Source: Selaginella tamariscina (taxonomy: Eukaryota > Streptophyta > Lycopodiopsida > Selaginellales > Selaginellaceae). From it: 64,000 nucleotides of DNA. The notes below the pieces were generated by a model. It had not been told where the DNA came from. It saw only the letters and a program-made list of their open reading frames with translations, and did not search any database. Location: positions 425,414-489,413 of the forward strand of contig PUQB01000030.1 of assembly GCA_003024785.1 (NCBI GenBank), given 5' to 3'. This document shows positions 1 to 64,000 of this stretch, one piece after another. The first letter of the stretch is position 1, and each line of letters begins with the position of its first letter. The position numbers and the translations under genes are program-made.

Positions 1-2
1 AA

Positions 3-1114
3 TCGGAAGATCTAGGCAAGAATCTATTGCACGCCAACGCCAAAAAGGAGAACATTGGGATGACGCCTTCTCTTATGGCAGTCCTTCAGCAGCGGAGAAC
101 CGAATTGAACCTTATAAAGGAGGATGCTACGAATCACGACAAGCCCTACAGATGTTTGTTGTTAGATTCGGAGACTTTATGGGGTAACATCACTGCTTGT
201 AGGAAACCGTTTCAATTGTTCGTGATGGATCGGCGGGTGTCAAAAAATCTTTCGACAGATAGGGCACTAGAGGATCTGGTGGAGAAACTTAGCCGTGCAA
301 GCATATACATAGAAGGTATTTATTATTGAATTCATGCTTGCGCTCTTCACTGATACCTACTTTTTCAGGTATTTATTTCTTGATTCTTGCTCATGTCACC
401 GATACTTTTGCCTTCGCCTTCGCCAAGAAGAATAGACATCGTTGGACAGGATTTTATATGAACGATGCTAATCCCAAGTGCATTGATACTGTTGTTCACT
501 TGGTTGTTAGGAATGCGCCAAACAATTTCAAGCTTCCAAATGACTGGCCAGGCATCTGTTTGCACTCCAACGGCCCTGAACCTCCATCCGATACACCGAT
601 AGGTATGAGTGACGTATTCGGCAATGTACGTTATCCAAACATTACAAGTCAAGCGGCACGGAGCATCGTCAACTTGATCAGGGGTCCTCACAGTGATGCG
701 TGGGTTTTTGACTACTGCACTAGGGGGTCCGTCTTGAAGGAGTGTTACCTTCGGCATACATGTGTGTTTGCCGTTGAGAAGGATAAGACCATGGTTGAGG
801 ACCTGAACAAGTGGATAGATTGGGTCTCAACTGAGTACCCCAACGATTCCATAAAGGCGTATTTGAGAAAGTTCCCTCCAGATAAGTGCGATAGCTCTGA
901 AGGTGAATCTGGTTCAATCTCGGAGTCTGAGAACGAACATCAATCAGATATTAGACCGGAAGTTATCTCGAGGAGTACAGAACATTCGCACACTCCAGGA
1001 CCCATGGAAACATCAATAGAAGATGCAGAAGATCTTGAACCATCTCACAAGCGGCTTAGACCTTCTTCGCCTCATTCAGAAGGTAATAGCGAAGAAGAAT
1101 TGATAATGAATTGA
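3..1114 (+). CDS. Hypothetical protein with degenerate methyltransferase-like motif, 5' end outside window
   Basis: The frame is open from base 3, so the true start lies upstream. A likely 53-bp intron (316-368, GT...TTTTTCAG) joins two reading frames across IYIEG/GIYFLILAHV. The second exon runs to a TGA at 1112-1114. Its middle part contains WVFDYCTRGSVLKECYLR, then about ten residues later VFAVEKDKTMVEDLNKW. This resembles the SAM-binding end of N4/N6 DNA methylases (D-P-F-x-G-S-G-T-x-L ... x-G-x-E-x-D), with the glycine-rich loop changed. The last 80 residues are Ser/Glu-rich and end in a basic KRLRPSSP stretch, perhaps a nuclear signal. I do not recognise the family with certainty and infer no enzyme activity, because the key loop is not canonical. 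It could be a domesticated or mobile-element gene. Confidence 0.5.
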
Positions 1115-1386
1115 TAGAGTGATGAATAGTTGTAAATGAGTGTAACATAAGGCATTTTTGTATATTTCTTTTATATTTGTACAGAAAATAAATTCTCAAG
1201 GATTAATGAAGCTTTTAGTTCAAACATGGGTCACACATTAACAAGGTAAATAATATACCTTGATAATTTTAAGGTCAGCTAATTATCATTTTGCAGATGT
1301 AATGAAATAATTGAGAACATGGATTTTCAGCATTGCCATGAGGTAAGAGAGGGGTTTGGCGACAATTTTTTGTGCCACATGTCAGA

Positions 1387-2556
1387 ATGACAGAGTTCAT
1401 GCAGGAAATGGATAATAATGCAGCTCAAAACATCGTTACCATGGGGGCCACTTCAGTTTTTGCATCATCATTTTTATTGGCTTCAGTTCCGAAATCAATT
1501 TCTTCAGCGCATGCAATATCTGAATCTTGTAAGGATGATGTACAATTAAATGATGAAGGGATAGGCAACGAAATAGTGGCAACGGATAAATGTGAAAGGG
1601 AGCAAACAAGTGATTTGCAAAGTATTCAAGAGGCAACGCTATCTCATGTTACTCATGGCCATATTGTGTTGTTGGATGTCAATGGTGTTCTGCTTCATCG
1701 ACAAAGGCCCGAGGATAGAAAAACAGAAATCAAACAAGGAGATTTCATTCCTTGTCATGGTAAATTTCGATATGATATTATTTTTCGTCCAGGGTTGGAT
1801 CGTCTCTTTCAAAAGCTTAAGGAGATGGGTGCGCTTGTGGGGATTTGGTCATGCATGCAGATTCATAACTTAACACCGCTGTTGAGTTTACTTAAGAAAC
1901 ATTGTAGTGTTGCAGAAGAGGTGATTCGTAAAGATTGGATTTTTGACCAGCGAATGTGTTATAAACCTCTCGAATTTCACAATATAAGAAAGGAAAGCAA
2001 GCCATACTTCTTCAAGAATGAAAGAATAATTGGGACTCATGGGGAGATCAGTCGCTTAAGGATAACGAAGAATGCACATATCTTAGTAGTAGACGACTCT
2101 CCTCAGAAGGCTATGCTCAACCAAAACATTGCTTGTATTCATCCAATCACTTTCGATCCATATTCTGATATCGATATCATGGATGAGCTAGTGAACTACT
2201 TGGATACGTGCCTCAGAAAGAAGAATCTCGAAAATTTTTGTGAGCAGTATCCACCGTATCATACATTTCCTGAAGCTTTTCTTTCTCGTGATATTGAATT
2301 TTATAAAATGAAAGCAACCGGGCGCTTTATAATATTATTCTTAAGGAACGTCAGTTTTTAGATGAGCCTTTATGCAGACCTTCTTATTACATCTTATGTA
2401 TTAACAAGGATGGCAACTCCCAATTGCATTCGTGAGAGTGTTAAGTGGTGGCAACAACATCAAGATATTGACCAAAATGATTTGATTAATCCGGAGAGTG
2501 ATGATTTAGACAAAATGAAAAGATTTCTTTGTATGATAGAAAGAAAGTATTTATAA
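1387..2556 (+). CDS. FCP1/NLI-interacting-factor-like HAD phosphatase, probably frameshifted near the 3' end
   Basis: The first ATG of the frame is at 1387; the frame is open slightly upstream (GTG at 1372), so an upstream exon is possible. Residues ~95-280 are an FCP1-homology (HAD) domain: HIVLLDVNGVLLHR (motif I), FRPGLDRLFQKLKEMGALVGIWSC (motif II region, at 1786-1857) and HILVVDDSPQKAMLN (motif III, DD). Known family members dephosphorylate the RNA polymerase II CTD or related substrates. Here motif I reads D-V-N-G where active enzymes have D-x-D-x-T/V, so the general acid Asp is Asn and activity is doubtful. The main frame stops at 2359-2361, but protein-like sequence (ERQFLDEPLCRPSYYILCIN) continues in another frame, and a further open stretch runs to 2556. 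This points to a one-base indel near 2320. Low-complexity and acidic sequence precedes the domain. Confidence 0.7.
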
Positions 2557-2844
2557 AAAAATTAACATGTTGATAAGAAAATGATTTCATTTGTAATTAT
2601 GTTTGATAGTATTTCTTCATTATTGTAAACTATTTTTAGAATAATATGAATATTCTAAGATATTTAGGAATATTCCTTACTAAGTAAGGTTATTGAAGGA
2701 TTAATTAATTAATTAATTAATATTTAAGGCTTAATTACATATTAATTAAATGATTAATTAATAATTAAAACTTAAGTATTAATTAGTAATTTATTTTATA
2801 TTCCCATTTTCACGTATCATGCCACTTTAGTTACAACGTGCATT
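2557..2844. other. AT-rich intergenic stretch with TTAA runs
   Basis: No coding signal. It contains repeated TTAATTAATTAA tracts around 2700-2770 and separates the FCP1-like gene from the outer Ty3/gypsy remnant. Confidence 0.6.
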
Positions 2845-4229
2845 AGAGAAGGAGTGTTTAATAGCAGTTTGGGGTTTTGAGAAGGTTCATGCCTACTTAC
2901 ATGGTTTTTAAATGCTATTAGAAGGTGATTATGCTACAATCACTTTGTTATTGAAGAGGAAGAACTTGGTTGGCCGTATTACTCGATGAGCCTTAAAGCT
3001 TCAGACCTATGACTTTGAAGTTGTTTATTGCCTAAGGAGTTCCATAATGATGCTGACGCTCTTTCTTGAGTTCATTTTCCACCTCTCTTCTTTTATTCCT
3101 AAGGAGCTAGTTGTTCTAACATCAATGAATTTTATAGACAAAGATTTCTGTGTTGTTAGCAATTGTTGTGGTTGACATTTAGTGTTTATAAGGTGTAAAG
3201 TTGGATTTGCCTTCTTTGGACGAGGTTTATAAAGTTCAAAGGTTGATCCATGGATTCAAATGCTTCATGATGGGTTTGAGAATCCAATATTGCTTACTGA
3301 TGACTTATTATTCAAGCACTTACATTCTCAATGCCACCTTCATGATGGCCTTCTTTATTTGTAGGGACTGATCTGGATGATCATTTGTGGTTGATGGTAT
3401 CTCAGTCTTCATTCCACGCTTCCTCCATGTTTACCACAACTCTCCTGTTATCGACGAGCACATAGGACATCGTCATGTGCTTGAGAAGCTATGTAAATCT
3501 TTCTATTGGCCAAAGTTGTAAGGAGATATAATCTGGTATGTGTGTAGATTGTGTGGTGCTAAGCTCACAATATTCCCCCTTGTACTTCAGAAGGACGATT
3601 GAAGTTAATTGCAGTTTCTCGTTCGTTTATAAGTTGGTGCTGTTTGATTTGATAGGGTCTTTTCCACAATCAATTACTAGTAACGAATACGTTATTATTG
3701 CTTTTGACTATATGACTCATTAGTTGAAAGTTGGTGCTCTTACTAGTGCAACTGCTTTTATTATTGGTCACTTTCTCCTTAATTAAGTAATGTTTTAGCA
3801 TTCTTATTCTGAGCGAATTCTCTCGAATAAGTCTTGCATTTATAACTAAGGATTTCATGTTTTAACATTTTGGCTAGGGATATGCCACACTTTCACGAGG
3901 GCTTTATCATCTTTAAATAGGTAATTTGTTGGAACGGCTCGTCAGGACTTTAAAGAAAATGATTGCAAAGTACGTAAACTTTTAACATTCGGATTGGATA
4001 GTTTATCTTTCATCTCTCCAATATGCTTATGTCACTGAAGTATAGAGTTTCATTGGTACTTCACCATATAAACTCTTATATGATCATGACTCGGTGTTTA
4101 CTGACAAAGTTGATTCTACTTTCGCACTTGTCACGAGCTGTTGATGCTAAGTCCTAGGATTGGTATTTCCATTGGTTTGAGCGAAGTTTGTAAAACACTT
4201 GGGCCATGTACAAGTGGGACAACAGTGGC
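2845..4229 (+). pseudogene. Outer Ty3/gypsy pol remnant: RNase H and integrase
   Basis: Broken frames spell a Ty3/gypsy pol C-terminal half. RNase H: LEKECLIAVWGFEKVHAYLHG, then KNLVGRITRWALKLQ-like sequence (2925-3010). Integrase core: VLFDLIGSFPQSITSNEYV, IAFDYMTH, then broken YHPQTNG-type sequence ending in ERLVRTLKKMIAKYVN and GTSPYKLLYDHD (3630-4090). Numerous stops and frameshifts mean it is dead. The reading continues after a 6.6-kb insertion: the integrase tail resumes at 10841 (see that entry). Reverse transcriptase is not visible upstream, so the element is 5'-truncated. Confidence 0.8.
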
Positions 4230-4783
4230 TGTTAAACAGGAAAATAGGGAAATAGGAAAACCTCACCGTTTTCTTTCTCTCAACCATCAAAAAAGACTAC
4301 ACACTTTCTTTCTATCAACTCTCAACATATATTTATATCAATCACTTTCTCTCAAAGCCACAATGACTGGTCTTCAAAGTCAAGGGCAAGAACGGATTTT
4401 GGCAATTGCCTTGTTAGATTCATTCATTGAGAGTATACATGCCACACACATAAGATCTTATAATATGCACCTTCATTTCTAATATGAATACAAGAAAACA
4501 AAGCGTGGAGACTCTCTCTCTCTTCTCATGTTGGAACTTCTTGTGAAGACCCCTTCTCCCTTGCCCTAAGTAACTCTTAACTACCCTTCCTCTCGCCACG
4601 TCATCCTTTTCCTTTCAAGACTTCCTTTTCCTTTTCTTATTCTCATTTTCTTTACTTTTCTTTTCCTCTTAGTAAGGATTTTCCTCCTTCACAGCCTTTC
4701 CTTCCATGCTTCTTACGGACCTTCTTATCCTTATTCTTTCCACAGTAGGATGTCCTATGCTCCTAATATTTTTATCTTTAACA
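4230..4783 (-). repeat. LTR of inner element (3' LTR in its own sense)
   Basis: Begins TGTTAAA and ends TTTAACA, the TG...CA inverted ends expected of an LTR. It shares most of its length with 10317-10840, including CACTTTCTTTCTATCAACTC, CCACAATGACTGGTCT and CCACAGTAGGATGTCCTATG. Lengths are 554 and 524 bp; several small indels and substitutions separate the two, so the insertion is not recent. Confidence 0.75.
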
Positions 4784-5432
4784 CTGCCCCTTCCTTATTC
4801 ATTGTTGTGTCCTCACAGCAATTATCCTACTCCTTCCTTTGGATGTTGATCTTCATGGTACTGTGGATTCTCTCCTTATACTTCAAAAAGTTGTTCTTCT
4901 CTTTCCTAAGTTCTTGGTTGAAAAGTTGATACCTTAAGTTGCAGCACTTGATTTCCTACATCTTGTTCCTTAGGATCAGCATTTGCTTTCTCTTCCTGTT
5001 CCTGAATAGTTTTTCCTTCATATTCCTTTGGTTTATTTTCTGTGTTAATATCACTTGCTTTAAAAAGATCTATGGTATACACATATGTATACTTTGAAGA
5101 TTGTTCCTGCAAATCAATCTTAGGAGTACTTTATAGAACTTTTCCTGTAATCTAGGCTTATCGTTTTCCTTTTTCTAAGCTATTAAGGTCAATATCTGTT
5201 AAGCCCTTCAGATTAGGATATGCTTTAGGATTTTTACCTTTCTTCTTGATTATCTAAACTCATTAAACCAATTATATCCTTTTAAAATAAGAGGTTGGAT
5301 TTCCTTTTTAACATACATTTTAGTATGATTATAGATCATTGGTTTTCCTTCTCCTTCTTTTACCAATCATCTTTCATGTTCTTCCATTCTGAATAACTTC
5401 AGACTTAATCCATGGTCTAGATTAAAAACATA
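4784..5432 (-). other. Inner-element 3' internal region, Lys/Glu-rich remnant
   Basis: On the minus strand the sequence gives broken charged, coiled-coil-like peptides (Lys/Glu-rich) between the protease-like segment and the 3' LTR. The + strand is pyrimidine-rich (4560-4740). No conserved domain is recognised. Confidence 0.4.
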
Positions 5433-7438
5433 TTATAAATAATGTCCTTTTCTTCTTCTTTCGAAGGACAAGCAAGGATATTTATATTTGAATCCTTTTA
5501 CTGTGATAATGACTCCTCTCATTATGCCTAGTGACCTTACACTTCGTTGCTCAGCCATTTTAAGATTAAATGGGGCAGGTTGGATTGGTCCTAAACCCAT
5601 CCTTTTACACTCACCCTCCTTCAATAAAATTCACACATGAACCTCCATCTATTAACACTCTTTTTAACTTGTTTATGCCCACATATACTGTGATGTAAGG
5701 AACCTGTCCATCATAATCACTTCATATAGTACTTCCTTATCCATTTTATAAACTGTATATCCTTCACTCGAAGGTGATGTTTGTGAACCAGACTTAATGC
5801 ATTCAATATCTGATTTCTTATTTAAGGAACTACCTATATCAATTGTCTAAACGTAACTTTTACCTCCTGATTTATAACTTGGTGATATATGGAGTCCATT
5901 GTCTTATCCTGTAATGGTAAAAATGAAAAATGTTGTTTACCTTTGTCTATAACACCTTTGTTTATACCATCTGATTCGTTATCAATTTGACCTTTTCAGT
6001 CAGGATTTTTGCTTCTGCTCGTTTACATTTTCCTGTAACAAGCCCACCTTCTTGTTAGGAATAATAGCTACCTCTTCTTCTCCATAACAAGAATATTCCT
6101 TCTCATTCCCTTAAAAGCTATAATTTGCCCTTGCAATGGGTGGATACTCATCTTTTCCCTTCTCTATTTGAATTAGCTGTGTTGTAGGCTACACATTACC
6201 TCTTAGTGGAAGTAGGAGGTTGTACATTCCGCCTAGGACATTTCCTAAAGAGATATCCTGTTTCACCACATGTATAACAAACTTGGGAAGGGAAAATTCC
6301 TACCCTATGGTCCTTGTCTATCTCTTGTCTGATTATATTGTTCATTTCTACCTCTTTGACCTTGATAAGGTCTTTCCCCTCCTCTATATTGTTTATCATT
6401 TCTTTCTCTATAGAGTATGGACCATTTCTTTCTCCATAATATCTATCCTCTTTGTTTATGTAAGGAACATCATTTGTTCTCTCATAATATCCATTGTTCC
6501 TATTCTGATAAGAAATCTCATTCCTTTCTATACCATATGATATATTATTTTGTTCTCATAAGGAATAACATTATCATATATCATTCCCAAGGTTCTTATT
6601 AGGTGGGAACCTTATAAAAGGTGGACTTTCATCCATTCTTTGTTCTCTCTTTATATGAGCCACATTCTAGTTCAGGAAATGTTTGCAATTCCGAGCCACA
6701 TGTCCTTCCTTTCCACATATTTGACATGTAGCAGTTGCAGCCTACATTCCTCCATTGTATGGGCAGGATTATTACATTTAGTGCACCATACTTTTGCCTT
6801 TATCTCTTTCTTAATTGTCATTCCTTCAAAGTTTTCATCATTTGAGCCAATACTTTCTCATGTATTAGATATTTACAAACCTTTACTACATTAGCTGCTT
6901 CTCTTCTTCATCAGAGATTCTTTCTTTCTTCCATATACTTTCAACTTTCCTTTTGCACTCTTTTTATCTGCCTTCTCTTCTTCTCATATATTTTTAATTA
7001 ATTAATAAGATCCTCTTCATCCCTTTTCATTGATAGTGATGTGCTGTATCTCTATATGGTTTTAGCAACCCTTGCTTATACCATTATAATAAAGCATCCA
7101 TCTTTACATATGCATTACACTTTTTCTCATGTTTCTCAAAACGATGTGTATATTCATTTATGTTTTCTGTTTTGCCTTGAAGGATAGTTCTCAATTCTCT
7201 AAAATGTTCCTCCGGCAATTCCTCCTTTCTAAAGTATTCCTTAAAAGCATCAGTAACCTTCTAATAATCCTCTTTGACTTCCTTTTCAAGATCATAATAA
7301 AAACTAAAGGCATTTCCTTTCAATGTATGTGGAAATATAAGTAGCTTTTCTGCATTCGTCACCTTATACAGTTTTACTACCTCTTCAAACTATTGTAAAT
7401 GTCTTTTCGGATTCTCCTTCTTTCCTATAGAGAATGTG
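5433..7438 (-). pseudogene. Inner-element Gag core, CCHC zinc knuckle and protease-like segment
   Basis: Reading right to left: a Gag core with FYYDLEKEVKEDY, FKEYFRKEELPEEHFRELR and GKTENINEYTHRFEK (about 7390-7110), then a zinc knuckle CYTCGETGYLFRKC (C-x2-C-x4-Y/H-x4-C; the expected His is Tyr) at about 6290-6240, then GLGPIQPAPFNLKMAEQRSV followed by GVIITVKGFKYK (5600-5470). The last part matches the downstream half of a retropepsin-type domain. Frames are broken many times. Confidence 0.65.
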
Positions 7439-7911
7439 TCACGACCCGATACAAGATGCAAGATACCGGATACAGGATATAGGATACAGGATATGCCTAC
7501 AGGATATGCTAGAGGATATACCTATAGGATAAGGGTCACCATTTTTAGCTCATGACTAGATTAGGCTCATGACCAAATTAGCTCTTAGAGTTGTGAGCAT
7601 AAAAGCTCCGACCTAATTATTGTACAATCAGTTACTATCAACACCAGTCTTTCTACGATCAATCTTGTCTTGTTCTTGGTTTGTTTCTTACTTCCTGTTC
7701 TCTCCTTGTCTTACTCTTAGTTCCTGTTCTGTTCCTGTCTTGCTCCAATTCCTGTCCTGCTCATGCCTTATTTTAGTTCTTGTCCTGCTCCTGTCTTATT
7801 TCTAGTCTTTGTCATGTTCTCGAGTCAAGCCTCTTGCTCTTGAATTGTGGCTTGACAATTTGATAGTAACTTCTTTCATAACTCCCCAATTTCCAGTTAT
7901 TTTTTTCCTCC
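7438..7911 (+). repeat. LTR/leader-like region with short GGATA(C/T)A repeats
   Basis: The first 90 bp is a short degenerate tandem array of GATACAGGATAT-type units (7455-7530). It is followed by a CT-rich leader with CCTGTCCTGCTC-like repeats (7670-7810) up to the Gag start. No matching second LTR copy was found downstream, so the LTR call is an inference from the TGTCACGA start and its position. Confidence 0.4.
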
Positions 7912-7944
7912 TTGTTTTCCTCCTTTTTCTTTCTTTCACGGATC

Positions 7945-9529
7945 ATGGCAGATTTTGAGCAATTTCAACGCAAGCACCAAATGTTGCTTCATGAGCTGGC
8001 CACTTTGTGCCAAGTGGTCACAGATCTGCAAGGTTCCACTAACGCGGTGCATGGAGCTGCTAATGCATCCTCCAAGGTTGCTGCACAGGCTCTCTCTCAA
8101 GCATCTGTGGTTTCCTCTCCATCGAACTCTTCTTCATAACCAAAGATCAACATGCTAATAAGTTCAGTGACAATCATGCCGATTTTCAAGGTTTCCTGAA
8201 TCAGATTAGGCTTTTGATCCGCATGCAACCATGCCACTACTCGACTAATGCACAAAAAGGTTAGCCTTTTGGCATCCCTACTAATTGGATCTCCACGAGC
8301 TTGGGTTGCCCCTTTGCTGGAGTGTGACGACCCATTGATGGAAGACTTTAAAAATTCGTGGCTACCTTTGAAGCCTGCTTTGGAGATCTCGATAAGTACC
8401 GTTCTGCATGCACGAAGTTACGCAAGCTCACACAAGGATCCCGACTAGCTTTCACTTATGCATTTGAATTTTAGCAACTTTGCACCAACATTCCATGGGA
8501 CGAGACTGCATTGATTGAACATTTCCATTTTGGTTGAGGGATGACATAAAGGACCTTTCTTTACGTTATCGGATGCCCAAACATTAACGGAGATCATGCA
8601 ACAAGCCGTTCGTTGTGAACCATTTGTTCGAGCGTCATCAGGAAAAATTCCGTTAGTAGTTCCTGCAAGCCAATCCTACAGCTGTAGTACATGTTCTTGC
8701 GACACCTTCTGGAGTAGTTCCTATGGAGGTTGAGAAATACAAGCGTGGCTCACTCTCCGCTCCTAAAAAGCAACGTCGTTGCAGTGAGAATCTATGCTTG
8801 TATTGTAGTGAAGTAAGACACAAGGTGGCGGAATGTCTTATTAAAACAGGAAGTTCAAGACGCGTGAAGTTGAAGCTGAAGTTCAGTCGGAAAACTTCAA
8901 TGTCCACTTTGTCTAGGAGCCGCGAAGTTGGACGTAGGTGCAGGCTCCATTGGTGTTGCTCATACCATTTTATCACTCAAGTTTCCTGTACACATTCGCC
9001 TCAATAATCAAGAGCTCAAGGAGTTTACCTTGTTAGACACTGGTGCAAATGCATGCTTCATGGTGATACTTTTGCAACTCAGCATGACATTTTGGTGGTG
9101 AAGTTGAAGCGTGCAATTTCTGTAGAGGTTACATATGGTCGTCTGATTGTTTCTGGTGCAGTTACCCATGCTACCACACCTCTCTCTTGCACTCATGGCA
9201 TTTTCAGCTGTTCGATTTCCTTCAACTTAATCAAGACTCGGTTGACTCCCATTGTTTTGGGCATGCCATGGTTCGTGATTGCAAATCTTCAGATCGACTG
9301 GAGGTCTAAAACGCTCACATTTTCCTCTCCGGTAGCCAGGATCAATCCTGTACCTTTCTGCGTGCAAGATATGACCTTAGTGTCTGAGGCAGTACAAACT
9401 ATAAGATTGACCGTGCCTGTTCCTGTATCAGTGTCAAAGGTTCCTCTTCAACAGGATTCACCTCCTATCAGTCCGTCAACACATCCGCAAGTTCTCTCCA
9501 CTCATGTAAGTTTACGGATTCTTGTATAG
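7945..9529 (+). pseudogene. Ty3/gypsy Gag, zinc knuckle and retropepsin
   Basis: Gag starts at an ATG at 7945 (MADFEQFQRKHQ, a coiled coil). The capsid-like core includes NQIRLLIRMQP and KVSLLASLLIGSPRAWVAPLLE (8200-8320). A CCHC knuckle CLYCSEVRHKVAEC is at 8795-8836 and a retropepsin with FTLLDTGANACFM (active site DTGA) at ~9025-9065, followed by LTPIVLGMPW (9239-9270). The domain order Gag-CCHC-PR is typical of Ty3/gypsy. There are several frameshifts and stops in the Gag half; the protease half is a continuous 158-residue frame after one shift. Confidence 0.75.
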
Positions 9530-9548
9530 GGTTCTCCCAATCATGTAT

Positions 9549-10303
9549 CATGTTTTCTCATGTTTCTTAAAACAATGTGTATATTCATTTATGTTTTTTG
9601 TTTTGCCTTGAAGGATAGTTCTCAACTTCTCTAAATGTTCCTCCGGCAATTCCTCCTTTCTGAAGTATTCCTTAAAAGCATCAGTAACCTTTTAATAATC
9701 CTCTTTGACTTCCTTTTCAAGATCATAATAAAAACCAGAGGCATATCCTTTCAATGTATGTGGAAATATAAGTAGCTTTTCTACATTCGTCACCTTCTAC
9801 AGTTTTACTACTCTTCAAACTATTGTAACTGTTTTTTCAGATTCTCCTTCTTTCCTGCAGAGAATGTGGGATACATCACCGTACCCCCAAACATTCCCGA
9901 AAAAAGTGCCATATTGTAATAATCCTTTGCTCTAGTGTACTTCCTCTTACACCTTCCTCCCTTCCTCTCAAGGAGTTCTCAGGAGATCCTTCTCCTTGCA
10001 ATCTCGGTTGGATCATGCTCAGATTTCTGTATTGTTTTTGCAATATCCTTTACTATCTTCCCAAGGATATTTTGATGTCTATTTTCATCAGATTCAGGTT
10101 GCTGTTGGGCAGCCACTTTATTGGCTTGCCTTTGGTTCCTCTAATCAGCTAATGCTGAATCAAAATGATGGTTTCTCCAAGGCTCGATTCATTCCTCCTA
10201 TACACATTTGGCTCTACACCTTCTAAGCCATTTTCAAAATGAAGATTCTGTCACTTTAACCTCTTTTCTCAATGAATGCTAATACTGCAATGGCGAAATC
10301 CTC
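9549..10303 (-). pseudogene. Inner-element Gag N-terminal part, with duplicated core segment
   Basis: The minus-strand ATG at 10303 gives MEDFAIAVLAFIEKR only 14 bp inside the right LTR. Downstream comes MALFSGMFGGTVMYPTFSAG at about 9920-9860, then a second copy of the Gag core start that also occurs at 7438-7125. The duplicated blocks are about 320 bp and differ by scattered substitutions. Confidence 0.5.
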
Positions 10304-10316
10304 CATGGTCATCAAA

Positions 10317-10840
10317 TGCTAAACATGAAAACAGGAAAATAGGAAAACCTCACCGTTTCCTGTCTAAGCGTTTCCTTTTTATCAACAGTCAAAAAAGGCT
10401 ACACACTTTCTTTCTATCAACTCTCAACATATATATCTCTCTCAAAGCCACAATGACTGGTCTCCAAAGTCAAGGCAAGAATGGATTTTGGCTATTGCCT
10501 TGCTAGATTCATTCATTGAGAGTATACATGCCACACACACAAGATCTTATAATATGCACCTTCATTTCTAACATGAATACAAGAGAACAAAGCGTGGAGA
10601 CTCTCTGTTTCTCTCTCTCTCTTGTTGGAACTTCTTGTAGAGACCCCTTCTCCCTTGCCCTAAATAACTCTTAACTACCCTTCCTCTCACCATGTCATTC
10701 TTTTCCTTTCCTTATTCCCCTTTTTCTCTCGGTAAGGATTTCCTTTTTCATAGCCTTTCCTTCTATGCTTCTTATGGACCTTCCTACCCTTATTCTCTCC
10801 ACAGTAGGATGTCCTATGCTCTTAATATTATACTTTAACA
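10317..10840 (-). repeat. LTR of inner element (5' LTR in its own sense)
   Basis: Starts TGCTAAA and ends TTTAACA. It is the direct-repeat partner of 4230-4783; it has extra bases after the first few and lacks some pyrimidine-rich sequence near 10690-10730. Confidence 0.75.
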
Positions 10841-11170
10841 ACGGCACTACAACTCTCATCATTGTCCACATGCAGAGTACAAGTGAATGAACTGGTGTTG
10901 GTTCTTTTTTACAAGCTTATAATATATAATTTAGCCAAGAGTCTTCTTACTTAGTGGAAGGGACCATATCGAGTGTTGTGGCATGTAGGGCCGCAAGTTT
11001 ATGAGGTTCGGCATAACATTCGACCTAACCCTCTAAAGATTGTGCATGTGCAACGCTTGAAACATTTCATGCAACAAGGTCAGGAACAAGTTATGCCGTC
11101 TACATATTCACTTATGCCTCCTCTTGATATTCCTCTTAATCCATGTCTATTTACTAGAAAACCTTAACAA
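10841..11170 (+). pseudogene. Outer Ty3/gypsy integrase C-terminal tail
   Basis: Continuation of the outer pol after the nested insertion: HYNSHHCPHAEYKVNELVLV, then WKGPYRVLWHVGPQVYEVRH and VHVQRLKHFMQQG. These match the GPF/Y-like integrase tail of Ty3/gypsy (W/L-x-GPY-x-V and VVHV-x-RLK). One stop lies before the GPY motif. It ends just before a purine tract (GAGAGAAGGGGA, 11190-11201) that fits a polypurine tract. Confidence 0.7.
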
Positions 11171-11286
11171 TCTTTCATCCTTCTGAGAGAAGGGGATGAT
11201 GTAAAGTCCAGGTGTACGTCTATAATGTTATATACTATTATTAACGTAGGGATTTTGATAGCCTTTAGATTAATTTCAACCTAATT

Positions 11287-13264
11287 GGGAAATTTACCAA
11301 AACGCCCTTACAAGTTTGAAAATGACGAAAAAGCCCTTGGAAGTTTTGAATGACAAACAAAACAAAAAAAGCCCTATGAAGTTTTCATAATTCCAAAAAA
11401 GCCCCTCATAGACGTCAAATATGCAAAACTCAATTATTCATCTTACCCTAATGTGACCAGCTATTGCAGCATTTCTCACCGATTGTTTAAGCTCGGATAG
11501 TGAAGCATATCTTGATCCTCGCTCAAGCAACTTTGAGATCAAGCCTTTGGAAAATGATAGGACTCGGTATACATCGGTTTGCAAAAATCAGGGTTGCTCC
11601 TGGAGGCTTCACGCCTCTTTGATTGACAAAGGGCCAGCTTGTGCAATCAAGACACTGGTCAATGAGCACACTTGTGGGGGTTTGGAGCACCTTGGAAACA
11701 AGGAGGCAACTGCAAACTAATTGCCAACAAGTTTCAAAAAGAGCTGAGAGATGAGCCATTGTTGCACCAAAAAGTATGATGCTTGAACTTCAACATGAGA
11801 ATGGTGTTGCAGTTTCATATAAACAGGCTTGGAGAGGGGAAAAAATAGCTACTACAACAATTCACAGTGATCATGATGATGCTTATGCACATCTTGTAGC
11901 TTACAAGGATCTTCTCCTGGGTAGCAATCCAGCCTCTATGTGTGACATTCAACATGATGCCAACAATTGCTTCAAGAGATTGTTTCTCTCTTATGAAGCT
12001 TGTATTTTTGGGCTGAAGTATTGTAGACCTTCGATCGGCCTTGATGGTACTCATCTGAAAGCCAAGTACCTAGGATGCATGCTTGTAGCTACTGCTGTGG
12101 ATGCCAAAGGCTAGTTGTTTCCCCTTGCCATTGGAATAGTCGACGCTAAAAACAATGAAAGCTGGTCTTGGTTTCTAGGGACTCATTGGCACCACACATA
12201 TGTATGCTACATCATACACCTTCTTATCTGACAGACATAAAGGTGTGGTTGACGCGGTTTCCCTTGTTTTTCCCATTGCGTACCATGGTTTTGCATGTGA
12301 CACTTTTCTGAGAACTTCCGCAAGGCTTTCAAGAGTATAGAGATGGTTCATCTGTTGTGGAAAGCATGCGGGCTCTAACAGAAGTGGACTTTGATTCAGC
12401 TATTGGTGAGATTCACCATAAGTCTCTTGATGCCGCTTCATGGATTTTAGATGCAACTGAGAAAAAGTTCTGTGCAAGTGCATTCTTTGAGGGGCAAAGG
12501 TATGGTCATTTGACTAGTAACATCTCTGAGTCCTTGAATGCATGGCTGCTTGAAGCTAGGGATATGCCTATCCTTGCAATGCTAGAACATATATGGCGGA
12601 AGCTGATTGTTTGGTTTTTTTCACGGAGAATAGAAGGTGAAGAAGTTTTGAGCAGATGTGATGATCCAGAGTTGAAACTTGTGGACACAGCCAAGACACT
12701 TATCCATGATGCAGTTGCAAGAGTTCGATTCTACATTGTCTTCCCTTTGGATGTAAATGTTTGAGATTCAAACAGGGAAAAACACTCCAAGTTGTGAATA
12801 TCTCTGCTCAAACATGTAGTTGTAATTGGTGGCAAAAGATTGGTTTACCTTGTGCTCATGTAGCTGTAGCTATATTATGGAGAAAAAAGTACGTTCAAAC
12901 TTATGTTCACAAATGCTATCTACTGGACTCTTACTGCAAGGCATATATTGGAGTGATTTATCCCATAGATGTTGAACAACTTCTAGAAAAATGACATGCT
13001 ACCTCCAAAGACTACAACCTTCAGGACAGCCCAAGAAAAAGCGAATTCATTCTGAAGATGTAAGAAGAAAAAAGCGTGAATTTCATTGTGGTCGTTGTGG
13101 GCAATGTGGCCACAGTTGCCGTACATGTACTGCACCTATTTGACATTTACAAGGGGCTTTTTTTGGAATTATAAAAACTTCATGAAGGCTTTTTTGTCAT
13201 TTCAAAACTTCTAAGGGCTTTTTCATCATTTCTCAAATTTTTAAGGGCATTTTGATAATTTTCC
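11287..13264 (+). mobile_element. Mutator-like element (MULE) with long TIRs
   Basis: Terminal inverted repeats of ~120 bp: the left begins GGGAAATTTACCAAAACGCC and the right, reverse-complemented, GGAAAATTATCAAAATGCCC. Both then show the repeated phrase AAAAAGCCCTT and end near CCAAAAAAGCCCC. TTAATTTCA occurs at 11270-11278 and 13265-13273, a 9-bp direct repeat that fits a MULE target duplication, though 8 bp separate it from the left TIR. The element carries a full-length but broken MuDR-type transposase. Confidence 0.85.
11523..13144 (+). pseudogene. MuDR/MULE transposase, inactivated
   Basis: Domain order is classical. There is an N-terminal MuDR DNA-binding part (CSWRLHASLIDKG, VNEHTCGG; 11600-11680). 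The MULE catalytic domain holds IGLDGTHLKAKYLG (catalytic Asp of DGTH) and, after an in-frame TAG at 12112, LFPLAIGIVDAKNNESWSWF. A SWIM zinc finger follows, CSCNWWQKIGLPCAHVAVAI (C-x-C...C-x-H, 12807-12866), then a C-terminal knuckle HCGRCGQCGHSCRTC (13085-13129). Several frameshifts (around 11720, 12190-12350 and 12760) break it. The enzyme would cut and paste DNA carrying the TIRs; this copy cannot make it. Confidence 0.85.
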
Positions 13265-13901
13265 TTAATTTCAATTTATACCACTTACTTCTCTATATAA
13301 CACAGGGTTTTGAGGGAATACAATATGCATATTTCTGTATTCCGAACTGTCACAATGCCATATAAAGGAAATCCTTGTCTAGATAATTTATAAGCCTATA
13401 TATATAGAATGGACATAAAGATTGTACACATGCACACATATAAATGTGTAAGTATATCACATATAAATACACAAATATAAATAATATTATGTATATGCAC
13501 GTATATTGGAGGATGGCAGTAATTTATGTTTCAATCACTCTTTTTTAATTAATATAATTATTAATTAAGAGGAAATAATATATTTATCTATTTTATATAA
13601 AATGTTAATGCATATTCACACTCCTTACTGAAACGCATTAATTTTTTAAAATAATTTTGACCATACGAGAACGTAGTAATAATGTTTATTGTAGTGGTTT
13701 TTGCACCACTGGGAGTGTTACATGGGGAGAGAATAAAAAATCGCATTTTCAACGATGATTGTTATTTTATTTACTTTATAAATGAAGGGGTCTAAGCGTT
13801 GAGTTTGGACACTATTACTTATTGGGAGAGATTTAAACCTACGACATGAGAACAAAAATTTTTTTCGATAAGAATTATTAATTATTCACATCACACATAA
13901 A

Positions 13902-13925
13902 GGGGGTGTAGCGGTCAATCGTGAC
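13902..13925 (+). repeat. 5' half of a tRNA-like repeat
   Basis: GGGGGTGTAGCGGTCAATC is identical to the 5' start of the tRNA-like unit at 15075-15160 (opposite strand), then diverges and ends in a T-run at 13950. The TAGCGG segment resembles a Pol III box A start. Probably a truncated copy of the same family. Confidence 0.45.
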
Positions 13926-14683
13926 GATTGTCACTTTGTTGCAAGTTGTTTTTTTTTCAATGCGATTAAGTTTTTTAAAATTGTACTGTTAAAAAGGGTT
14001 AATATTCCAACCTCCCCTTAAGCCCTTTGGTATCTTTTTGTAAGTCTCCCACAGCACAATCTCAGCACAGTTTGTGACATTGCTAAAGGAATCAATGTTT
14101 CTCGAGGGTGTCACTTATGTAGCCCCGATTTTGCTCATGATGTAGAATCAATTATAATTTAAAAGCCCAATCATTGTAGTAGTCACACAAACTTCTCCAA
14201 GCTGTGGATGTGCTGGCAATGGATGACAATGCCATGGGTGCTCCTACTATTGCTTGCCCATTTAAAAGGATTGAAGTTTATACCACGTGGAGAGGGAAAG
14301 CAAATAAAAGTCCAAGAAAAATTATATTACAACGAAACGAGTGAACAATTGAACAACCCTATCCTATATATAAACGCAACCGGTCTCTCCAGACGACACG
14401 ACAGTGCATCTATCCAACTGATGTGACAGCCCGGTTGGATCCATACAGAAAACGTTCGACAAATTGATCATGGTAAAAACCTTGATTATACATTAAGTTT
14501 TTAAGTATACAGAAGAGTTTTTTAGATATACATAACAAGTAATGTATAATTGGTCACTGTAGAGCAGAACCCTGGCTATAAATTAAGTTTTTAAATCTAC
14601 ATAACAATTTTGCTATATACATAACAAGTCATATGTGAAAAATAAAAAATATATAACAATCGTATGTGAAAAATAAAATATAC

Positions 14684-14783
14684 TGGGGTGCCGGAACTCA
14701 AACCCCTAATGTTAAGTCAATAATAAATGTCCAGACTTAACCTGCATATGTAATTATTTACATGTAAATATCTGACTCACCCC
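14684..14783 (-). ncRNA. tRNA-like repeat copy with acceptor-type ends
   Basis: Minus strand starts GGGGTG and ends CACCCCA, which pair as an acceptor stem. Near the 3' end is GGTTTGAGTTC, a box-B-like T-arm. Inside is a hairpin whose arms GTTAAGTC and GACTTAAC are perfectly complementary (loop TGGACATTTATTATT). Length is 100 nt. The D and anticodon arms are not canonical, so this is a tRNA-derived repeat or SINE rather than a working tRNA. Confidence 0.45.
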
Positions 14784-15074
14784 GTTTGTATGGAATGTAA
14801 ATATTTAAAAATCTTAATGTGCACACTTAATCCACATTTTAAAAATTTATAAAACGATTATAAGACAAGAGACCTACAAAGATTTATATTAGTGTGTTAC
14901 TATCTATCTATCTATCTATTATTTTTATTTATTTATTATTTTTTTGTGTAACTTTATAAGGAACATTTAAAATATATGTATTTAATTTGTGTATGCATAA
15001 TAAGCCTTCCTAAGTGATTGATTTAATTTACATATTTTTGTTGTGTATAAATTAAAACAAAAAAAAAAAAGATA

Positions 15075-15160
15075 TGGAGGTGCCGGATTTGAACCCGATC
15101 GAGTCAGTAGTAACATTATCCAGACTCGAAACCCTTTGCTAGATTGACCGCTACACCCCC
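15075..15160 (-). ncRNA. tRNA-like repeat copy with Pol III-type terminator
   Basis: Minus strand reads GGGGGTGTAGCGG at the 5' end and CACCTCCA at the 3' end (7-bp acceptor with one G-U), with a T-arm GGGTTCAAATCC matching box B. An internal hairpin CGAGTC/GACTCG sits where the related copy has GTTAAGTC/GACTTAAC. A T-run (T12) follows within a few bases, as in a Pol III terminator. Length is 86 nt. Confidence 0.5.
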
Positions 15161-15292
15161 TTTATTTGCCACGTAAAATAATTAACAATCGTTCATTCAA
15201 CATTTAAAAATAGCAAAAAAAACTTTTTGTTGGTTATAAATTAAGTTTTTAAATATGCATAACGAATCATATGTGAAAAATAAAAAATATTG

Positions 15293-15362
15293 GGGTGCCA
15301 GGACTTAAACCCCCAATGTTAAGTCAACAATAAATATCCTAACCTGTATATGTAATTATTCA
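15293..15362 (-). repeat. Decayed tRNA-like repeat copy
   Basis: Shares the 3' part of the 14684-14783 copy (GACTTAACATTGGGGGTTTA ... GGCACCCC on the minus strand) and its upstream flank, but has lost the left arm of the internal hairpin. Confidence 0.45.
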
Positions 15363-15845
15363 TTGGAACGTTATGTAGTGTAAAAGAGTATAATAAAATA
15401 TTCTTTTTGTGAATTAGATTGAATTTTTTTTTGATATTATCTGGCGTTTCCATCTATGTAAGGACCGTAAGACAATATACAATGAGAACACAAAGAAGAA
15501 AAAAAAAAATTGAAGATAACTTTTATATTCAGTTCAAAAATTATATATACAAAGTAAAAGTATAGTCTTACGGCCTTATTATATGGAAGTATTTACAAGG
15601 GTTTTCAAAAGTCGACGTATGTGTAAGGGATTTGTAAAGAATTCTTGTGCCACATAGGCAATGCTGATTAGGAGAGTGAAGGCTTATGTGACACCTTCTC
15701 TCTGCAATAACTGCACCTTATAAATCATCCCATTCTTGACACCCTTGAGGTGTCGAGAGAGAAGGGATTCTCGTTCTTTCACGATATTTATGAAGTTGAC
15801 CAGAAAACATTGACCAATACCCTAGAGTGCCAGAGTTCAAAGGAG

Positions 15846-16692
15846 ATGGAAGAAGATCTAATCGAGACACAAGCTGGTGAGTGGACTCCATCGCCTCCAC
15901 CACCATACCGCCCTTCATTGCTATCTATGGCACCCAGCTCTCCACGAGCAGCTTCACATCATATGCAGGTATGCAAGTGTGCAACAGATGGCATACATTC
16001 CTTTGGCAGGAGAAGCAGCAGTAATGACCTCTAGCTCCACTGACTTGCTGGGTTCTTGGGCTAGAGCATCAAACGTTTGCCTCCATTCAACAACAGTGAA
16101 CACCATGGCATCGTCTAGGACAACAATAGGTCCAACAATTATTGCTACAACTGGAAGCACTATGGCATCAGCCATAGATTTCACAGCACCTGCTACCATT
16201 CTGCTCCTTTAAACTCTGAGTCAATCCCAACCTTCCACTCAGTAGCAACGGCGCCTAATGAGGCTAGTCCGATTGCATCAAGAGGAAGGGGTCGTGGCCA
16301 AGGAAGAGGGACATAGGCAAGAAAAGGACGTGGCCGAGGACGTGTGACCACAACAACACGAAAACAAAAACAGACTTCAACATGCCATGAAGAACAGGCT
16401 GAGCAGCAAGGAGCCGGGAACAACATGGAAGAGGCAGTTGCTTGGAGGCGGTTCACCAAAGAAGAGCTAAGTCAGCTAGTCCAGCTTCGCCTAGAGATGC
16501 ATTCCAAATTCACAAGGAACAGTCCACACAAGAATTTTGGGATGGTTTAGGGTTTAGGGTTTAGGGATACAAGCAAAGATGGTTGCGAAGGGCTTTCCAC
16601 GACGAGAATGGCAGAGCTACAGAAATAAGTGGGACAACGAGTACAAGCGCTACCAGTTGGAGTTGAAGGCATTTAAGCCAGAGTAGATTTGG
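15846..16692 (+). pseudogene. Trihelix (Myb/SANT-like) DNA-binding gene, broken
   Basis: A first exon MEEDLIETQAGEWTPSPPPP... runs from the ATG at 15846 to a donor at 15968/15969. Later sequence encodes a Pro/Ser stretch, then SRGRGRGQGRGT, a TAG at ~16315, KGRGRGRV, and a trihelix domain: WRRFTKEELSQLVQLRLEMH (16444-16503), SPHKNFWDG, and after a frameshift KMVAKGFPRREW and YRNKWDNEYKRYQLEL (16577-16671). The break between the two halves is an inserted telomere-type repeat. Trihelix proteins bind GT-type promoter elements in the nucleus; PIF/Harbinger elements also encode a related Myb/SANT protein, so this may be transposon-borne. Confidence 0.55.
16544..16566 (+). repeat. Interstitial plant telomere repeat (TTTAGGG)3
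   Basis: The sequence GG(TTTAGGG)3 interrupts the trihelix coding region between FWDG and the next conserved helix, and shifts the frame. Confidence 0.85.
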
Positions 16693-16730
16693 AGACGGAA
16701 ATGAAGTCGAAGGTGTGACAACCATAGCTA

Positions 16731-17020
16731 TTGACGACCCTATTATATGGAGATCCATTCAAGTCATGCACCACCAACCAAAAGTTGTCTGTCACAGTCG
16801 GTACCAAAGTGATTCTGGAGGAGCATGTTGGTTCAACTTGTTCTACTAAGACAGTAGGCCAAGAATCAGGATTGGGTGGGAAGCGAATGCGCCGGTTTGG
16901 TTCTAGATTCATAAAGAGTTCAACCCCTTTCAGCAGGCTTTTGCAAGACGTCCATGAGAGCAACCAGGCCTTCCAGAAGCGATTCTTGAGGTACTATCTC
17001 TGGAGGCTCATCACGTCTAG
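16731..17020 (+). pseudogene. Trihelix-gene downstream coding remnant
   Basis: An open frame (YGDPFKSCTTNQKLSVTVGT ... SRLLQDVHESNQAFQKRFLRYYLWRLITSR) runs to a good donor (TCTAG/GTATGT at 17020/17021). It lies between the trihelix and SAM exons and fits the variable C-terminal half of the same gene. No domain is recognised. Confidence 0.35.
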
Positions 17021-17072
17021 GTATGTACAAGGTGCTCATTTATTAAAGTTAATCGGTGATTTGTAATAACAG

Positions 17073-17296
17073 AGACTCCAATGGAGAATCCTTGTGACAC
17101 GAGGGTGGAACAGTGGCTGGAGTCTCTGGGGATGAAAGAGTGGGCAAAGAACTTCGCTGTTGGATGTGTGAATTGGGATAATCTTCGCTATTTAAAGGAA
17201 GAAGACGTTGTGAGGGGCCTTGGACTACCAATTGGACCAGCAAGAAAGATTGCAGCTCAATTAATCATGCTTCAGGAGGAAGAAGTAAAAGAATAG
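17073..17296 (+). CDS. SAM (sterile alpha motif) domain exon
   Basis: After an acceptor (AATAACAG at 17065-17072) a clean 71-72 residue frame encodes a full SAM domain: RVEQWLESLGMKEWAKNF, YLKEEDVVRGLGLPIGPARK and IAAQLIMLQEEE, ending in TAG at 17294-17296. The W-L-x2-L-G-M start and G-L-x4-G-P-x-R-K-I end are diagnostic. SAM domains mediate protein-protein or RNA binding. The upstream neighbour ends at a donor 52 bp away, so the domain may have been the C-terminus of the trihelix-containing gene; that fusion would be unusual. An ATG at 17081 could also start it. Confidence 0.6.
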
Positions 17297-17375
17297 TTTC
17301 ACTATGATAGCTGCTTGTAGGTACCATAGTTCGTAAATAATTTTAAGTATAAAGGAAGACATTCGAGATTAACAC

Positions 17376-18005
17376 ATTGTTTGTTGTATTATATTCAAAA
17401 AACTTAATAGAGTATCCTCTGGTAGTAGCCCTCTGTGTAAGGTGCGAGCTTTGTGCTGATAAGATATACGCCTTACCGGACGACTCGTACATCTGCCTGC
17501 TCTCTAGCCTAGTCTGTATCTCTCCCAGCTCCTCCTCGAGCGCCTTAGAGAGCTTATCCCCGGCCCTTACTGCAGCCGAGTTCCGTATCAAACTCTGGCA
17601 CGAGTTCAACAGGTTCCTAGCCGACTCAATATCGCCGGTTTCGGCTAGTGAACCGGCTCCGTAATCGCCTTACCGGCCGCTAACCTGTTTATCTGTCTGT
17701 CTACCTCAAGGCTCACTTCTTGAAGGCTGGCACTCACGAATACAGGCCGAGACACTGCAAGCTTCCGTGAAGCAGTGTGTATCTGATGGTGGACTGGATC
17801 TGTGTACGTACATCCGACGTCCAGTATCCATTTCGTGTTCCAGTAATGGAAGCTTGAGCTCCATCAGTATATCACGTTCCTCATCAGCGTACAAGTCACC
17901 GAGTTTCACACTTCCATGAGTGGAGTCTTCCGAAACGGTGCTTCTGTAGCTTCCAGCTTGTATGGTTTTTATCTCGGACACCGGCATTCCGGTACCGGAG
18001 TACAA
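17376..18005 (-). pseudogene. C-terminal fragment of a WAV3/EDA40-type vWA-RING E3 ligase gene
   Basis: Three minus-strand frames, linked by two frameshifts, match the C-terminus of the plant vWA/RING E3 family: IQAGSYRSTVS, VKLGDLYADEERDILMELKL (17900-17850), PVFVSASLQEVSLEVDRQIN, then ETGDIESARNLLNSC, EIQTRLESRQMYESSGKAY and SAQSSHLTQRATTRG (17640-17420). The GDLYADEERD and YE-x-SGRAY...QRATTRG motifs are characteristic of the family. RING and vWA domains are absent, so only the end of the gene is present. Its upstream end abuts the last POLL exon of the 18120-19240 copy on the same strand, making a chimeric locus. Confidence 0.65.
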
Positions 18006-18119
18006 GAAGAGACAACGAGCTGCACGTATACATACTAATAATCCTGCAATTTATATAGAACATATATTATTATTATTTTTACTATTATTATTATTAACTT
18101 ACTTTCTATTGAGAACATC

Positions 18120-19240
18120 ATTCCCCGTGAAAGCAAGTAGAGCAAAAGCATATACATTTCTTGGATAAACCTGAAAAAAAAAATATAATATACTTGTGTA
18201 TGCACGTATACATACCACATGACTCACCTTGATGTCTATTCTCCTGTACGGCCGGTCTTGAAGATGGCATATTCCCATAAACATGTCGGTTGTGTACCTC
18301 CCTGTTTAAATATAACATTGTACATCTATGTTATTAAACAAATGGATTATATTAAAATAAATTATATTTAATTGATTATTATAGTATATAAATACTGATA
18401 TTAGTGATTAAATTAACATATGATATTACCTTTCTAGCGTTTTCATCAACGTGAAGTCCATCTACAACAAATTGTGTTCTCCGTAGTTCTTGTACAAGTC
18501 TAGCCAATAGATACTGATGGCTATATAAAAACAGAAATAGAACTTAGTGCACACAAACCCCCCCCACACAAACCCACACACTCACACACACACACAGTGT
18601 AAATGCACGTACATATATACTTACATATATACATATAGCGTGCGTGCGTGCGTGTGAGATATCAATACCAGATATTTAGATCCACGCATATATATATTCT
18701 ACACAGAATGTTGTATATATATACACACGCACGCACGACTTATTTGTACAACAATGAACTCCATAAACACGTAACACGCACACACACACACACATGTGTG
18801 TGTGTGTGAAATATACACACATGTGCTGGTCCATCTTTGAAATCTTAAGAATCTGTTTATGTAGATACATACACATCTACACACATATACACATACATAT
18901 TCATATAAGCAGTTTATATCTACATGTATAATACATGATTGTGTAAAGTTATACATGTATACATCCAAAAATTGTGTAAAATTATACATGTATACATCTA
19001 AAGAATTGTGTAAAATTACCTGTAATCTAGTTGAATTTACTCCACACTCAAGGAAGAGCGCACAAATGCCCGACAATATCCCTTGCCGCTTATTTCCGGA
19101 TTCCTTGAAATCTAAGGATTTCTTGCATCTCTTCTTCTTGTTTCTCTGAATTCTCCCTCTTCTTCTTGCACATCGTTGAAGGCGTCTTCTTCACATATTC
19201 CCTGCTTCTTCATAATTAGGGCACTGTAACGCATTTTACA
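18120..19240 (-). pseudogene. POLL: DNA polymerase lambda gene, truncated copy C
   Basis: Minus strand, exon order: BRCT start SGICALFLECGVNSTRLQ (19080-19020) with donor GTAATT; then a jump to the palm exon YLLARLVQELRRTQFVVDGL and HVDENARK (18516-18440); then RYTTDMFMGICHLQDRPYRR (18301-18236); then VYPRNVYAFALLAFTGNDV (18172-18120). The last two match the plant Pol lambda palm (YPRDRYAFGLLAWTGNDVLNR). Exons for most of BRCT, the linker, the 8-kDa domain, the fingers and the catalytic DxD are missing; the deletion ends lie in a CA-repeat near 18560-18600. Exons that remain keep their frame, so this copy preserves the ancestral palm sequence better than copies A and B. Confidence 0.75.
18558..18600. 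repeat. CA-rich microsatellite at the copy C deletion junction
   Basis: Imperfect C-run and (CA)n. It joins POLL intron 1 sequence directly to intron sequence found just upstream of the palm exon in copy A (near 24100). Confidence 0.6.
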
Positions 19241-19359
19241 AATATAATAAACCCTTTTCTCGAATTATCTTAAGGTTTTATATTTTATAGCATATATAGC
19301 TAGCTTCACTCAACAGTTACGATTTTGCATCATTTTCAGCTTCCAAAAACTCTGAGAAA

Positions 19360-20880
19360 GGCTATTCCTTATGTGCTCTACTGTCTCCTGATCCGTCGTC
19401 CCATCCAGTTTGTGCATTGTTGTCCCATCCAGTTTGTGCATTGTTATCCTCATCGTTGTTGAAGCGTGCTAGGAACTCCGCCTCTGTCCTAATGCAGTCT
19501 AGTTCATTTAACCCAGCAGTTGCAATGACTTGCTCTGAACTCTGGCAGTTCGAGCAGCTCTTTACTGCTAGCAAGGACAGTTCGTTGTTGCTCAATCCAG
19601 CACATGTCCACTGGCTCATTCCTATGGAGAAGCATGTTGTGCAAGGTACAACACACACCAACCATTTGCACAATAGTGTCCAAATCTGACTGCATCCTTG
19701 ATAATAGGATGCGCCACCTTCCCTTCAATTGTCCAAAAGTTCTCTCCACGATAATTGTGTTGCACTCAACACATAGTTAACGTGCCTTTGTTGTGGAGAA
19801 AGTTGTCCACGCTCCCTCTTGTACGAACTCATCTCCAGGACTTTGGAGGATGAAAGGCTGTATCACCAAGTAGCCAATATCCTTGTTGTTGGAGCTGTCC
19901 GCTTTCAATCATGCGGCCCAAGTTGGACATTTTCAAAACACGATTGTCATGAAATGAGCCACATACCCCGATGTCTAAAGAAAGAAAATGACCTGACAAG
20001 TCCACCGCAGCCAAGCAGTTGATTGAGTGGAACTGCTTATAGTTAAAGTACTCATGTCCCCTAAACTTGGCTTTTGGATGGGGATGTGCGTGCCATCAAT
20101 TGTAGCTATTACATTTGGGAAGCCACGATACTCTTCAAAAGCCTCACTGATTCTTCTGGCCTCCTCACCAACTAGCCATGCAAGAACAAGTCTGACCAAT
20201 GTTCTTTGATGATGCGCAACCCCTCGTGCACTATCACGTTGACAGTGCTTTGATCACAATGGAATTGCTGGCCAATGGTGGACTCAGAAGCACCAGATGC
20301 AAGTCAAGCAAAGAAGATGGCAACTCTCCTTTGAAGAGACATCACCCTCCAGTTCGGGCCCTTCTGGCCCTCAAAGCCAAATGACTTGAACACATCCATG
20401 CAAAACCATTCGAACGTGTCTTTGGTCATCCTGAAGATCATCCAAAACTCCTCTGCACTATAGAAAGGGTAGACATCTCTCTCCCATGAGCCCGTGTTTA
20501 GTAACAACCTGTCTCGAACCCACTGATTTCGCAAATGCCCTGAAGTGGCATCTGCTACGATAACAATTCGGAGTACGTTTTCCAAAGCCAACCCGCACAA
20601 CATACTAGCAGAGACTGCTGCAGCTCGCTGTCGGTTAGAGCTCAACATATGAAGTGTTTGATGCTGAGGTACATCATTCTCTTCCTCTTCAACATTGAAT
20701 GTAGCTTCAAATGGCCATGGGGTACCCATTGCATCTACTATTCTATCCCAGCAAATCTGAGTTGCATGTGCACACTACCACGGGTAAGCTCCTCAAGTGT
20801 CGCACTTGTTGCTAAGCTTTTTCCCTCAAGCTGTGAATTGTGGTCAGTTGTAGGTTGAGTCAATGCATTGATGAAGAGCG
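19360..20880 (-). pseudogene. PIF/Harbinger transposase (HARBI1-like DDE nuclease), broken
   Basis: Minus strand, N to C: WERDVYPFYSAEEFWMIFRM (20490-20431), FGFEGQKGPNWRVMSLQRRV, then FPNVIATIDGTHIPIQKPS (first catalytic Asp, 20125-20069), GVCGSFHDNRVL, YWLLGDTAFHPPKSW (second Asp, about 19875) and ERTFGQLKGRWRILLSRMQ (Glu motif, 19746-19690). All three DDE motifs are visible but in different frames. A 28-bp-spaced direct repeat (CCCATCCAGTTTGTGCATTG twice at 19399-19448) duplicates DNNAQTGWD near the C-terminus. The element sits exactly between head-to-head POLL copies C and A. Its terminal repeats were not identified. Confidence 0.8.
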
Positions 20881-21360
20881 GGTAGTAAATAATTAGGACT
20901 ACTAAAAAAACCGCATAAATCTGTTGGTGCTTATTATCGGTGAAAGAATCTTTTTTATGACGTGCACAATTTTTATAAACTTATGTCCACGTTGCTGATT
21001 TTTTGGAAGGTTTTTGATGAGAGATAAACCAGTGCAAATAATTCCATATAATAAGTCCTTTTAGTGTACTTAAGTTTTTTTAAAATGATTTAATTAAATA
21101 TTATTAGATAAAACTATGACAGACAATATAAATACTTCGTAAGTACATTACTATAGCTGGAAATAATGTGTAAATTATAATATATTATGCTAGCTATATA
21201 ATTTGCTATAAACATATAAAATGTGGGATAAATAATAATAACAATCAATTCACATTAAATGGCTTTAAAGTTATGATACATGATTGGACTAATAATATAT
21301 AAATATACAATAGTTGAGAAAAGGATTAAAGGAATGTTTATTAATAATAAAACAAAAATA
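20881..21360. other. AT-rich spacer
   Basis: No gene seen. It separates the PIF/Harbinger transposase from the start of inverted-repeat arm A. Confidence 0.5.
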
Positions 21361-22390
21361 AAATGCTCTGTTTTTAGGGCTAGAGTGCCCTAATTATGAA
21401 GCAGGGGATACACCGAGTGTGAAAAAGACGCCTTCTACGATGTGCAAGAAGAGGGAGAATTCAGAGCAAGGGAGCAAGAAGAGATGCAAGAAATCTTTCG
21501 ATTTCAAGGAATCTGGAAATAAGCGGCAAGGTATATTCTCGGGCATTTGTGCGCTCGGAGTAATCCAACTAGATTACAGGTAATTCTACACAATTCTTTG
21601 TAGATATGTATGTACATAAACAAATCACAGGTGGATTCTTAAGATTTCTAAGATGGACCAGCATCCATATTTCACACACACATATATACATACGCCCACA
21701 CACACACATGTGTGTGTGTTACGTGTTTGTGGAGTTCATAGTTGTACAAATAAGTCGTGCGTGTGTACATTCTGTGTGTGTTTAGAACATATATATGCGT
21801 GGATCTTAATATCTGGTATTGATATCTCGCACGCATGCCGTGTTTGTGTTTGTGCGTCCGTTTGTGTAGTTTACACACACTTATATGTAGTTTACGTATA
21901 TATGTACGTGCATGCGTTGTGCCTACACTATGTATGTATAAGCATATATATATTGTACACACACAACCACGATTTTCTACAGATTTGGAAACTTGGAGGT
22001 TGCATTTCAGATTCTAAGAATATCCCAGTATACTTGAATTATGTATTTGCTTGCAATGAGAAAGCTATTGAAGAAGTCGACCTTGAGCATCTCAAGACAT
22101 GTACTATGACGTATACACATTGTATACAAATGTATTAATGTATATGGTACTAACGCATTATATATGGTTTTTTCCAGTGTTTTCTGCTTTATGAATGGTT
22201 ACAGACATGCTTAACGGAAGGACATGTAGTCTCAACAGAGACTTACCAGCTGCAAAACCCGCTTAAACCTTCTCAAACTCTAGTTACTCAACATATTACC
22301 GTCCAAGAACATGCCAACGCCATGGAGACCTCCCAACGAGTATGAGTGTACAACACGGTGTTTTTTTTGTTGAGTTTTGTTTTCTTTCAG

Positions 22391-22734
22391 GTCACTAGAG
22401 AGCATTTCATACAACACACTAATACACAGTGTCCCCAATAAGTAAGTGCGCACACACACACACACAATGGAAATATTTGTGTTAACTTATGTTATGTATT
22501 TGCAGATCCCTACTGAGCATTCTCAGTATATGGCCATGGAGGTTTCCCAACAGGTAAGCGTGTGTGTGTGTGTGTGTGTTGTATCTTATGTTTTATATAT
22601 ATACATGCATATATATTATATATATATATATATATATATTGACGTGGGTTTCCTTTAAAGATCGCTACTGAGCATACAAATATCGGAAGCACTCAGACAG
22701 AGAGTGTTGACATCACAACCCAGGCCAGCTTGAG
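22391..22734 (+). repeat. Reiterated short exons in the POLL linker
   Basis: Three successive short exons with proper splice signals: VTREHFIQHTNTQCPQ (22391-22441), IPTEHSQYMAMEVSQQ (22506-22553) and IATEHTNIGSTQTE... (22661-22734). The preceding exon ends VQEHANAMETSQR, so the pattern (x)EH...(A)ME(T/V)SQ(Q/R) occurs repeatedly. The second and third short exons (51 and 48 bp) keep phase. Arm B has the same exons (38700-39000, minus strand). Confidence 0.6.
22558..22640. repeat. (GT)n and (TA)n microsatellites in POLL copy A intron
   Basis: A (GT)n tract starts a few bases after the 22553 donor and is followed by (TA)n at 22609-22640. The arm B counterpart (38719-38790) has a longer TA tract. 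Confidence 0.8.
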
Positions 22735-23436
22735 GTACATATGTATTTGGACACCACAGTGCGCACGCACACACACGTTTAAAATCTAATGTATATATGT
22801 AGGTAATAATGCGTATACAGGAATTAGAGTCTGTTTACGTCTGAGTTTATCTCTGAAGTTAAGATTATCATCTTCTTCAGAACTCTCATATTCTGAATGA
22901 GTGAATTTGTATGTCCACATAACTGTAAAGTTTATATAATATATATATATATATATATAACCTGAATCAAGACGTTTTATGGTAAACAGGAATCTGCGAA
23001 TCTTAATGAGCATCTTACACATATCTATGAGGACGTCCTCGGTGACCAATGAAGATCGGTCATGTACAGAAGGGTAAGCATGCACACACACGTGTGTGTG
23101 TGCATGTACATATCTGTAGAGTGTAAAATATGTTTTTACAGGCTGTGAATAAGTTACGAGGTTTACCGTACAAGGTCTGAACAAGTTAGAAACAGAAACA
23201 TGGATTTTCATTATTACAGAAAATTAAATAAATTCTTGGAACCGGTCGTCTTCAAAAGCTGACCACCTTAAAGCAGAGGTAATTTGTTTAACTAATTTAG
23301 TTTAATTTAAATGAACATGTATTAAATAGTTTAACTTAATTAATAGATAGCAGTTTAATTATAAAATTAACTAGAGTCTTAGTTGTTGAGTTGATGTCAA
23401 ACAGGTTGTTCAACGTCGTCCCTCCCCTCCGTGTAT

Positions 23437-23439
<3 letters not shown>

Positions 23440-23467
<28 letters not shown>
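23440..23467. repeat. (CA)n microsatellite in POLL copy A
   Basis: About 13 uninterrupted CA units just upstream of the finger-domain exon; mirrored in arm B at 37888-37911. Confidence 0.85.
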
Positions 23468-24395
23468 GTATCAACTTGAAAATACAAGCGTAGTAATCAG
23501 ATTAAGTAATAGTAAATTTTTATAGGTTGGGGGAATACAAGTACTGGGTTCTGTATGGGGAATAGGTGCAACACACGCTCGTGAGCTCTATAAAAGGGTT
23601 ACGGAGAGGTTAAGGACTTAATTAACGAGAGTCCACATGGCTCGCATGGGAGTTAAATACTATGATGATATTAATTTGAGAATGCCCCGCAAAGAAGTCT
23701 CGCAAGTTGAAACATTTGTGCGAAACGTGGTTGAATCACTTACACCCGGGGTACGTGGGGTGTGTGTGTGTGTGTTTGAGAGGGAGAGGGAGAGGGAAAG
23801 GGAGAGATCTTTAGCATTGATGTTTTAGGCTTCGGTGTGTGTGTGTGTTTCTAGGCTTGGGTGAATGCAGCAGGTTCATATCGAAGGGTAAAGAGACATG
23901 TGGAGACATTGACATTCTCATTACACATCCAGACGGTTCTAGGTGGATGTATATTCATATATCTACGTCTTCCTCTCCCTCTCCCTCTCCTGTATTGTTA
24001 TGAAGTATTGTATGTAATTTTGTTTATAGCTAACTTCTCTTTGGAAAAACAGAACACAATCAATTGTATCACACACAGTTACACTGTATGTGTGTGTGCG
24101 CGCGCACACACTAAGTTCTATTTCTGTTTTCATATATCCATCAGCATCTATTGGCTAGACTTGTACAAGAACTGCGCAGAATGGACTTCAGGTTGATGAA
24201 AACGCTAGAAAGGTATGTTAATTTAATCAATAATAATAAATAAAAGATAGTATGTTTAATAACATCAATGTTATATTTAAACAGACAACCGGACATGTTT
24301 ATGGGAATATGCCATCTTCAATACCGTAATTTAGTTATATCATGCTCAACATTCTTTATTTATTCTTTGGGCAAGCATGTGTGTGTGTGTATCGG

Positions 24396-24607
24396 TTAAA
24401 TGCTGTGCTAACCAATGCATAAAACTCGCTCAAGCCGGTGTTTCATACTGTTCATTTCGATGTTAGAAACCTTTAAAGAACAAGTACAGGTTATTTACCA
24501 GTAAAAAAATCTCGATTGCATTTCATATTGTTTGGTGTAAGAGAACTTGTTAGCGCAGACCGAAGTTTCATACATCTTACACGCACTGTGTATGTAATGT
24601 AGGAAGA

Positions 24608-24645
<38 letters not shown>

Positions 24646-24838
24646 GAAAAAAAGGAACTTTACCAGCTTTTGAGCCGGTGGGCTTCATCACATATGAGAA
24701 GCTCGGGCCTGGAAGAAGCAATAACATTCTGGTGCCTTCTCAGTGTCTGGTTAGGAGAGGATAAAAGTTGTCATTCTTGAATTCGAAGAGTCTTTGGTTT
24801 GCCTATTAAACAACAATATTTCCATATTTTGACCTGAC
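24396..24838 (-). pseudogene. SNF2/RAD54-like helicase fragment, arm A
   Basis: Minus strand: an exon-like block around 24838-24664 contains QTLRRHQNVIASS and RPELLICDEAHRLKSW. The DEAH box with LLICDEAHRLK matches plant RAD54/SNF2 motif II, and the YETFRxH-like stretch before it matches the preceding helix. Downstream, after an intron with a (CA)n tract, GLSEFYALVSTAFN (24450-24405) resembles the sequence after SNF2 motif III (GTPxQNxLEEFYAMVNF). It is convergent with POLL copy A. Only a small part of the ATPase domain is present, so it is not functional. RAD54 acts in homologous recombination repair. Confidence 0.55.
24613..24643. repeat. (CA)n microsatellite
   Basis: About 15 CA units in the presumed SNF2 intron; mirrored in arm B near 36769-36796. 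Confidence 0.85.
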
Positions 24839-24952
24839 AAAGAAGAGAGCAACCACTTGTAGCGTTTTGCCAATACCTAAGAACCGACGTGAACGCACAC
24901 ACACACACACACACACACACACGATACCTCAAGAGAGTTAGCTTGTCGGCAA

Positions 24953-25437
24953 TCCTCTTTTGATTTTCCGATTGTGAGACATAAAAACTTGGTTTTTATC
25001 AATTCTCTTCAATGTCTCTGTGAACCAAGGCAGGTACCGTGCGTAGAGATAAAAATCAAGTTTTTATCCCCGATTCTCTTCTGTGACACAATTCCGCTTC
25101 GGAATAGAGCTCGTCCTCTTTTGATTTTCCGATTGTGAGACATAAAAACTTGGTTTTTATCAAATTCTCTTCAATGTCTCTGTGAACCAAGGCAGGTACC
25201 GTGCGTAGAGATAAAAATCAAGTTTTTATCCCCGATTCTCTTCTGTGACACAATTCCGCTTCGGAATAGAGCTCGTCCTCTTTTGATTTTCCGATTGTGA
25301 GACATAAAAACTTGGTTTTTATCAAATTCTCTTCAATGTCTCTGTGAACCAAGGCAGGTACCGTGCGTAGAGATAAAAATCAAGTTTTTATCCCCGATTC
25401 TCTTCTGTGACACAATTCCGCTTCGGAATAGAGCTCG
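24953..25437. repeat. Three tandem ~162-bp units, arm A
   Basis: Units start at 24953, 25114 and 25276 (TCCTCTTTTGATTTTCCG) and end ...GGAATAGAGCTCG. Copies are near-identical apart from single-base differences. Each holds two A/T-rich palindromes (GATAAAAATCAAGTTTTTATC and ATAAAAACTTGGTTTTTAT). On the minus strand each encodes ELYSEAELCHRRESGIKT and HRDIEEN-like peptide, separated by a stop. Confidence 0.9.
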
Positions 25438-25916
25438 ATCTTTAAACGCGGGTACATTTTGTTGAATTCTTCCTCAAAATACCGCCCGGGGGTCTCGGAT
25501 GAACGCGCCGACACGGATTTTTGAGGTGCGCTACCATCGGCAACAAAGACAGTGTATAAAGAACAGAAAATGTATATATTATGCATATAAAAGAACTGGA
25601 CAAATCAATGCGTAGCATCTCCTTTCGGATCTCTTGCTCCGTTGCCTTCCGCTGCTTCCGGTTTGCCTTTCTTGCTTACCTTACCTGAATCCTTCTTCAT
25701 ATTCTTCTTCTCATTCTCGTTCCTCTTCTTCCTATGAGATTTTGGAGTACGGAACGACGTTCTAGCATAGTGTATCGGCATGTCACTCTCTCGCTCTTCA
25801 CTTGGATAGGGTACACCTTTAAAAGTATCTTTAAGCGAAGAGAGCCGTCCGATGTTACGATTCAGAGTAGCTACGGACGAATTTTAAGTATACTTGCGGT
25901 TTCTACCTTGCACTAA
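25438..25916 (-). pseudogene. Unrecognised coding remnant, arm A
   Basis: Minus strand gives KSVSARSSETPGRYFEEEFN followed by KMYPRLKIELYSEAELCHRR and, further upstream, KGVPYPSEERESDM and RTSFRTPKSHRKKRTRM. The same peptides are on the + strand in arm B (35650-36180). The composition looks like real protein and it precedes the SNF2 block on the same strand, so it may be the upstream part of that gene, but I do not recognise it. Confidence 0.35.
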
Positions 25917-26912
25917 TGAAGTTTTTTAAACGAAATGCATAATATCATAATTTCACAGCATTGTGTAATTTATTACTCTATATACCATATATAATACTAG
26001 TACAAGTTTTAAAAAGGCTTTATTCAACACAGAGCTGCTCAGTAGTCTTGTTAATGTATTCAATGTGATTAAAAAGAAGTATAGAATTTGAACTTAAATT
26101 CAAGAACACACACACACATCTGTGTATATACACCATCACAGGACTCCTTGAACTACATTTTATATTAGTTAACTCAAATAAAGTGACTGTGCTTAACAGC
26201 TTGAATCAATAACATTCTTTTATGTTTGTGTGAGGACTTTATATATTTATACTTTATAATGCATTTTAAAATATTTCATTATAGTAATAAAATTTAATGT
26301 AGTTTACTATTTATAATTTATTCAAGCACTTAAAATGATTAATAGATAAATTTAATAGCTAAATTGCTCGATTCTGAAGTCAGACTTTTGTAAGTTATAA
26401 TAATAAAAAGCTTTATGTAGATCTCTTATTAAAATTAAACTTTTGCAAAACCCTTGACATAAATTTAAGGGTCATTTTGATGGGTTTTTATTATGTTAAA
26501 ATTATATAGAAAACCATTACATTTAAATTTATGTATAACCTTATCTAATTTTTAAAAGAACTTTTTAAGGTCCCTTAACCATTTAATGTTAGGTCATCGT
26601 GCATGGAAACAATATAACTTTTAATAATAGTAATATTTATAATTATATTCTATAAAATTTAAACTATTAATATGAATTTATAATACAATACAAATTTATA
26701 TATTTAAAATAAACACATAATATAATATAAATTTAATAAATTAAATAAAAATTATTATTCTCAGTATGTTCTTTAAATATTCCATGTTGCATATATTTAT
26801 AAAGATAAAAATTAAATATACCATATAATTATTTGTTAACACAATTTTATTAATATAATATATATAATTATTTATTTGCAAGCACAGTTTATACTTCTGC
26901 TTATACATGCAT
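25917..26912. other. AT-rich inner part of arm A
   Basis: No gene. It is mirrored in 34661-35640 with nearly the same sequence. Confidence 0.7.
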
Positions 26913-27759
26913 GTGTCCTCTATTTTGTAACTAAAAGGGAGCATGTTTATAGTCCCATTTTTTAATAATTAATAATTTTAGTTATTTAATTAGTATTTTT
27001 TAATATTAAAAAGATTTTTAATAAATGTTTTAAAAAATATATATTTAAATGTATATTTAAAAATAGAATATTCTTTAAAACATCTTATTTTTGTAATTGA
27101 CCCTTTACTCTGTGTGTGTGAGAGAGAGACGCTAGCAGATAATTCCCAAACTAAAAACATTAAATAAGAACGTGAATTTAACACACACGTACACACTCTT
27201 GCCTACACCCAGAATACCATAATCACAACACCTTTGGCAAGCCGTACACGGACAAACACATGTTGACATGTATACCATTTTCGATGAACTCATGCGTATA
27301 TAATGCTCAATGTGACGTGAAAAAGGACTTGAATCTGTAATGAATTAATTATAATAGTTAAATAATTTAATTTACTAATTTAGAACTATGTGTTTTCAAG
27401 TCTTTAAATTTTGTTAAATAATATAAATAAATTTATAATCTGTAATTTTGACTCTTTGTGAATATATATATAAATAAATTATGGGGTCTATGTATACTAG
27501 ATAAACAATGGACCGTAAGCTATACGAGGGAGGTGTAGAACGAGGGTATACACATCGTAACATTACACGCACGCACGCACGCACGCACGCACACACACTT
27601 TATATCTCTTTTATGAAAATAAAATAAAACGTCATAGGCTATTAAATAATTTATAACGTGAAAACTACCAGAGCAAAGTATGAAGATAAAATACCATAAA
27701 ATACATGATATAAAAACTATATAGTAAAACACATATTATCTCTCTCACACACACACCTG
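26913..27759. other. AT-rich spacer start, with (GCAC)n/(CA)n
   Basis: No coding signal. A short tetranucleotide array (GCAC repeats) lies at 27566-27596. Confidence 0.5.
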
Positions 27760-28046
27760 TTTTGCTTGATGCTGTTCCATGCTACTGTATTTTGTGTACA
27801 TATCCAGCACAGTGTTTGTCACGAATGTGTTGGTTACACCCACTTCAGCGTGGATTCTTCTACCTGTATACAAACATGTGCACGTATATTTGTACCTGTG
27901 TTTCTTTGAAGGCGGCAATTGCTTGGCATGATGCCATTCTCTTTGCATTGGGTTGTACATATCGACTGGATCTGTCTGTATATATGTTATCTGGACTGCG
28001 ACCACATTGTGTAATATGTAGCGTCTCAAGTGGTTCAATCTCATGA
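27760..28046 (-). pseudogene. PPR gene fragment (minus copy)
   Basis: Minus strand shows RRIHAEVGVTNTFVTNTV and LDMYTKYSSMEQHQAKQ (27855-27760). This is the start of a plant PLS-type pentatricopeptide repeat (GRRIHA...VxNTVLDMYxKxSSME). Upstream sequence is in another frame. It is homologous to the fragments at 30624-31220 and 40087-40760. PPR proteins bind organellar RNA; this is only about one repeat long. Confidence 0.6.
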
Positions 28047-28079
28047 GAATGCATTACACAATCAATATTATGCAGAATT

Positions 28080-28112
28080 CAACGTGTTTGATCCACACTC
28101 AACCCATTTTCC
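28080..28112 (+). repeat. tRNA-Phe-like 3' fragment
   Basis: CGTGTTTGATCCACACTCAA resembles the T-arm and 3' acceptor of plant tRNA-Phe (CGTGTTCGATCCACGCTCAC). It lies 35 bp beyond the PPR fragment, divergent from it, as the 39899-39972 copy does with its PPR neighbour. Confidence 0.4.
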
Positions 28113-28511
28113 GCGAAAGTGAAGTTTAAAAATTTGAATACAAGATTCAAAATTCAAAACTTGATTGCGCCCTAATTCCTTAACACTCATGCTAACTTTG
28201 TTTTAAAGTTTGTAATAGTGCGAATCCAACAAGTTATATTCGGATCTCCAGTACAAGGCTCTCCCTCTCTTTAATAAAAGACAAATTAGAAAACTTAAAA
28301 ACTTTTGATTATTTAAAAAAAAAAAAAAAACCGTTGTTAATATACATAAAACAGATTTAGCTTATTGCCTTTTAAGAATCTTAACGGCATCCTAAGAGCT
28401 GTTTCCTCGTCGACATACAACGTATACGTATTGCTAGTAGACAGTAACTTCTCCACCTGGAAACATGACTCAGTATATTTAGTATATACTATATAGAATG
28501 TAAGATGTAAA

Positions 28512-28569
28512 GCGAGGATATAAAGCTTTAGATTGAAGATCTGCATGTGTTTGATCCACGCTCACCGGA
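28512..28569 (+). pseudogene. tRNA-Phe(GAA) pseudogene with deleted D arm
   Basis: Starts GCGAGGATA, has TTAGATTGAAGATCTG (anticodon arm with GAA) and ends GTGTTTGATCCACGCTCACC. The D arm and part of the variable region are missing. Confidence 0.5.
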
Positions 28570-29055
28570 TGGTTTATGTTAAAATTAATTATATAACATA
28601 TATACGTACAACATAATGTCACATTTTTTCGATTGTGTGGCTTGTTGTGAAATGACTCGCTTTATAACTATACAAAAGTAATATTGAATAATAATTAAAT
28701 TATGAATTCTTTGCGTATTAAAGCTTGATTGATCTATATATAGAATAGTATATTAAATAGAAATCCATATTAATATAGATTATAGGGTATAAAATATTAT
28801 ACATAATATAAATTTCAGACATTTATTTATTCATTATCTATGCATACATAAAATTATTAAGTTCAGTTTACTGACCCCATTTTAGAATGTTAAATACTTC
28901 AATGTTTGTATGTTTTTAATAACTATTAGCTATTCATTTTTTATTTTGAAAATAAAAATTAAATTATCTCCTAATTTATTATGAAGGATATAATAAAAAC
29001 ACAGAAGTTATTGTAAGTAGCAATTACAATGGAATTGTAAATGTAAACGATAAAA

Positions 29056-29335
29056 TATGTTATACTATACTTTTAAGTGACATTTAATTAACATTGTCAT
29101 GTCAAGTGGTTTAAGAAAATAAACAAATCGTATAAAAATGCCTAACACTACTTCAATATTAAATTCATATACTGCTCAGTGCTTATCATTACAATTACAA
29201 TTAATTGTAAACAATAAAATATTTTATACTTTAAATGACCATTAATTAACATTGCCAGGTCAAGTCATTTAACAAAATAAACAAAATCATATAAAAATGC
29301 TTAACAGTACATCAAAATTAAAATTCATATACTTA
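29056..29335. repeat. Two tandem ~120-bp AT-rich repeats
   Basis: Blocks at 29056-29170 and 29218-29335 share TTAATTAACATTG, AATAAACAAA and ATATAAAAATGC-type phrases in order. A related third copy lies near 34140-34250, and parts of the neighbouring sequence recur at 28661-28930, 33840-33910 and 34335-34570. Confidence 0.55.
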
Positions 29336-29529
29336 TCTTTCCGAAGTGTAACTGTAATACTTCATCAGCTATAAACACACCTAGCATTACTTTATAAAGC
29401 TTTTGATTTTCATATACAACACGTTTCTGTGTATATCCTTCCAATTGACTCTGTGCATGCGTGCGTGTGTGTGTGCGTGTGCGTGTGAGAGAGAGAGGAG
29501 TTACGTTTTGGAAGCTTGATACTCTAATG

Positions 29530-30620
29530 CTCGGTTTAATTCAAGTCGGAGTATCTGAGCAACCATTTCTTCTGATAGTTCAATCTTTGGAAGCCTAAAT
29601 AAATAAATACGTGAAATAAAACTAAACAATAATTAATATAATATATTGTTGCTAAGTTGGAATAATATAGTAACAAGGAGCATTTGAGAGAATGGAGAGT
29701 AGTGTATAGCCCACCAGTCAAATAAGAAATAGGCGACAGTTGCCCGCCTCCGGTTACATGTTTTGTTTTTCCACAAAAGCACGTGTATATCTAAATAAAT
29801 ATAAAAAATAATATTTTTAAAATTAAATTTGATTCTTAATAAATATATTTTAATTAATTTTATAAATCTTTTATTTATTTTAATCTTTTTTTTTAAACTG
29901 TCGTTATACTTATATTGGCCATCACCAAAAAATTGATAAACAGTACTTCTATGCTCGGATGCATTTTGATCAGCCACGATGAAACAGTCCTAAATTCTCG
30001 GATATTCTGAACTACCAAGTTTCATACTAATGAATGAAAAACAATTAACTATATTCATTATATATTTTTATCATTGTATACAACGTCTCTCTCATATATC
30101 GATATATTACATTATACGCATAAACATAACATTTTTTTTATTGTGCGTAAAATATAATTCTTAGGAATAGATTTATATGTCATAAAGATAAAAGTGGTAT
30201 GTACTTTTAAAAATATTATTATTACATAAAAGGTCAAAATATATACAGATTAAGTAAAATGAATTGATTAAATACAATATACTTTATTATATATATATAG
30301 AAGTACTGTTGATTTTATAAATTTTCATATTATAAAACAGATTGTTTAATAATAACATATCTATTATTTCTTTTGATTAGCCTGAAATAGTTACTAGACA
30401 TGATTTAATGCATTAATTATAAAGTTTATCGTTATATTCATTTATAACAATGATTATTAATGAATATCGATTTATCAGAGTTTTTAAATTGATAATATTA
30501 TTGGCATTAACAAGCCTGGAATTATTTCTTGAAAATATTGGTAATTACTCTTCAATATGTCAAAATTTAAATTAAATTTTTGTTAAATTCAATTATTTTT
30601 ACTAATAAATATTTCAAATC
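29530..30620 (-). pseudogene. Unrecognised duplicated module X, minus copy
   Basis: Minus strand: MADQNASEHRSTVYQFFGDG (29977-29918), a middle part around 29760-29700, and IELSEEMVAQILRLELNRAL with EYQASKT* (29590-29515). The AT-rich part to 30620 is also shared. The same exon-like pieces are on the + strand at 41020-42160, partly better preserved there and partly worse. The middle peptide is hydrophobic. Donor- and acceptor-like sites flank the pieces. Family unknown. Confidence 0.4.
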
Positions 30621-30623
30621 TCG

Positions 30624-31220
30624 AAGACGACTATAAGACGGTGTCACCCCAAGCAATGCAATACTGTGCAATCAAGGACAAGCAGGTACATATCTACATA
30701 CATATACAAGTGTCTGTCCTATAGGCGGGTGTGTGTATCTACACAGGTAGAAGAATCCACGCTCAAGTGGGCATACCAAACATATTTCGTGGCAAAACAC
30801 TGTGCGTACACCAATGTAGTAGCATGGAACTGGCCAAGAAACTGTTCGATGCTCGAACTATTGTCTCGTGGAACACTATGATCATGGGATACGCACAGAA
30901 TGGACTAGGAATATTTCACTTCAAATGTTTGATACAATGCAGGAACAAGGCTTTGTTCCCGATCCACGTACGTTCTCAAGGCGTGCACCAGCCCAGCTTC
31001 TCATCGAACAAGTCTCACCACCATTTCCCAAACAGGTGTGTGTGTGTGAGCTCGCACGTGTTATTTATTAGTCGTTTTATAAGATGCATATATACAAAAC
31101 AAACACACACACACACACGTGTTATTGTAGAATTATATTGTGAAACTTAAGTTGTTGCAGGAACAAAGTTTGAGCCCGACTCTAGAACGTTTGTGTTTGC
31201 ACTTTCTGCCTGTGCGTGGG
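30624..31220 (+). pseudogene. PPR gene fragment (plus copy 1)
   Basis: Exon 1 ends AIKDKQ/GT at 30685. Exon 2 (30747-31035) encodes GRRIHAQVGIPNIF, SSMELAKKLFDA and RTIVSWNTMIMGYAQNGLG and ends exactly at a (GT)n tract. Exon 3 from 31161 encodes TKFEPDSRTFVFALSACA. These are consecutive PLS-type PPR motifs broken by frameshifts. It corresponds piece by piece to 40087-40760. Confidence 0.7.
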
Positions 31221-31359
31221 TGCGTGCGTGTGTCTGAGTTTGTACTGATATACAAACAAGAAGATCGAGGAAATAATAAATCGACATATTGAAATATATA
31301 TATGTCTATACACACACCCACACACATTTTATGTTTCAGTAGTGAATCAAATATGTAAA

Positions 31360-31424
31360 GCGGCGACAGGAGACCCGTTAGACTGAAATATATAAAGTTG
31401 AGTGTTCGATTCACGCTAACTGCA
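31360..31424 (+). pseudogene. Degenerate tRNA-Phe-like sequence
   Basis: GCGGCGACAGG..GTTAGACTGAA and AGTGTTCGATTCACGCTAACTGCA keep the outline of tRNA-Phe (anticodon GAA, T-arm) with many changes. Confidence 0.4.
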
Positions 31425-31448
31425 TTTTATTTATTATATTAAACAACA

Positions 31449-31774
31449 AGTGTTAGACATTTTATTTTCAACCCTAAACACGTCACGTTTAATATTTTAA
31501 TATTTCTAAACGCTTTAATGACTAAAATTGAATAAGTGTTACAGTGACAGTTACTTAGAAAAATAAAAAAAATTTAAAACATTATGTAATGCTTATTCAT
31601 TTTAGCGTTTAGAAAATAAAATAAATATTAAAATATTAAACGTGACGTGTTTAGGGTTGAAAATAAAATGTTAAACACTCTAGCACTTATTCATTTAGTC
31701 ATTAAAGCGTTTAGAAATATTAAAATATTAAATATAAACGTGACGTGTTTAGGTCGAAAATAAAATGTTAAAAC
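31449..31774. repeat. Foldback repeat plus a third unit
   Basis: The unit at 31449-31540 (AGTGTTAGACATTTTATTTT ... GAATAAGTG) is inverted at 31591-31679 and again, same orientation as the second, at 31684-31774. All share the CTAAACACGTCACGTTTAAT core. A likely MITE-type or foldback sequence. Confidence 0.7.
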
Positions 31775-33341
31775 AATTAATGTTTTGAATTTGTACTTAC
31801 AACGAGTTAGCAGCAGCAACGTTCTAGATTGACATTGAATGCAAAATTTAGTAACTACAGAATAAACAAATTATATAAGAATGTTAAGAATATCTGTGGG
31901 GTAACTGTATTATGGTGCATTTTAATTACTCATATATTATATGGAACTTAATTATTAATTATTTAAATTTTACTTAATTATATTCTTTATTACGTGTAAA
32001 ATTATTTCAAAAATAATGAATTAGTTTACACATCGTCAGTGTTATTAAGAATCATCTAATTAAATTTGATTTTTTACAATTGAAATAAACATTGAACAAT
32101 ATATTTTAGTTCATTATTTTGAATGTGCATGAAAAAAGTATATTTTACATGTGCTATACTGCAAATTTTTACTTAAAATGAATAAAGATAGTTTAATTAA
32201 ATTTATAAATCTTCTTTATTTTTTAATCAAAATTTAACAGTAAATACATTGGCATGCATTTTTATCAGCCCAGGGATCATCCATGGTGGAAAGATCGTAA
32301 ACAATAGTAATAATTTATACTTATACGTATTAATTTAAGAGAGCGAGAGAGGATTTTTCTATATGCAGGAACAAGACTTTTGTATAAACGAGAACAAGGC
32401 TTTTTTTTCTATCGCGTGTTTGATTGATACTATTAAAAACCTTTAATAAAACTAAACTTGACTGGTAATGTGGTATTTTGAAGAGTATATGTAGCTGATT
32501 ATCATATCACATAATGTCACATGTTTTTATATTTATTACCAAAATAATATTGAGTAATTAAATTATGATTTTTTTGTTCTGACATTGTCTGTGTGTATGT
32601 GTTATAGATTAATTGAGCTATGAATGCTCGATATAAATAGTACATAAAATAGAAATCAATATTCATATAGAGATTGTAAAAAATTTATAATTATATTGGA
32701 CCCATAGGTTAAATAAAAAGTATTTATTTATTTAGTATCGCACCACAATTTTCTTATTAAAATCGTTATAACAACCCCAGTATAGTATCAGTTTTTCAAA
32801 AATATCAAATGTAAATTCTTTAAAATTTGAACTGTTCATTCCTTATTTGAAAATATAAAACAAAAATAAAAAATAAAAAGAATGCACAGTGCGTTGGAGT
32901 GGCACGAGTTGCTGTAAACGGCAATAATTTTACTTATATTTTAATAAGAATAAACGAATTATATAAAAAATTCAAAAATATATACTGCTGAAAATATGAT
33001 GTTTACCTTACTTAAGTTTAAGTTGCAGTGTAAACTTCATCAGCTACTCACATACCACACACACAACAAATACGTAATTTTATACGGAGATTCTTAAAAT
33101 ATACCTTAGAGTTTTCTGATGTGTACATGAATGAAAGCAAAAAGCTGTTCCATTTAAATATTAAACAATAAAATTTATTAACTTAAATAAATTAGCAGGA
33201 CTTTCTTTTGATCCATTTTATATTAAGTGATAAACTGTAACTCACACATGACTTCTAGCTAAGCCATAATGTTAAAAGTAATAATAAATATAATGAAGTA
33301 AATTATAATTTGATATTAATTGCAAACAACTGTCAATCACA

Positions 33342-33386
<45 letters not shown>

Positions 33387-34660
33387 ACTGACTTGCTTAG
33401 AGTTTGATTGGTTGACTTAACAAGTTGTGTGTGTGTGTGGTTTAATTCTTACATGATGTGTTTACTCTATAGCTAGACCGACACAAAAGCCTTAAGTAAT
33501 CACTTAATGCTAATAACCGAGTCATCAATGTATGCTTATCATGGTATCTGAATATCTTACTGCTAGATCGTATACACTTGCAAACACCCATACGTAGATG
33601 CATACTGTATATACAACAAACACACACACGCACACACAATTAACAATTTATTAAAATCTTTTAAAATAAAATTCATATGGTTTAAGTTAAAAGTATTGAT
33701 TCTATGGTAATTTAAAACTGATTATCTTGTACACATAATGTTTTTCAATTGTGTGGTTTTCTACTTATACTTCTATAAAAAGTTGCTAAATTGTTGTATT
33801 TATAGTGAATATCTGAGTGTGCGTGCGTGTGTTATAATTTGGAATGCTTGATATAAAATAGTATAGAAATCCATATTAATATAGATTATAGAAGTGTAAA
33901 ATATTATACATTGTTCGTGGTTCCACACGTTAGATATATTATCTGTATAGACAAAAACCATTTTAAGCATATTGCAATTTGATTAAGTTCAAAACCACAA
34001 ATTTTGAAATTAATGTTAATTCTTTTAAAATGTCAACTGTTAAATACTTTCCTGTTCAGTCTTTAAGAAAAGAAAACGTCTGCTGGCAGGATACAGTAAA
34101 ATATGAAATAACATAATTTGACTTTATTATTATTCGGATAAATAATGTGAAAGGTACTGTAAGAAGTCAAGTTGTTTAGAAAATAAAGATATTATATAAA
34201 ATGCTTAACAGTGTACTCTAATTAAAGTTCATATATTGCTTACTTGTGTGTCTGCGCGCGTATATGGATGTCCATCTATATTTATATATATGAAATTAAC
34301 TATTCATAAGTTTACCTTAGGGTCTTCTTTTGTTATATTATAACTATACAAAAGTAATATTGAATAATAATTAAATTATGAATTCTTTATTTCTGATATC
34401 CTGTGTATTAAAGTTTAATTGATTTATATATAGACTAATATATTAACATCAAATATAATTTCATTATTTAATATCTATGTATATTTTATGGTAAAAACCT
34501 AACATAAAATTTCAATTTCATTAGGTTCAGTTTAGTAAAATGTTAACTACTTTTAAAGTTTGTATGTTTTAAGGACTTTTTCAAATATGAAGGATATAAT
34601 AAAAATATAAAAATATTGTAAGTATATATGTGTATAAACATATCCATATATCAACAGAAG
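31775..34660. other. AT-rich spacer between the inverted-repeat arms
   Basis: No supported gene. It contains (CT)n(CA)n at 33343-33388 and imperfect repeats related to 28661-28930 (for example ATCCATATTAATATAGATTA at 33868). Confidence 0.5.
33343..33388. repeat. Compound (CT)n(CA)n microsatellite
   Basis: A CT tract directly followed by a CA tract. The same compound type occurs at 63751-63797. Confidence 0.85.
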
Positions 34661-35649
34661 ACGCATGTATAAGCAGAAGTATAAACTGTGCTTGCAAATA
34701 AATAATATATATATATATTATATTAATAAATTGTGTTAACAATAATATATATGGTATATTTAATTTTTATCTTTATAAAATATATGCAACATGGAATATT
34801 TAAAGAACATACTGAGAATATAATTTTTATTTAATTTATTAAATTTATATATATGTGTTTATTTTAAATATATAAATTTGTATTGTATTATAAATTCATA
34901 TTAATAGTTTAAATTTTATAGAATATAATTATAAATATTACTATTATTAAAAGTTATATTGTTTCATGCACGATGACCTAGACATTAAATGGTTAAGGGA
35001 CCTTAAAAAGTTCTTTTAAAAATTAGATAAGGTTATACATAAATTTAAATGTAAGTTTTCTATATAATTTTAACATAATAAAAACCCATCAAAATGACCC
35101 TTAAATTTATGTCAAGGGTTTTGCAAAAGTTTAATTTTAATAAGAGATCTACATAAAGCTTTTTATTATTATAACTTACAAAAGTCTGACTTCAGAATCG
35201 AGCAATTTAGCTATTAAATTTATCTATTAATCATTTTAAGTGCTTGAATAAATTATAAATAGTAAACTACATTAAATTTATTACTATAATGAAATAATTT
35301 TAAAATGCATTATAAAGTATAAATATATAAAGTCCTCACACAAACATAAAAGAATGTTATTGATTCAAGCTGTTAAGCACAGTCACTTTATTTGAGTTAA
35401 CTAATATAAAATGTAGTTCAAGGAGTCCTGTGATGGTGTATATACACAGATGTGTGTGTGTGTTCTTGAATTTAAGTTCAAATTCTATACTTCTTTTTAA
35501 TCACATTGAATACATTAACAAGACTACTGAGCAGCTCTGTGTTGAATAAAGCCTTTTTAAAACTTGTACTAGTATTTATATATGGTATATAGAGTAATAA
35601 ATTACACAATGCTGTGAAATTATGATATTATGCATTTCGTTTAAAAAAC

Positions 35650-36135
35650 TTCATTAGTGCAAGGTAGAAACCGCAAGTATACTTAAAATTCGTCCGTAGC
35701 TACTCTGAATCGTAACATCGGACGGCTCTCTTCGCTTAAAGATACTTTTTAAAGGTGTACCCTATCCAAGTGAAGAGCGAGAGAGTGACATGCCGATACA
35801 CTATGCTAGAACGTCGTTCCGTACTCCAAAATCTCATAGGAAGAAGAGAACGAGAATGAGAAGAAGAATATGAAGAAGGATTCAGGTAAGGTAAGCAAGA
35901 AAGGCAAACCGGAAGCAGCGGAAGGCAACGGAGCAAGAGATCCGAAAGGAGATGCTACGCATTGATTGTTGTCCAGTTCTTTTATATGCATAATATATAC
36001 ATTTTCTGTTCTTTATACACTGTCTTTGTTGCCGATGGTAGCGCACCTCAAAAATCCGTGTCGGCGCGTTCATCCGAGACCCCGGGCGGTATTTTGAGGA
36101 AGAATTCAACAAAATGTACCCGCGTTTAAAGATCG
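35650..36135 (+). pseudogene. Unrecognised coding remnant, arm B
   Basis: Plus strand carries the same peptides as 25438-25916: KGVPYPSEERESDM, RTSFRTPKSHRKKRTRM and SARSSETPGRYFEEEFNKMY. It is followed by the tandem units and the SNF2 block in the same direction. Confidence 0.35.
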
Positions 36136-36456
36136 AGCTCTATTCCGAAGCGGAATTGTGTCACAGAAGAGAATCGGGGATAAAAACTTGATTTTTATCT
36201 CTACGCACGGTACCTGCCTTGGTTCACAGAGACATTGAAGAGAATTTGATAAAAACCAAGTTTTTATGTCTCACAATCGGAAAATCAAAAGAGGACGAGC
36301 TCTATTCCGAAGCGGAATTGTGTCACAGAAGAGAATCGGGGATAAAAACTTGATTTTTATCTCTACGCACGGTACCTGCCTTGGTTCACAGAGACATTGA
36401 AGAGAATTTGATAAAAACCAAGTTTTTATGTCTCACAATCGGAAAATCAAAAGAGG
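36136..36456. repeat. Two tandem ~162-bp units, arm B
   Basis: Units begin at 36136 and 36298 (GAGCTCTATTCCGAAGCGGA) and match the three units of arm A in reverse complement. The copy-number difference (2 versus 3) arose after the arms formed. Confidence 0.9.
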
Positions 36457-36575
36457 ATTGCCGACAAGCTAACTCTCTTGAGGTATCGTGTGTGTGTGTG
36501 TTGTGTGTGTGTGCGTTCACGTCGGTTCTTAGGTATTGGCAAAACGCTACAAGTGGTTGCTCTCTTCTTTGTCAG

Positions 36576-36768
36576 GTCAAAATATGGAAATATTGTTGTT
36601 TAATAGGCAAACCAAAGACTCTTCGAATTCAAGAATGACAACTTTTATCCTCTCCTAACCAGACACTGAGAAGGCACCAGAATGTTATTGCTTCTTCCAG
36701 GCCCGAGCTTCTCATATGTGATGAAGCCCACCGGCTCAAAAGCTGGTAAAGTTCCTTTTTTTCTTTGT

Positions 36769-36802
<34 letters not shown>

Positions 36803-37015
36803 TTCCTACATTACATACACAGTGCGTGTAAGATGTATGAAACTTCGGTCTGCGCTACAAGTTCTCTTACACCAAACAATATGAAATGCAATCGAGATTT
36901 TTTTACTGGTAAATAACCTGTACTTGTTCTTTAAAGGTTTCTAACATCGAAATGAACAGTATGAAACACCGGCTTGAGCGAGTTTTATGCATTGGTTAGC
37001 ACAGCATTTAACCGA
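36576..37015 (+). pseudogene. SNF2/RAD54-like helicase fragment, arm B
   Basis: Plus strand: QTLRRHQNVIASS and RPELLICDEAHRLKSW end at a donor (AAAGCTG/GTAAAG, 36745). A TG-rich intron follows, then GLSEFYALVSTAFNR at 36975-37015. The motif II DEAH box is intact. It is convergent with POLL copy B, the same arrangement as in arm A. Assignment to the RAD54 branch rests on the LLICDEAHRLK match and is moderate. Confidence 0.55.
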
Positions 37016-37536
37016 TACACACACACACATGCTTGCCCAAAGAATATAATAAAGAATGTTGAGCATGATATAACTAAATTACGGTATTGAAGATGGCATA
37101 TTCCCATAAACATGTCCGGTTGTCTGTTTAAATATAACATTGATGTTATTAAACATACTATCTTTATTTATTATTATTGATTAAATTAACATACCTTTCT
37201 AGCGTTTTCATCAACCTGAAGTCCATTCTGCGCAGTTCTTGTACAAGCGCGACACACACATACAGTGTAACTGTGTGTGATACAATTGATTGTGTTCTGT
37301 TTTTCCAAAGAGAAGTTAGCTATAAACAAAAACATACAATACTTCATAACAATACAGGAGAGGGAGAGGGAGAGGAAGACGTAGATATATGAATATACAT
37401 CCACCTAGAACCGTCTGGATGTGTAATGAGAATGTCAATGTCTCCACATGTCTCTTTACCCCTTCGATATGAACCTGCTGCATTCACCCAAGCCTAGAAC
37501 ACACACACACACCGAAGCCTAAAACATCAATGCTAA

Positions 37537-37591
37537 AGATCTCTCCCTTTCCCTCTCCCTCTCCCTCTCAAACACACACACACACACCCCA
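37537..37591. repeat. (CT-rich)/(CA)n compound microsatellite in POLL copy B
   Basis: CCCTCT repeats followed by (CA)n, immediately 3' (minus sense) of the TPG/GTACGTGGGG donor; copy A has the mirror at 23760-23805. Confidence 0.7.
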
Positions 37592-38389
37592 CGTACCCCG
37601 GGTGTAAGTGATTCAACCACGTTTCGCACAAATGTTTCAACTTGCGAGACTTCTTTGCGGGGCATTCTCAAATTAATATCATCATAGTATTTAACTCCCA
37701 TGCGAGCCATAACAGACGGTGACTCTCGTTAATTAAGTCCTTAACCTCTCCGTAACCCTTTTATAGAGCTCACGAGCGTGTGTTGCACCTATTCCCCATA
37801 CAGAACCCAGTACTTGTATTCCCCCAACCTATAAAAATTTACTATTACTTAATCTGATTACTACGCTTGTATTTTCAAGTTGATACGTGTGTGTGTGTGT
37901 GTGTGTGTGTTATATACACGGAGGGGGAGGGACGACGTTGAACAACCTGTTTGACATCAACTCAACAACTAAGACTCTAGTTAATTTTATAATTAAACTG
38001 CTATCTATTAATTAAGTTAAACTATTTAATACATGTTCATTTAAATTAAACTAAATTAGTTAAACAAATTACCTCTGCTTTAAGGTGGTCAGCTTTTGAA
38101 GACGACCGGTTCCAAGAATTTATTTAATTTTCTGTAATAATGAAAATCCATGTTTCTGTTTCTAACTTGTTCAGACCTTGTACGGTAAACCTCGTAACTT
38201 ATTCACAGCCTGTAAAAACATATTTTACACTCTACAGATATGTACATGCACACACACACGTGTGTGTGCATGCTTACCCTTCTGTACATGACCGATCTTC
38301 ATTGGTCACCGAGGACGTCCTCATAGATATGTGTAAGATGCTCATTAAGATTCGCAGATTCCTGTTTACCATAAAACGTCTTGATTCAG

Positions 38390-38390
38390 G

Positions 38391-38425
<35 letters not shown>
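38390..38425. repeat. (TA)n microsatellite
   Basis: About 17 TA units; the arm A counterpart (22937-22960) is shorter. Confidence 0.8.
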
Positions 38426-38426
<1 letters not shown>

Positions 38427-38714
38427 CTTTACAGTTATGTGGACATACAAATTCACTCATTCAGAATATGAGAGTTCTGAAGAAGATGATAATCTTAACT
38501 TCAGAGATAAACTCAGACGTAAACAACTCTAATTCCTGTATACGCATTATTACCTACATATATACATTAGATTTTAAACGTGTGTGTGCGTGCGCACTGT
38601 GGTGTCCAAATACATATGTACCTCAAGCTGGCCTGGGTTGTGATGTCAACACTCTCTGTCTGAGTGCTTCCGATATTTGTATGCTCAGTAGCGATCTTTA
38701 AAGGAAACCCACGT

Positions 38715-38717
<3 letters not shown>

Positions 38718-38761
<44 letters not shown>
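38718..38761. repeat. (AT)n microsatellite
   Basis: About 21 AT units next to a POLL linker exon; longer than its arm A partner at 22609-22640. Confidence 0.8.
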
Positions 38762-38765
<4 letters not shown>

Positions 38766-39898
38766 ACATAAGATACAACACACACACACACACATGCTTA
38801 CTGTTGGGAAACCTCCATGGCCATATACTGAGAATGCTCAGTAGGGATCTGCAAATACATACCATAAGTTAACACAAATATTTCCATTGTGTGTGTGTGT
38901 GTGTGCGCACTTACTTGTTGGGGACACTGTGTATTAGTGTGTTGTATGAAATGCTCTCTAGTGACCTGAAAGAAAACAAAACTCAACAAAAAAAAACACA
39001 CCGTGTTGTACACTCATACTCGTTGGGAGGTCTCCATGTGTTCTTGGACGGTAATATGTTGAGTGACTAGAGTTTGAGAAGGTTTAAGCGGGTTTTGCAG
39101 CTGGTAAGTCTCTGTTGAGACTACATGTCCTTCCGTTAAGCATGTCTGTAACCATTCATAGAGCAGAAAACACTGGAAAAAACCATATATAATGCGTTAG
39201 TACTATACATTAATACATTTGTATACAATGTGTATACGTCATAGTACATGCTTGAGATGCTCAAGGTCGACTTCTTCATAGCTTTCTCATTGCAAGCAAA
39301 TACAAGTATAATGGGATATTCTTAGAATCTGAAATGCAACCTCCAAGTTTCCAAATCTGTAGAAAATCGTGGTTGTGTGTGTACAATATATATGCTTATG
39401 TAACTTTAAGATGCCATATACATACATAGTGTAGGCACAACGCACACGTACATATATACGTAAGCTACATATAAGTGTGTGTAACTATACAAACGCACGC
39501 ACAACACAAACACGGCGTGCGTGATATCAATACCAGATATTAAGATCCACGCATATATATGTTCTAAACACACAGAATGTACACACGCACGACTTATTTG
39601 TACAACTATGAACTCCACAAACACGTAACACACACACACATGTATGTGTGTGGCCGTGCATGTATATGTGTGTGTGTGTTGTGTGAAATATACACACAGA
39701 TGCTGGTCCATCTTAGAAATCTTAAGAATGCACCTGTCAAAGAATTGCTCTGAATTTTCTTGCACATCGTGTTCTTCAGACTCGGTGTATCCCCTGCTTC
39801 TTACTGTAGCCCTAAAACAGGGCATTTTACAAATATTATACTTCTATCAAACTTCAATTAATTAATTATATATTTTATTAGTGAACGTGGAAGAAAGG

Positions 39899-39972
39899 TG
39901 CGGCGAGCGTGGATCGAACACGCGACCTTTAGATCTTCAGTATAAACGCTCTCCCATCTGAGCTATCCCCGC
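39899..39972 (-). tRNA. tRNA-Phe(GAA)-like gene, possibly a pseudogene
   Basis: Minus strand begins GCGGGGATAGCTCAGATGGG, has CTGAAGATCT with anticodon GAA, and ends GTGTTCGATCCACGCTCGCC then GCA. D and T arms are intact and boxes A and B are present. There is one extra nucleotide between the D stem and the anticodon stem and one mismatch in the anticodon stem (74 nt instead of 73). It is very close to plant cytosolic tRNA-Phe, so it is either a recent pseudogene or a functional variant. It lies just outside arm B and divergent from a PPR fragment. Confidence 0.65.
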
Positions 39973-40086
39973 TTTATATTTTAAATCTCGCAACTGATTA
40001 CTTAATTCAAAATTTTGAAACTGTTCCGTAATAAATCGTAAGGAACAACAAACACCGGAAATCGCCTCGCAACAATGCCAACACCG

Positions 40087-40760
40087 ACCCAGTTACTGCT
40101 GACGAAGACGGTATCACTCCAAGCAATGCACTACATATTTCAGCATTCAAATAGTGTGCAATCAATAGGGACCTCCAAACAGGTACATATCCATATACAT
40201 TTACAAGTACGTGGGTGTGTATCTACACACAGGTAGAAGAATCCACGCTCTAGTGGGCATCAAACATATTCGTGGCAAACACCGTGCTGGATATGTACAC
40301 AAGATGTAGTAGCATGGAACTGGTCAAGAAACTCTTTGATGAGATGCCAAATCGAGCGATTATCTCATGGAACACTATGATCATGGGATACGCACAGAAT
40401 GGACTAGGACATGCCTCACTTCAAATGTTTGATACAATGCAGGAACAAGGCTTTGTTCCATATCACGTGCGTTTGTTGCTGTTCTCAAGGCGTGCACCAG
40501 CCGCTATAGCTTCTGAAGAACAATGGCACCACATCGAACAAGTATCACCACCATCTAACAAACAGGTGTGTGTGTGTGCGCGCGTGTTATTATAGTCGTT
40601 TTATAAGATGCATATACAACACACACACATGTTACTGTAGACTTATTCCCATGAACCGGAAGAAGCCCTCAAGTTGTTCAATGACACGCAGGAAGAAGGA
40701 TTTGAGCCCGTTTGTGTCTGCACTTTCTGCGTGCGCATGTGTGTCTGAGTTTGTACTGGA
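40087..40760 (+). pseudogene. PPR gene fragment (plus copy 2, best preserved)
   Basis: Exon 2 (40233-40565) reads RRIHALVGI..., FVANTVLDMYTRCSSMELVK, KLFDEMPNRAIISWNTMIMG and YAQNGLGHASLQMFDTMQEQ, typical PLS-class PPR motifs. It ends in AACAG/GTGTGTGTGTG, so the donor is inside a GT microsatellite. Exon 3 (from 40641) has EPEEALKLFNDTQEEGFEP. About two to three repeats are present, far short of a real PPR protein. The family functions in organellar RNA editing and processing. Confidence 0.7.
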
Positions 40761-40837
40761 TGTTAGGAAGAGTCTTCAGATATACAATCTGTTCTACACA
40801 AAGGAAATATAAATAATTAATTCAATATACATATTGA

Positions 40838-40858
40838 ATACACACACACACACACACA

Positions 40859-40889
<31 letters not shown>

Positions 40890-40898
40890 GATAGAGAG

Positions 40899-40938
<40 letters not shown>
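40838..40938. repeat. Compound (CA)n(TA)n(GA)n microsatellite
   Basis: Three different dinucleotide tracts in direct succession, ~100 bp in total. Confidence 0.9.
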
Positions 40939-41019
40939 TGAAATATTTAATAAAAATATTTATATTTAACAAAAATTAAGTTTAAGTTTGAAATACTGAA
41001 ATATTTTTAATAATAATTT

Positions 41020-42160
41020 TAAATTTGTTAATACGAATAATATTATTAATTTTTAAAAACTCTGATAATTCGATATTTGTTAATCACACTACACCCACGG
41101 GCAGATTATACCGTGGAATTTATTTGAATCCCACAAGCCATATATAATATACAGACCTTACGTAACTATTCCAGGCTAAGAAAAAGAAATTTAAATTACA
41201 TATGCACATACGTATTGAAAGAATTGAAAATTACATGTGTAACCATTATTAAAAAGCATTCATTAAAAAAATCAATTTGATAATATTATGAAGATTTATA
41301 AAACCAATAATATTGATATATATAATATAATATATTGTATTTAATCAATTCATTTTAGTTTGTTTACATATACTTTAACCTTATATTAGAAGTGACTATA
41401 ATTACTTATATATATATATATTATATATATATATATTATTTCTTAAAATTTTTTAATTTTTTAAAAATTTGATTGACATTGTCATTTATGTAAATAACAT
41501 TTAATAATAAAGTATATATCACTTTTGTATATAAAATACTTACGCACAAAATTAACAATAACAATAAAGAATGTTATGTTTATGCGTACATTGTAATACA
41601 TAGGTATATGACACACATACTGGCTCATATGAAGTATGTTGTATACAATGAGATAATATGTAATGAATATAGTTAATTGCTTTTCACATTAGTGTGAAAC
41701 TTGATAATTGGGAATATTCAGAGATTTAGGTTTCAGGTACTGTTTGTGATCTTCCCATCATGGCTGATCAAAATGCATCCGAGCATAGACAAAGTACTGT
41801 TTATCAATTTTTGGTGATGGCCAATGTAAGTATAGCGACACATTTATTTTTAAATTTTAATTAAAATTTACATAAAAAATTTATAAAGATTAATTAAAAT
41901 ATATTTATTAAGAATCAAATTTAATTAAAAAATATATTAAATTTTATTTATCTATTCAGATACAGACGTGCTTTAGGCATTTTACTTGGAGCAACTATCG
42001 CTTATATTTATTTAACTGGTGCAATAGTAATTTCTATTAATTATTGTTAACTTTATTAATTAAGAATGTTATATTTAATAAACCATATATATTTCATATT
42101 TATTTATTTAGGTGGCTCAGATACTCCGACTTGAATTAAACCGAGCATTAGAGATTGTTC
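41020..42160 (+). pseudogene. Unrecognised duplicated module X, plus copy
   Basis: Inverted counterpart of 29530-30620. MADQNASEHRQSTVYQFL starts at 41761 with a GTAAGT donor-like site after GGCCAAT. A middle piece around 41959-42020 can be read RRALGILLGATIAYIYLTG, and VAQILRLELNRAL lies at 42113-42150. The order and the intervening AT-rich sequence match the minus copy. Confidence 0.4.
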
Positions 42161-44314
42161 ATGTCATAACCTTGGGAAAAGACTTCACATTGTTTTTAAT
42201 ATACTCTCAATCAAATTTTATATTTTACATAAGTACCCTTATTAAACTTTAACACAGAATAAGTTTAGCAAATTAAATTTTAATTACTGAACTGGTTTTA
42301 TTTCTTAACTCTACTATATTTTGGTGAGTTTAATTAATTCTTAATTATTTAATTAAAACTAATTAATTAAAACTTTTAACTGTTTTAATTGCTCACACAA
42401 TTCCGGCTAATATGAGGACACCATCAACAAGTACCTTGTGATAATTAAAGGCCAATATATCACTCAGTACAGTGATCTCATACATAGGAGAAACATCAGT
42501 GATTCTTTAAGGTACGAATATTCTCTTTTAAAATTTTATGGCAAACTAAATGGTTTCACATCATCCTCATGTTAAGCATCTCTTAGTCGCATGTGAAACA
42601 TAAAATACCAACCAACTTGCCAACAAATCCCAAGTAATTAATACATATACATTATATAAGTATTTGTATACGTATACATTGTATATTATACGTACCTAAG
42701 ACACATGGGTATCCCAGAAGCATCCAAAACGTAATCACTTGGGTTTATACACTATAATACTTCATACACATGTAAGAAGATGGGGTCTTTGCATATCTTA
42801 AGGGAAGCAAACAACACAAGTATCGTGTATAATAATAATTTATAATTAATTAATTAATATAAGATAGCGACTTATGGGGCATCTTTATGCTAGTGTATTA
42901 GGTGTTAATTACGTAAGCGGACATAAAACGATAAAAGAGAGGGAGGACCACGCCTAGACATGGGCAGCCCTAAATGTCGTGCAGATGGGTGACAAAAAGG
43001 ATACCCGCGGGTCATTATTTTTAAAATTTGAATCTGAAATATTCGTCCGTATATACCGCCGTATTTGAAAGTGATATATCGTTTCCGGGGGTGGTCCCTT
43101 TTGCCCCGTGTGGTCAGTCATTTCTTTAACTAGGTCTTTCTCATGGGATTCTATGGGATTCCTGGGATTCTTCGGTGCTTACGAATCCCGTATCGTTGTA
43201 ATGTATATATTTTTTTATACTGCAAGTCCCAATTATACATATATAGCATTTATAGAATGTGTTTGTATAGCGACGTGTTGGAATCATTGTACCGTATGTG
43301 CAGATATGTCTACGGACATGTATGCGTACCATATTTTGAGCGTACATGTCTGTGATTATGAACTTATACATATATATACACATGTACACGAGAACAGTAG
43401 GATGAACCCCACATTTACATGTACAGGTCTATATGTGTCCGTTGTGTGTGTGTGTGTGTGTGAGTGAGAGAGAGAGACAGAACCTCCCTCTACTTCAGGC
43501 CAAACCACAAAAGATAACAAAAGTAGCCAACATGTTTCTAGTATGTTGCGTGCGTGCGCGCGTGTGTGTGAGAGAGAGAGGGGGGAGAGACTGGGAGAGA
43601 GAGAGAGGGAGAGACAGACAGACAGAACTCCAGTACAGGCCAAAACACAAAGATATAAATATCGAATTGATGAACTGCAGAACACCAAGACGAACTTTGA
43701 CTAGAAACTTCTTATAGTTGTCTGTTCACGTATATACGTGGATCCATATTAGACGTAGACGATGATGGGTACACACACGTACACACGCGCGTATATTGTA
43801 TATATATAGCCACCAAACAGGACTTGCACGCTTCTATATATGAGTATGTGAGTGGACAAGGAATTAAGCACAAGGACCAATATAGCAACAATGAGACAGC
43901 AACTACCGTATTGTAGCTTGTCTAGCCAGAAAGCACAGACTAGAAAGTTGCATATGTGTTCTGTTATTGCTTATAAGTCAGACTGTCTATAGAACAACTT
44001 GTGTTCACCGATTGAACGCTGAACTCCTTATATCATAATATAAACTCTTAAACCCTAATTAAACCTTATATTTGAAAAAATATTAGAAAGTTACATATGT
44101 ATTGTCAAGTTAGACTGTTATAGAGCAACTTGAACGTTCCCTTGTATAATAGTATAAATTTAAGATTAGGACGGGTTGTTGATATGTTTATTATGTAGTA
44201 TATATGCACAAGTTTGCCTTTCTGTAATCTTTCTGGCAAGAGTGTGGTGTGCAACAGGATCTCAACTTATCCAGAGCACCCCCACATGCATTGTCTTGTG
44301 TATTTTGCATTTTA

Positions 44315-44356
<42 letters not shown>

Positions 44357-45343
44357 GTGTTATGGATGTGTCTCAACAATAGTGTCCTTAGGACCGGGAA
44401 CAGGGCCCTGTACACATGCAAAGGTGACGGGGACACGTTTGGACATCCATCTAATTACAAGGTCCAAATGTTATTATATATTTCTTTGTTAGGTTGAATG
44501 TTTTAATGAGGCAAAAAGGCGACCAACGATTGCCCATCCCCTTATTGAAGTTTTGTACACGTACGTATAGGTATGGGTCGTGAGAAATTTAAAGCTTTAC
44601 ATATCAAAACATATACATACACGTATATACGTATATGTATGTGTATACATTGTGCTATGAGCTCGCGTGCCTCAAAAGTGGGTGAGAACTTAACACTTTC
44701 TAGTGTGGAGCAACACACATACATAAAACATATGATGAATGGGATAAGGTGGCAAACCTAAAGTGAGGTGGTGTATACTTGTCATGTTTTCCATCATTCT
44801 CCATATAAGAATACCTTACAAAAAATCAATATTTATAATGTTTAAAAGATTCATATGTATCAAAAACTATGAGATGGGACCTTAAAAGCTCACTCCATTT
44901 GAATGCATGTTGGTCCTTAAACTTCTTTTTGAAATGGTGCGAGATAGAATCAATTAGTTACATATACCACGTTAGCACACACACGCACGCACGCACATAC
45001 GTAGCATTAATGATTAAAGTAGTATATAGTGATATACTTACATGAGAAAAATGCATCTCCATGTTGTTTCTTTTTGAATTGGTTTGGAATCTAATAAAGT
45101 AATTAATATAGTTTGTATAAGTTTATAAGTAAAACTCGTATATATATAGGTTTACCAACGATTGAGATGACCGACCCAGCTCCCCGGCAGAAGCCGGTTG
45201 CGGGGGCGCCGGCTTTGACTCGGACAACGGTCGGCAAGGTTGTACAGCGTGGCTCATTATACATATATGTATGTGTACGTACGCATATGTACAATGCGTG
45301 TAATTCCGTTGTTCCTATGCAAGTAGCTTTGTTGAAATATTAA

Positions 45344-45375
<32 letters not shown>

Positions 45376-46379
45376 GTCAACTTCCTGTAAAAAACATAAG
45401 TTTAACATGTTGTGATTAATACACGTCCTTTTCTACTAAAGTTTAAGGTTTTTGTTTAATATTATTAAGTGGGGATTGTCGGGTTAGGGAGAGTCGAATA
45501 TATATATTTATATCATACAGGCTGTTCCCATATTAGAAATCTTCCGTAGGTTGCTTCGGAGCTACAGTTCATGCATGTTCTGCATAATCATGGACTATAG
45601 AGAATTGGCCCCTTTACGCCCTTAGTTTAATCACACAGCAGCTTTAGGGTTAAGATAGTACCAATCAACCATGTATTATATTATATAGCCAAAGTCAAAT
45701 CTCAACAGTTTAACATTGTTTAGTTAAACAATTAAAACTTCAGACTATATTGTATTCCTGCCTGCGTGATTTCATATCCCAACTAACTTCCCTAATCTCT
45801 AAATGATTGTTTGAGCGACCACTTGCAGCAAATATAAACTATGTAAAAGTATATGTGTATATATAATATATGTATAGCTTTGTCTGGTAGCTTCTCTGTG
45901 TTTAAAACATGCCCTCTGCAAAACTCATCACAAAACAAGACCGTAGAATAAAAAGCTTGATTCTACAGACAAACCGTACCAGTTTGTATATCTGTATATT
46001 ATGTATGTGCGGACAATATGTATACGCTGTGTGTGTACAGTGGTATAACTTTTTAAGGTTCGATTCCCATGTGTAGTATACATGTATATACTAGGGTTAA
46101 AGTGGGTAATAGGAGAAGATACGATATATCTTCTGGACATAAGTATGGCAGAGAATTATTAAATAAGCGATTTCATGCACGTACCAGACAATAATAAACA
46201 AGATTGTGTATGTGTATTTAACTGGTGCAGAAAAATATGGGAAGAAGAAATACACCTGAAGTGGTAGAATGAATAAATATCTCGGTATATGTAAAAGAAA
46301 TATTTACGCACGTATAATTAAATAAATACGAATTATTTATCTACTTATATACGCGTATATGATTAAATGCAAAAGAATA
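42161..46379. other. Intergenic region with microsatellites
   Basis: No convincing gene. Contents: GA/GT tracts at 43445-43475 and 43560-43620, (GT)n at 44318-44360, (TA)n at 45346-45370, and a short GC-rich island at 45165-45245 with an open peptide (TDPAPRQKPVAGAPALTRTT) that could be an orphan exon but has no recognisable match. Confidence 0.45.
44318..44360. repeat. (GT)n microsatellite
   Basis: About 20 GT units with one GC interruption. Confidence 0.9.
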
Positions 46380-46747
46380 AAATATTTTCCGGCGATGGAC
46401 GTGGCTGCCGGTCGGCCGGCGGACCTGAGCACGAGGGACTCAATCAGATTTACCGCAAACCTCGCGGACGCCAGACAAGGAATTAAATCCGATTAAATGT
46501 CCTGTAAGTCCAGGACGTGTCCTTAAGACGGAGGTGTCCTTAGCTGCCCCATATGAATGTGGGCGGGCACCACTACCGCCATAGCCAGAGCTTAAGGGTA
46601 GAGAGAAAGGAAGAACATGTGGGTTTGTGATCTTGTCTTGGTGGGAATTACAGATTGCCTGCATTCTCCGACGGCGCATTGTAGATAGTTCACTGTGTTG
46701 TGCAAGAAATCGAGCTTAACAGGTTCTTAGAATAGGGGGGAAAATCA

Positions 46748-48660
46748 ATGTCGTTTGAGCAGAATCACCAACAGAAGGGTTTTGAAGCAGCAGGAGCGAG
46801 GGATGAGGCTTCCTGTGTAGTGCAGCAGCAGGAGAGCAGCGTGGAGAGTCGGACCACTCTCAAGGCACACGACTACATCGGACTGTCCGAGGTCACTTCG
46901 ATGCCGATCAACAACTCGGCTAAGCCTTTACCGGATCTCAATCTCGGAGAAACCGAGCTCCGGCTTGGACCACCCAAGAACAGTAAGAAGTCTGAAAAAA
47001 TGAGAAGAATGAGCCGGATCAGAGTACCAACAATGTCTTCTGGTCTGCTCCGAGAATGATCCAGCAGGATGTAAAGAACAGCAACAACAAGAGGGTGTTC
47101 TCTGAAGCGATTGGAAGTGTTGAGGGTCGTTCTGTCATGCCCAGTCCGAGCATTGCCCCTAGTCCGAGTCCGGCTCCAAGCCCGAGTCCGAGCAACCCAT
47201 CTCCGGCTCCAAAGTCTCAGTTAATGCCGTCACCCATGTACCCATGGAACTCTTCCAAACAACTCCCGGCTGCCTGGAGAATGGGATTGGAGCAGTCTAA
47301 AGCCTCTTTCGGTCCCTTCCCGGCCACCCGGAAGGTCAATGAGTCGTCCGAGAACAACAGTCCGAATAACTCCGGACTAACTTCCAACAAAGAGGATGCT
47401 GCCGAAGATACTACTCCTTCCAACAGGTAAGATCTTATGGGCTCATTCTTAGTGCATCCCGTTCGGTCTCGTGGGTTGTTGTTTCCTCATATTCATGCTC
47501 TTTGGTGCTGTATAATTGAAAGATCATCAGATCTTTGCATATTTTATCAATTCAAGGTCCATTGGGTCTTTTTAGTTTTCTGAAATTCCTGCTCATGTAT
47601 CGACACGATGGTCATCCCGTTGGGTCTTAGGGGTTGCCTGCATTTTTCTGAGTTTCATCTCGGTTTAGTCGGACATTTTCTAACTCGGTCTGTATACAGT
47701 CCACCGGTAGTCGGATGGCCACCAGTGCAATCTTTTCGTAAAAACACATTATCATCGCACCACCTGCAGCACCACAGAAGCCGAGTGTACAGACCGAGAA
47801 CAAGCCGGTTTCTGCATCTCCGGCAACCGCAAATGCCTCGGATCCAACACTGTCGCTGCAAACGCACCAAGTGCTCCACTGTTTGTCAAAGTGTACATGG
47901 ACGGTGTCCCAATCGGTCGCAAGGTTGATCTCAAGTCTAACAACAGTTATGACAAGCTGTCCACTGTCCTTGAGGACATGTTCCACCGGTTTATTAGCGG
48001 TAAGGTTCTGTTGTCCGATATTATTCGTTTCACCTCGCTCTTGTCCGCTGTCTTACCCGATGTTTTGTCCGATATACTTATACCAACTTAACGTTTGTCG
48101 GTGTTTCTGCAGGCCAGAACGGTGCTCCCGAGACGAGTTCCACAGACAAAAAGCTTAACTTCCTTCAAAGCTCCGATTTCGTGTTGACTTACGAGGATAA
48201 GGATGGCGATTTGATGCTTGTCGGTGATGTTCCTTGGGGGTAAGTTGATGATATATACATATCACATGTGTATATGTGTATGTGTATTGAATATGGGGAT
48301 TTGTATACAGTATGTTTACGGGAACAGTGAAGAGGCTGCGCATAATGAAGGGTTCCGAGGCAATTGGGCTTGGTAAGTGAATGTTTATACATATACATAT
48401 CTCATCGAAAGCAGACGTGAAAGAAGAATTGCACATAGAGTTTGAGTTTGTCTTTTTTTCTATTTTTTTTTTTATCTAAGTTCACTCTCTTCTCAGAGAT
48501 GGTTTTTGATATATTAATGTGTATTTCAAACTTCTTTTTTGCTTGGTGTGTGCGTGCGTGTGCGTGGGCGTGTGCGTGTGTATTTACCACACAGAGTGGA
48601 GCTGACGGATCGTTTTTGTGCCGTGCAGCTCCACGGGCTGGTGCTGGGGACAAGGCCTGA
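46748..48660 (+). CDS. Aux/IAA auxin-response repressor, five exons, three single-base frame breaks
   Basis: Proposed exons: 46748-47426, 47700-47999, 48113-48239, 48311-48372, 48629-48660, all with GT/AG borders. Domain [20 protein letters not shown]. Domain II degron: [13 protein letters not shown] (exon 2 start), the site read by TIR1/AFB with auxin. PB1 domain [23 protein letters not shown] and [12 protein letters not shown]. Domain [19 protein letters not shown], then [20 protein letters not shown] and a stop after [10 protein letters not shown]. The protein is a nuclear repressor of ARF transcription factors, degraded in response to auxin. The frame breaks by one base at an A6 run (46995-47000), near 47755 and near 47845; between breaks there are no stops. 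Either a very young pseudogene or uncorrected assembly errors. A Ser/Pro repeat ([11 protein letters not shown]) lies between domains I and II. Confidence 0.85.
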
Positions 48661-50582
48661 AAATATATATTAAAACGTAAGAATCTGATCAACTATATGA
48701 TCTGGTTTTCTGAACCATCGATCATGGATGTCTTCCTGTGTGTTTGTTTTTTTCTATGTTTCTTTTTATATAATATTCCTGGTTTTGTGGTAATAATCTT
48801 GGATTTTATATCCAAGATAACTATATATACATATTTTCCCTTGTTTTGTTAATAAGATGGCTTTTGCCACATACCATGTGTGTAGTTCGCCTATGCATAC
48901 ATATACACATGATGTGTGTGTATTTGTATACGTGTGTTAAACATGGATTTGACTTCTCAAATCCTCAGGCTATGCGTCAAATATGATGGCTTTGTTCTTG
49001 AAGTTACCATTCTGACACCTGTGTATATTATATAATATGTTTAATTATATAATAGAATATATGTAAATATGTAATGCATATCTTGAGATAGTGGGGAGAT
49101 TTCACTTTCTTATGGTGATATATTCTCCAGAGTGATGTAAAGAATGTTTCAAGTTTCACGTATTCCAAGGTGAATGCGCACACACACACACATATTATAC
49201 GTACATGCGTGTGTGTGCGTGTGTGTTAGGTGTGTTTTGAACACCAATGACAGAGAGGGGAACAATAATTGACAATATGGGGCAGAGCAGAAGTTAACAC
49301 AAGTCTTTTCTATCTCCTAGCTGTTCTTTTGTATTAATATGTATATAGATTACTAAATAAATATGTATGTATATATAGTTTACTAAATTATTTAAATTAA
49401 ATACTTTGGACATTGTAGCCATGTGCTTGCTGCATGCCTGCTGTTCCACAGGAAATTAAACACAAGGGAGATGTATATTTTTGCATTAAACACATACATA
49501 TGAATCCAAAACATAAGTAGTATATAGAAATTGGTAGAGTTAGTTAAATATATTAAATTAATATAATCTTAGGATTCCAAACAAGAACAAAGTGTTACAG
49601 TGTCTCTGCCACCCCACCAGCCAACAAGAGTCAGAAGATTGTGATTTCACCCCTTCTGATCTGGAGATAAGACTTCTACACACCACCAGGTGGGTACTTT
49701 ATGTTAAGTAACAAATATAATTTATATTAATTTAAATATTAATAATTAATATAATATTGTTAAGTTTAAGAGACATTAATAACCCACAATAAATTCTTAT
49801 TTATTTTATTTAGATAATTTTTTATTCTAAAGACGGCCAGTAAGTGCTATTCAATCAATGAACAATACCTTTACTTAAATTTTATTTTATATTTGGAATA
49901 ATTTATTACATTAAGCATCAACGTCAGCCATTGCAGGGTGATCAAAGGGGGTCTTCATCTATGCACAAAATGCCATAGGGTGTGTGTGTATATGACTCTT
50001 CTTAAATACATATTCTACAGCCCTATATATGTATAGCTATGTATATAGGCCAGGCTTTCACAGTGGTCTATTTGTCATGTGCTGTGGTGGTAGTGTACAG
50101 TGATAGCTACTTCTTTTGTACTCATATATACACAAATGTATTCACACACGCTCGTATACATATAGTTTATACTCGTGTCTATAGACAAAACACATTCATG
50201 TGTATGTTATGTATATACGTGAGACGTGTATTCATCAGCTTGGTTCCTTCTCTCTCTACACACACTGTTTCTTCCGTGTGTGTGTGTGTGTTGTGTGAGA
50301 GAGAGAGAGAGAGGAGAGAGCTTAAGCGTTTGTATCACTAAGGTATCTATGCAGGCCTGATGAAACAAATGTTGACACACAAAGAACACAGAATGTGTGT
50401 GCGTGTGGCAATTATTTTTAGATATAATTGGATTATATTATGATTGGCCAGTTTGTAAGTATACATATTAGTTTAATACTTTCCATTAACAGATAAAAAG
50501 AGAAAAACAATTTTAAGTTGATTTTATATTAAATTTATCATTATTTTAAAAATTAAGCTACAGTGAAATCTATATTGTTATA
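48661..50582. other. Intergenic region after Aux/IAA
   Basis: No gene seen. Includes the 3' flank of Aux/IAA, short CA/TG tracts (49180-49225), and a GT/GA microsatellite at 50275-50315. Confidence 0.5.
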
Positions 50583-50656
50583 TGGCTTCATCCAGTTTCG
50601 AACTGGAGACCTCCTGTATGTTAGACAGGTGTGATAACCAACTACACCATGAAACC
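50583..50656 (-). tRNA. tRNA-Val(AAC)
   Basis: A complete 74-nt cloverleaf on the minus strand. Acceptor GGTTTCA/TGAAGCC (one G-U), D arm GTGT...ACAC, anticodon stem CCTGT/ACAGG around CTAACAT (anticodon AAC), T arm TCCAG-TTCGAAA-CTGGA, discriminator A. All stems pair, so it is probably functional. It lies 134 bp downstream of the NPH3 gene stop. Confidence 0.92.
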
Positions 50657-50789
50657 CCAGTATTTAAATTCCACTTAACACCTATTAACAACGAAAAGAT
50701 GTTTATTAACAAGTGTTCAAACCCTTTGAGCAGTTTAAATTATAATATATATCTACACAAAATTGCCTGGCATATAAGCATTTGCCACT

Positions 50790-52421
50790 TCACAGCTTAA
50801 GCTCTCGAATCTCACTCTCTTCACAGTCGGGAACGCACTCAGGACTGTTCTCCACGCTGTCCTGCGATGGATACACCTTAAGCCCCGAACTAACAAGGTT
50901 AGCAAACTGCTTCTGTAGCTCCTTAATCTCCTTGGACCTCTTCGAGTTCTCCTCGAGCAGTTTCAAGCTCGCCTGTATGACCTTCTGCATAAGATCCTTC
51001 AAGTCCGGCTGGCAACCCCCACTAACAAGCTCCTCACTGTGTCTCTTCAATACACACTGAAGAACATGCGGTTGGCTAAGGTAACAAGGATTCTTCATAG
51101 CTTTCTCATAAACCGGAACCGAGAGCTTCGAGCAATCAACCGGTCTCCATAACCTCTGTGCATCCTCACTCGACGGCCTGACTCTCTCCATAAACTTGTC
51201 CACCGCCTCGTACAGCACGTCGTGGCATTTCCGGGCGTCCGGAGGGAACGCTTCCTCAATGGCAACAAACGTATTAACCGAGGCGTTCCCACATTCTGCG
51301 TATCCCCACAGGCAGCCGTCAACCTCACCGGCAACGGCCTCCACTTCTGCCGAGTCGTCCTCTTCCGGGTCCCTTTCACTTACAAAATGCTGTACAAGAG
51401 CCAGTAAGGTGTCCGGCTGGAACCGGTACGACTGTATGTAATCGTCAAGCTCGTGTAAGCTCGCTCCGATGCAGTGCTCCAGTTCTGCCTTGACGGACTG
51501 CAAGACGGCAGACTCATTCAGGAGCATTCCGACATGCTCTAGAAGACTGCACCAGTACTGTGAAGAAAGCTCTAGCCAGGGACGGTTCTTCGGGGCGTTC
51601 TTCAGTAACATTCTGATCAGGCAGGTGACAATCCATATCCTGGAGCTCACCCGTTTCGCTTCGGTGTTTATCAGATAGTCCAGCCACTCCCTGACGGACC
51701 TCGACTGCCGACACCGAAGGCTCACGTTTGTACCTGAATCCACCAGGTGGTCCATGAGCTGAGAAGCATACGGTTCCGGGACGGACGAGGCTGCAAGGAG
51801 GATGTCCTTGAGGTTCTGGCTCGGGGAAGTCTGCCAGCTGCTACTTGTGGAGGCCATGGATAATGCAATAGGCACTGAAACATGCTTGGTTTCGAGGAAG
51901 GCCTTGGTGCATGCTGCAGAGATGATCCTCAAGCACCGGGACTCGATGTATTCGTCGGTAGAAGGATAAACCCGAGAGTACTCACGCAACAGACTGACAC
52001 AGGCCCTCCAGCTGCTGAACACATTTGCGTATAGATACTTCTTAGTGCTCTCCACGAGATCGTTCATGCCCAGAAACTCAGCAGCTGCCCTGACCGGACC
52101 GATGTTTGAGAAACTGTAACTGGGTCGGATAATGTAGCAGAAATCTGCAGATATGGCGAAAGCTTCAGGTCCCCCAGGTAGATCATCGATCACTACAAGC
52201 CGACTCTTGGGCTTCTTCTTCCGCTCCGATGAACTACCTGAGGAATTCTCATCGCTGGATGTGTTCTTACTCAAATTCCTGAACAAAGTCGATTCGTTCA
52301 CCAGTGGAAGCATGTGGAGATTGAATTCATGCCCCTGTATTCTCACTGTCAGATCACTATGCTCCCCTGTTTTACGGACTCTCTGTAACCATCCCGCAAA
52401 GCTTCCTTCCTTCTTTGCCAT
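50790..52421 (-). CDS. BTB/POZ and NPH3 domain protein
   Basis: A single uninterrupted 543-residue frame from ATG (52421) to stop. The N-terminal BTB/POZ (~1-125) has DLTVRIQGHEFNLHMLPLVN, a low-complexity SSDENSSGSSSERKKKPKS insert and LPGGPEAFAISADFCY. An NPH3 domain follows (~180-450) with LKDILLAASSVPEPYASQLM, IWIVTCLIRMLLKN and SKLSVPVYEKAMKNP. A C-terminal coiled coil (LKLLEENSKRSKEIKELQKQ) ends it. The family forms substrate adaptors for CUL3 E3 ligases at the plasma membrane, in phototropin and auxin-transport signalling. The length is slightly short of typical (~600). There are no introns, unusual for the family, where one to three are common. The ATG is preceded in frame by a stop, supporting the start. 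Confidence 0.92.
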   Translation of the reverse strand: MAKKEGSFAGWLQRVRKTGEHSDLTVRIQGHEFNLHMLPLVNESTLFRNLSKNTSSDENSSGSSSERKKKPKSRLVVIDDLPGGPEAFAISADFCYIIRPSYSFSNIGPVRAAAEFLGMNDLVESTKKYLYANVFSSWRACVSLLREYSRVYPSTDEYIESRCLRIISAACTKAFLETKHVSVPIALSMASTSSSWQTSPSQNLKDILLAASSVPEPYASQLMDHLVDSGTNVSLRCRQSRSVREWLDYLINTEAKRVSSRIWIVTCLIRMLLKNAPKNRPWLELSSQYWCSLLEHVGMLLNESAVLQSVKAELEHCIGASLHELDDYIQSYRFQPDTLLALVQHFVSERDPEEDDSAEVEAVAGEVDGCLWGYAECGNASVNTFVAIEEAFPPDARKCHDVLYEAVDKFMERVRPSSEDAQRLWRPVDCSKLSVPVYEKAMKNPCYLSQPHVLQCVLKRHSEELVSGGCQPDLKDLMQKVIQASLKLLEENSKRSKEIKELQKQFANLVSSGLKVYPSQDSVENSPECVPDCEESEIRELKL

Positions 52422-53160
52422 GCTGCTATGGATCTAAGACGCCCTCAATGGGCAAATGCAGGTGAAACGACATACCTCATGTTGGGTTCTCTCTTCTCGC
52501 GATTCTAGATGTAAAATCCTTTTCTGAAAGAAGATAAGCTTCCTCTCGCAACATAGGATCAGACCCATGAGCGAATTCCTCGTATTTTACACGAATCTAG
52601 AGACACCCACAGACTAGAATCGGCTAAGGAACATAGCTAGGTCGTAAACAATGAAGACCAAGACCATAGCCGCCCACTACAGCGAATGCCACCGCAAAAA
52701 GGCTCTATTTGTATATAAAAAACAACACATTCTTGTGTTGAATTGAGAACCCAATCCAAGAAAGAAAGAAAAATACTAATAACATCAGAGTCCGACAACA
52801 AGGGGGAACACGTAGTTCTCCGTCGTGGCACGTTGCTGCTTTGTACACTGTACACTGTAGGGGGAATCCTAGCTGGAAAAACAAATGTGTGTGTGGGGTA
52901 TGAATATATTCATTAACACACATACAATTTGGACTTTTGACAGGGAAAGGACAAGCAGAAATATAGTTGTTTCTAGTTACAGAGGAATCCGTTATAGGAT
53001 TCTCTTTCTGGTCGAGGAATCAATGACTGATGAGGTAAGTAAATATGTGTGTAACAACTGCCAGCTTGTGTATATATATATATATATATACACACACACG
53101 CACACACATGCGTATATGTGTGTGTGCTGCCAGAACTCAGGCTGAATTGACCAACCAACT
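52422..53160. other. NPH3 5' region with microsatellite
   Basis: Presumed promoter and 5' UTR of the minus-strand NPH3 gene. A (TA)n(CA)n tract lies at 53072-53108. No TATA box was assigned. Confidence 0.45.
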
Positions 53161-56100
53161 ATAGATCCCTTGAGGGATCATACAGATCTAGGCCAATGTT
53201 TAATGGTGTGGGTCACCTATGTTTGAACGATGTATACGTATATACGGTGTAGTCAACCTGTAGACATGCAGATTACGTGAACCACAGCTTAACTATGTGT
53301 TTGACAAGAGTTTGACCACAATTCACTATTAAATCATAAACATGATAGTAACTCAAGTAAAAAAATATGTCATTTCGTTTAAATAATAATAATAAGAATA
53401 TGAATAGCATTCTTTTGATACGTCTCTTTCACACTATCAAATCTCTACATGCATGTGATCACGCGTATGAACTGGAGTCGACTAAAGCTTATTTGCTTGT
53501 GATTATTACAACCTGACAATCTTAAGCGTATTTATATCAACATATATTGCTGTACTGATATATACACTACATGTTATTTAATATATGTTTAAAAACAATT
53601 TTAAACCATTATTCTCTGTTCTCTTCCATATTCAAGCCCAACGTTATGCTTTGGTAAACCACGCAAAGCGTTCGTATATTGGTGGTTTTTAGAAGGTTTA
53701 GGGTTTAGTTAGTCAGTATACATGGACACATTATACACAGAAAGAGAGATTTATTAAGTCTGAAAGATGATTAATAATGTACTATAGTGTGATTAAAGAA
53801 TATGAATAATAAGTCTTTGTAATTAAATATATCATGAAAATGTTTATTGATTGAGGAGTTTAAATTGATTTATGTATAGCATAAAATTAATAATAATGTT
53901 AAGTAACATATTAAAATGAGTAATGTTAAACTACTAGAATTGGATGGGTTGTAAACAAGTTTTTAAAATGGGTACTACTTGAGTGCTATTAATATTGTTT
54001 CATATATTGAACCAAACGTTCTAAAAGAGTTATTTTAGTTATAAATATATAATGCATAAAGTTAATAATATATTATTATAAAACTTTGATAGTATAATGA
54101 CTACTCACTCTAGATCAGAAAGCAGATAATATTTTATATTTAAAACCTTAATTAATAACTCTTATCCTTAATTTATTTCTTATTATTTCACTTTTATTAA
54201 TTAATAAAGGTTACTAATGACATTGAAAAGTGCGATCTTACGTTAGCAAGTGTTCCAGTGGAGTAGGAATGTGTTTGTAGTGGTTCTACATTCTCAATAA
54301 AAACTTAATTTTTTTAAAAAATAAATTGGATAAATTATTTCTTCATGCATAGTAACATCTTATAATATATCTATTACAATACAAATTCCTAAAATGGTAT
54401 TTATTAAGTGTGTGAGATTCAACGTCATGTTATGTTATGTGTAATGATTTTTATAATTTTAATATTTTGTGAATCTTAAGAAAGTGCCTATAAATGATTT
54501 AACATTATACTAAAGTAATTTAATTATTTGATTTAATGTTTATTTATGAATTTAACACATATATTTCAAACATGCATAAGGTTTGGTGATATATCATTTA
54601 TCCGACCAAAATTTATTTTTAAATTATAATAACTTTTTGTGATGTATGATAATTTTTTAAAACCAAGTCTTTTTTACTGATCTTGAAGATTATTATATAT
54701 TATTGTTTCATACATCTAAAAGTTCTAAGGTGAATTACATTACAGTGAGTTGAGTCTCAAGTAATTTTCTTTTAATAATTACTTTATGTGTGAATTATTT
54801 TACACACTAGAAATAAACATTTCGATATGTTTTAAACTCACAAAAGATTCAATAAACATGTATATATAATTTGATGTCTCTTGAAATTATTAAAAAAAAA
54901 TTAATGGAGTAATTATCATACACTTAAAAAGAACAAACTAATAAATTAAATTATGATAATTTTGTAGCAACAATAGAACATCTTTAAGAAAATTATTTAT
55001 GTCCATTATAAAAAACATATAATTAGTGATGAAATGATTATAATCATGTTGTGAAAATACCATGTTCACTTCAAGATTAATTATACATGTATATATGATT
55101 ATATTAAAATTAAACATAACTAAGAAAATTCCAATGTATATTGTAAACTCAATAAAATATAAAGTATAAAATTATTCGTGTAAATGACATTTTACTAGTT
55201 AACTATTTTGTTATAACAATAGTATATCATTTAGGAAATACATTAATGTACTTAATATTTTTTGTGCAAAACAATGAAAAATTTAATAAATATTTAAAAT
55301 AACTTAAAAAAGGTTATTAAATTTTTAAAGTAAATTATTAAACTTATTTATTATTCATATATTGAAGGAACATGTTTCTTATTAGTATTATGATTTTATA
55401 TAAATAAATAACATAATAAAATCATTTAACGTTTCAAAATATTTTTAAACTTTAGTAATGATGATAAAAAACACCTTGATATAAGCTTATATAGAAATAT
55501 ATTTATAAAGTTAAGAAGTGTAAGTTTTATGAGAATAATAAGTATAATCTGTTAAAGTTTTAATGTAAGATAATGAGAAAAAAAAATGACCTTATTAATT
55601 ATTTCAAGATGCATTAAAAAAAGAAGTTATTAAGAACTATTTAGTGCATAAAGTGTAATAATTAATAATAAAATAATCAAGAATGTTTTAATTATCATCA
55701 AATATATAGAAAAGAGAAATATAATAAAAAATTATATATGAATTAAAATGTGATTTAAGTAATAAAAATAAAAAAAAAATTAAAAATATAAATCATCTTA
55801 ATTTTGAAAATTAATTTAAAATTTATTCTTTATCATTAAGAAAAACAAGTATAAGAAAATTATGAAAATTTTGACACACTATATATCTCATTCATGCAAT
55901 TAACATGAAGTTATTATTATTACAGACATATTTTATTATTTATTATAATAAAGATTTTAAAATATTAATAATATTGCCTTTTAAACATCTACTTAAGGAC
56001 TTCATTAAAATTTATTACATAATGTTATTTATTACAAACACAACCAATTCCTAAAAATGAACAAAAACACTTTTAATTATTTTAAACATACCTTCAATTT

Positions 56101-58679
56101 ATATTATCACCATAAAACATAAAATTAACACTTAATAACATTCTGCATACTCAACATATATAACACTTTTCACAAATCACACATTCTTGTTTAAAAAAAT
56201 AACACCTATATATTAGATATTTACTAGTCTAAATAATTTCTTTTTTAATATTGTATAAATACCTCTACATGTATTTGATAATGTATGAATGTTATTCTCT
56301 TAACAAGAATGTGTGATTTATAAAAAGTATTTTTATTTTATTATAGGTTGCATATGCAAAATGTTAACAATGTTAATTTCATGTTTTATGGTAATGATGT
56401 AATTTAAAGGCATGTTTAAAATAATTGAGTGTGTTTTTGTTCATTTTTAAAAATTTGATATGTTTGTAATAAACAACATGTAGTAAATTTTAATAGAGTT
56501 GTTATTTAAATGTTTAAAATGCGATACTATTAGTATTTTAAAATCTTTATTATAATAAATAATAAGATGTGTCTGTAATAATGATAACTTCATGTTAACT
56601 TTTATTTAAAGTGGGGAAGACATATAAATTACAATTGAGCTCATTGAACAAGGTTATTTAAAAAAACAAATATGTTCTTTAAGTATAAAAAATTTAAATT
56701 ATTTTTGTTAATATAGAAATCTAATCTATATAAGATAATAAGAAGAGAGGTTATCTTAATAGTGATGAATGTAATTTTAATAATTGTTTTATGATGTAAG
56801 GACATGAAATAAACTGTTATATTATTAATACATATGTAAAAAACACAATTCCTTTAAAGATGATATTCTTTAGTATACACGATGAAAATACTTTTAACAA
56901 ATGACATCTTAAGATTGCTTAGAGAATAATTAAAATATTAAAATTATCTCAAGCTTATAATTTATGTAAATTGGTTATTGAAAAATGTATAATATATTAA
57001 AAGTTATGTAATATATAACTGTTAAGTGGTTATTCAACACCAATTCTTTGAACAAATAATAAGTCATAAAAAATTAATCCTAAAAGACTTTAGAATTTAT
57101 TAAATAACCAAAATACTTGAAATGAGTGAATAGGGTAAAAAGATGAATCTTGAATAATATTATGCATACATAATTACATTAGGAAATGGGAAATAATGGC
57201 AACATCCTCATTTAAGAATACAACTTTATAAAGGAATAATTAAGAAGGTATGACAATATCATCCTTTTATACAACCCAAACATATATTAAAGAATATTTA
57301 TAAAATATTACTTAGTAAGTTTAAAGAGATTATAACTTAAGATTTAATAAATTATATGTATTAACTACATAAATCACTTACTAGTCTAATTATGTTCATT
57401 AATATTACATTATGAATTTTTTATAATTGAGGAGAATCTTTTCTCAAAATATTTAAAATGTATTTAAATCTTTAATTATATCATACTTTGGTTATAAAAT
57501 ACTCAAAGATCAGCTTTTCTTTATATATATATTGCACATGTCATTGTAATATGACATTTCATTTACTGATCATACATGTCATAATTTTTCTTTTCAATTT
57601 AAATTATAATTAAATTAATCACACATTAAATATATAATACTATTATAAGAATCATATAAATATATTAAAGTGATTTAATAAATTGTCATAATTCTACTGC
57701 AAACAATAACATTATAATTATTATTGTTAAATCATTTTTCTTTTAGTTTTATTTTTATAATTTTTGAAAGGGAAAATTCTTAAAATTTATGTTAAAATAT
57801 ATTATCTCTTATTTTGTTCCTCCAAAAAGTCAAGGGTGCTAATGTTATTATTTATAATAAAATACTTTATATATTTATATATATAATTTTAAATTCATAA
57901 TATATAGTAAGTGTACTTGCATTAATGAATGTTTTTAACAAAGCCAATGTAGATGTCTCTTGTATAACCATTATATTTATATTACATGCCTAATAGTTAT
58001 AATCATTATAATTAGCTGTTATAATTGTAATCAATATTCTATATATAAACTATAATCTTAATGCTCATAATTATTTGTTACAAATATGGTTTATAATAAT
58101 TATGCTTCTTAATTAATTTGACAATTGCTTCACTTGGTTAGATAAAGATTGATTCATGTGTTCGATAATATGAATCATGTATAAATTATTAGTAAATTTA
58201 AGGTGAATTTTGTAAGTGACCAAATCATAAGATTTTTGACTCATGATAGAATATAAAAATGTTACATCATTATCAATATCATGATTTGACACTTAAAGTG
58301 GTTAATTGAATTAAAAAATAAACTATTAATTCACAATTTTCATTTTATATTGTTGAAAAGGTTTTTACTAATTTACAATTTAAGGTTTTTAGACTATAAC
58401 TCATGCCAATTTAGGTAGTTCAATGCCTTAATTATTAATAACACCACTATAACTTTTTTAATAACATGTGGCCTATTATTCATAAACTTATTAATGATAA
58501 TATTATTTATTTTTCTTTATTGTAAATCTTTAATTTTTGTATTCTCCATGCTCTATCTTATTTACATCCCTTTTCTTCTACTTTAAAATTTGGGACTCTA
58601 CTACACAAAATCAAGTATTAAGTTGTTTAAACAACAATCCTTTACTTTTAGGAACAAAGAAGAAGACAAAACACATACA
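53161..58679. other. AT-rich geneless region
   Basis: No ORF or domain worth reporting over 5.5 kb. The only clear structure is the foldback at 55900-56600. Confidence 0.6.
55900..56600. repeat. Foldback element with ~310-bp arms
   Basis: Left arm starts TTAACATGAAGTTATTATTA near 55900 and right arm ends AATGATAACTTCATGTTAA near 56598. Further matching blocks in inverted order include ACCATAAAACAT / ATGTTTTATGGT and CACATTCTTGTT / AACAAGAATGTG. The loop is ~70 bp around 56215-56285. Confidence 0.75.
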
Positions 58680-59500
58680 TGCCACTAAAGAAGAGGAATG
58701 TCCAAGAGGTCCCAATAGCTAAGTTGAGGGAATATATCTCGAAGTTTACTGCCCATGGGATTGGTCCCATCCCAAGAGAAAAGCTACAATGTATGCTCCT
58801 AAACCAATGATAGCTAACCATCCGTAACCCTCTAGTAAACCACACCATGTGCTTATCATTACGAAGTCACCCACTGTCTTGTTCCAGATAAAATAGCTCC
58901 TTGGCAACATCTGCAATCATATTATATAAGAGAACACATGCATGCACCTGATTTGAAGTAGCTCCACAAAAGCCACAGTCGTGTTTCTAGCACATCATGC
59001 AATCACAGGACAAGGAGCTTCTTATGAAATTGAAACAAACATATCCATTTGCAACTGATAAAATTCTATCCACAGATGGTGCATTAAACAACTGTTTAAT
59101 GGAAGTTTGAAGCTCATTCACCTCCTATTTGCATTGCTCTATTGGATATATCCTTTGCAACACTTCCACTGCCTCATCAATTCGCCCCTATTTAAGTTAA
59201 TTAATACATGTTAGAAATACATATACACGGTTATCACTTCTATGTACTATAAAACATATATATGTTACAGAGTAATAATATGTTCTACAACAAAACATTG
59301 TTTATTAATAAAAGGTTAAAGTATTTATATATCAAATTGTAACATGCACCACAATGTATACTTATTCACACATTAGTAGCAAACATTATAACAAGTTTCC
59401 TCCCAGACCGATTGCTCATTTTGCCACCAATTGCTGCTCCAACAATAGCATTTGTTATTACCATGTTCATGATAGTTTCCTGAACAGAAAATGCTTATAG
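58680..59500 (-). pseudogene. Inositol/sugar transporter (MFS) gene remnant
   Basis: Minus strand, N to C: QETIMNMVITNAIVGAAIGG then KMSNRSGRKLVIM (59495-59395), the MFS loop 2-3 signature (G-A-x2-G-G-x3-D/N-R-x-G-R-K). Next RIDEAVEVLQRIYPIEQ (59185-59140) followed by a TAG, then NELQTSI. Last GWLAIIGLGAYIVAF and, one frame over, LGMGPIPWAVNFEIY (58830-58735), matching the inositol-transporter signature (YI..FSPGMGTVPWVVNSEIYP). The order and motifs are those of plant INT proteins (H+/myo-inositol symporters). Nonsense, frameshifts and missing exons make it a pseudogene. Confidence 0.65.
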
Positions 59501-60949
59501 AAACAACATAATTTTGCCCTCCCTAGACATATGTTGTGTTGAGATATACGATAACAAATCATTGTATTTTTCATATAAACCATCTCCAAGATTTAAAGAA
59601 ATAGATAAGTTTTTGTGAATATCAAAAATATCAATAAAAATAAATAGAGCTAGAGCACATCTTTCATTTTTTTTTTTTTAAAAATGCCCAAAATGCACAA
59701 ATACTATAAAGAAACAGACACTACATCACTCCTTATATCATGCTAGAAACATCTACGCAGGTGGCATAAGAAAAATCCCCTATATACACAAGAAAAAAAT
59801 CAAAGTTAACCCTTATATACATAAAAAAAAAAAAAAAAAACTAATCTTTGTCAATACCTCTTGTGTACTATACCATAATAAAATGAAAATGCCAATAATA
59901 CCCCTTGAAGTAGCATATATGAAAGATGTTACTAGAATAAGAAGAATTACAAAAACTCTTCCGTAGAACGTGTTTCTATCTTAAAAAACATTCACATTCA
60001 CACACATTATGTTGTTTATCATTCTCTTTTGTAGCTTCTAGTTAGGATAGCTTATACATAGGGTAGATAAAGCAAATAACGATGGGTTCAAACAGTTTGG
60101 CTGAAATTAGTGGCTTGTATAGTAGCTGGCATCTATCATGTAGCTTGGGTAATAAAGTTATAACAAGGGGTTAAAAAGCTTGAAAATGTGTGTGCATGCA
60201 TGTTAACTTCAAATTTATACTTATAAGCATGTTGCTGAGCATATTCAACCTTGAAATGATAAAAAGGATTTGATGAATTTCTGTGACTTGTGTGTCAAAA
60301 ACTTGTGCTTCTTACTTTATGACTCACAAACATCCTTAATATCGCATGCAATGTTTATTAAACATTTGTTTATATATACACACATGTAAAACGTGTTTCT
60401 TGGATGTCTTTGTGGTCAATAAGAATAGCCCAGCAACCGAGGTCAGTAATGGAACATAAAAAATGAGAAGAGTTTTTGGCTTGGCTTTTTAACATGACTA
60501 ACAAAAAACTGCATTTCCCCATTAGACACAAAAAGATTGGTTGCAGAGCAAATAAGAGCTGGGTTTGGTAATATTTTGTCAAGACATAAGTAAACAACAA
60601 GAAGATATGCATTTGCCAGGTTGTTAAATTCCTAGGAGGTTTGGCAATATGCAACCAAAAGATGACCCCTAACAGGATCGAAAGCATGAAAAGCTGCACA
60701 TGGCCTTCAATAAAAGAATTCCGTTGAGGTGGGTAGGATGGCATAATAAGGTATAATATAATGAATATTCATTAGCACTCTCGAATTTTAACAAAGTTAA
60801 ACTTATCAGACAAATACACAACTCAATTGCGGCACATTAAAAAGTGCCATCACCACCTTCCTCATCAGTGCCAATTTGCCCTTCAGTCTTGTGGAGTCTA
60901 AGCCATTTCGTGACTTGCTCATGCTATACAATTGGACCATACAAAACAT
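59501..60949. other. Intergenic, poly-A tracts
   Basis: No supported gene. A/T homopolymers at 59668-59683 and 59822-59840. An open minus frame at 60370-60744 has hydrophobic stretches but no recognisable family. Confidence 0.4.
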
Positions 60950-62278
60950 TATGGTTAGTGTTGATGTTATGATTGAGCACATCGCATGAAGTTCTATTGG
61001 GCATTGTGGAGATCGAAGGAAAACCTTTGCAACACCCTGAAACCCCTATTGCATGGCTACAAGATTCATGAGTCCTTGTTTTGCATCACTAATGACAGTG
61101 CATCAAACAATGGGACCATGGCTTGAGTGTTATTTGCATAGGTTACTAATTTCATTCCAAAGATACATGGCACATGTCATCAACCTTGCCATGAAAGCTG
61201 ATATTCAAGAACTAGAAGAACATGAGACTGAATTGAAGGAAACCCTAAGATCCTTGGCAGCAAAAGAATAAAAAAATTTAAGGGATGTCAGTACAATTGT
61301 CAAGAGAATTCATGGGCTTTCGAACCCATACTTATAACTCTTTGCAAAGAAAAGTGAAATTTTCAAGAATTGTGGGGTTTAAGCAACTAGATGAACTAGC
61401 AAAGGGTTTCTATATGTTGCAACACAATGGAACTCCACATGATATGCTTTGTTGAGTGGTGCTTTTATAAGAATCCATTACCTAATACATTGCAGAAGAT
61501 GCTTGTTGTACTTGCTTCAAGTTCAGTATAACGAAATGAGAAATGCTTCAATAAATGTTGACTTTCCTGGGTCCATTGAAAGCCACAACAATGGAGCTAT
61601 GGTGGTCAAAGTACCCGACAATGATGATTGTCACTCTAGTTTACCAATGCCTCGAGTGACTTTGAAAAAAGGTTAGTAAATATTTTAGTTTTTGTTTCCA
61701 CATGCATATACAAGCAAGAATTTTTACCTTCATGTCTTTTATGTTTAGTTGATGATGGATTACGATAGTTAGGACCTCATGCTAACAACAATAAAAATAG
61801 CTAGCAAGCTAACCTAAAAATGATGTCTATATTTGTGCATTGATTCTTGACCCAAGGCTTAAGCATAGGCTTTTTTGGCAAGAAGATGAGGACCCAAAGG
61901 AAATTAAGAAACTAAAACAAAGATTTGTCAAAGCAGCAAGAATGTGCGACCAACATGAGCATGCTGCTTCCCTACACTTGTTCACATCTACACTTATCAA
62001 AAGAAAATGCTTGACGAAATGATTATTCAAGAAGTGAAAGGTTGACAATGTGGAGAAGAAATAAAAAGGTACCTCTTAAAATACTTATAAATGCTAAAGT
62101 TAAGCCGTGGACAATGAGGATATCAATCTTCTCAAGTCTAGTTGAAATGGCAAAGACATGTCTTTTTGTTTCGGCCCAAAGTAGGATCATCGATGACACT
62201 TGGGACTCTATGAAGTTTGAGCATATCCAAATTTGCAAAATTGGGCTACATGGTAGAGGTTTAAAAGTTGTACTCTAA
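60950..62278 (+). pseudogene. hAT-superfamily transposase remnant
   Basis: Plus-strand pieces: FQRYMAHVINLAMKADIQEL (61170-61230; the C-xAH-x-INL-x-V segment of hAT transposases, Cys lost), a stretch near 61340-61460, MILDPRLKHRLFWQEDEDP with KEIKKLKQRFVKAAR (61840-61940; the L-DPR-K motif), and a C-terminal dimerisation-like part with WRRNKKVPLKILINAKV and CLFVSAQSRIIDDTWDSMKF (62045-62220; counterpart of W-W...P-L..MA.D.L.I.ASS...E). Frames are broken repeatedly. No terminal repeats or 8-bp duplications were identified. Confidence 0.6.
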
Positions 62279-63640
62279 TACATATACACCATATGTAGTA
62301 ATATATGGGAATTATGGATATTTTATTGACACTAATTATTGTCGGCCCTGCCCGTACCGGGGGCAACCGAGAGTATATTCAGAGAATATCTAGACGATCG
62401 TAACCTAGGACTAATGTTTTTACAAACATTGTATTTCTCATGTTTATTGTGAGTGTAATTAAAACATTACTTGTTCTGTTGTGTGTGCGTGTGCGTGTGT
62501 GCAATACATATAGTTGATTATTCAATGGGCAAACCCACAAGACGTGCCGAAACAATAATATAGTCACATTATCGATTAAAAAACTACATTTATATATACT
62601 CATGCAAGATGAGACTGTGACCATGCATAATGCATGAGCTGATCCTAAACCTATTTACTCATGTACTTAAACAAGGCCAGACCAATGTGTATCAGAAGAT
62701 ATTTAAAACTAATGTTATTTTCTTAAGGGCTTTTTCAAAAGTTTCTAAATATTTTTAATAAATCTCATTAACATATCTACCTTAAGTTTCTTCCCAGCTT
62801 TCTATGAAAAAGAAAAATTAATTTCTTTGAACACATCCATGAATCTGTGTGTATATATACTTTAAGAATAATATTATAAATTAATAATGCAAGTTCTTAA
62901 TTACAGTCTTAATAGATTTTTATACAATAAATTTGGTAAGTAAGTAAATAATAAGATTTTATTACTTTTATTATTATTACTATTATTATTTATGCGATTT
63001 GTGAAGAATTTAAAAATAAAGCAACAATTGTTTATCAAATTTATAAGCACATATGATTTGTCTTTAACGAAAGTATTTCCAAATGGACTATTAAACGGTG
63101 ATATAGATACTTATAACGAAGTTAATCATATTTTATTTATTTTTCAATGGTTTTATGGTGTGACATTGGTAAATTCCAATCTTACTCTTTTACACAAGGA
63201 TATAAATATCATAATTAAGAAAAAATTTAAATCAAAGTGTATTATCTTTATATTTCTTTGTTTCGAATATTCTAATAAACTATGGAATTATATATTATTA
63301 AATATACACAGCCAAAGTAATTTAATTTACCACATACTATGTAAGAAACCAAATTAAACCAGTACAGAATTTTCCAAAGGAAAAGAATGGTCCAAGAACT
63401 TATATAGCACTTCCCATGTGATTTTCTAATAAAAGAATAAAATGAATGATTTACATAATAAAGACATCATTGTTGACCTATGCTGTTTGCATTTACGTAA
63501 CCGGTCACATATCGACAATTGTTTTTTGGTTTTGGCGAAGACTACCACAACACGAGCGCGAATTTTGATGACCCACATTATTTCTTTCGATTTTTCTTCT
63601 TTTAATCCTCTCTTGAAAACATAGATCAATCTACAAAGTT
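62279..63640. other. AT-rich intergenic region
   Basis: No convincing gene. An open + frame at 62992-63357 is AT-composition driven and has no recognised domain. Confidence 0.4.
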
Positions 63641-63649
63641 GCTCGTGAA

Positions 63650-63742
63650 GAACACAAGAAATTCAAGTTTCCTTCCCAATCTCTATGTTCTTAAGCTCAC
63701 AATTGCAGTTGGATTGGGTGGTTCTCTTTGGGTATGATACAG
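63650..63742 (+). pseudogene. First exon of an inositol/sugar transporter-like gene
   Basis: Encodes SFLPNLYVLKLTIAVGLGG and, after a one-base loss in the GGTGG run, VLFGYDTG, ending in ACAG/GTAAAT (63742/63743). L-x3-GIGG-x-LFGYDTG is the TM1 signature of inositol/sugar transporters. The rest of that gene would follow to the right but is not seen before the window end. It is opposite in orientation to the remnant at 58680-59500. Confidence 0.55.
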
Positions 63743-63747
63743 GTAAA

Positions 63748-63750
<3 letters not shown>

Positions 63751-63797
<47 letters not shown>
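63751..63797. repeat. Compound (CT)n(CA)n microsatellite at a splice donor
   Basis: Begins eight bases after the 63742/63743 donor. Confidence 0.9.
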
Positions 63798-63801
<4 letters not shown>

Positions 63802-63874
63802 TATATTTGATAAGCATATAATTAACTAGCTTATGTATGATATTATTACGGAAAATTAAATCTGTTTATCCAGT

Positions 63875-64000
63875 GGCTGTTGAAACATGTAATCGAAATA
63901 TCAAACTTAATGGCTCCGTTGTTGCGTCTCTAAAGTGGAGGCCTGACAGATTTGATTCTCAAATCTACATGTTAACACATGAGAAGAGTTTTGATGTGGT
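63875..64000 (+). CDS. Possible family-16-type methyltransferase exon, cut by window edge
   Basis: After an acceptor-like TTTATCCAG the frame VAVETCNRNIKLNG, VVASLKWRPDRF ... KSFDVV is open to the last base. It resembles the post-motif II region of small class I protein methyltransferases (ExxxxNxxxN ... L.W ... FDxV), for example the calmodulin-lysine or METTL21-like group. Only ~42 residues are visible, so this is tentative. Confidence 0.3.

Follow-up and report, generated by a model that had tools for sequence, protein, structure and literature searches.

Y-chromosome palindromes are large inverted repeats kept alike by gene conversion from arm to arm, and the Arabidopsis PAI locus is an inverted gene repeat which silences homologous genes in trans. 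For the conversion of inverted repeats in plants, no specific report was found among the papers listed by a literature search. Here we describe an inverted repeat in the assembled nuclear sequence of the lycophyte Selaginella tamariscina, contained in a window of 64,000 nucleotides (assembly GCA_003024785.1, contig PUQB01000030.1, hereafter C616, positions 425,414 to 489,413), to which positions below refer unless a contig is named. Its opposite arms and spacer, a substitution-free tract and a sharp passage into diverged sequence recall the Y-chromosome palindromes; unlike these, it is a single pair of pseudogene cassettes of modest length (5 kb), and conversion is argued from one assembly.

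Geometry and gene content of the inverted repeat

Self-BLAST and global alignment placed arm A at 21627-26910 on the forward strand (5284 bp) and arm B at 39737-34663 on the reverse strand (5075 bp), separated by a spacer of 7752 bp (26911-34662), in agreement with the earlier note, which had described arms of ~5.5 and ~5.2 kb around a 7.7-kb spacer. Its wider limits, 21361-39835, are explained by weaker homology beyond the high-identity edges, which extends outward to ~21325 and ~39862 (21325-21469 against 39862-39745, 68%). Three opposite-strand self-BLAST matches make up the arms: 21627-24103/39737-37247 (95.3%), 24160-25275/37247-36134 (99.3%) and 25114-26910/36457-34663 (98.7%). The global alignment contained 5003 gap-free columns with 16 substitutions, or 99.7% ungapped identity, and 61 indel events; a match of such length and identity is not due to chance. 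A block of 55-58 bp at ~24098 occurs in arm A only, and a 162-bp tandem repeat found by self-BLAST has three units in arm A (24953-25437) and two in arm B (36134-36457). Inspection by eye revealed neither terminal repeats nor a target duplication at the arm ends, and on this visual basis the view of the arms as mobile elements was rejected; no Rfam family reached the gathering score in the window. Arm A is also present in contig C937 (~4.4-9.7 kb), as is the left part of the spacer, up to 31344, while the contig search returned a full-length match to the right part of the spacer (31400-34600) only in C616.

The arms are fragments of the DNA polymerase lambda family. The arm A copy, which extends into the outer flank (21396-24350, forward strand), comprises exon 1 (~21430-21577), BRCT-like exons (~22002-22100 and ~22180-22343) and finger/palm exons (~23622-23752 and ~23855-23907), followed by degraded remnants to ~24350, and lacks the thumb part; both the exon edges and the BRCT label were assigned by eye on the basis of sequence motifs. 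The copy in arm B (37040-39360, reverse strand) lacks most of exon 1. Against Pfam, the palm pieces of arm A gave E-values of 3.2e-4 and 4.8e-5, below the cut-off, and none of the four thumb-domain matches in the genome lies inside the arms. The finger, palm and thumb domains of this family X polymerase are thus incomplete in the arms and complete in a full-length relative, L015 (C713:41.6-45.4 kb; 1.7e-15, 6.1e-12 and 4e-8, respectively), of which the best PDB chains were pol lambda (2.6e-12) and then pol beta (9e-11). The description of the arms as carrying a pol lambda pseudogene therefore holds for the gene identity, by way of L015, and for the missing 3' end; single frameshifts are little proof, because one-base indels are so common as noise. 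A functional protein is probably not produced from the arms.

Convergent with the pol lambda copy, as had been claimed, each arm carries a RAD54-like SNF2 fragment, at 24453-24930 on the reverse strand in arm A and at 36480-36955 on the forward strand in arm B, the latter with a DEAH-like motif at 36639-36746. The identity of this fragment is weak in the arm itself (Pfam E 0.014, below the cut-off; no PDB match with two SNF2-strand pieces) and is backed by a relative at C616:806.6 kb (L046), which it matches at 84-96% identity in three pieces, 24453-24819 of arm A among the matched sequence. One exon of L046 passes the Pfam cut-off for SNF2 (1.3e-6), and another matched a RAD54-like PDB chain at 8.7e-9 and ATRX at 0.0076. 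For both gene pieces the genome thus also contains fuller relatives. The contig search detected the RAD54-bearing cassette only as arm A, which is present in C616 and C937, and as arm B; a third copy in which the pol lambda-RAD54 combination had escaped conversion was not found there.

Divergence step and indel background

Clean substitutions, counted after dropping sites beside gaps or microsatellites, are unevenly distributed along the arms. The outer part of arm A (21627-22610, forward strand) differs from arm B at 9 of 662 sites, whereas the inner tract (22611-26910, against 34663-38740 of arm B) has none in 3457 (Fisher P = 7e-8); 13 inner substitutions in the alignment of A, its C937 copy and B all stood beside gaps or microsatellites and were filtered out. 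The inner tract is closer even than the nearby allelic pair C616/C1270, with 25 substitutions in 10182 sites (P = 9e-4). When the nine outer sites were polarised with the outgroups L013, L015 and L016, four were derived in A, three in B and two could not be assigned, and the outer divergence is therefore two-sided. The arms had been called nearly identical outside microsatellites, which is true of the inner 4.3 kb but applies less well to the outer 1 kb; the suggestion of a recent origin or ongoing conversion is backed by the same counts. One portion of the arms is more alike than the remainder, with a tract boundary for which an assembly cause is possible. A second mosaic step lies in the right flank of arm B, which carries a PPR exon (39795-41285, forward strand) and is 98.2% identical to C713:29.6-30.7 kb over 40194-41285, while adjoining arm pieces reach 81-90%.

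The remaining differences between the arms are mostly indels of 1-2 bp and largely consensus-type noise. Comparison of the two arms and the C937 copy of A gives 50 private indels (26 in B and 12 in each of the others), of which 39 are of 1-2 bp and 35 are losses, a profile as would be expected of consensus noise. The C616 and C937 copies differ by 31 indel events outside microsatellites and by no clean substitution in 9191 sites. Over 11.5 kb, the allelic pair C616/C1270 differs by 62 indels of one base and 29 of greater length, for which reason indels are no longer taken as a mark of unpolished arms alone. Both frame breaks (23636 and 23885) may be real, being common to A and its C937 copy and different in B. 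Because of this agreement and of the excess of private indels in B, the inner tract probably holds some true indel differences besides the two larger ones, the block of 55-58 bp and the additional 162-bp unit. When a long-read assembly contains both haplotypes, its copies can differ by far more small indels than substitutions, and gene decay and arm identity are to be judged by substitutions, not indels.

Origin of the divergence step

We favour, somewhat above even confidence and from the sequence comparisons described here, the reading that non-allelic gene conversion made two existing paralogues alike, in a correctly joined contig. The starting point would be two pseudogene cassettes, already present within a cluster in which AT-rich blocks, PPR pieces and fragments of pol lambda have been duplicated and shuffled. 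The inner 4.3 kb, including the 162-bp repeat along with the combined pol lambda and RAD54 pieces, would have been copied recently from arm to arm, and the outer 1 kb would have escaped conversion and retained its older divergence. All four arm edges have partial counterparts on other contigs: the inner edge of A in C713 (window 26612-27901, 87.6%), the inner edge of B at C937:197 kb (a support of only 85 bp, at 92%), the outer edge of A in the pol lambda copies L013, L015 and L016, and the outer edge of B in C713. As the arms neighbour sequences that also stand beside related copies, they look like two pre-existing paralogues. From these observations we infer both conversion as the cause of the step and the correct joining of the contig.

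A doubtful but serious alternative is a chimeric C616, assembled from homologous loci or haplotypes, with the inner part of B or the entire head-to-head layout not present in any one chromosome. For the PacBio/Falcon assembly of S. tamariscina, Table 1 of PMC8558194 gives 300.73 Mb against a stated genome size of 150 Mb; the assembly searched here has 300,702,823 bp, twice the stated size, and both haplotypes are therefore probably present, which favours a chimera. So do the occurrence of arm A in C937 with no clean substitution, the conflict of the two contigs leftward in a repeated transposon, the departure of C616 from its allele to the right, C1270, left of 42115, and the contig search, in which the right part of the spacer was joined to arm B by no contig other than C616. 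The conflicts of C616 with other contigs lie at 15.6-17.0 and 42.1 kb: it disagrees with C937 left of 15567, the divergence of the two jumping over 15567-17000 (~3.5%), and because of these disagreements C616 is possibly chimeric near 15567 or 42115. However, haplotypes joined head to head, which the earlier note had offered as the refuting artefact, predict outward homology, and no link between the outer flanks was present among the 60 longest self-matches listed; that particular join is unlikely. A switch to the reads of A within B should, moreover, lead into the left rather than the right part of the spacer, and consensus mixing should have homogenised the outer 1 kb as well. The counterparts of all four edges also speak against a chimera, although some lie on C937 and C713, themselves possibly misjoined.

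Less probable still is that the cassette was recently duplicated as a whole in inverted orientation, without conversion between the arms, after which the outer 1 kb of B was replaced from a copy about 1% diverged. Such an event agrees with an inner tract free of clean substitutions and with a RAD54-bearing cassette found only as A and B in the contig search, but no closer outer donor was seen (the next long copies matched by the outer part of A are at 71-73%), and the inner edge of B has flanking sequence in common with C937:197 kb, which is unexpected for a fresh insertion. It is quite improbable that the arms were first direct repeats and that a local inversion of ~31-41 kb flipped arm B: in C1270 relatives of the right part of the spacer (34446-31937) do stand inverted shortly before relatives of 41231-44500, but in C713, and similarly in C937, they stand in window order and are followed by the PPR block without an arm. 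Orientation varies between copies, and therefore no single inversion explains them all. A simple fold-back read artefact was rejected, as it should leave almost no spacer, against 7.75 kb here.

Neighbouring transposon and biological meaning

A PIF/Harbinger-like DNA transposon copy abuts the outer flank of arm A (15567-21062). Duplications of a TWA target are the mark of the PIF/Harbinger superfamily, and terminal inverted repeats with a 3-bp TWA duplication were recognised by eye; matching TAA or TTA stood at both ends in all three copies with both ends seen (L020, L021 and L022; seven were fetched), and the right end of the window copy is degraded. The coding signature of the superfamily comes from copy L022 (DDE_Tnp_4 1.3e-18, Myb_DNA-bind_4 2.7e-8), while the piece from the window itself (20304-20771) matched neither domain. 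The left flank has only partial matches in contigs C612 and C1034 (96% and 87%), and beyond the transposon C937 consists of high-copy repeat (5629 first-look candidates, of which 40 were scored). Pieces shared with a pol lambda locus lie inside the window copy at 17341-19228, including one of exon 1 (18982-19228) and one of a palm exon (18477-18549), and also in copies on other contigs. Pack-TYPE elements, including those of Harbinger-PIF, are defined as non-autonomous (PMC8903248). Captured host exons between the terminal inverted repeats resemble that class; unlike it, copies here still have broken-up reading frames for a transposase and a Myb-like protein, with a transposase in L022. The neighbouring PIF/Harbinger family has brought pol lambda exons to several contigs.

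It is hardly credible, in our estimate, that transcription through the arms yields a long hairpin RNA from which 21-nt products target the full-length pol lambda gene, and the RAD54-like one, with conversion keeping the hairpin near-perfect. The locus shares with PAI an inverted duplicated gene sequence, and arm A has 402 complex 21-mers in common with L015; unlike PAI it is a candidate at the level of sequence, with a 7.75-kb spacer. Two other Selaginella species have no obvious 24-nt small-RNA peak (PMC5569507). Were the hairpin real, this desiccation-tolerant species would use two pseudogenes kept alike by conversion to control its DNA-repair genes.

Read as we prefer, through gene conversion, the locus would be a further case of a known type, the conversion-homogenised inverted repeat, and its interest lies in genome evolution. 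If real, it would provide a clear lycophyte example of a conversion tract boundary between inverted arms of DNA-repair-gene pseudogenes.

The inverted arms and their gene content

The large inverted repeat described in the earlier note was borne out, since self-BLAST and global alignment recovered two opposite arms, arm A at 21627-26910 (+ strand) and arm B at 39737-34663 (- strand), which differ by 16 substitutions in 5003 gap-free columns and by 61 indel events. A weaker match lies outward of the arms (21325-21469 against 39862-39745, 68%). The convergent layout proposed for pol lambda and a RAD54-like SNF2 fragment also held: the pol lambda exons are on the + strand of arm A and the SNF2 fragment (24453-24819) is on the - strand.

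With exon edges placed by eye, the pol lambda exons on the arm A side stand in order on the + strand, from exon 1 (near 21430) through the palm exons (23622-23752 and 23855-23907) to remnants reaching about 24350. Within the arm, Pfam detected nothing beyond two sub-threshold palm matches (3.2e-4 and 4.8e-5). The relative L015 (C713:41.6-45.4 kb) matched at 1.7e-15 for the fingers, 6.1e-12 for the palm and 4e-8 for the thumb, and its finger exon matched PDB structures of pol lambda (2.6e-12) and pol beta (9e-11). When the genome was searched for the thumb domain, four places matched, on C582, C617, C713 (41.6 kb) and C937 (149.6 kb, interrupted by two stops), and all lie outside the arms; the loss of the pol lambda 3' end in both arms, as assembled, is real. 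The pol lambda exons contain two frame breaks (23636 and 23885) that may be genuine, because arm A and its copy on contig C937 agree there and arm B differs.

The SNF2 fragment matches a locus at 806.6 kb of C616, the contig holding the window, and 24536-24812 is also matched by C904:601 kb. One exon of the 806.6 kb locus scored 1.3e-6 for SNF2 and another matched a RAD54-like chain in PDB (8.7e-9) as well as ATRX (0.0076). The arm's own piece scored weakly for SNF2 (0.014), and two other arm pieces gave no PDB matches.

A step in divergence between the arms

Clean substitutions were counted after removal of microsatellites and of positions within 5 bp of gaps. The outer tract (21627-22610) carries 9 substitutions in 662 sites and the inner tract (22611-26910) none in 3457 (Fisher P = 7e-8). 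When polarised with the pol lambda copies L013, L015 and L016 as outgroups, four of the nine outer sites are derived in arm A, three in arm B and two are ambiguous, so the outer tract has genuinely diverged on both sides. Reference pairs gave 0/9191 for arm A against C937, 24/4614 for L013 against L015 and 25/10182 for C616 against C1270 (allelic right of 42.1 kb); the inner tract is thus closer than alleles.

Private indels over 22610-26910 numbered 12 in arm A, 12 in the C937 copy of the same locus and 26 in arm B; 39 of the 50 are 1-2 bp long and 35 are losses. All 13 substitutions in this three-way comparison adjoin gaps or microsatellites. Outside microsatellites, 31 indel events separate C616 from C937, against 0/9191 clean substitutions, and indel noise is of like extent in the allelic pair C616/C1270, so a lone small indel is little proof of decay; some indel differences within the inner tract are probably genuine.

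Flanking blocks and contig setting

A PIF/Harbinger-like element with captured pol lambda exons occupies 15567-21062, its ends and 3-bp duplications identified by eye. It recurs at seven further fetched loci (L018-L024, about 94-98% in the main blocks) and in C937; copy L022 matches DDE_Tnp_4 (1.3e-18) and Myb_DNA-bind_4 (2.7e-8). The pol lambda pieces inside are rearranged and nearest to L013/L015 (91% over 18982-19228). Whereas Pack-TYPE elements are by definition non-autonomous (PMC8903248), copies of this element retain transposase reading frames, in pieces.

On the outer side of arm A, the similarity to L013, L015 and L016 goes on as pol lambda exon 1 as far as 21061, at the start of the transposon. 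The inner edge of arm A, running into the left spacer, recurs in C713 (87.6% over 26612-27901), and that of arm B has an 85-bp counterpart at 92% (C937:197 kb). In C713 the outer flank of arm B (39795-41285) recurs next to a copy of pol lambda; identity is 98.2% over 40194-41285 but 81-90% in adjoining arm pieces. C713, and C937 in similar form, have an arm-less arrangement of right spacer, 108 bp and PPR block; in C1270 an inverted arrangement is present. Pol lambda, PPR and AT-rich blocks are shuffled together here in one cluster, of which both arms look like old members.

Several repeats were observed alongside. The inner end of arm A (26449-26875) is a dispersed repeat with more than 30 partial matches (71-88%) on other contigs. 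Blocks of about 50 bp from the right spacer (31400-34600) recur often, mainly on C937, C713, C887, C1270 and C616, which suggests a region-specific repeat cluster; 31449-31774, just past the C937 end (31344), holds imperfect inverted and direct local repeats. ARAGORN predicted a tRNA-Phe next to arm B (39897-39972), with similar short pieces on many contigs (about 85-94%), which may be a gene family member or a tRNA-derived repeat. A self-complementary 700-bp palindrome (55900-56598, 79%) lies within a stretch of about 19% GC.

The window (C616:425414-489413) contains plant-type genes (NPH3, AUX/IAA, PPR). The assembly comprises 300,702,823 bp in 1391 contigs; Table 1 of PMC8558194 lists the Selaginella tamariscina assembly at 300.73 Mb (PacBio, Falcon) for a genome size of 150 Mb, a doubling which suggests that both haplotypes are present. 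C1270 is collinear with window 42115-56319 of C616 (95-98%) and diverges leftward; 41285-42115 is the left limit of ordinary allelic collinearity, with haplotypes or paralogues rearranged further left.

Origin of the inverted pair

We somewhat favour non-allelic gene conversion on a correctly joined contig, in which two inverted paralogues were already present and the inner 4.3 kb would have been copied between arms. Three things are observed directly: the step in divergence, outer divergence on both sides, and partial edge counterparts. Conversion and correct joining of the contig are inferred.

An assembly chimera is the strongest competitor, though unlikely. C937:1-15695 repeats window 31344-15567, with 0 clean substitutions over 21071-31344 and identity from 28000 on, and parts from C616 at 15567, the edge of the transposon copy, with about 3.5% substitutions over 15567-17000 and then no homology. 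Either contig may be wrongly joined through the transposon, or the haplotypes may differ. The right spacer was found at full length in C616 only, and no second contig was seen to join it to arm B. At least one of these contigs may be a chimera; alternatively, the haplotypes may differ structurally. A fresh duplication whose outer part was replaced, which would account for the inner identity, is improbable. Inversion of direct repeats, which would yield the opposed arms, is very improbable.

The earlier interpretation as a whole is supported in part. The inverted pair is an instance of an already known type. In PMC5569507, an obvious 24-nt small-RNA peak was absent in 2 Selaginella species among the 4 lycophytes sequenced. 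Arms A and B have 3775 21-mers in common, and 402 complex 21-mers of arm A recur in the pol lambda gene L015; on this sequence sharing, a hypothetical hairpin RNA from the arms could in principle act in trans.
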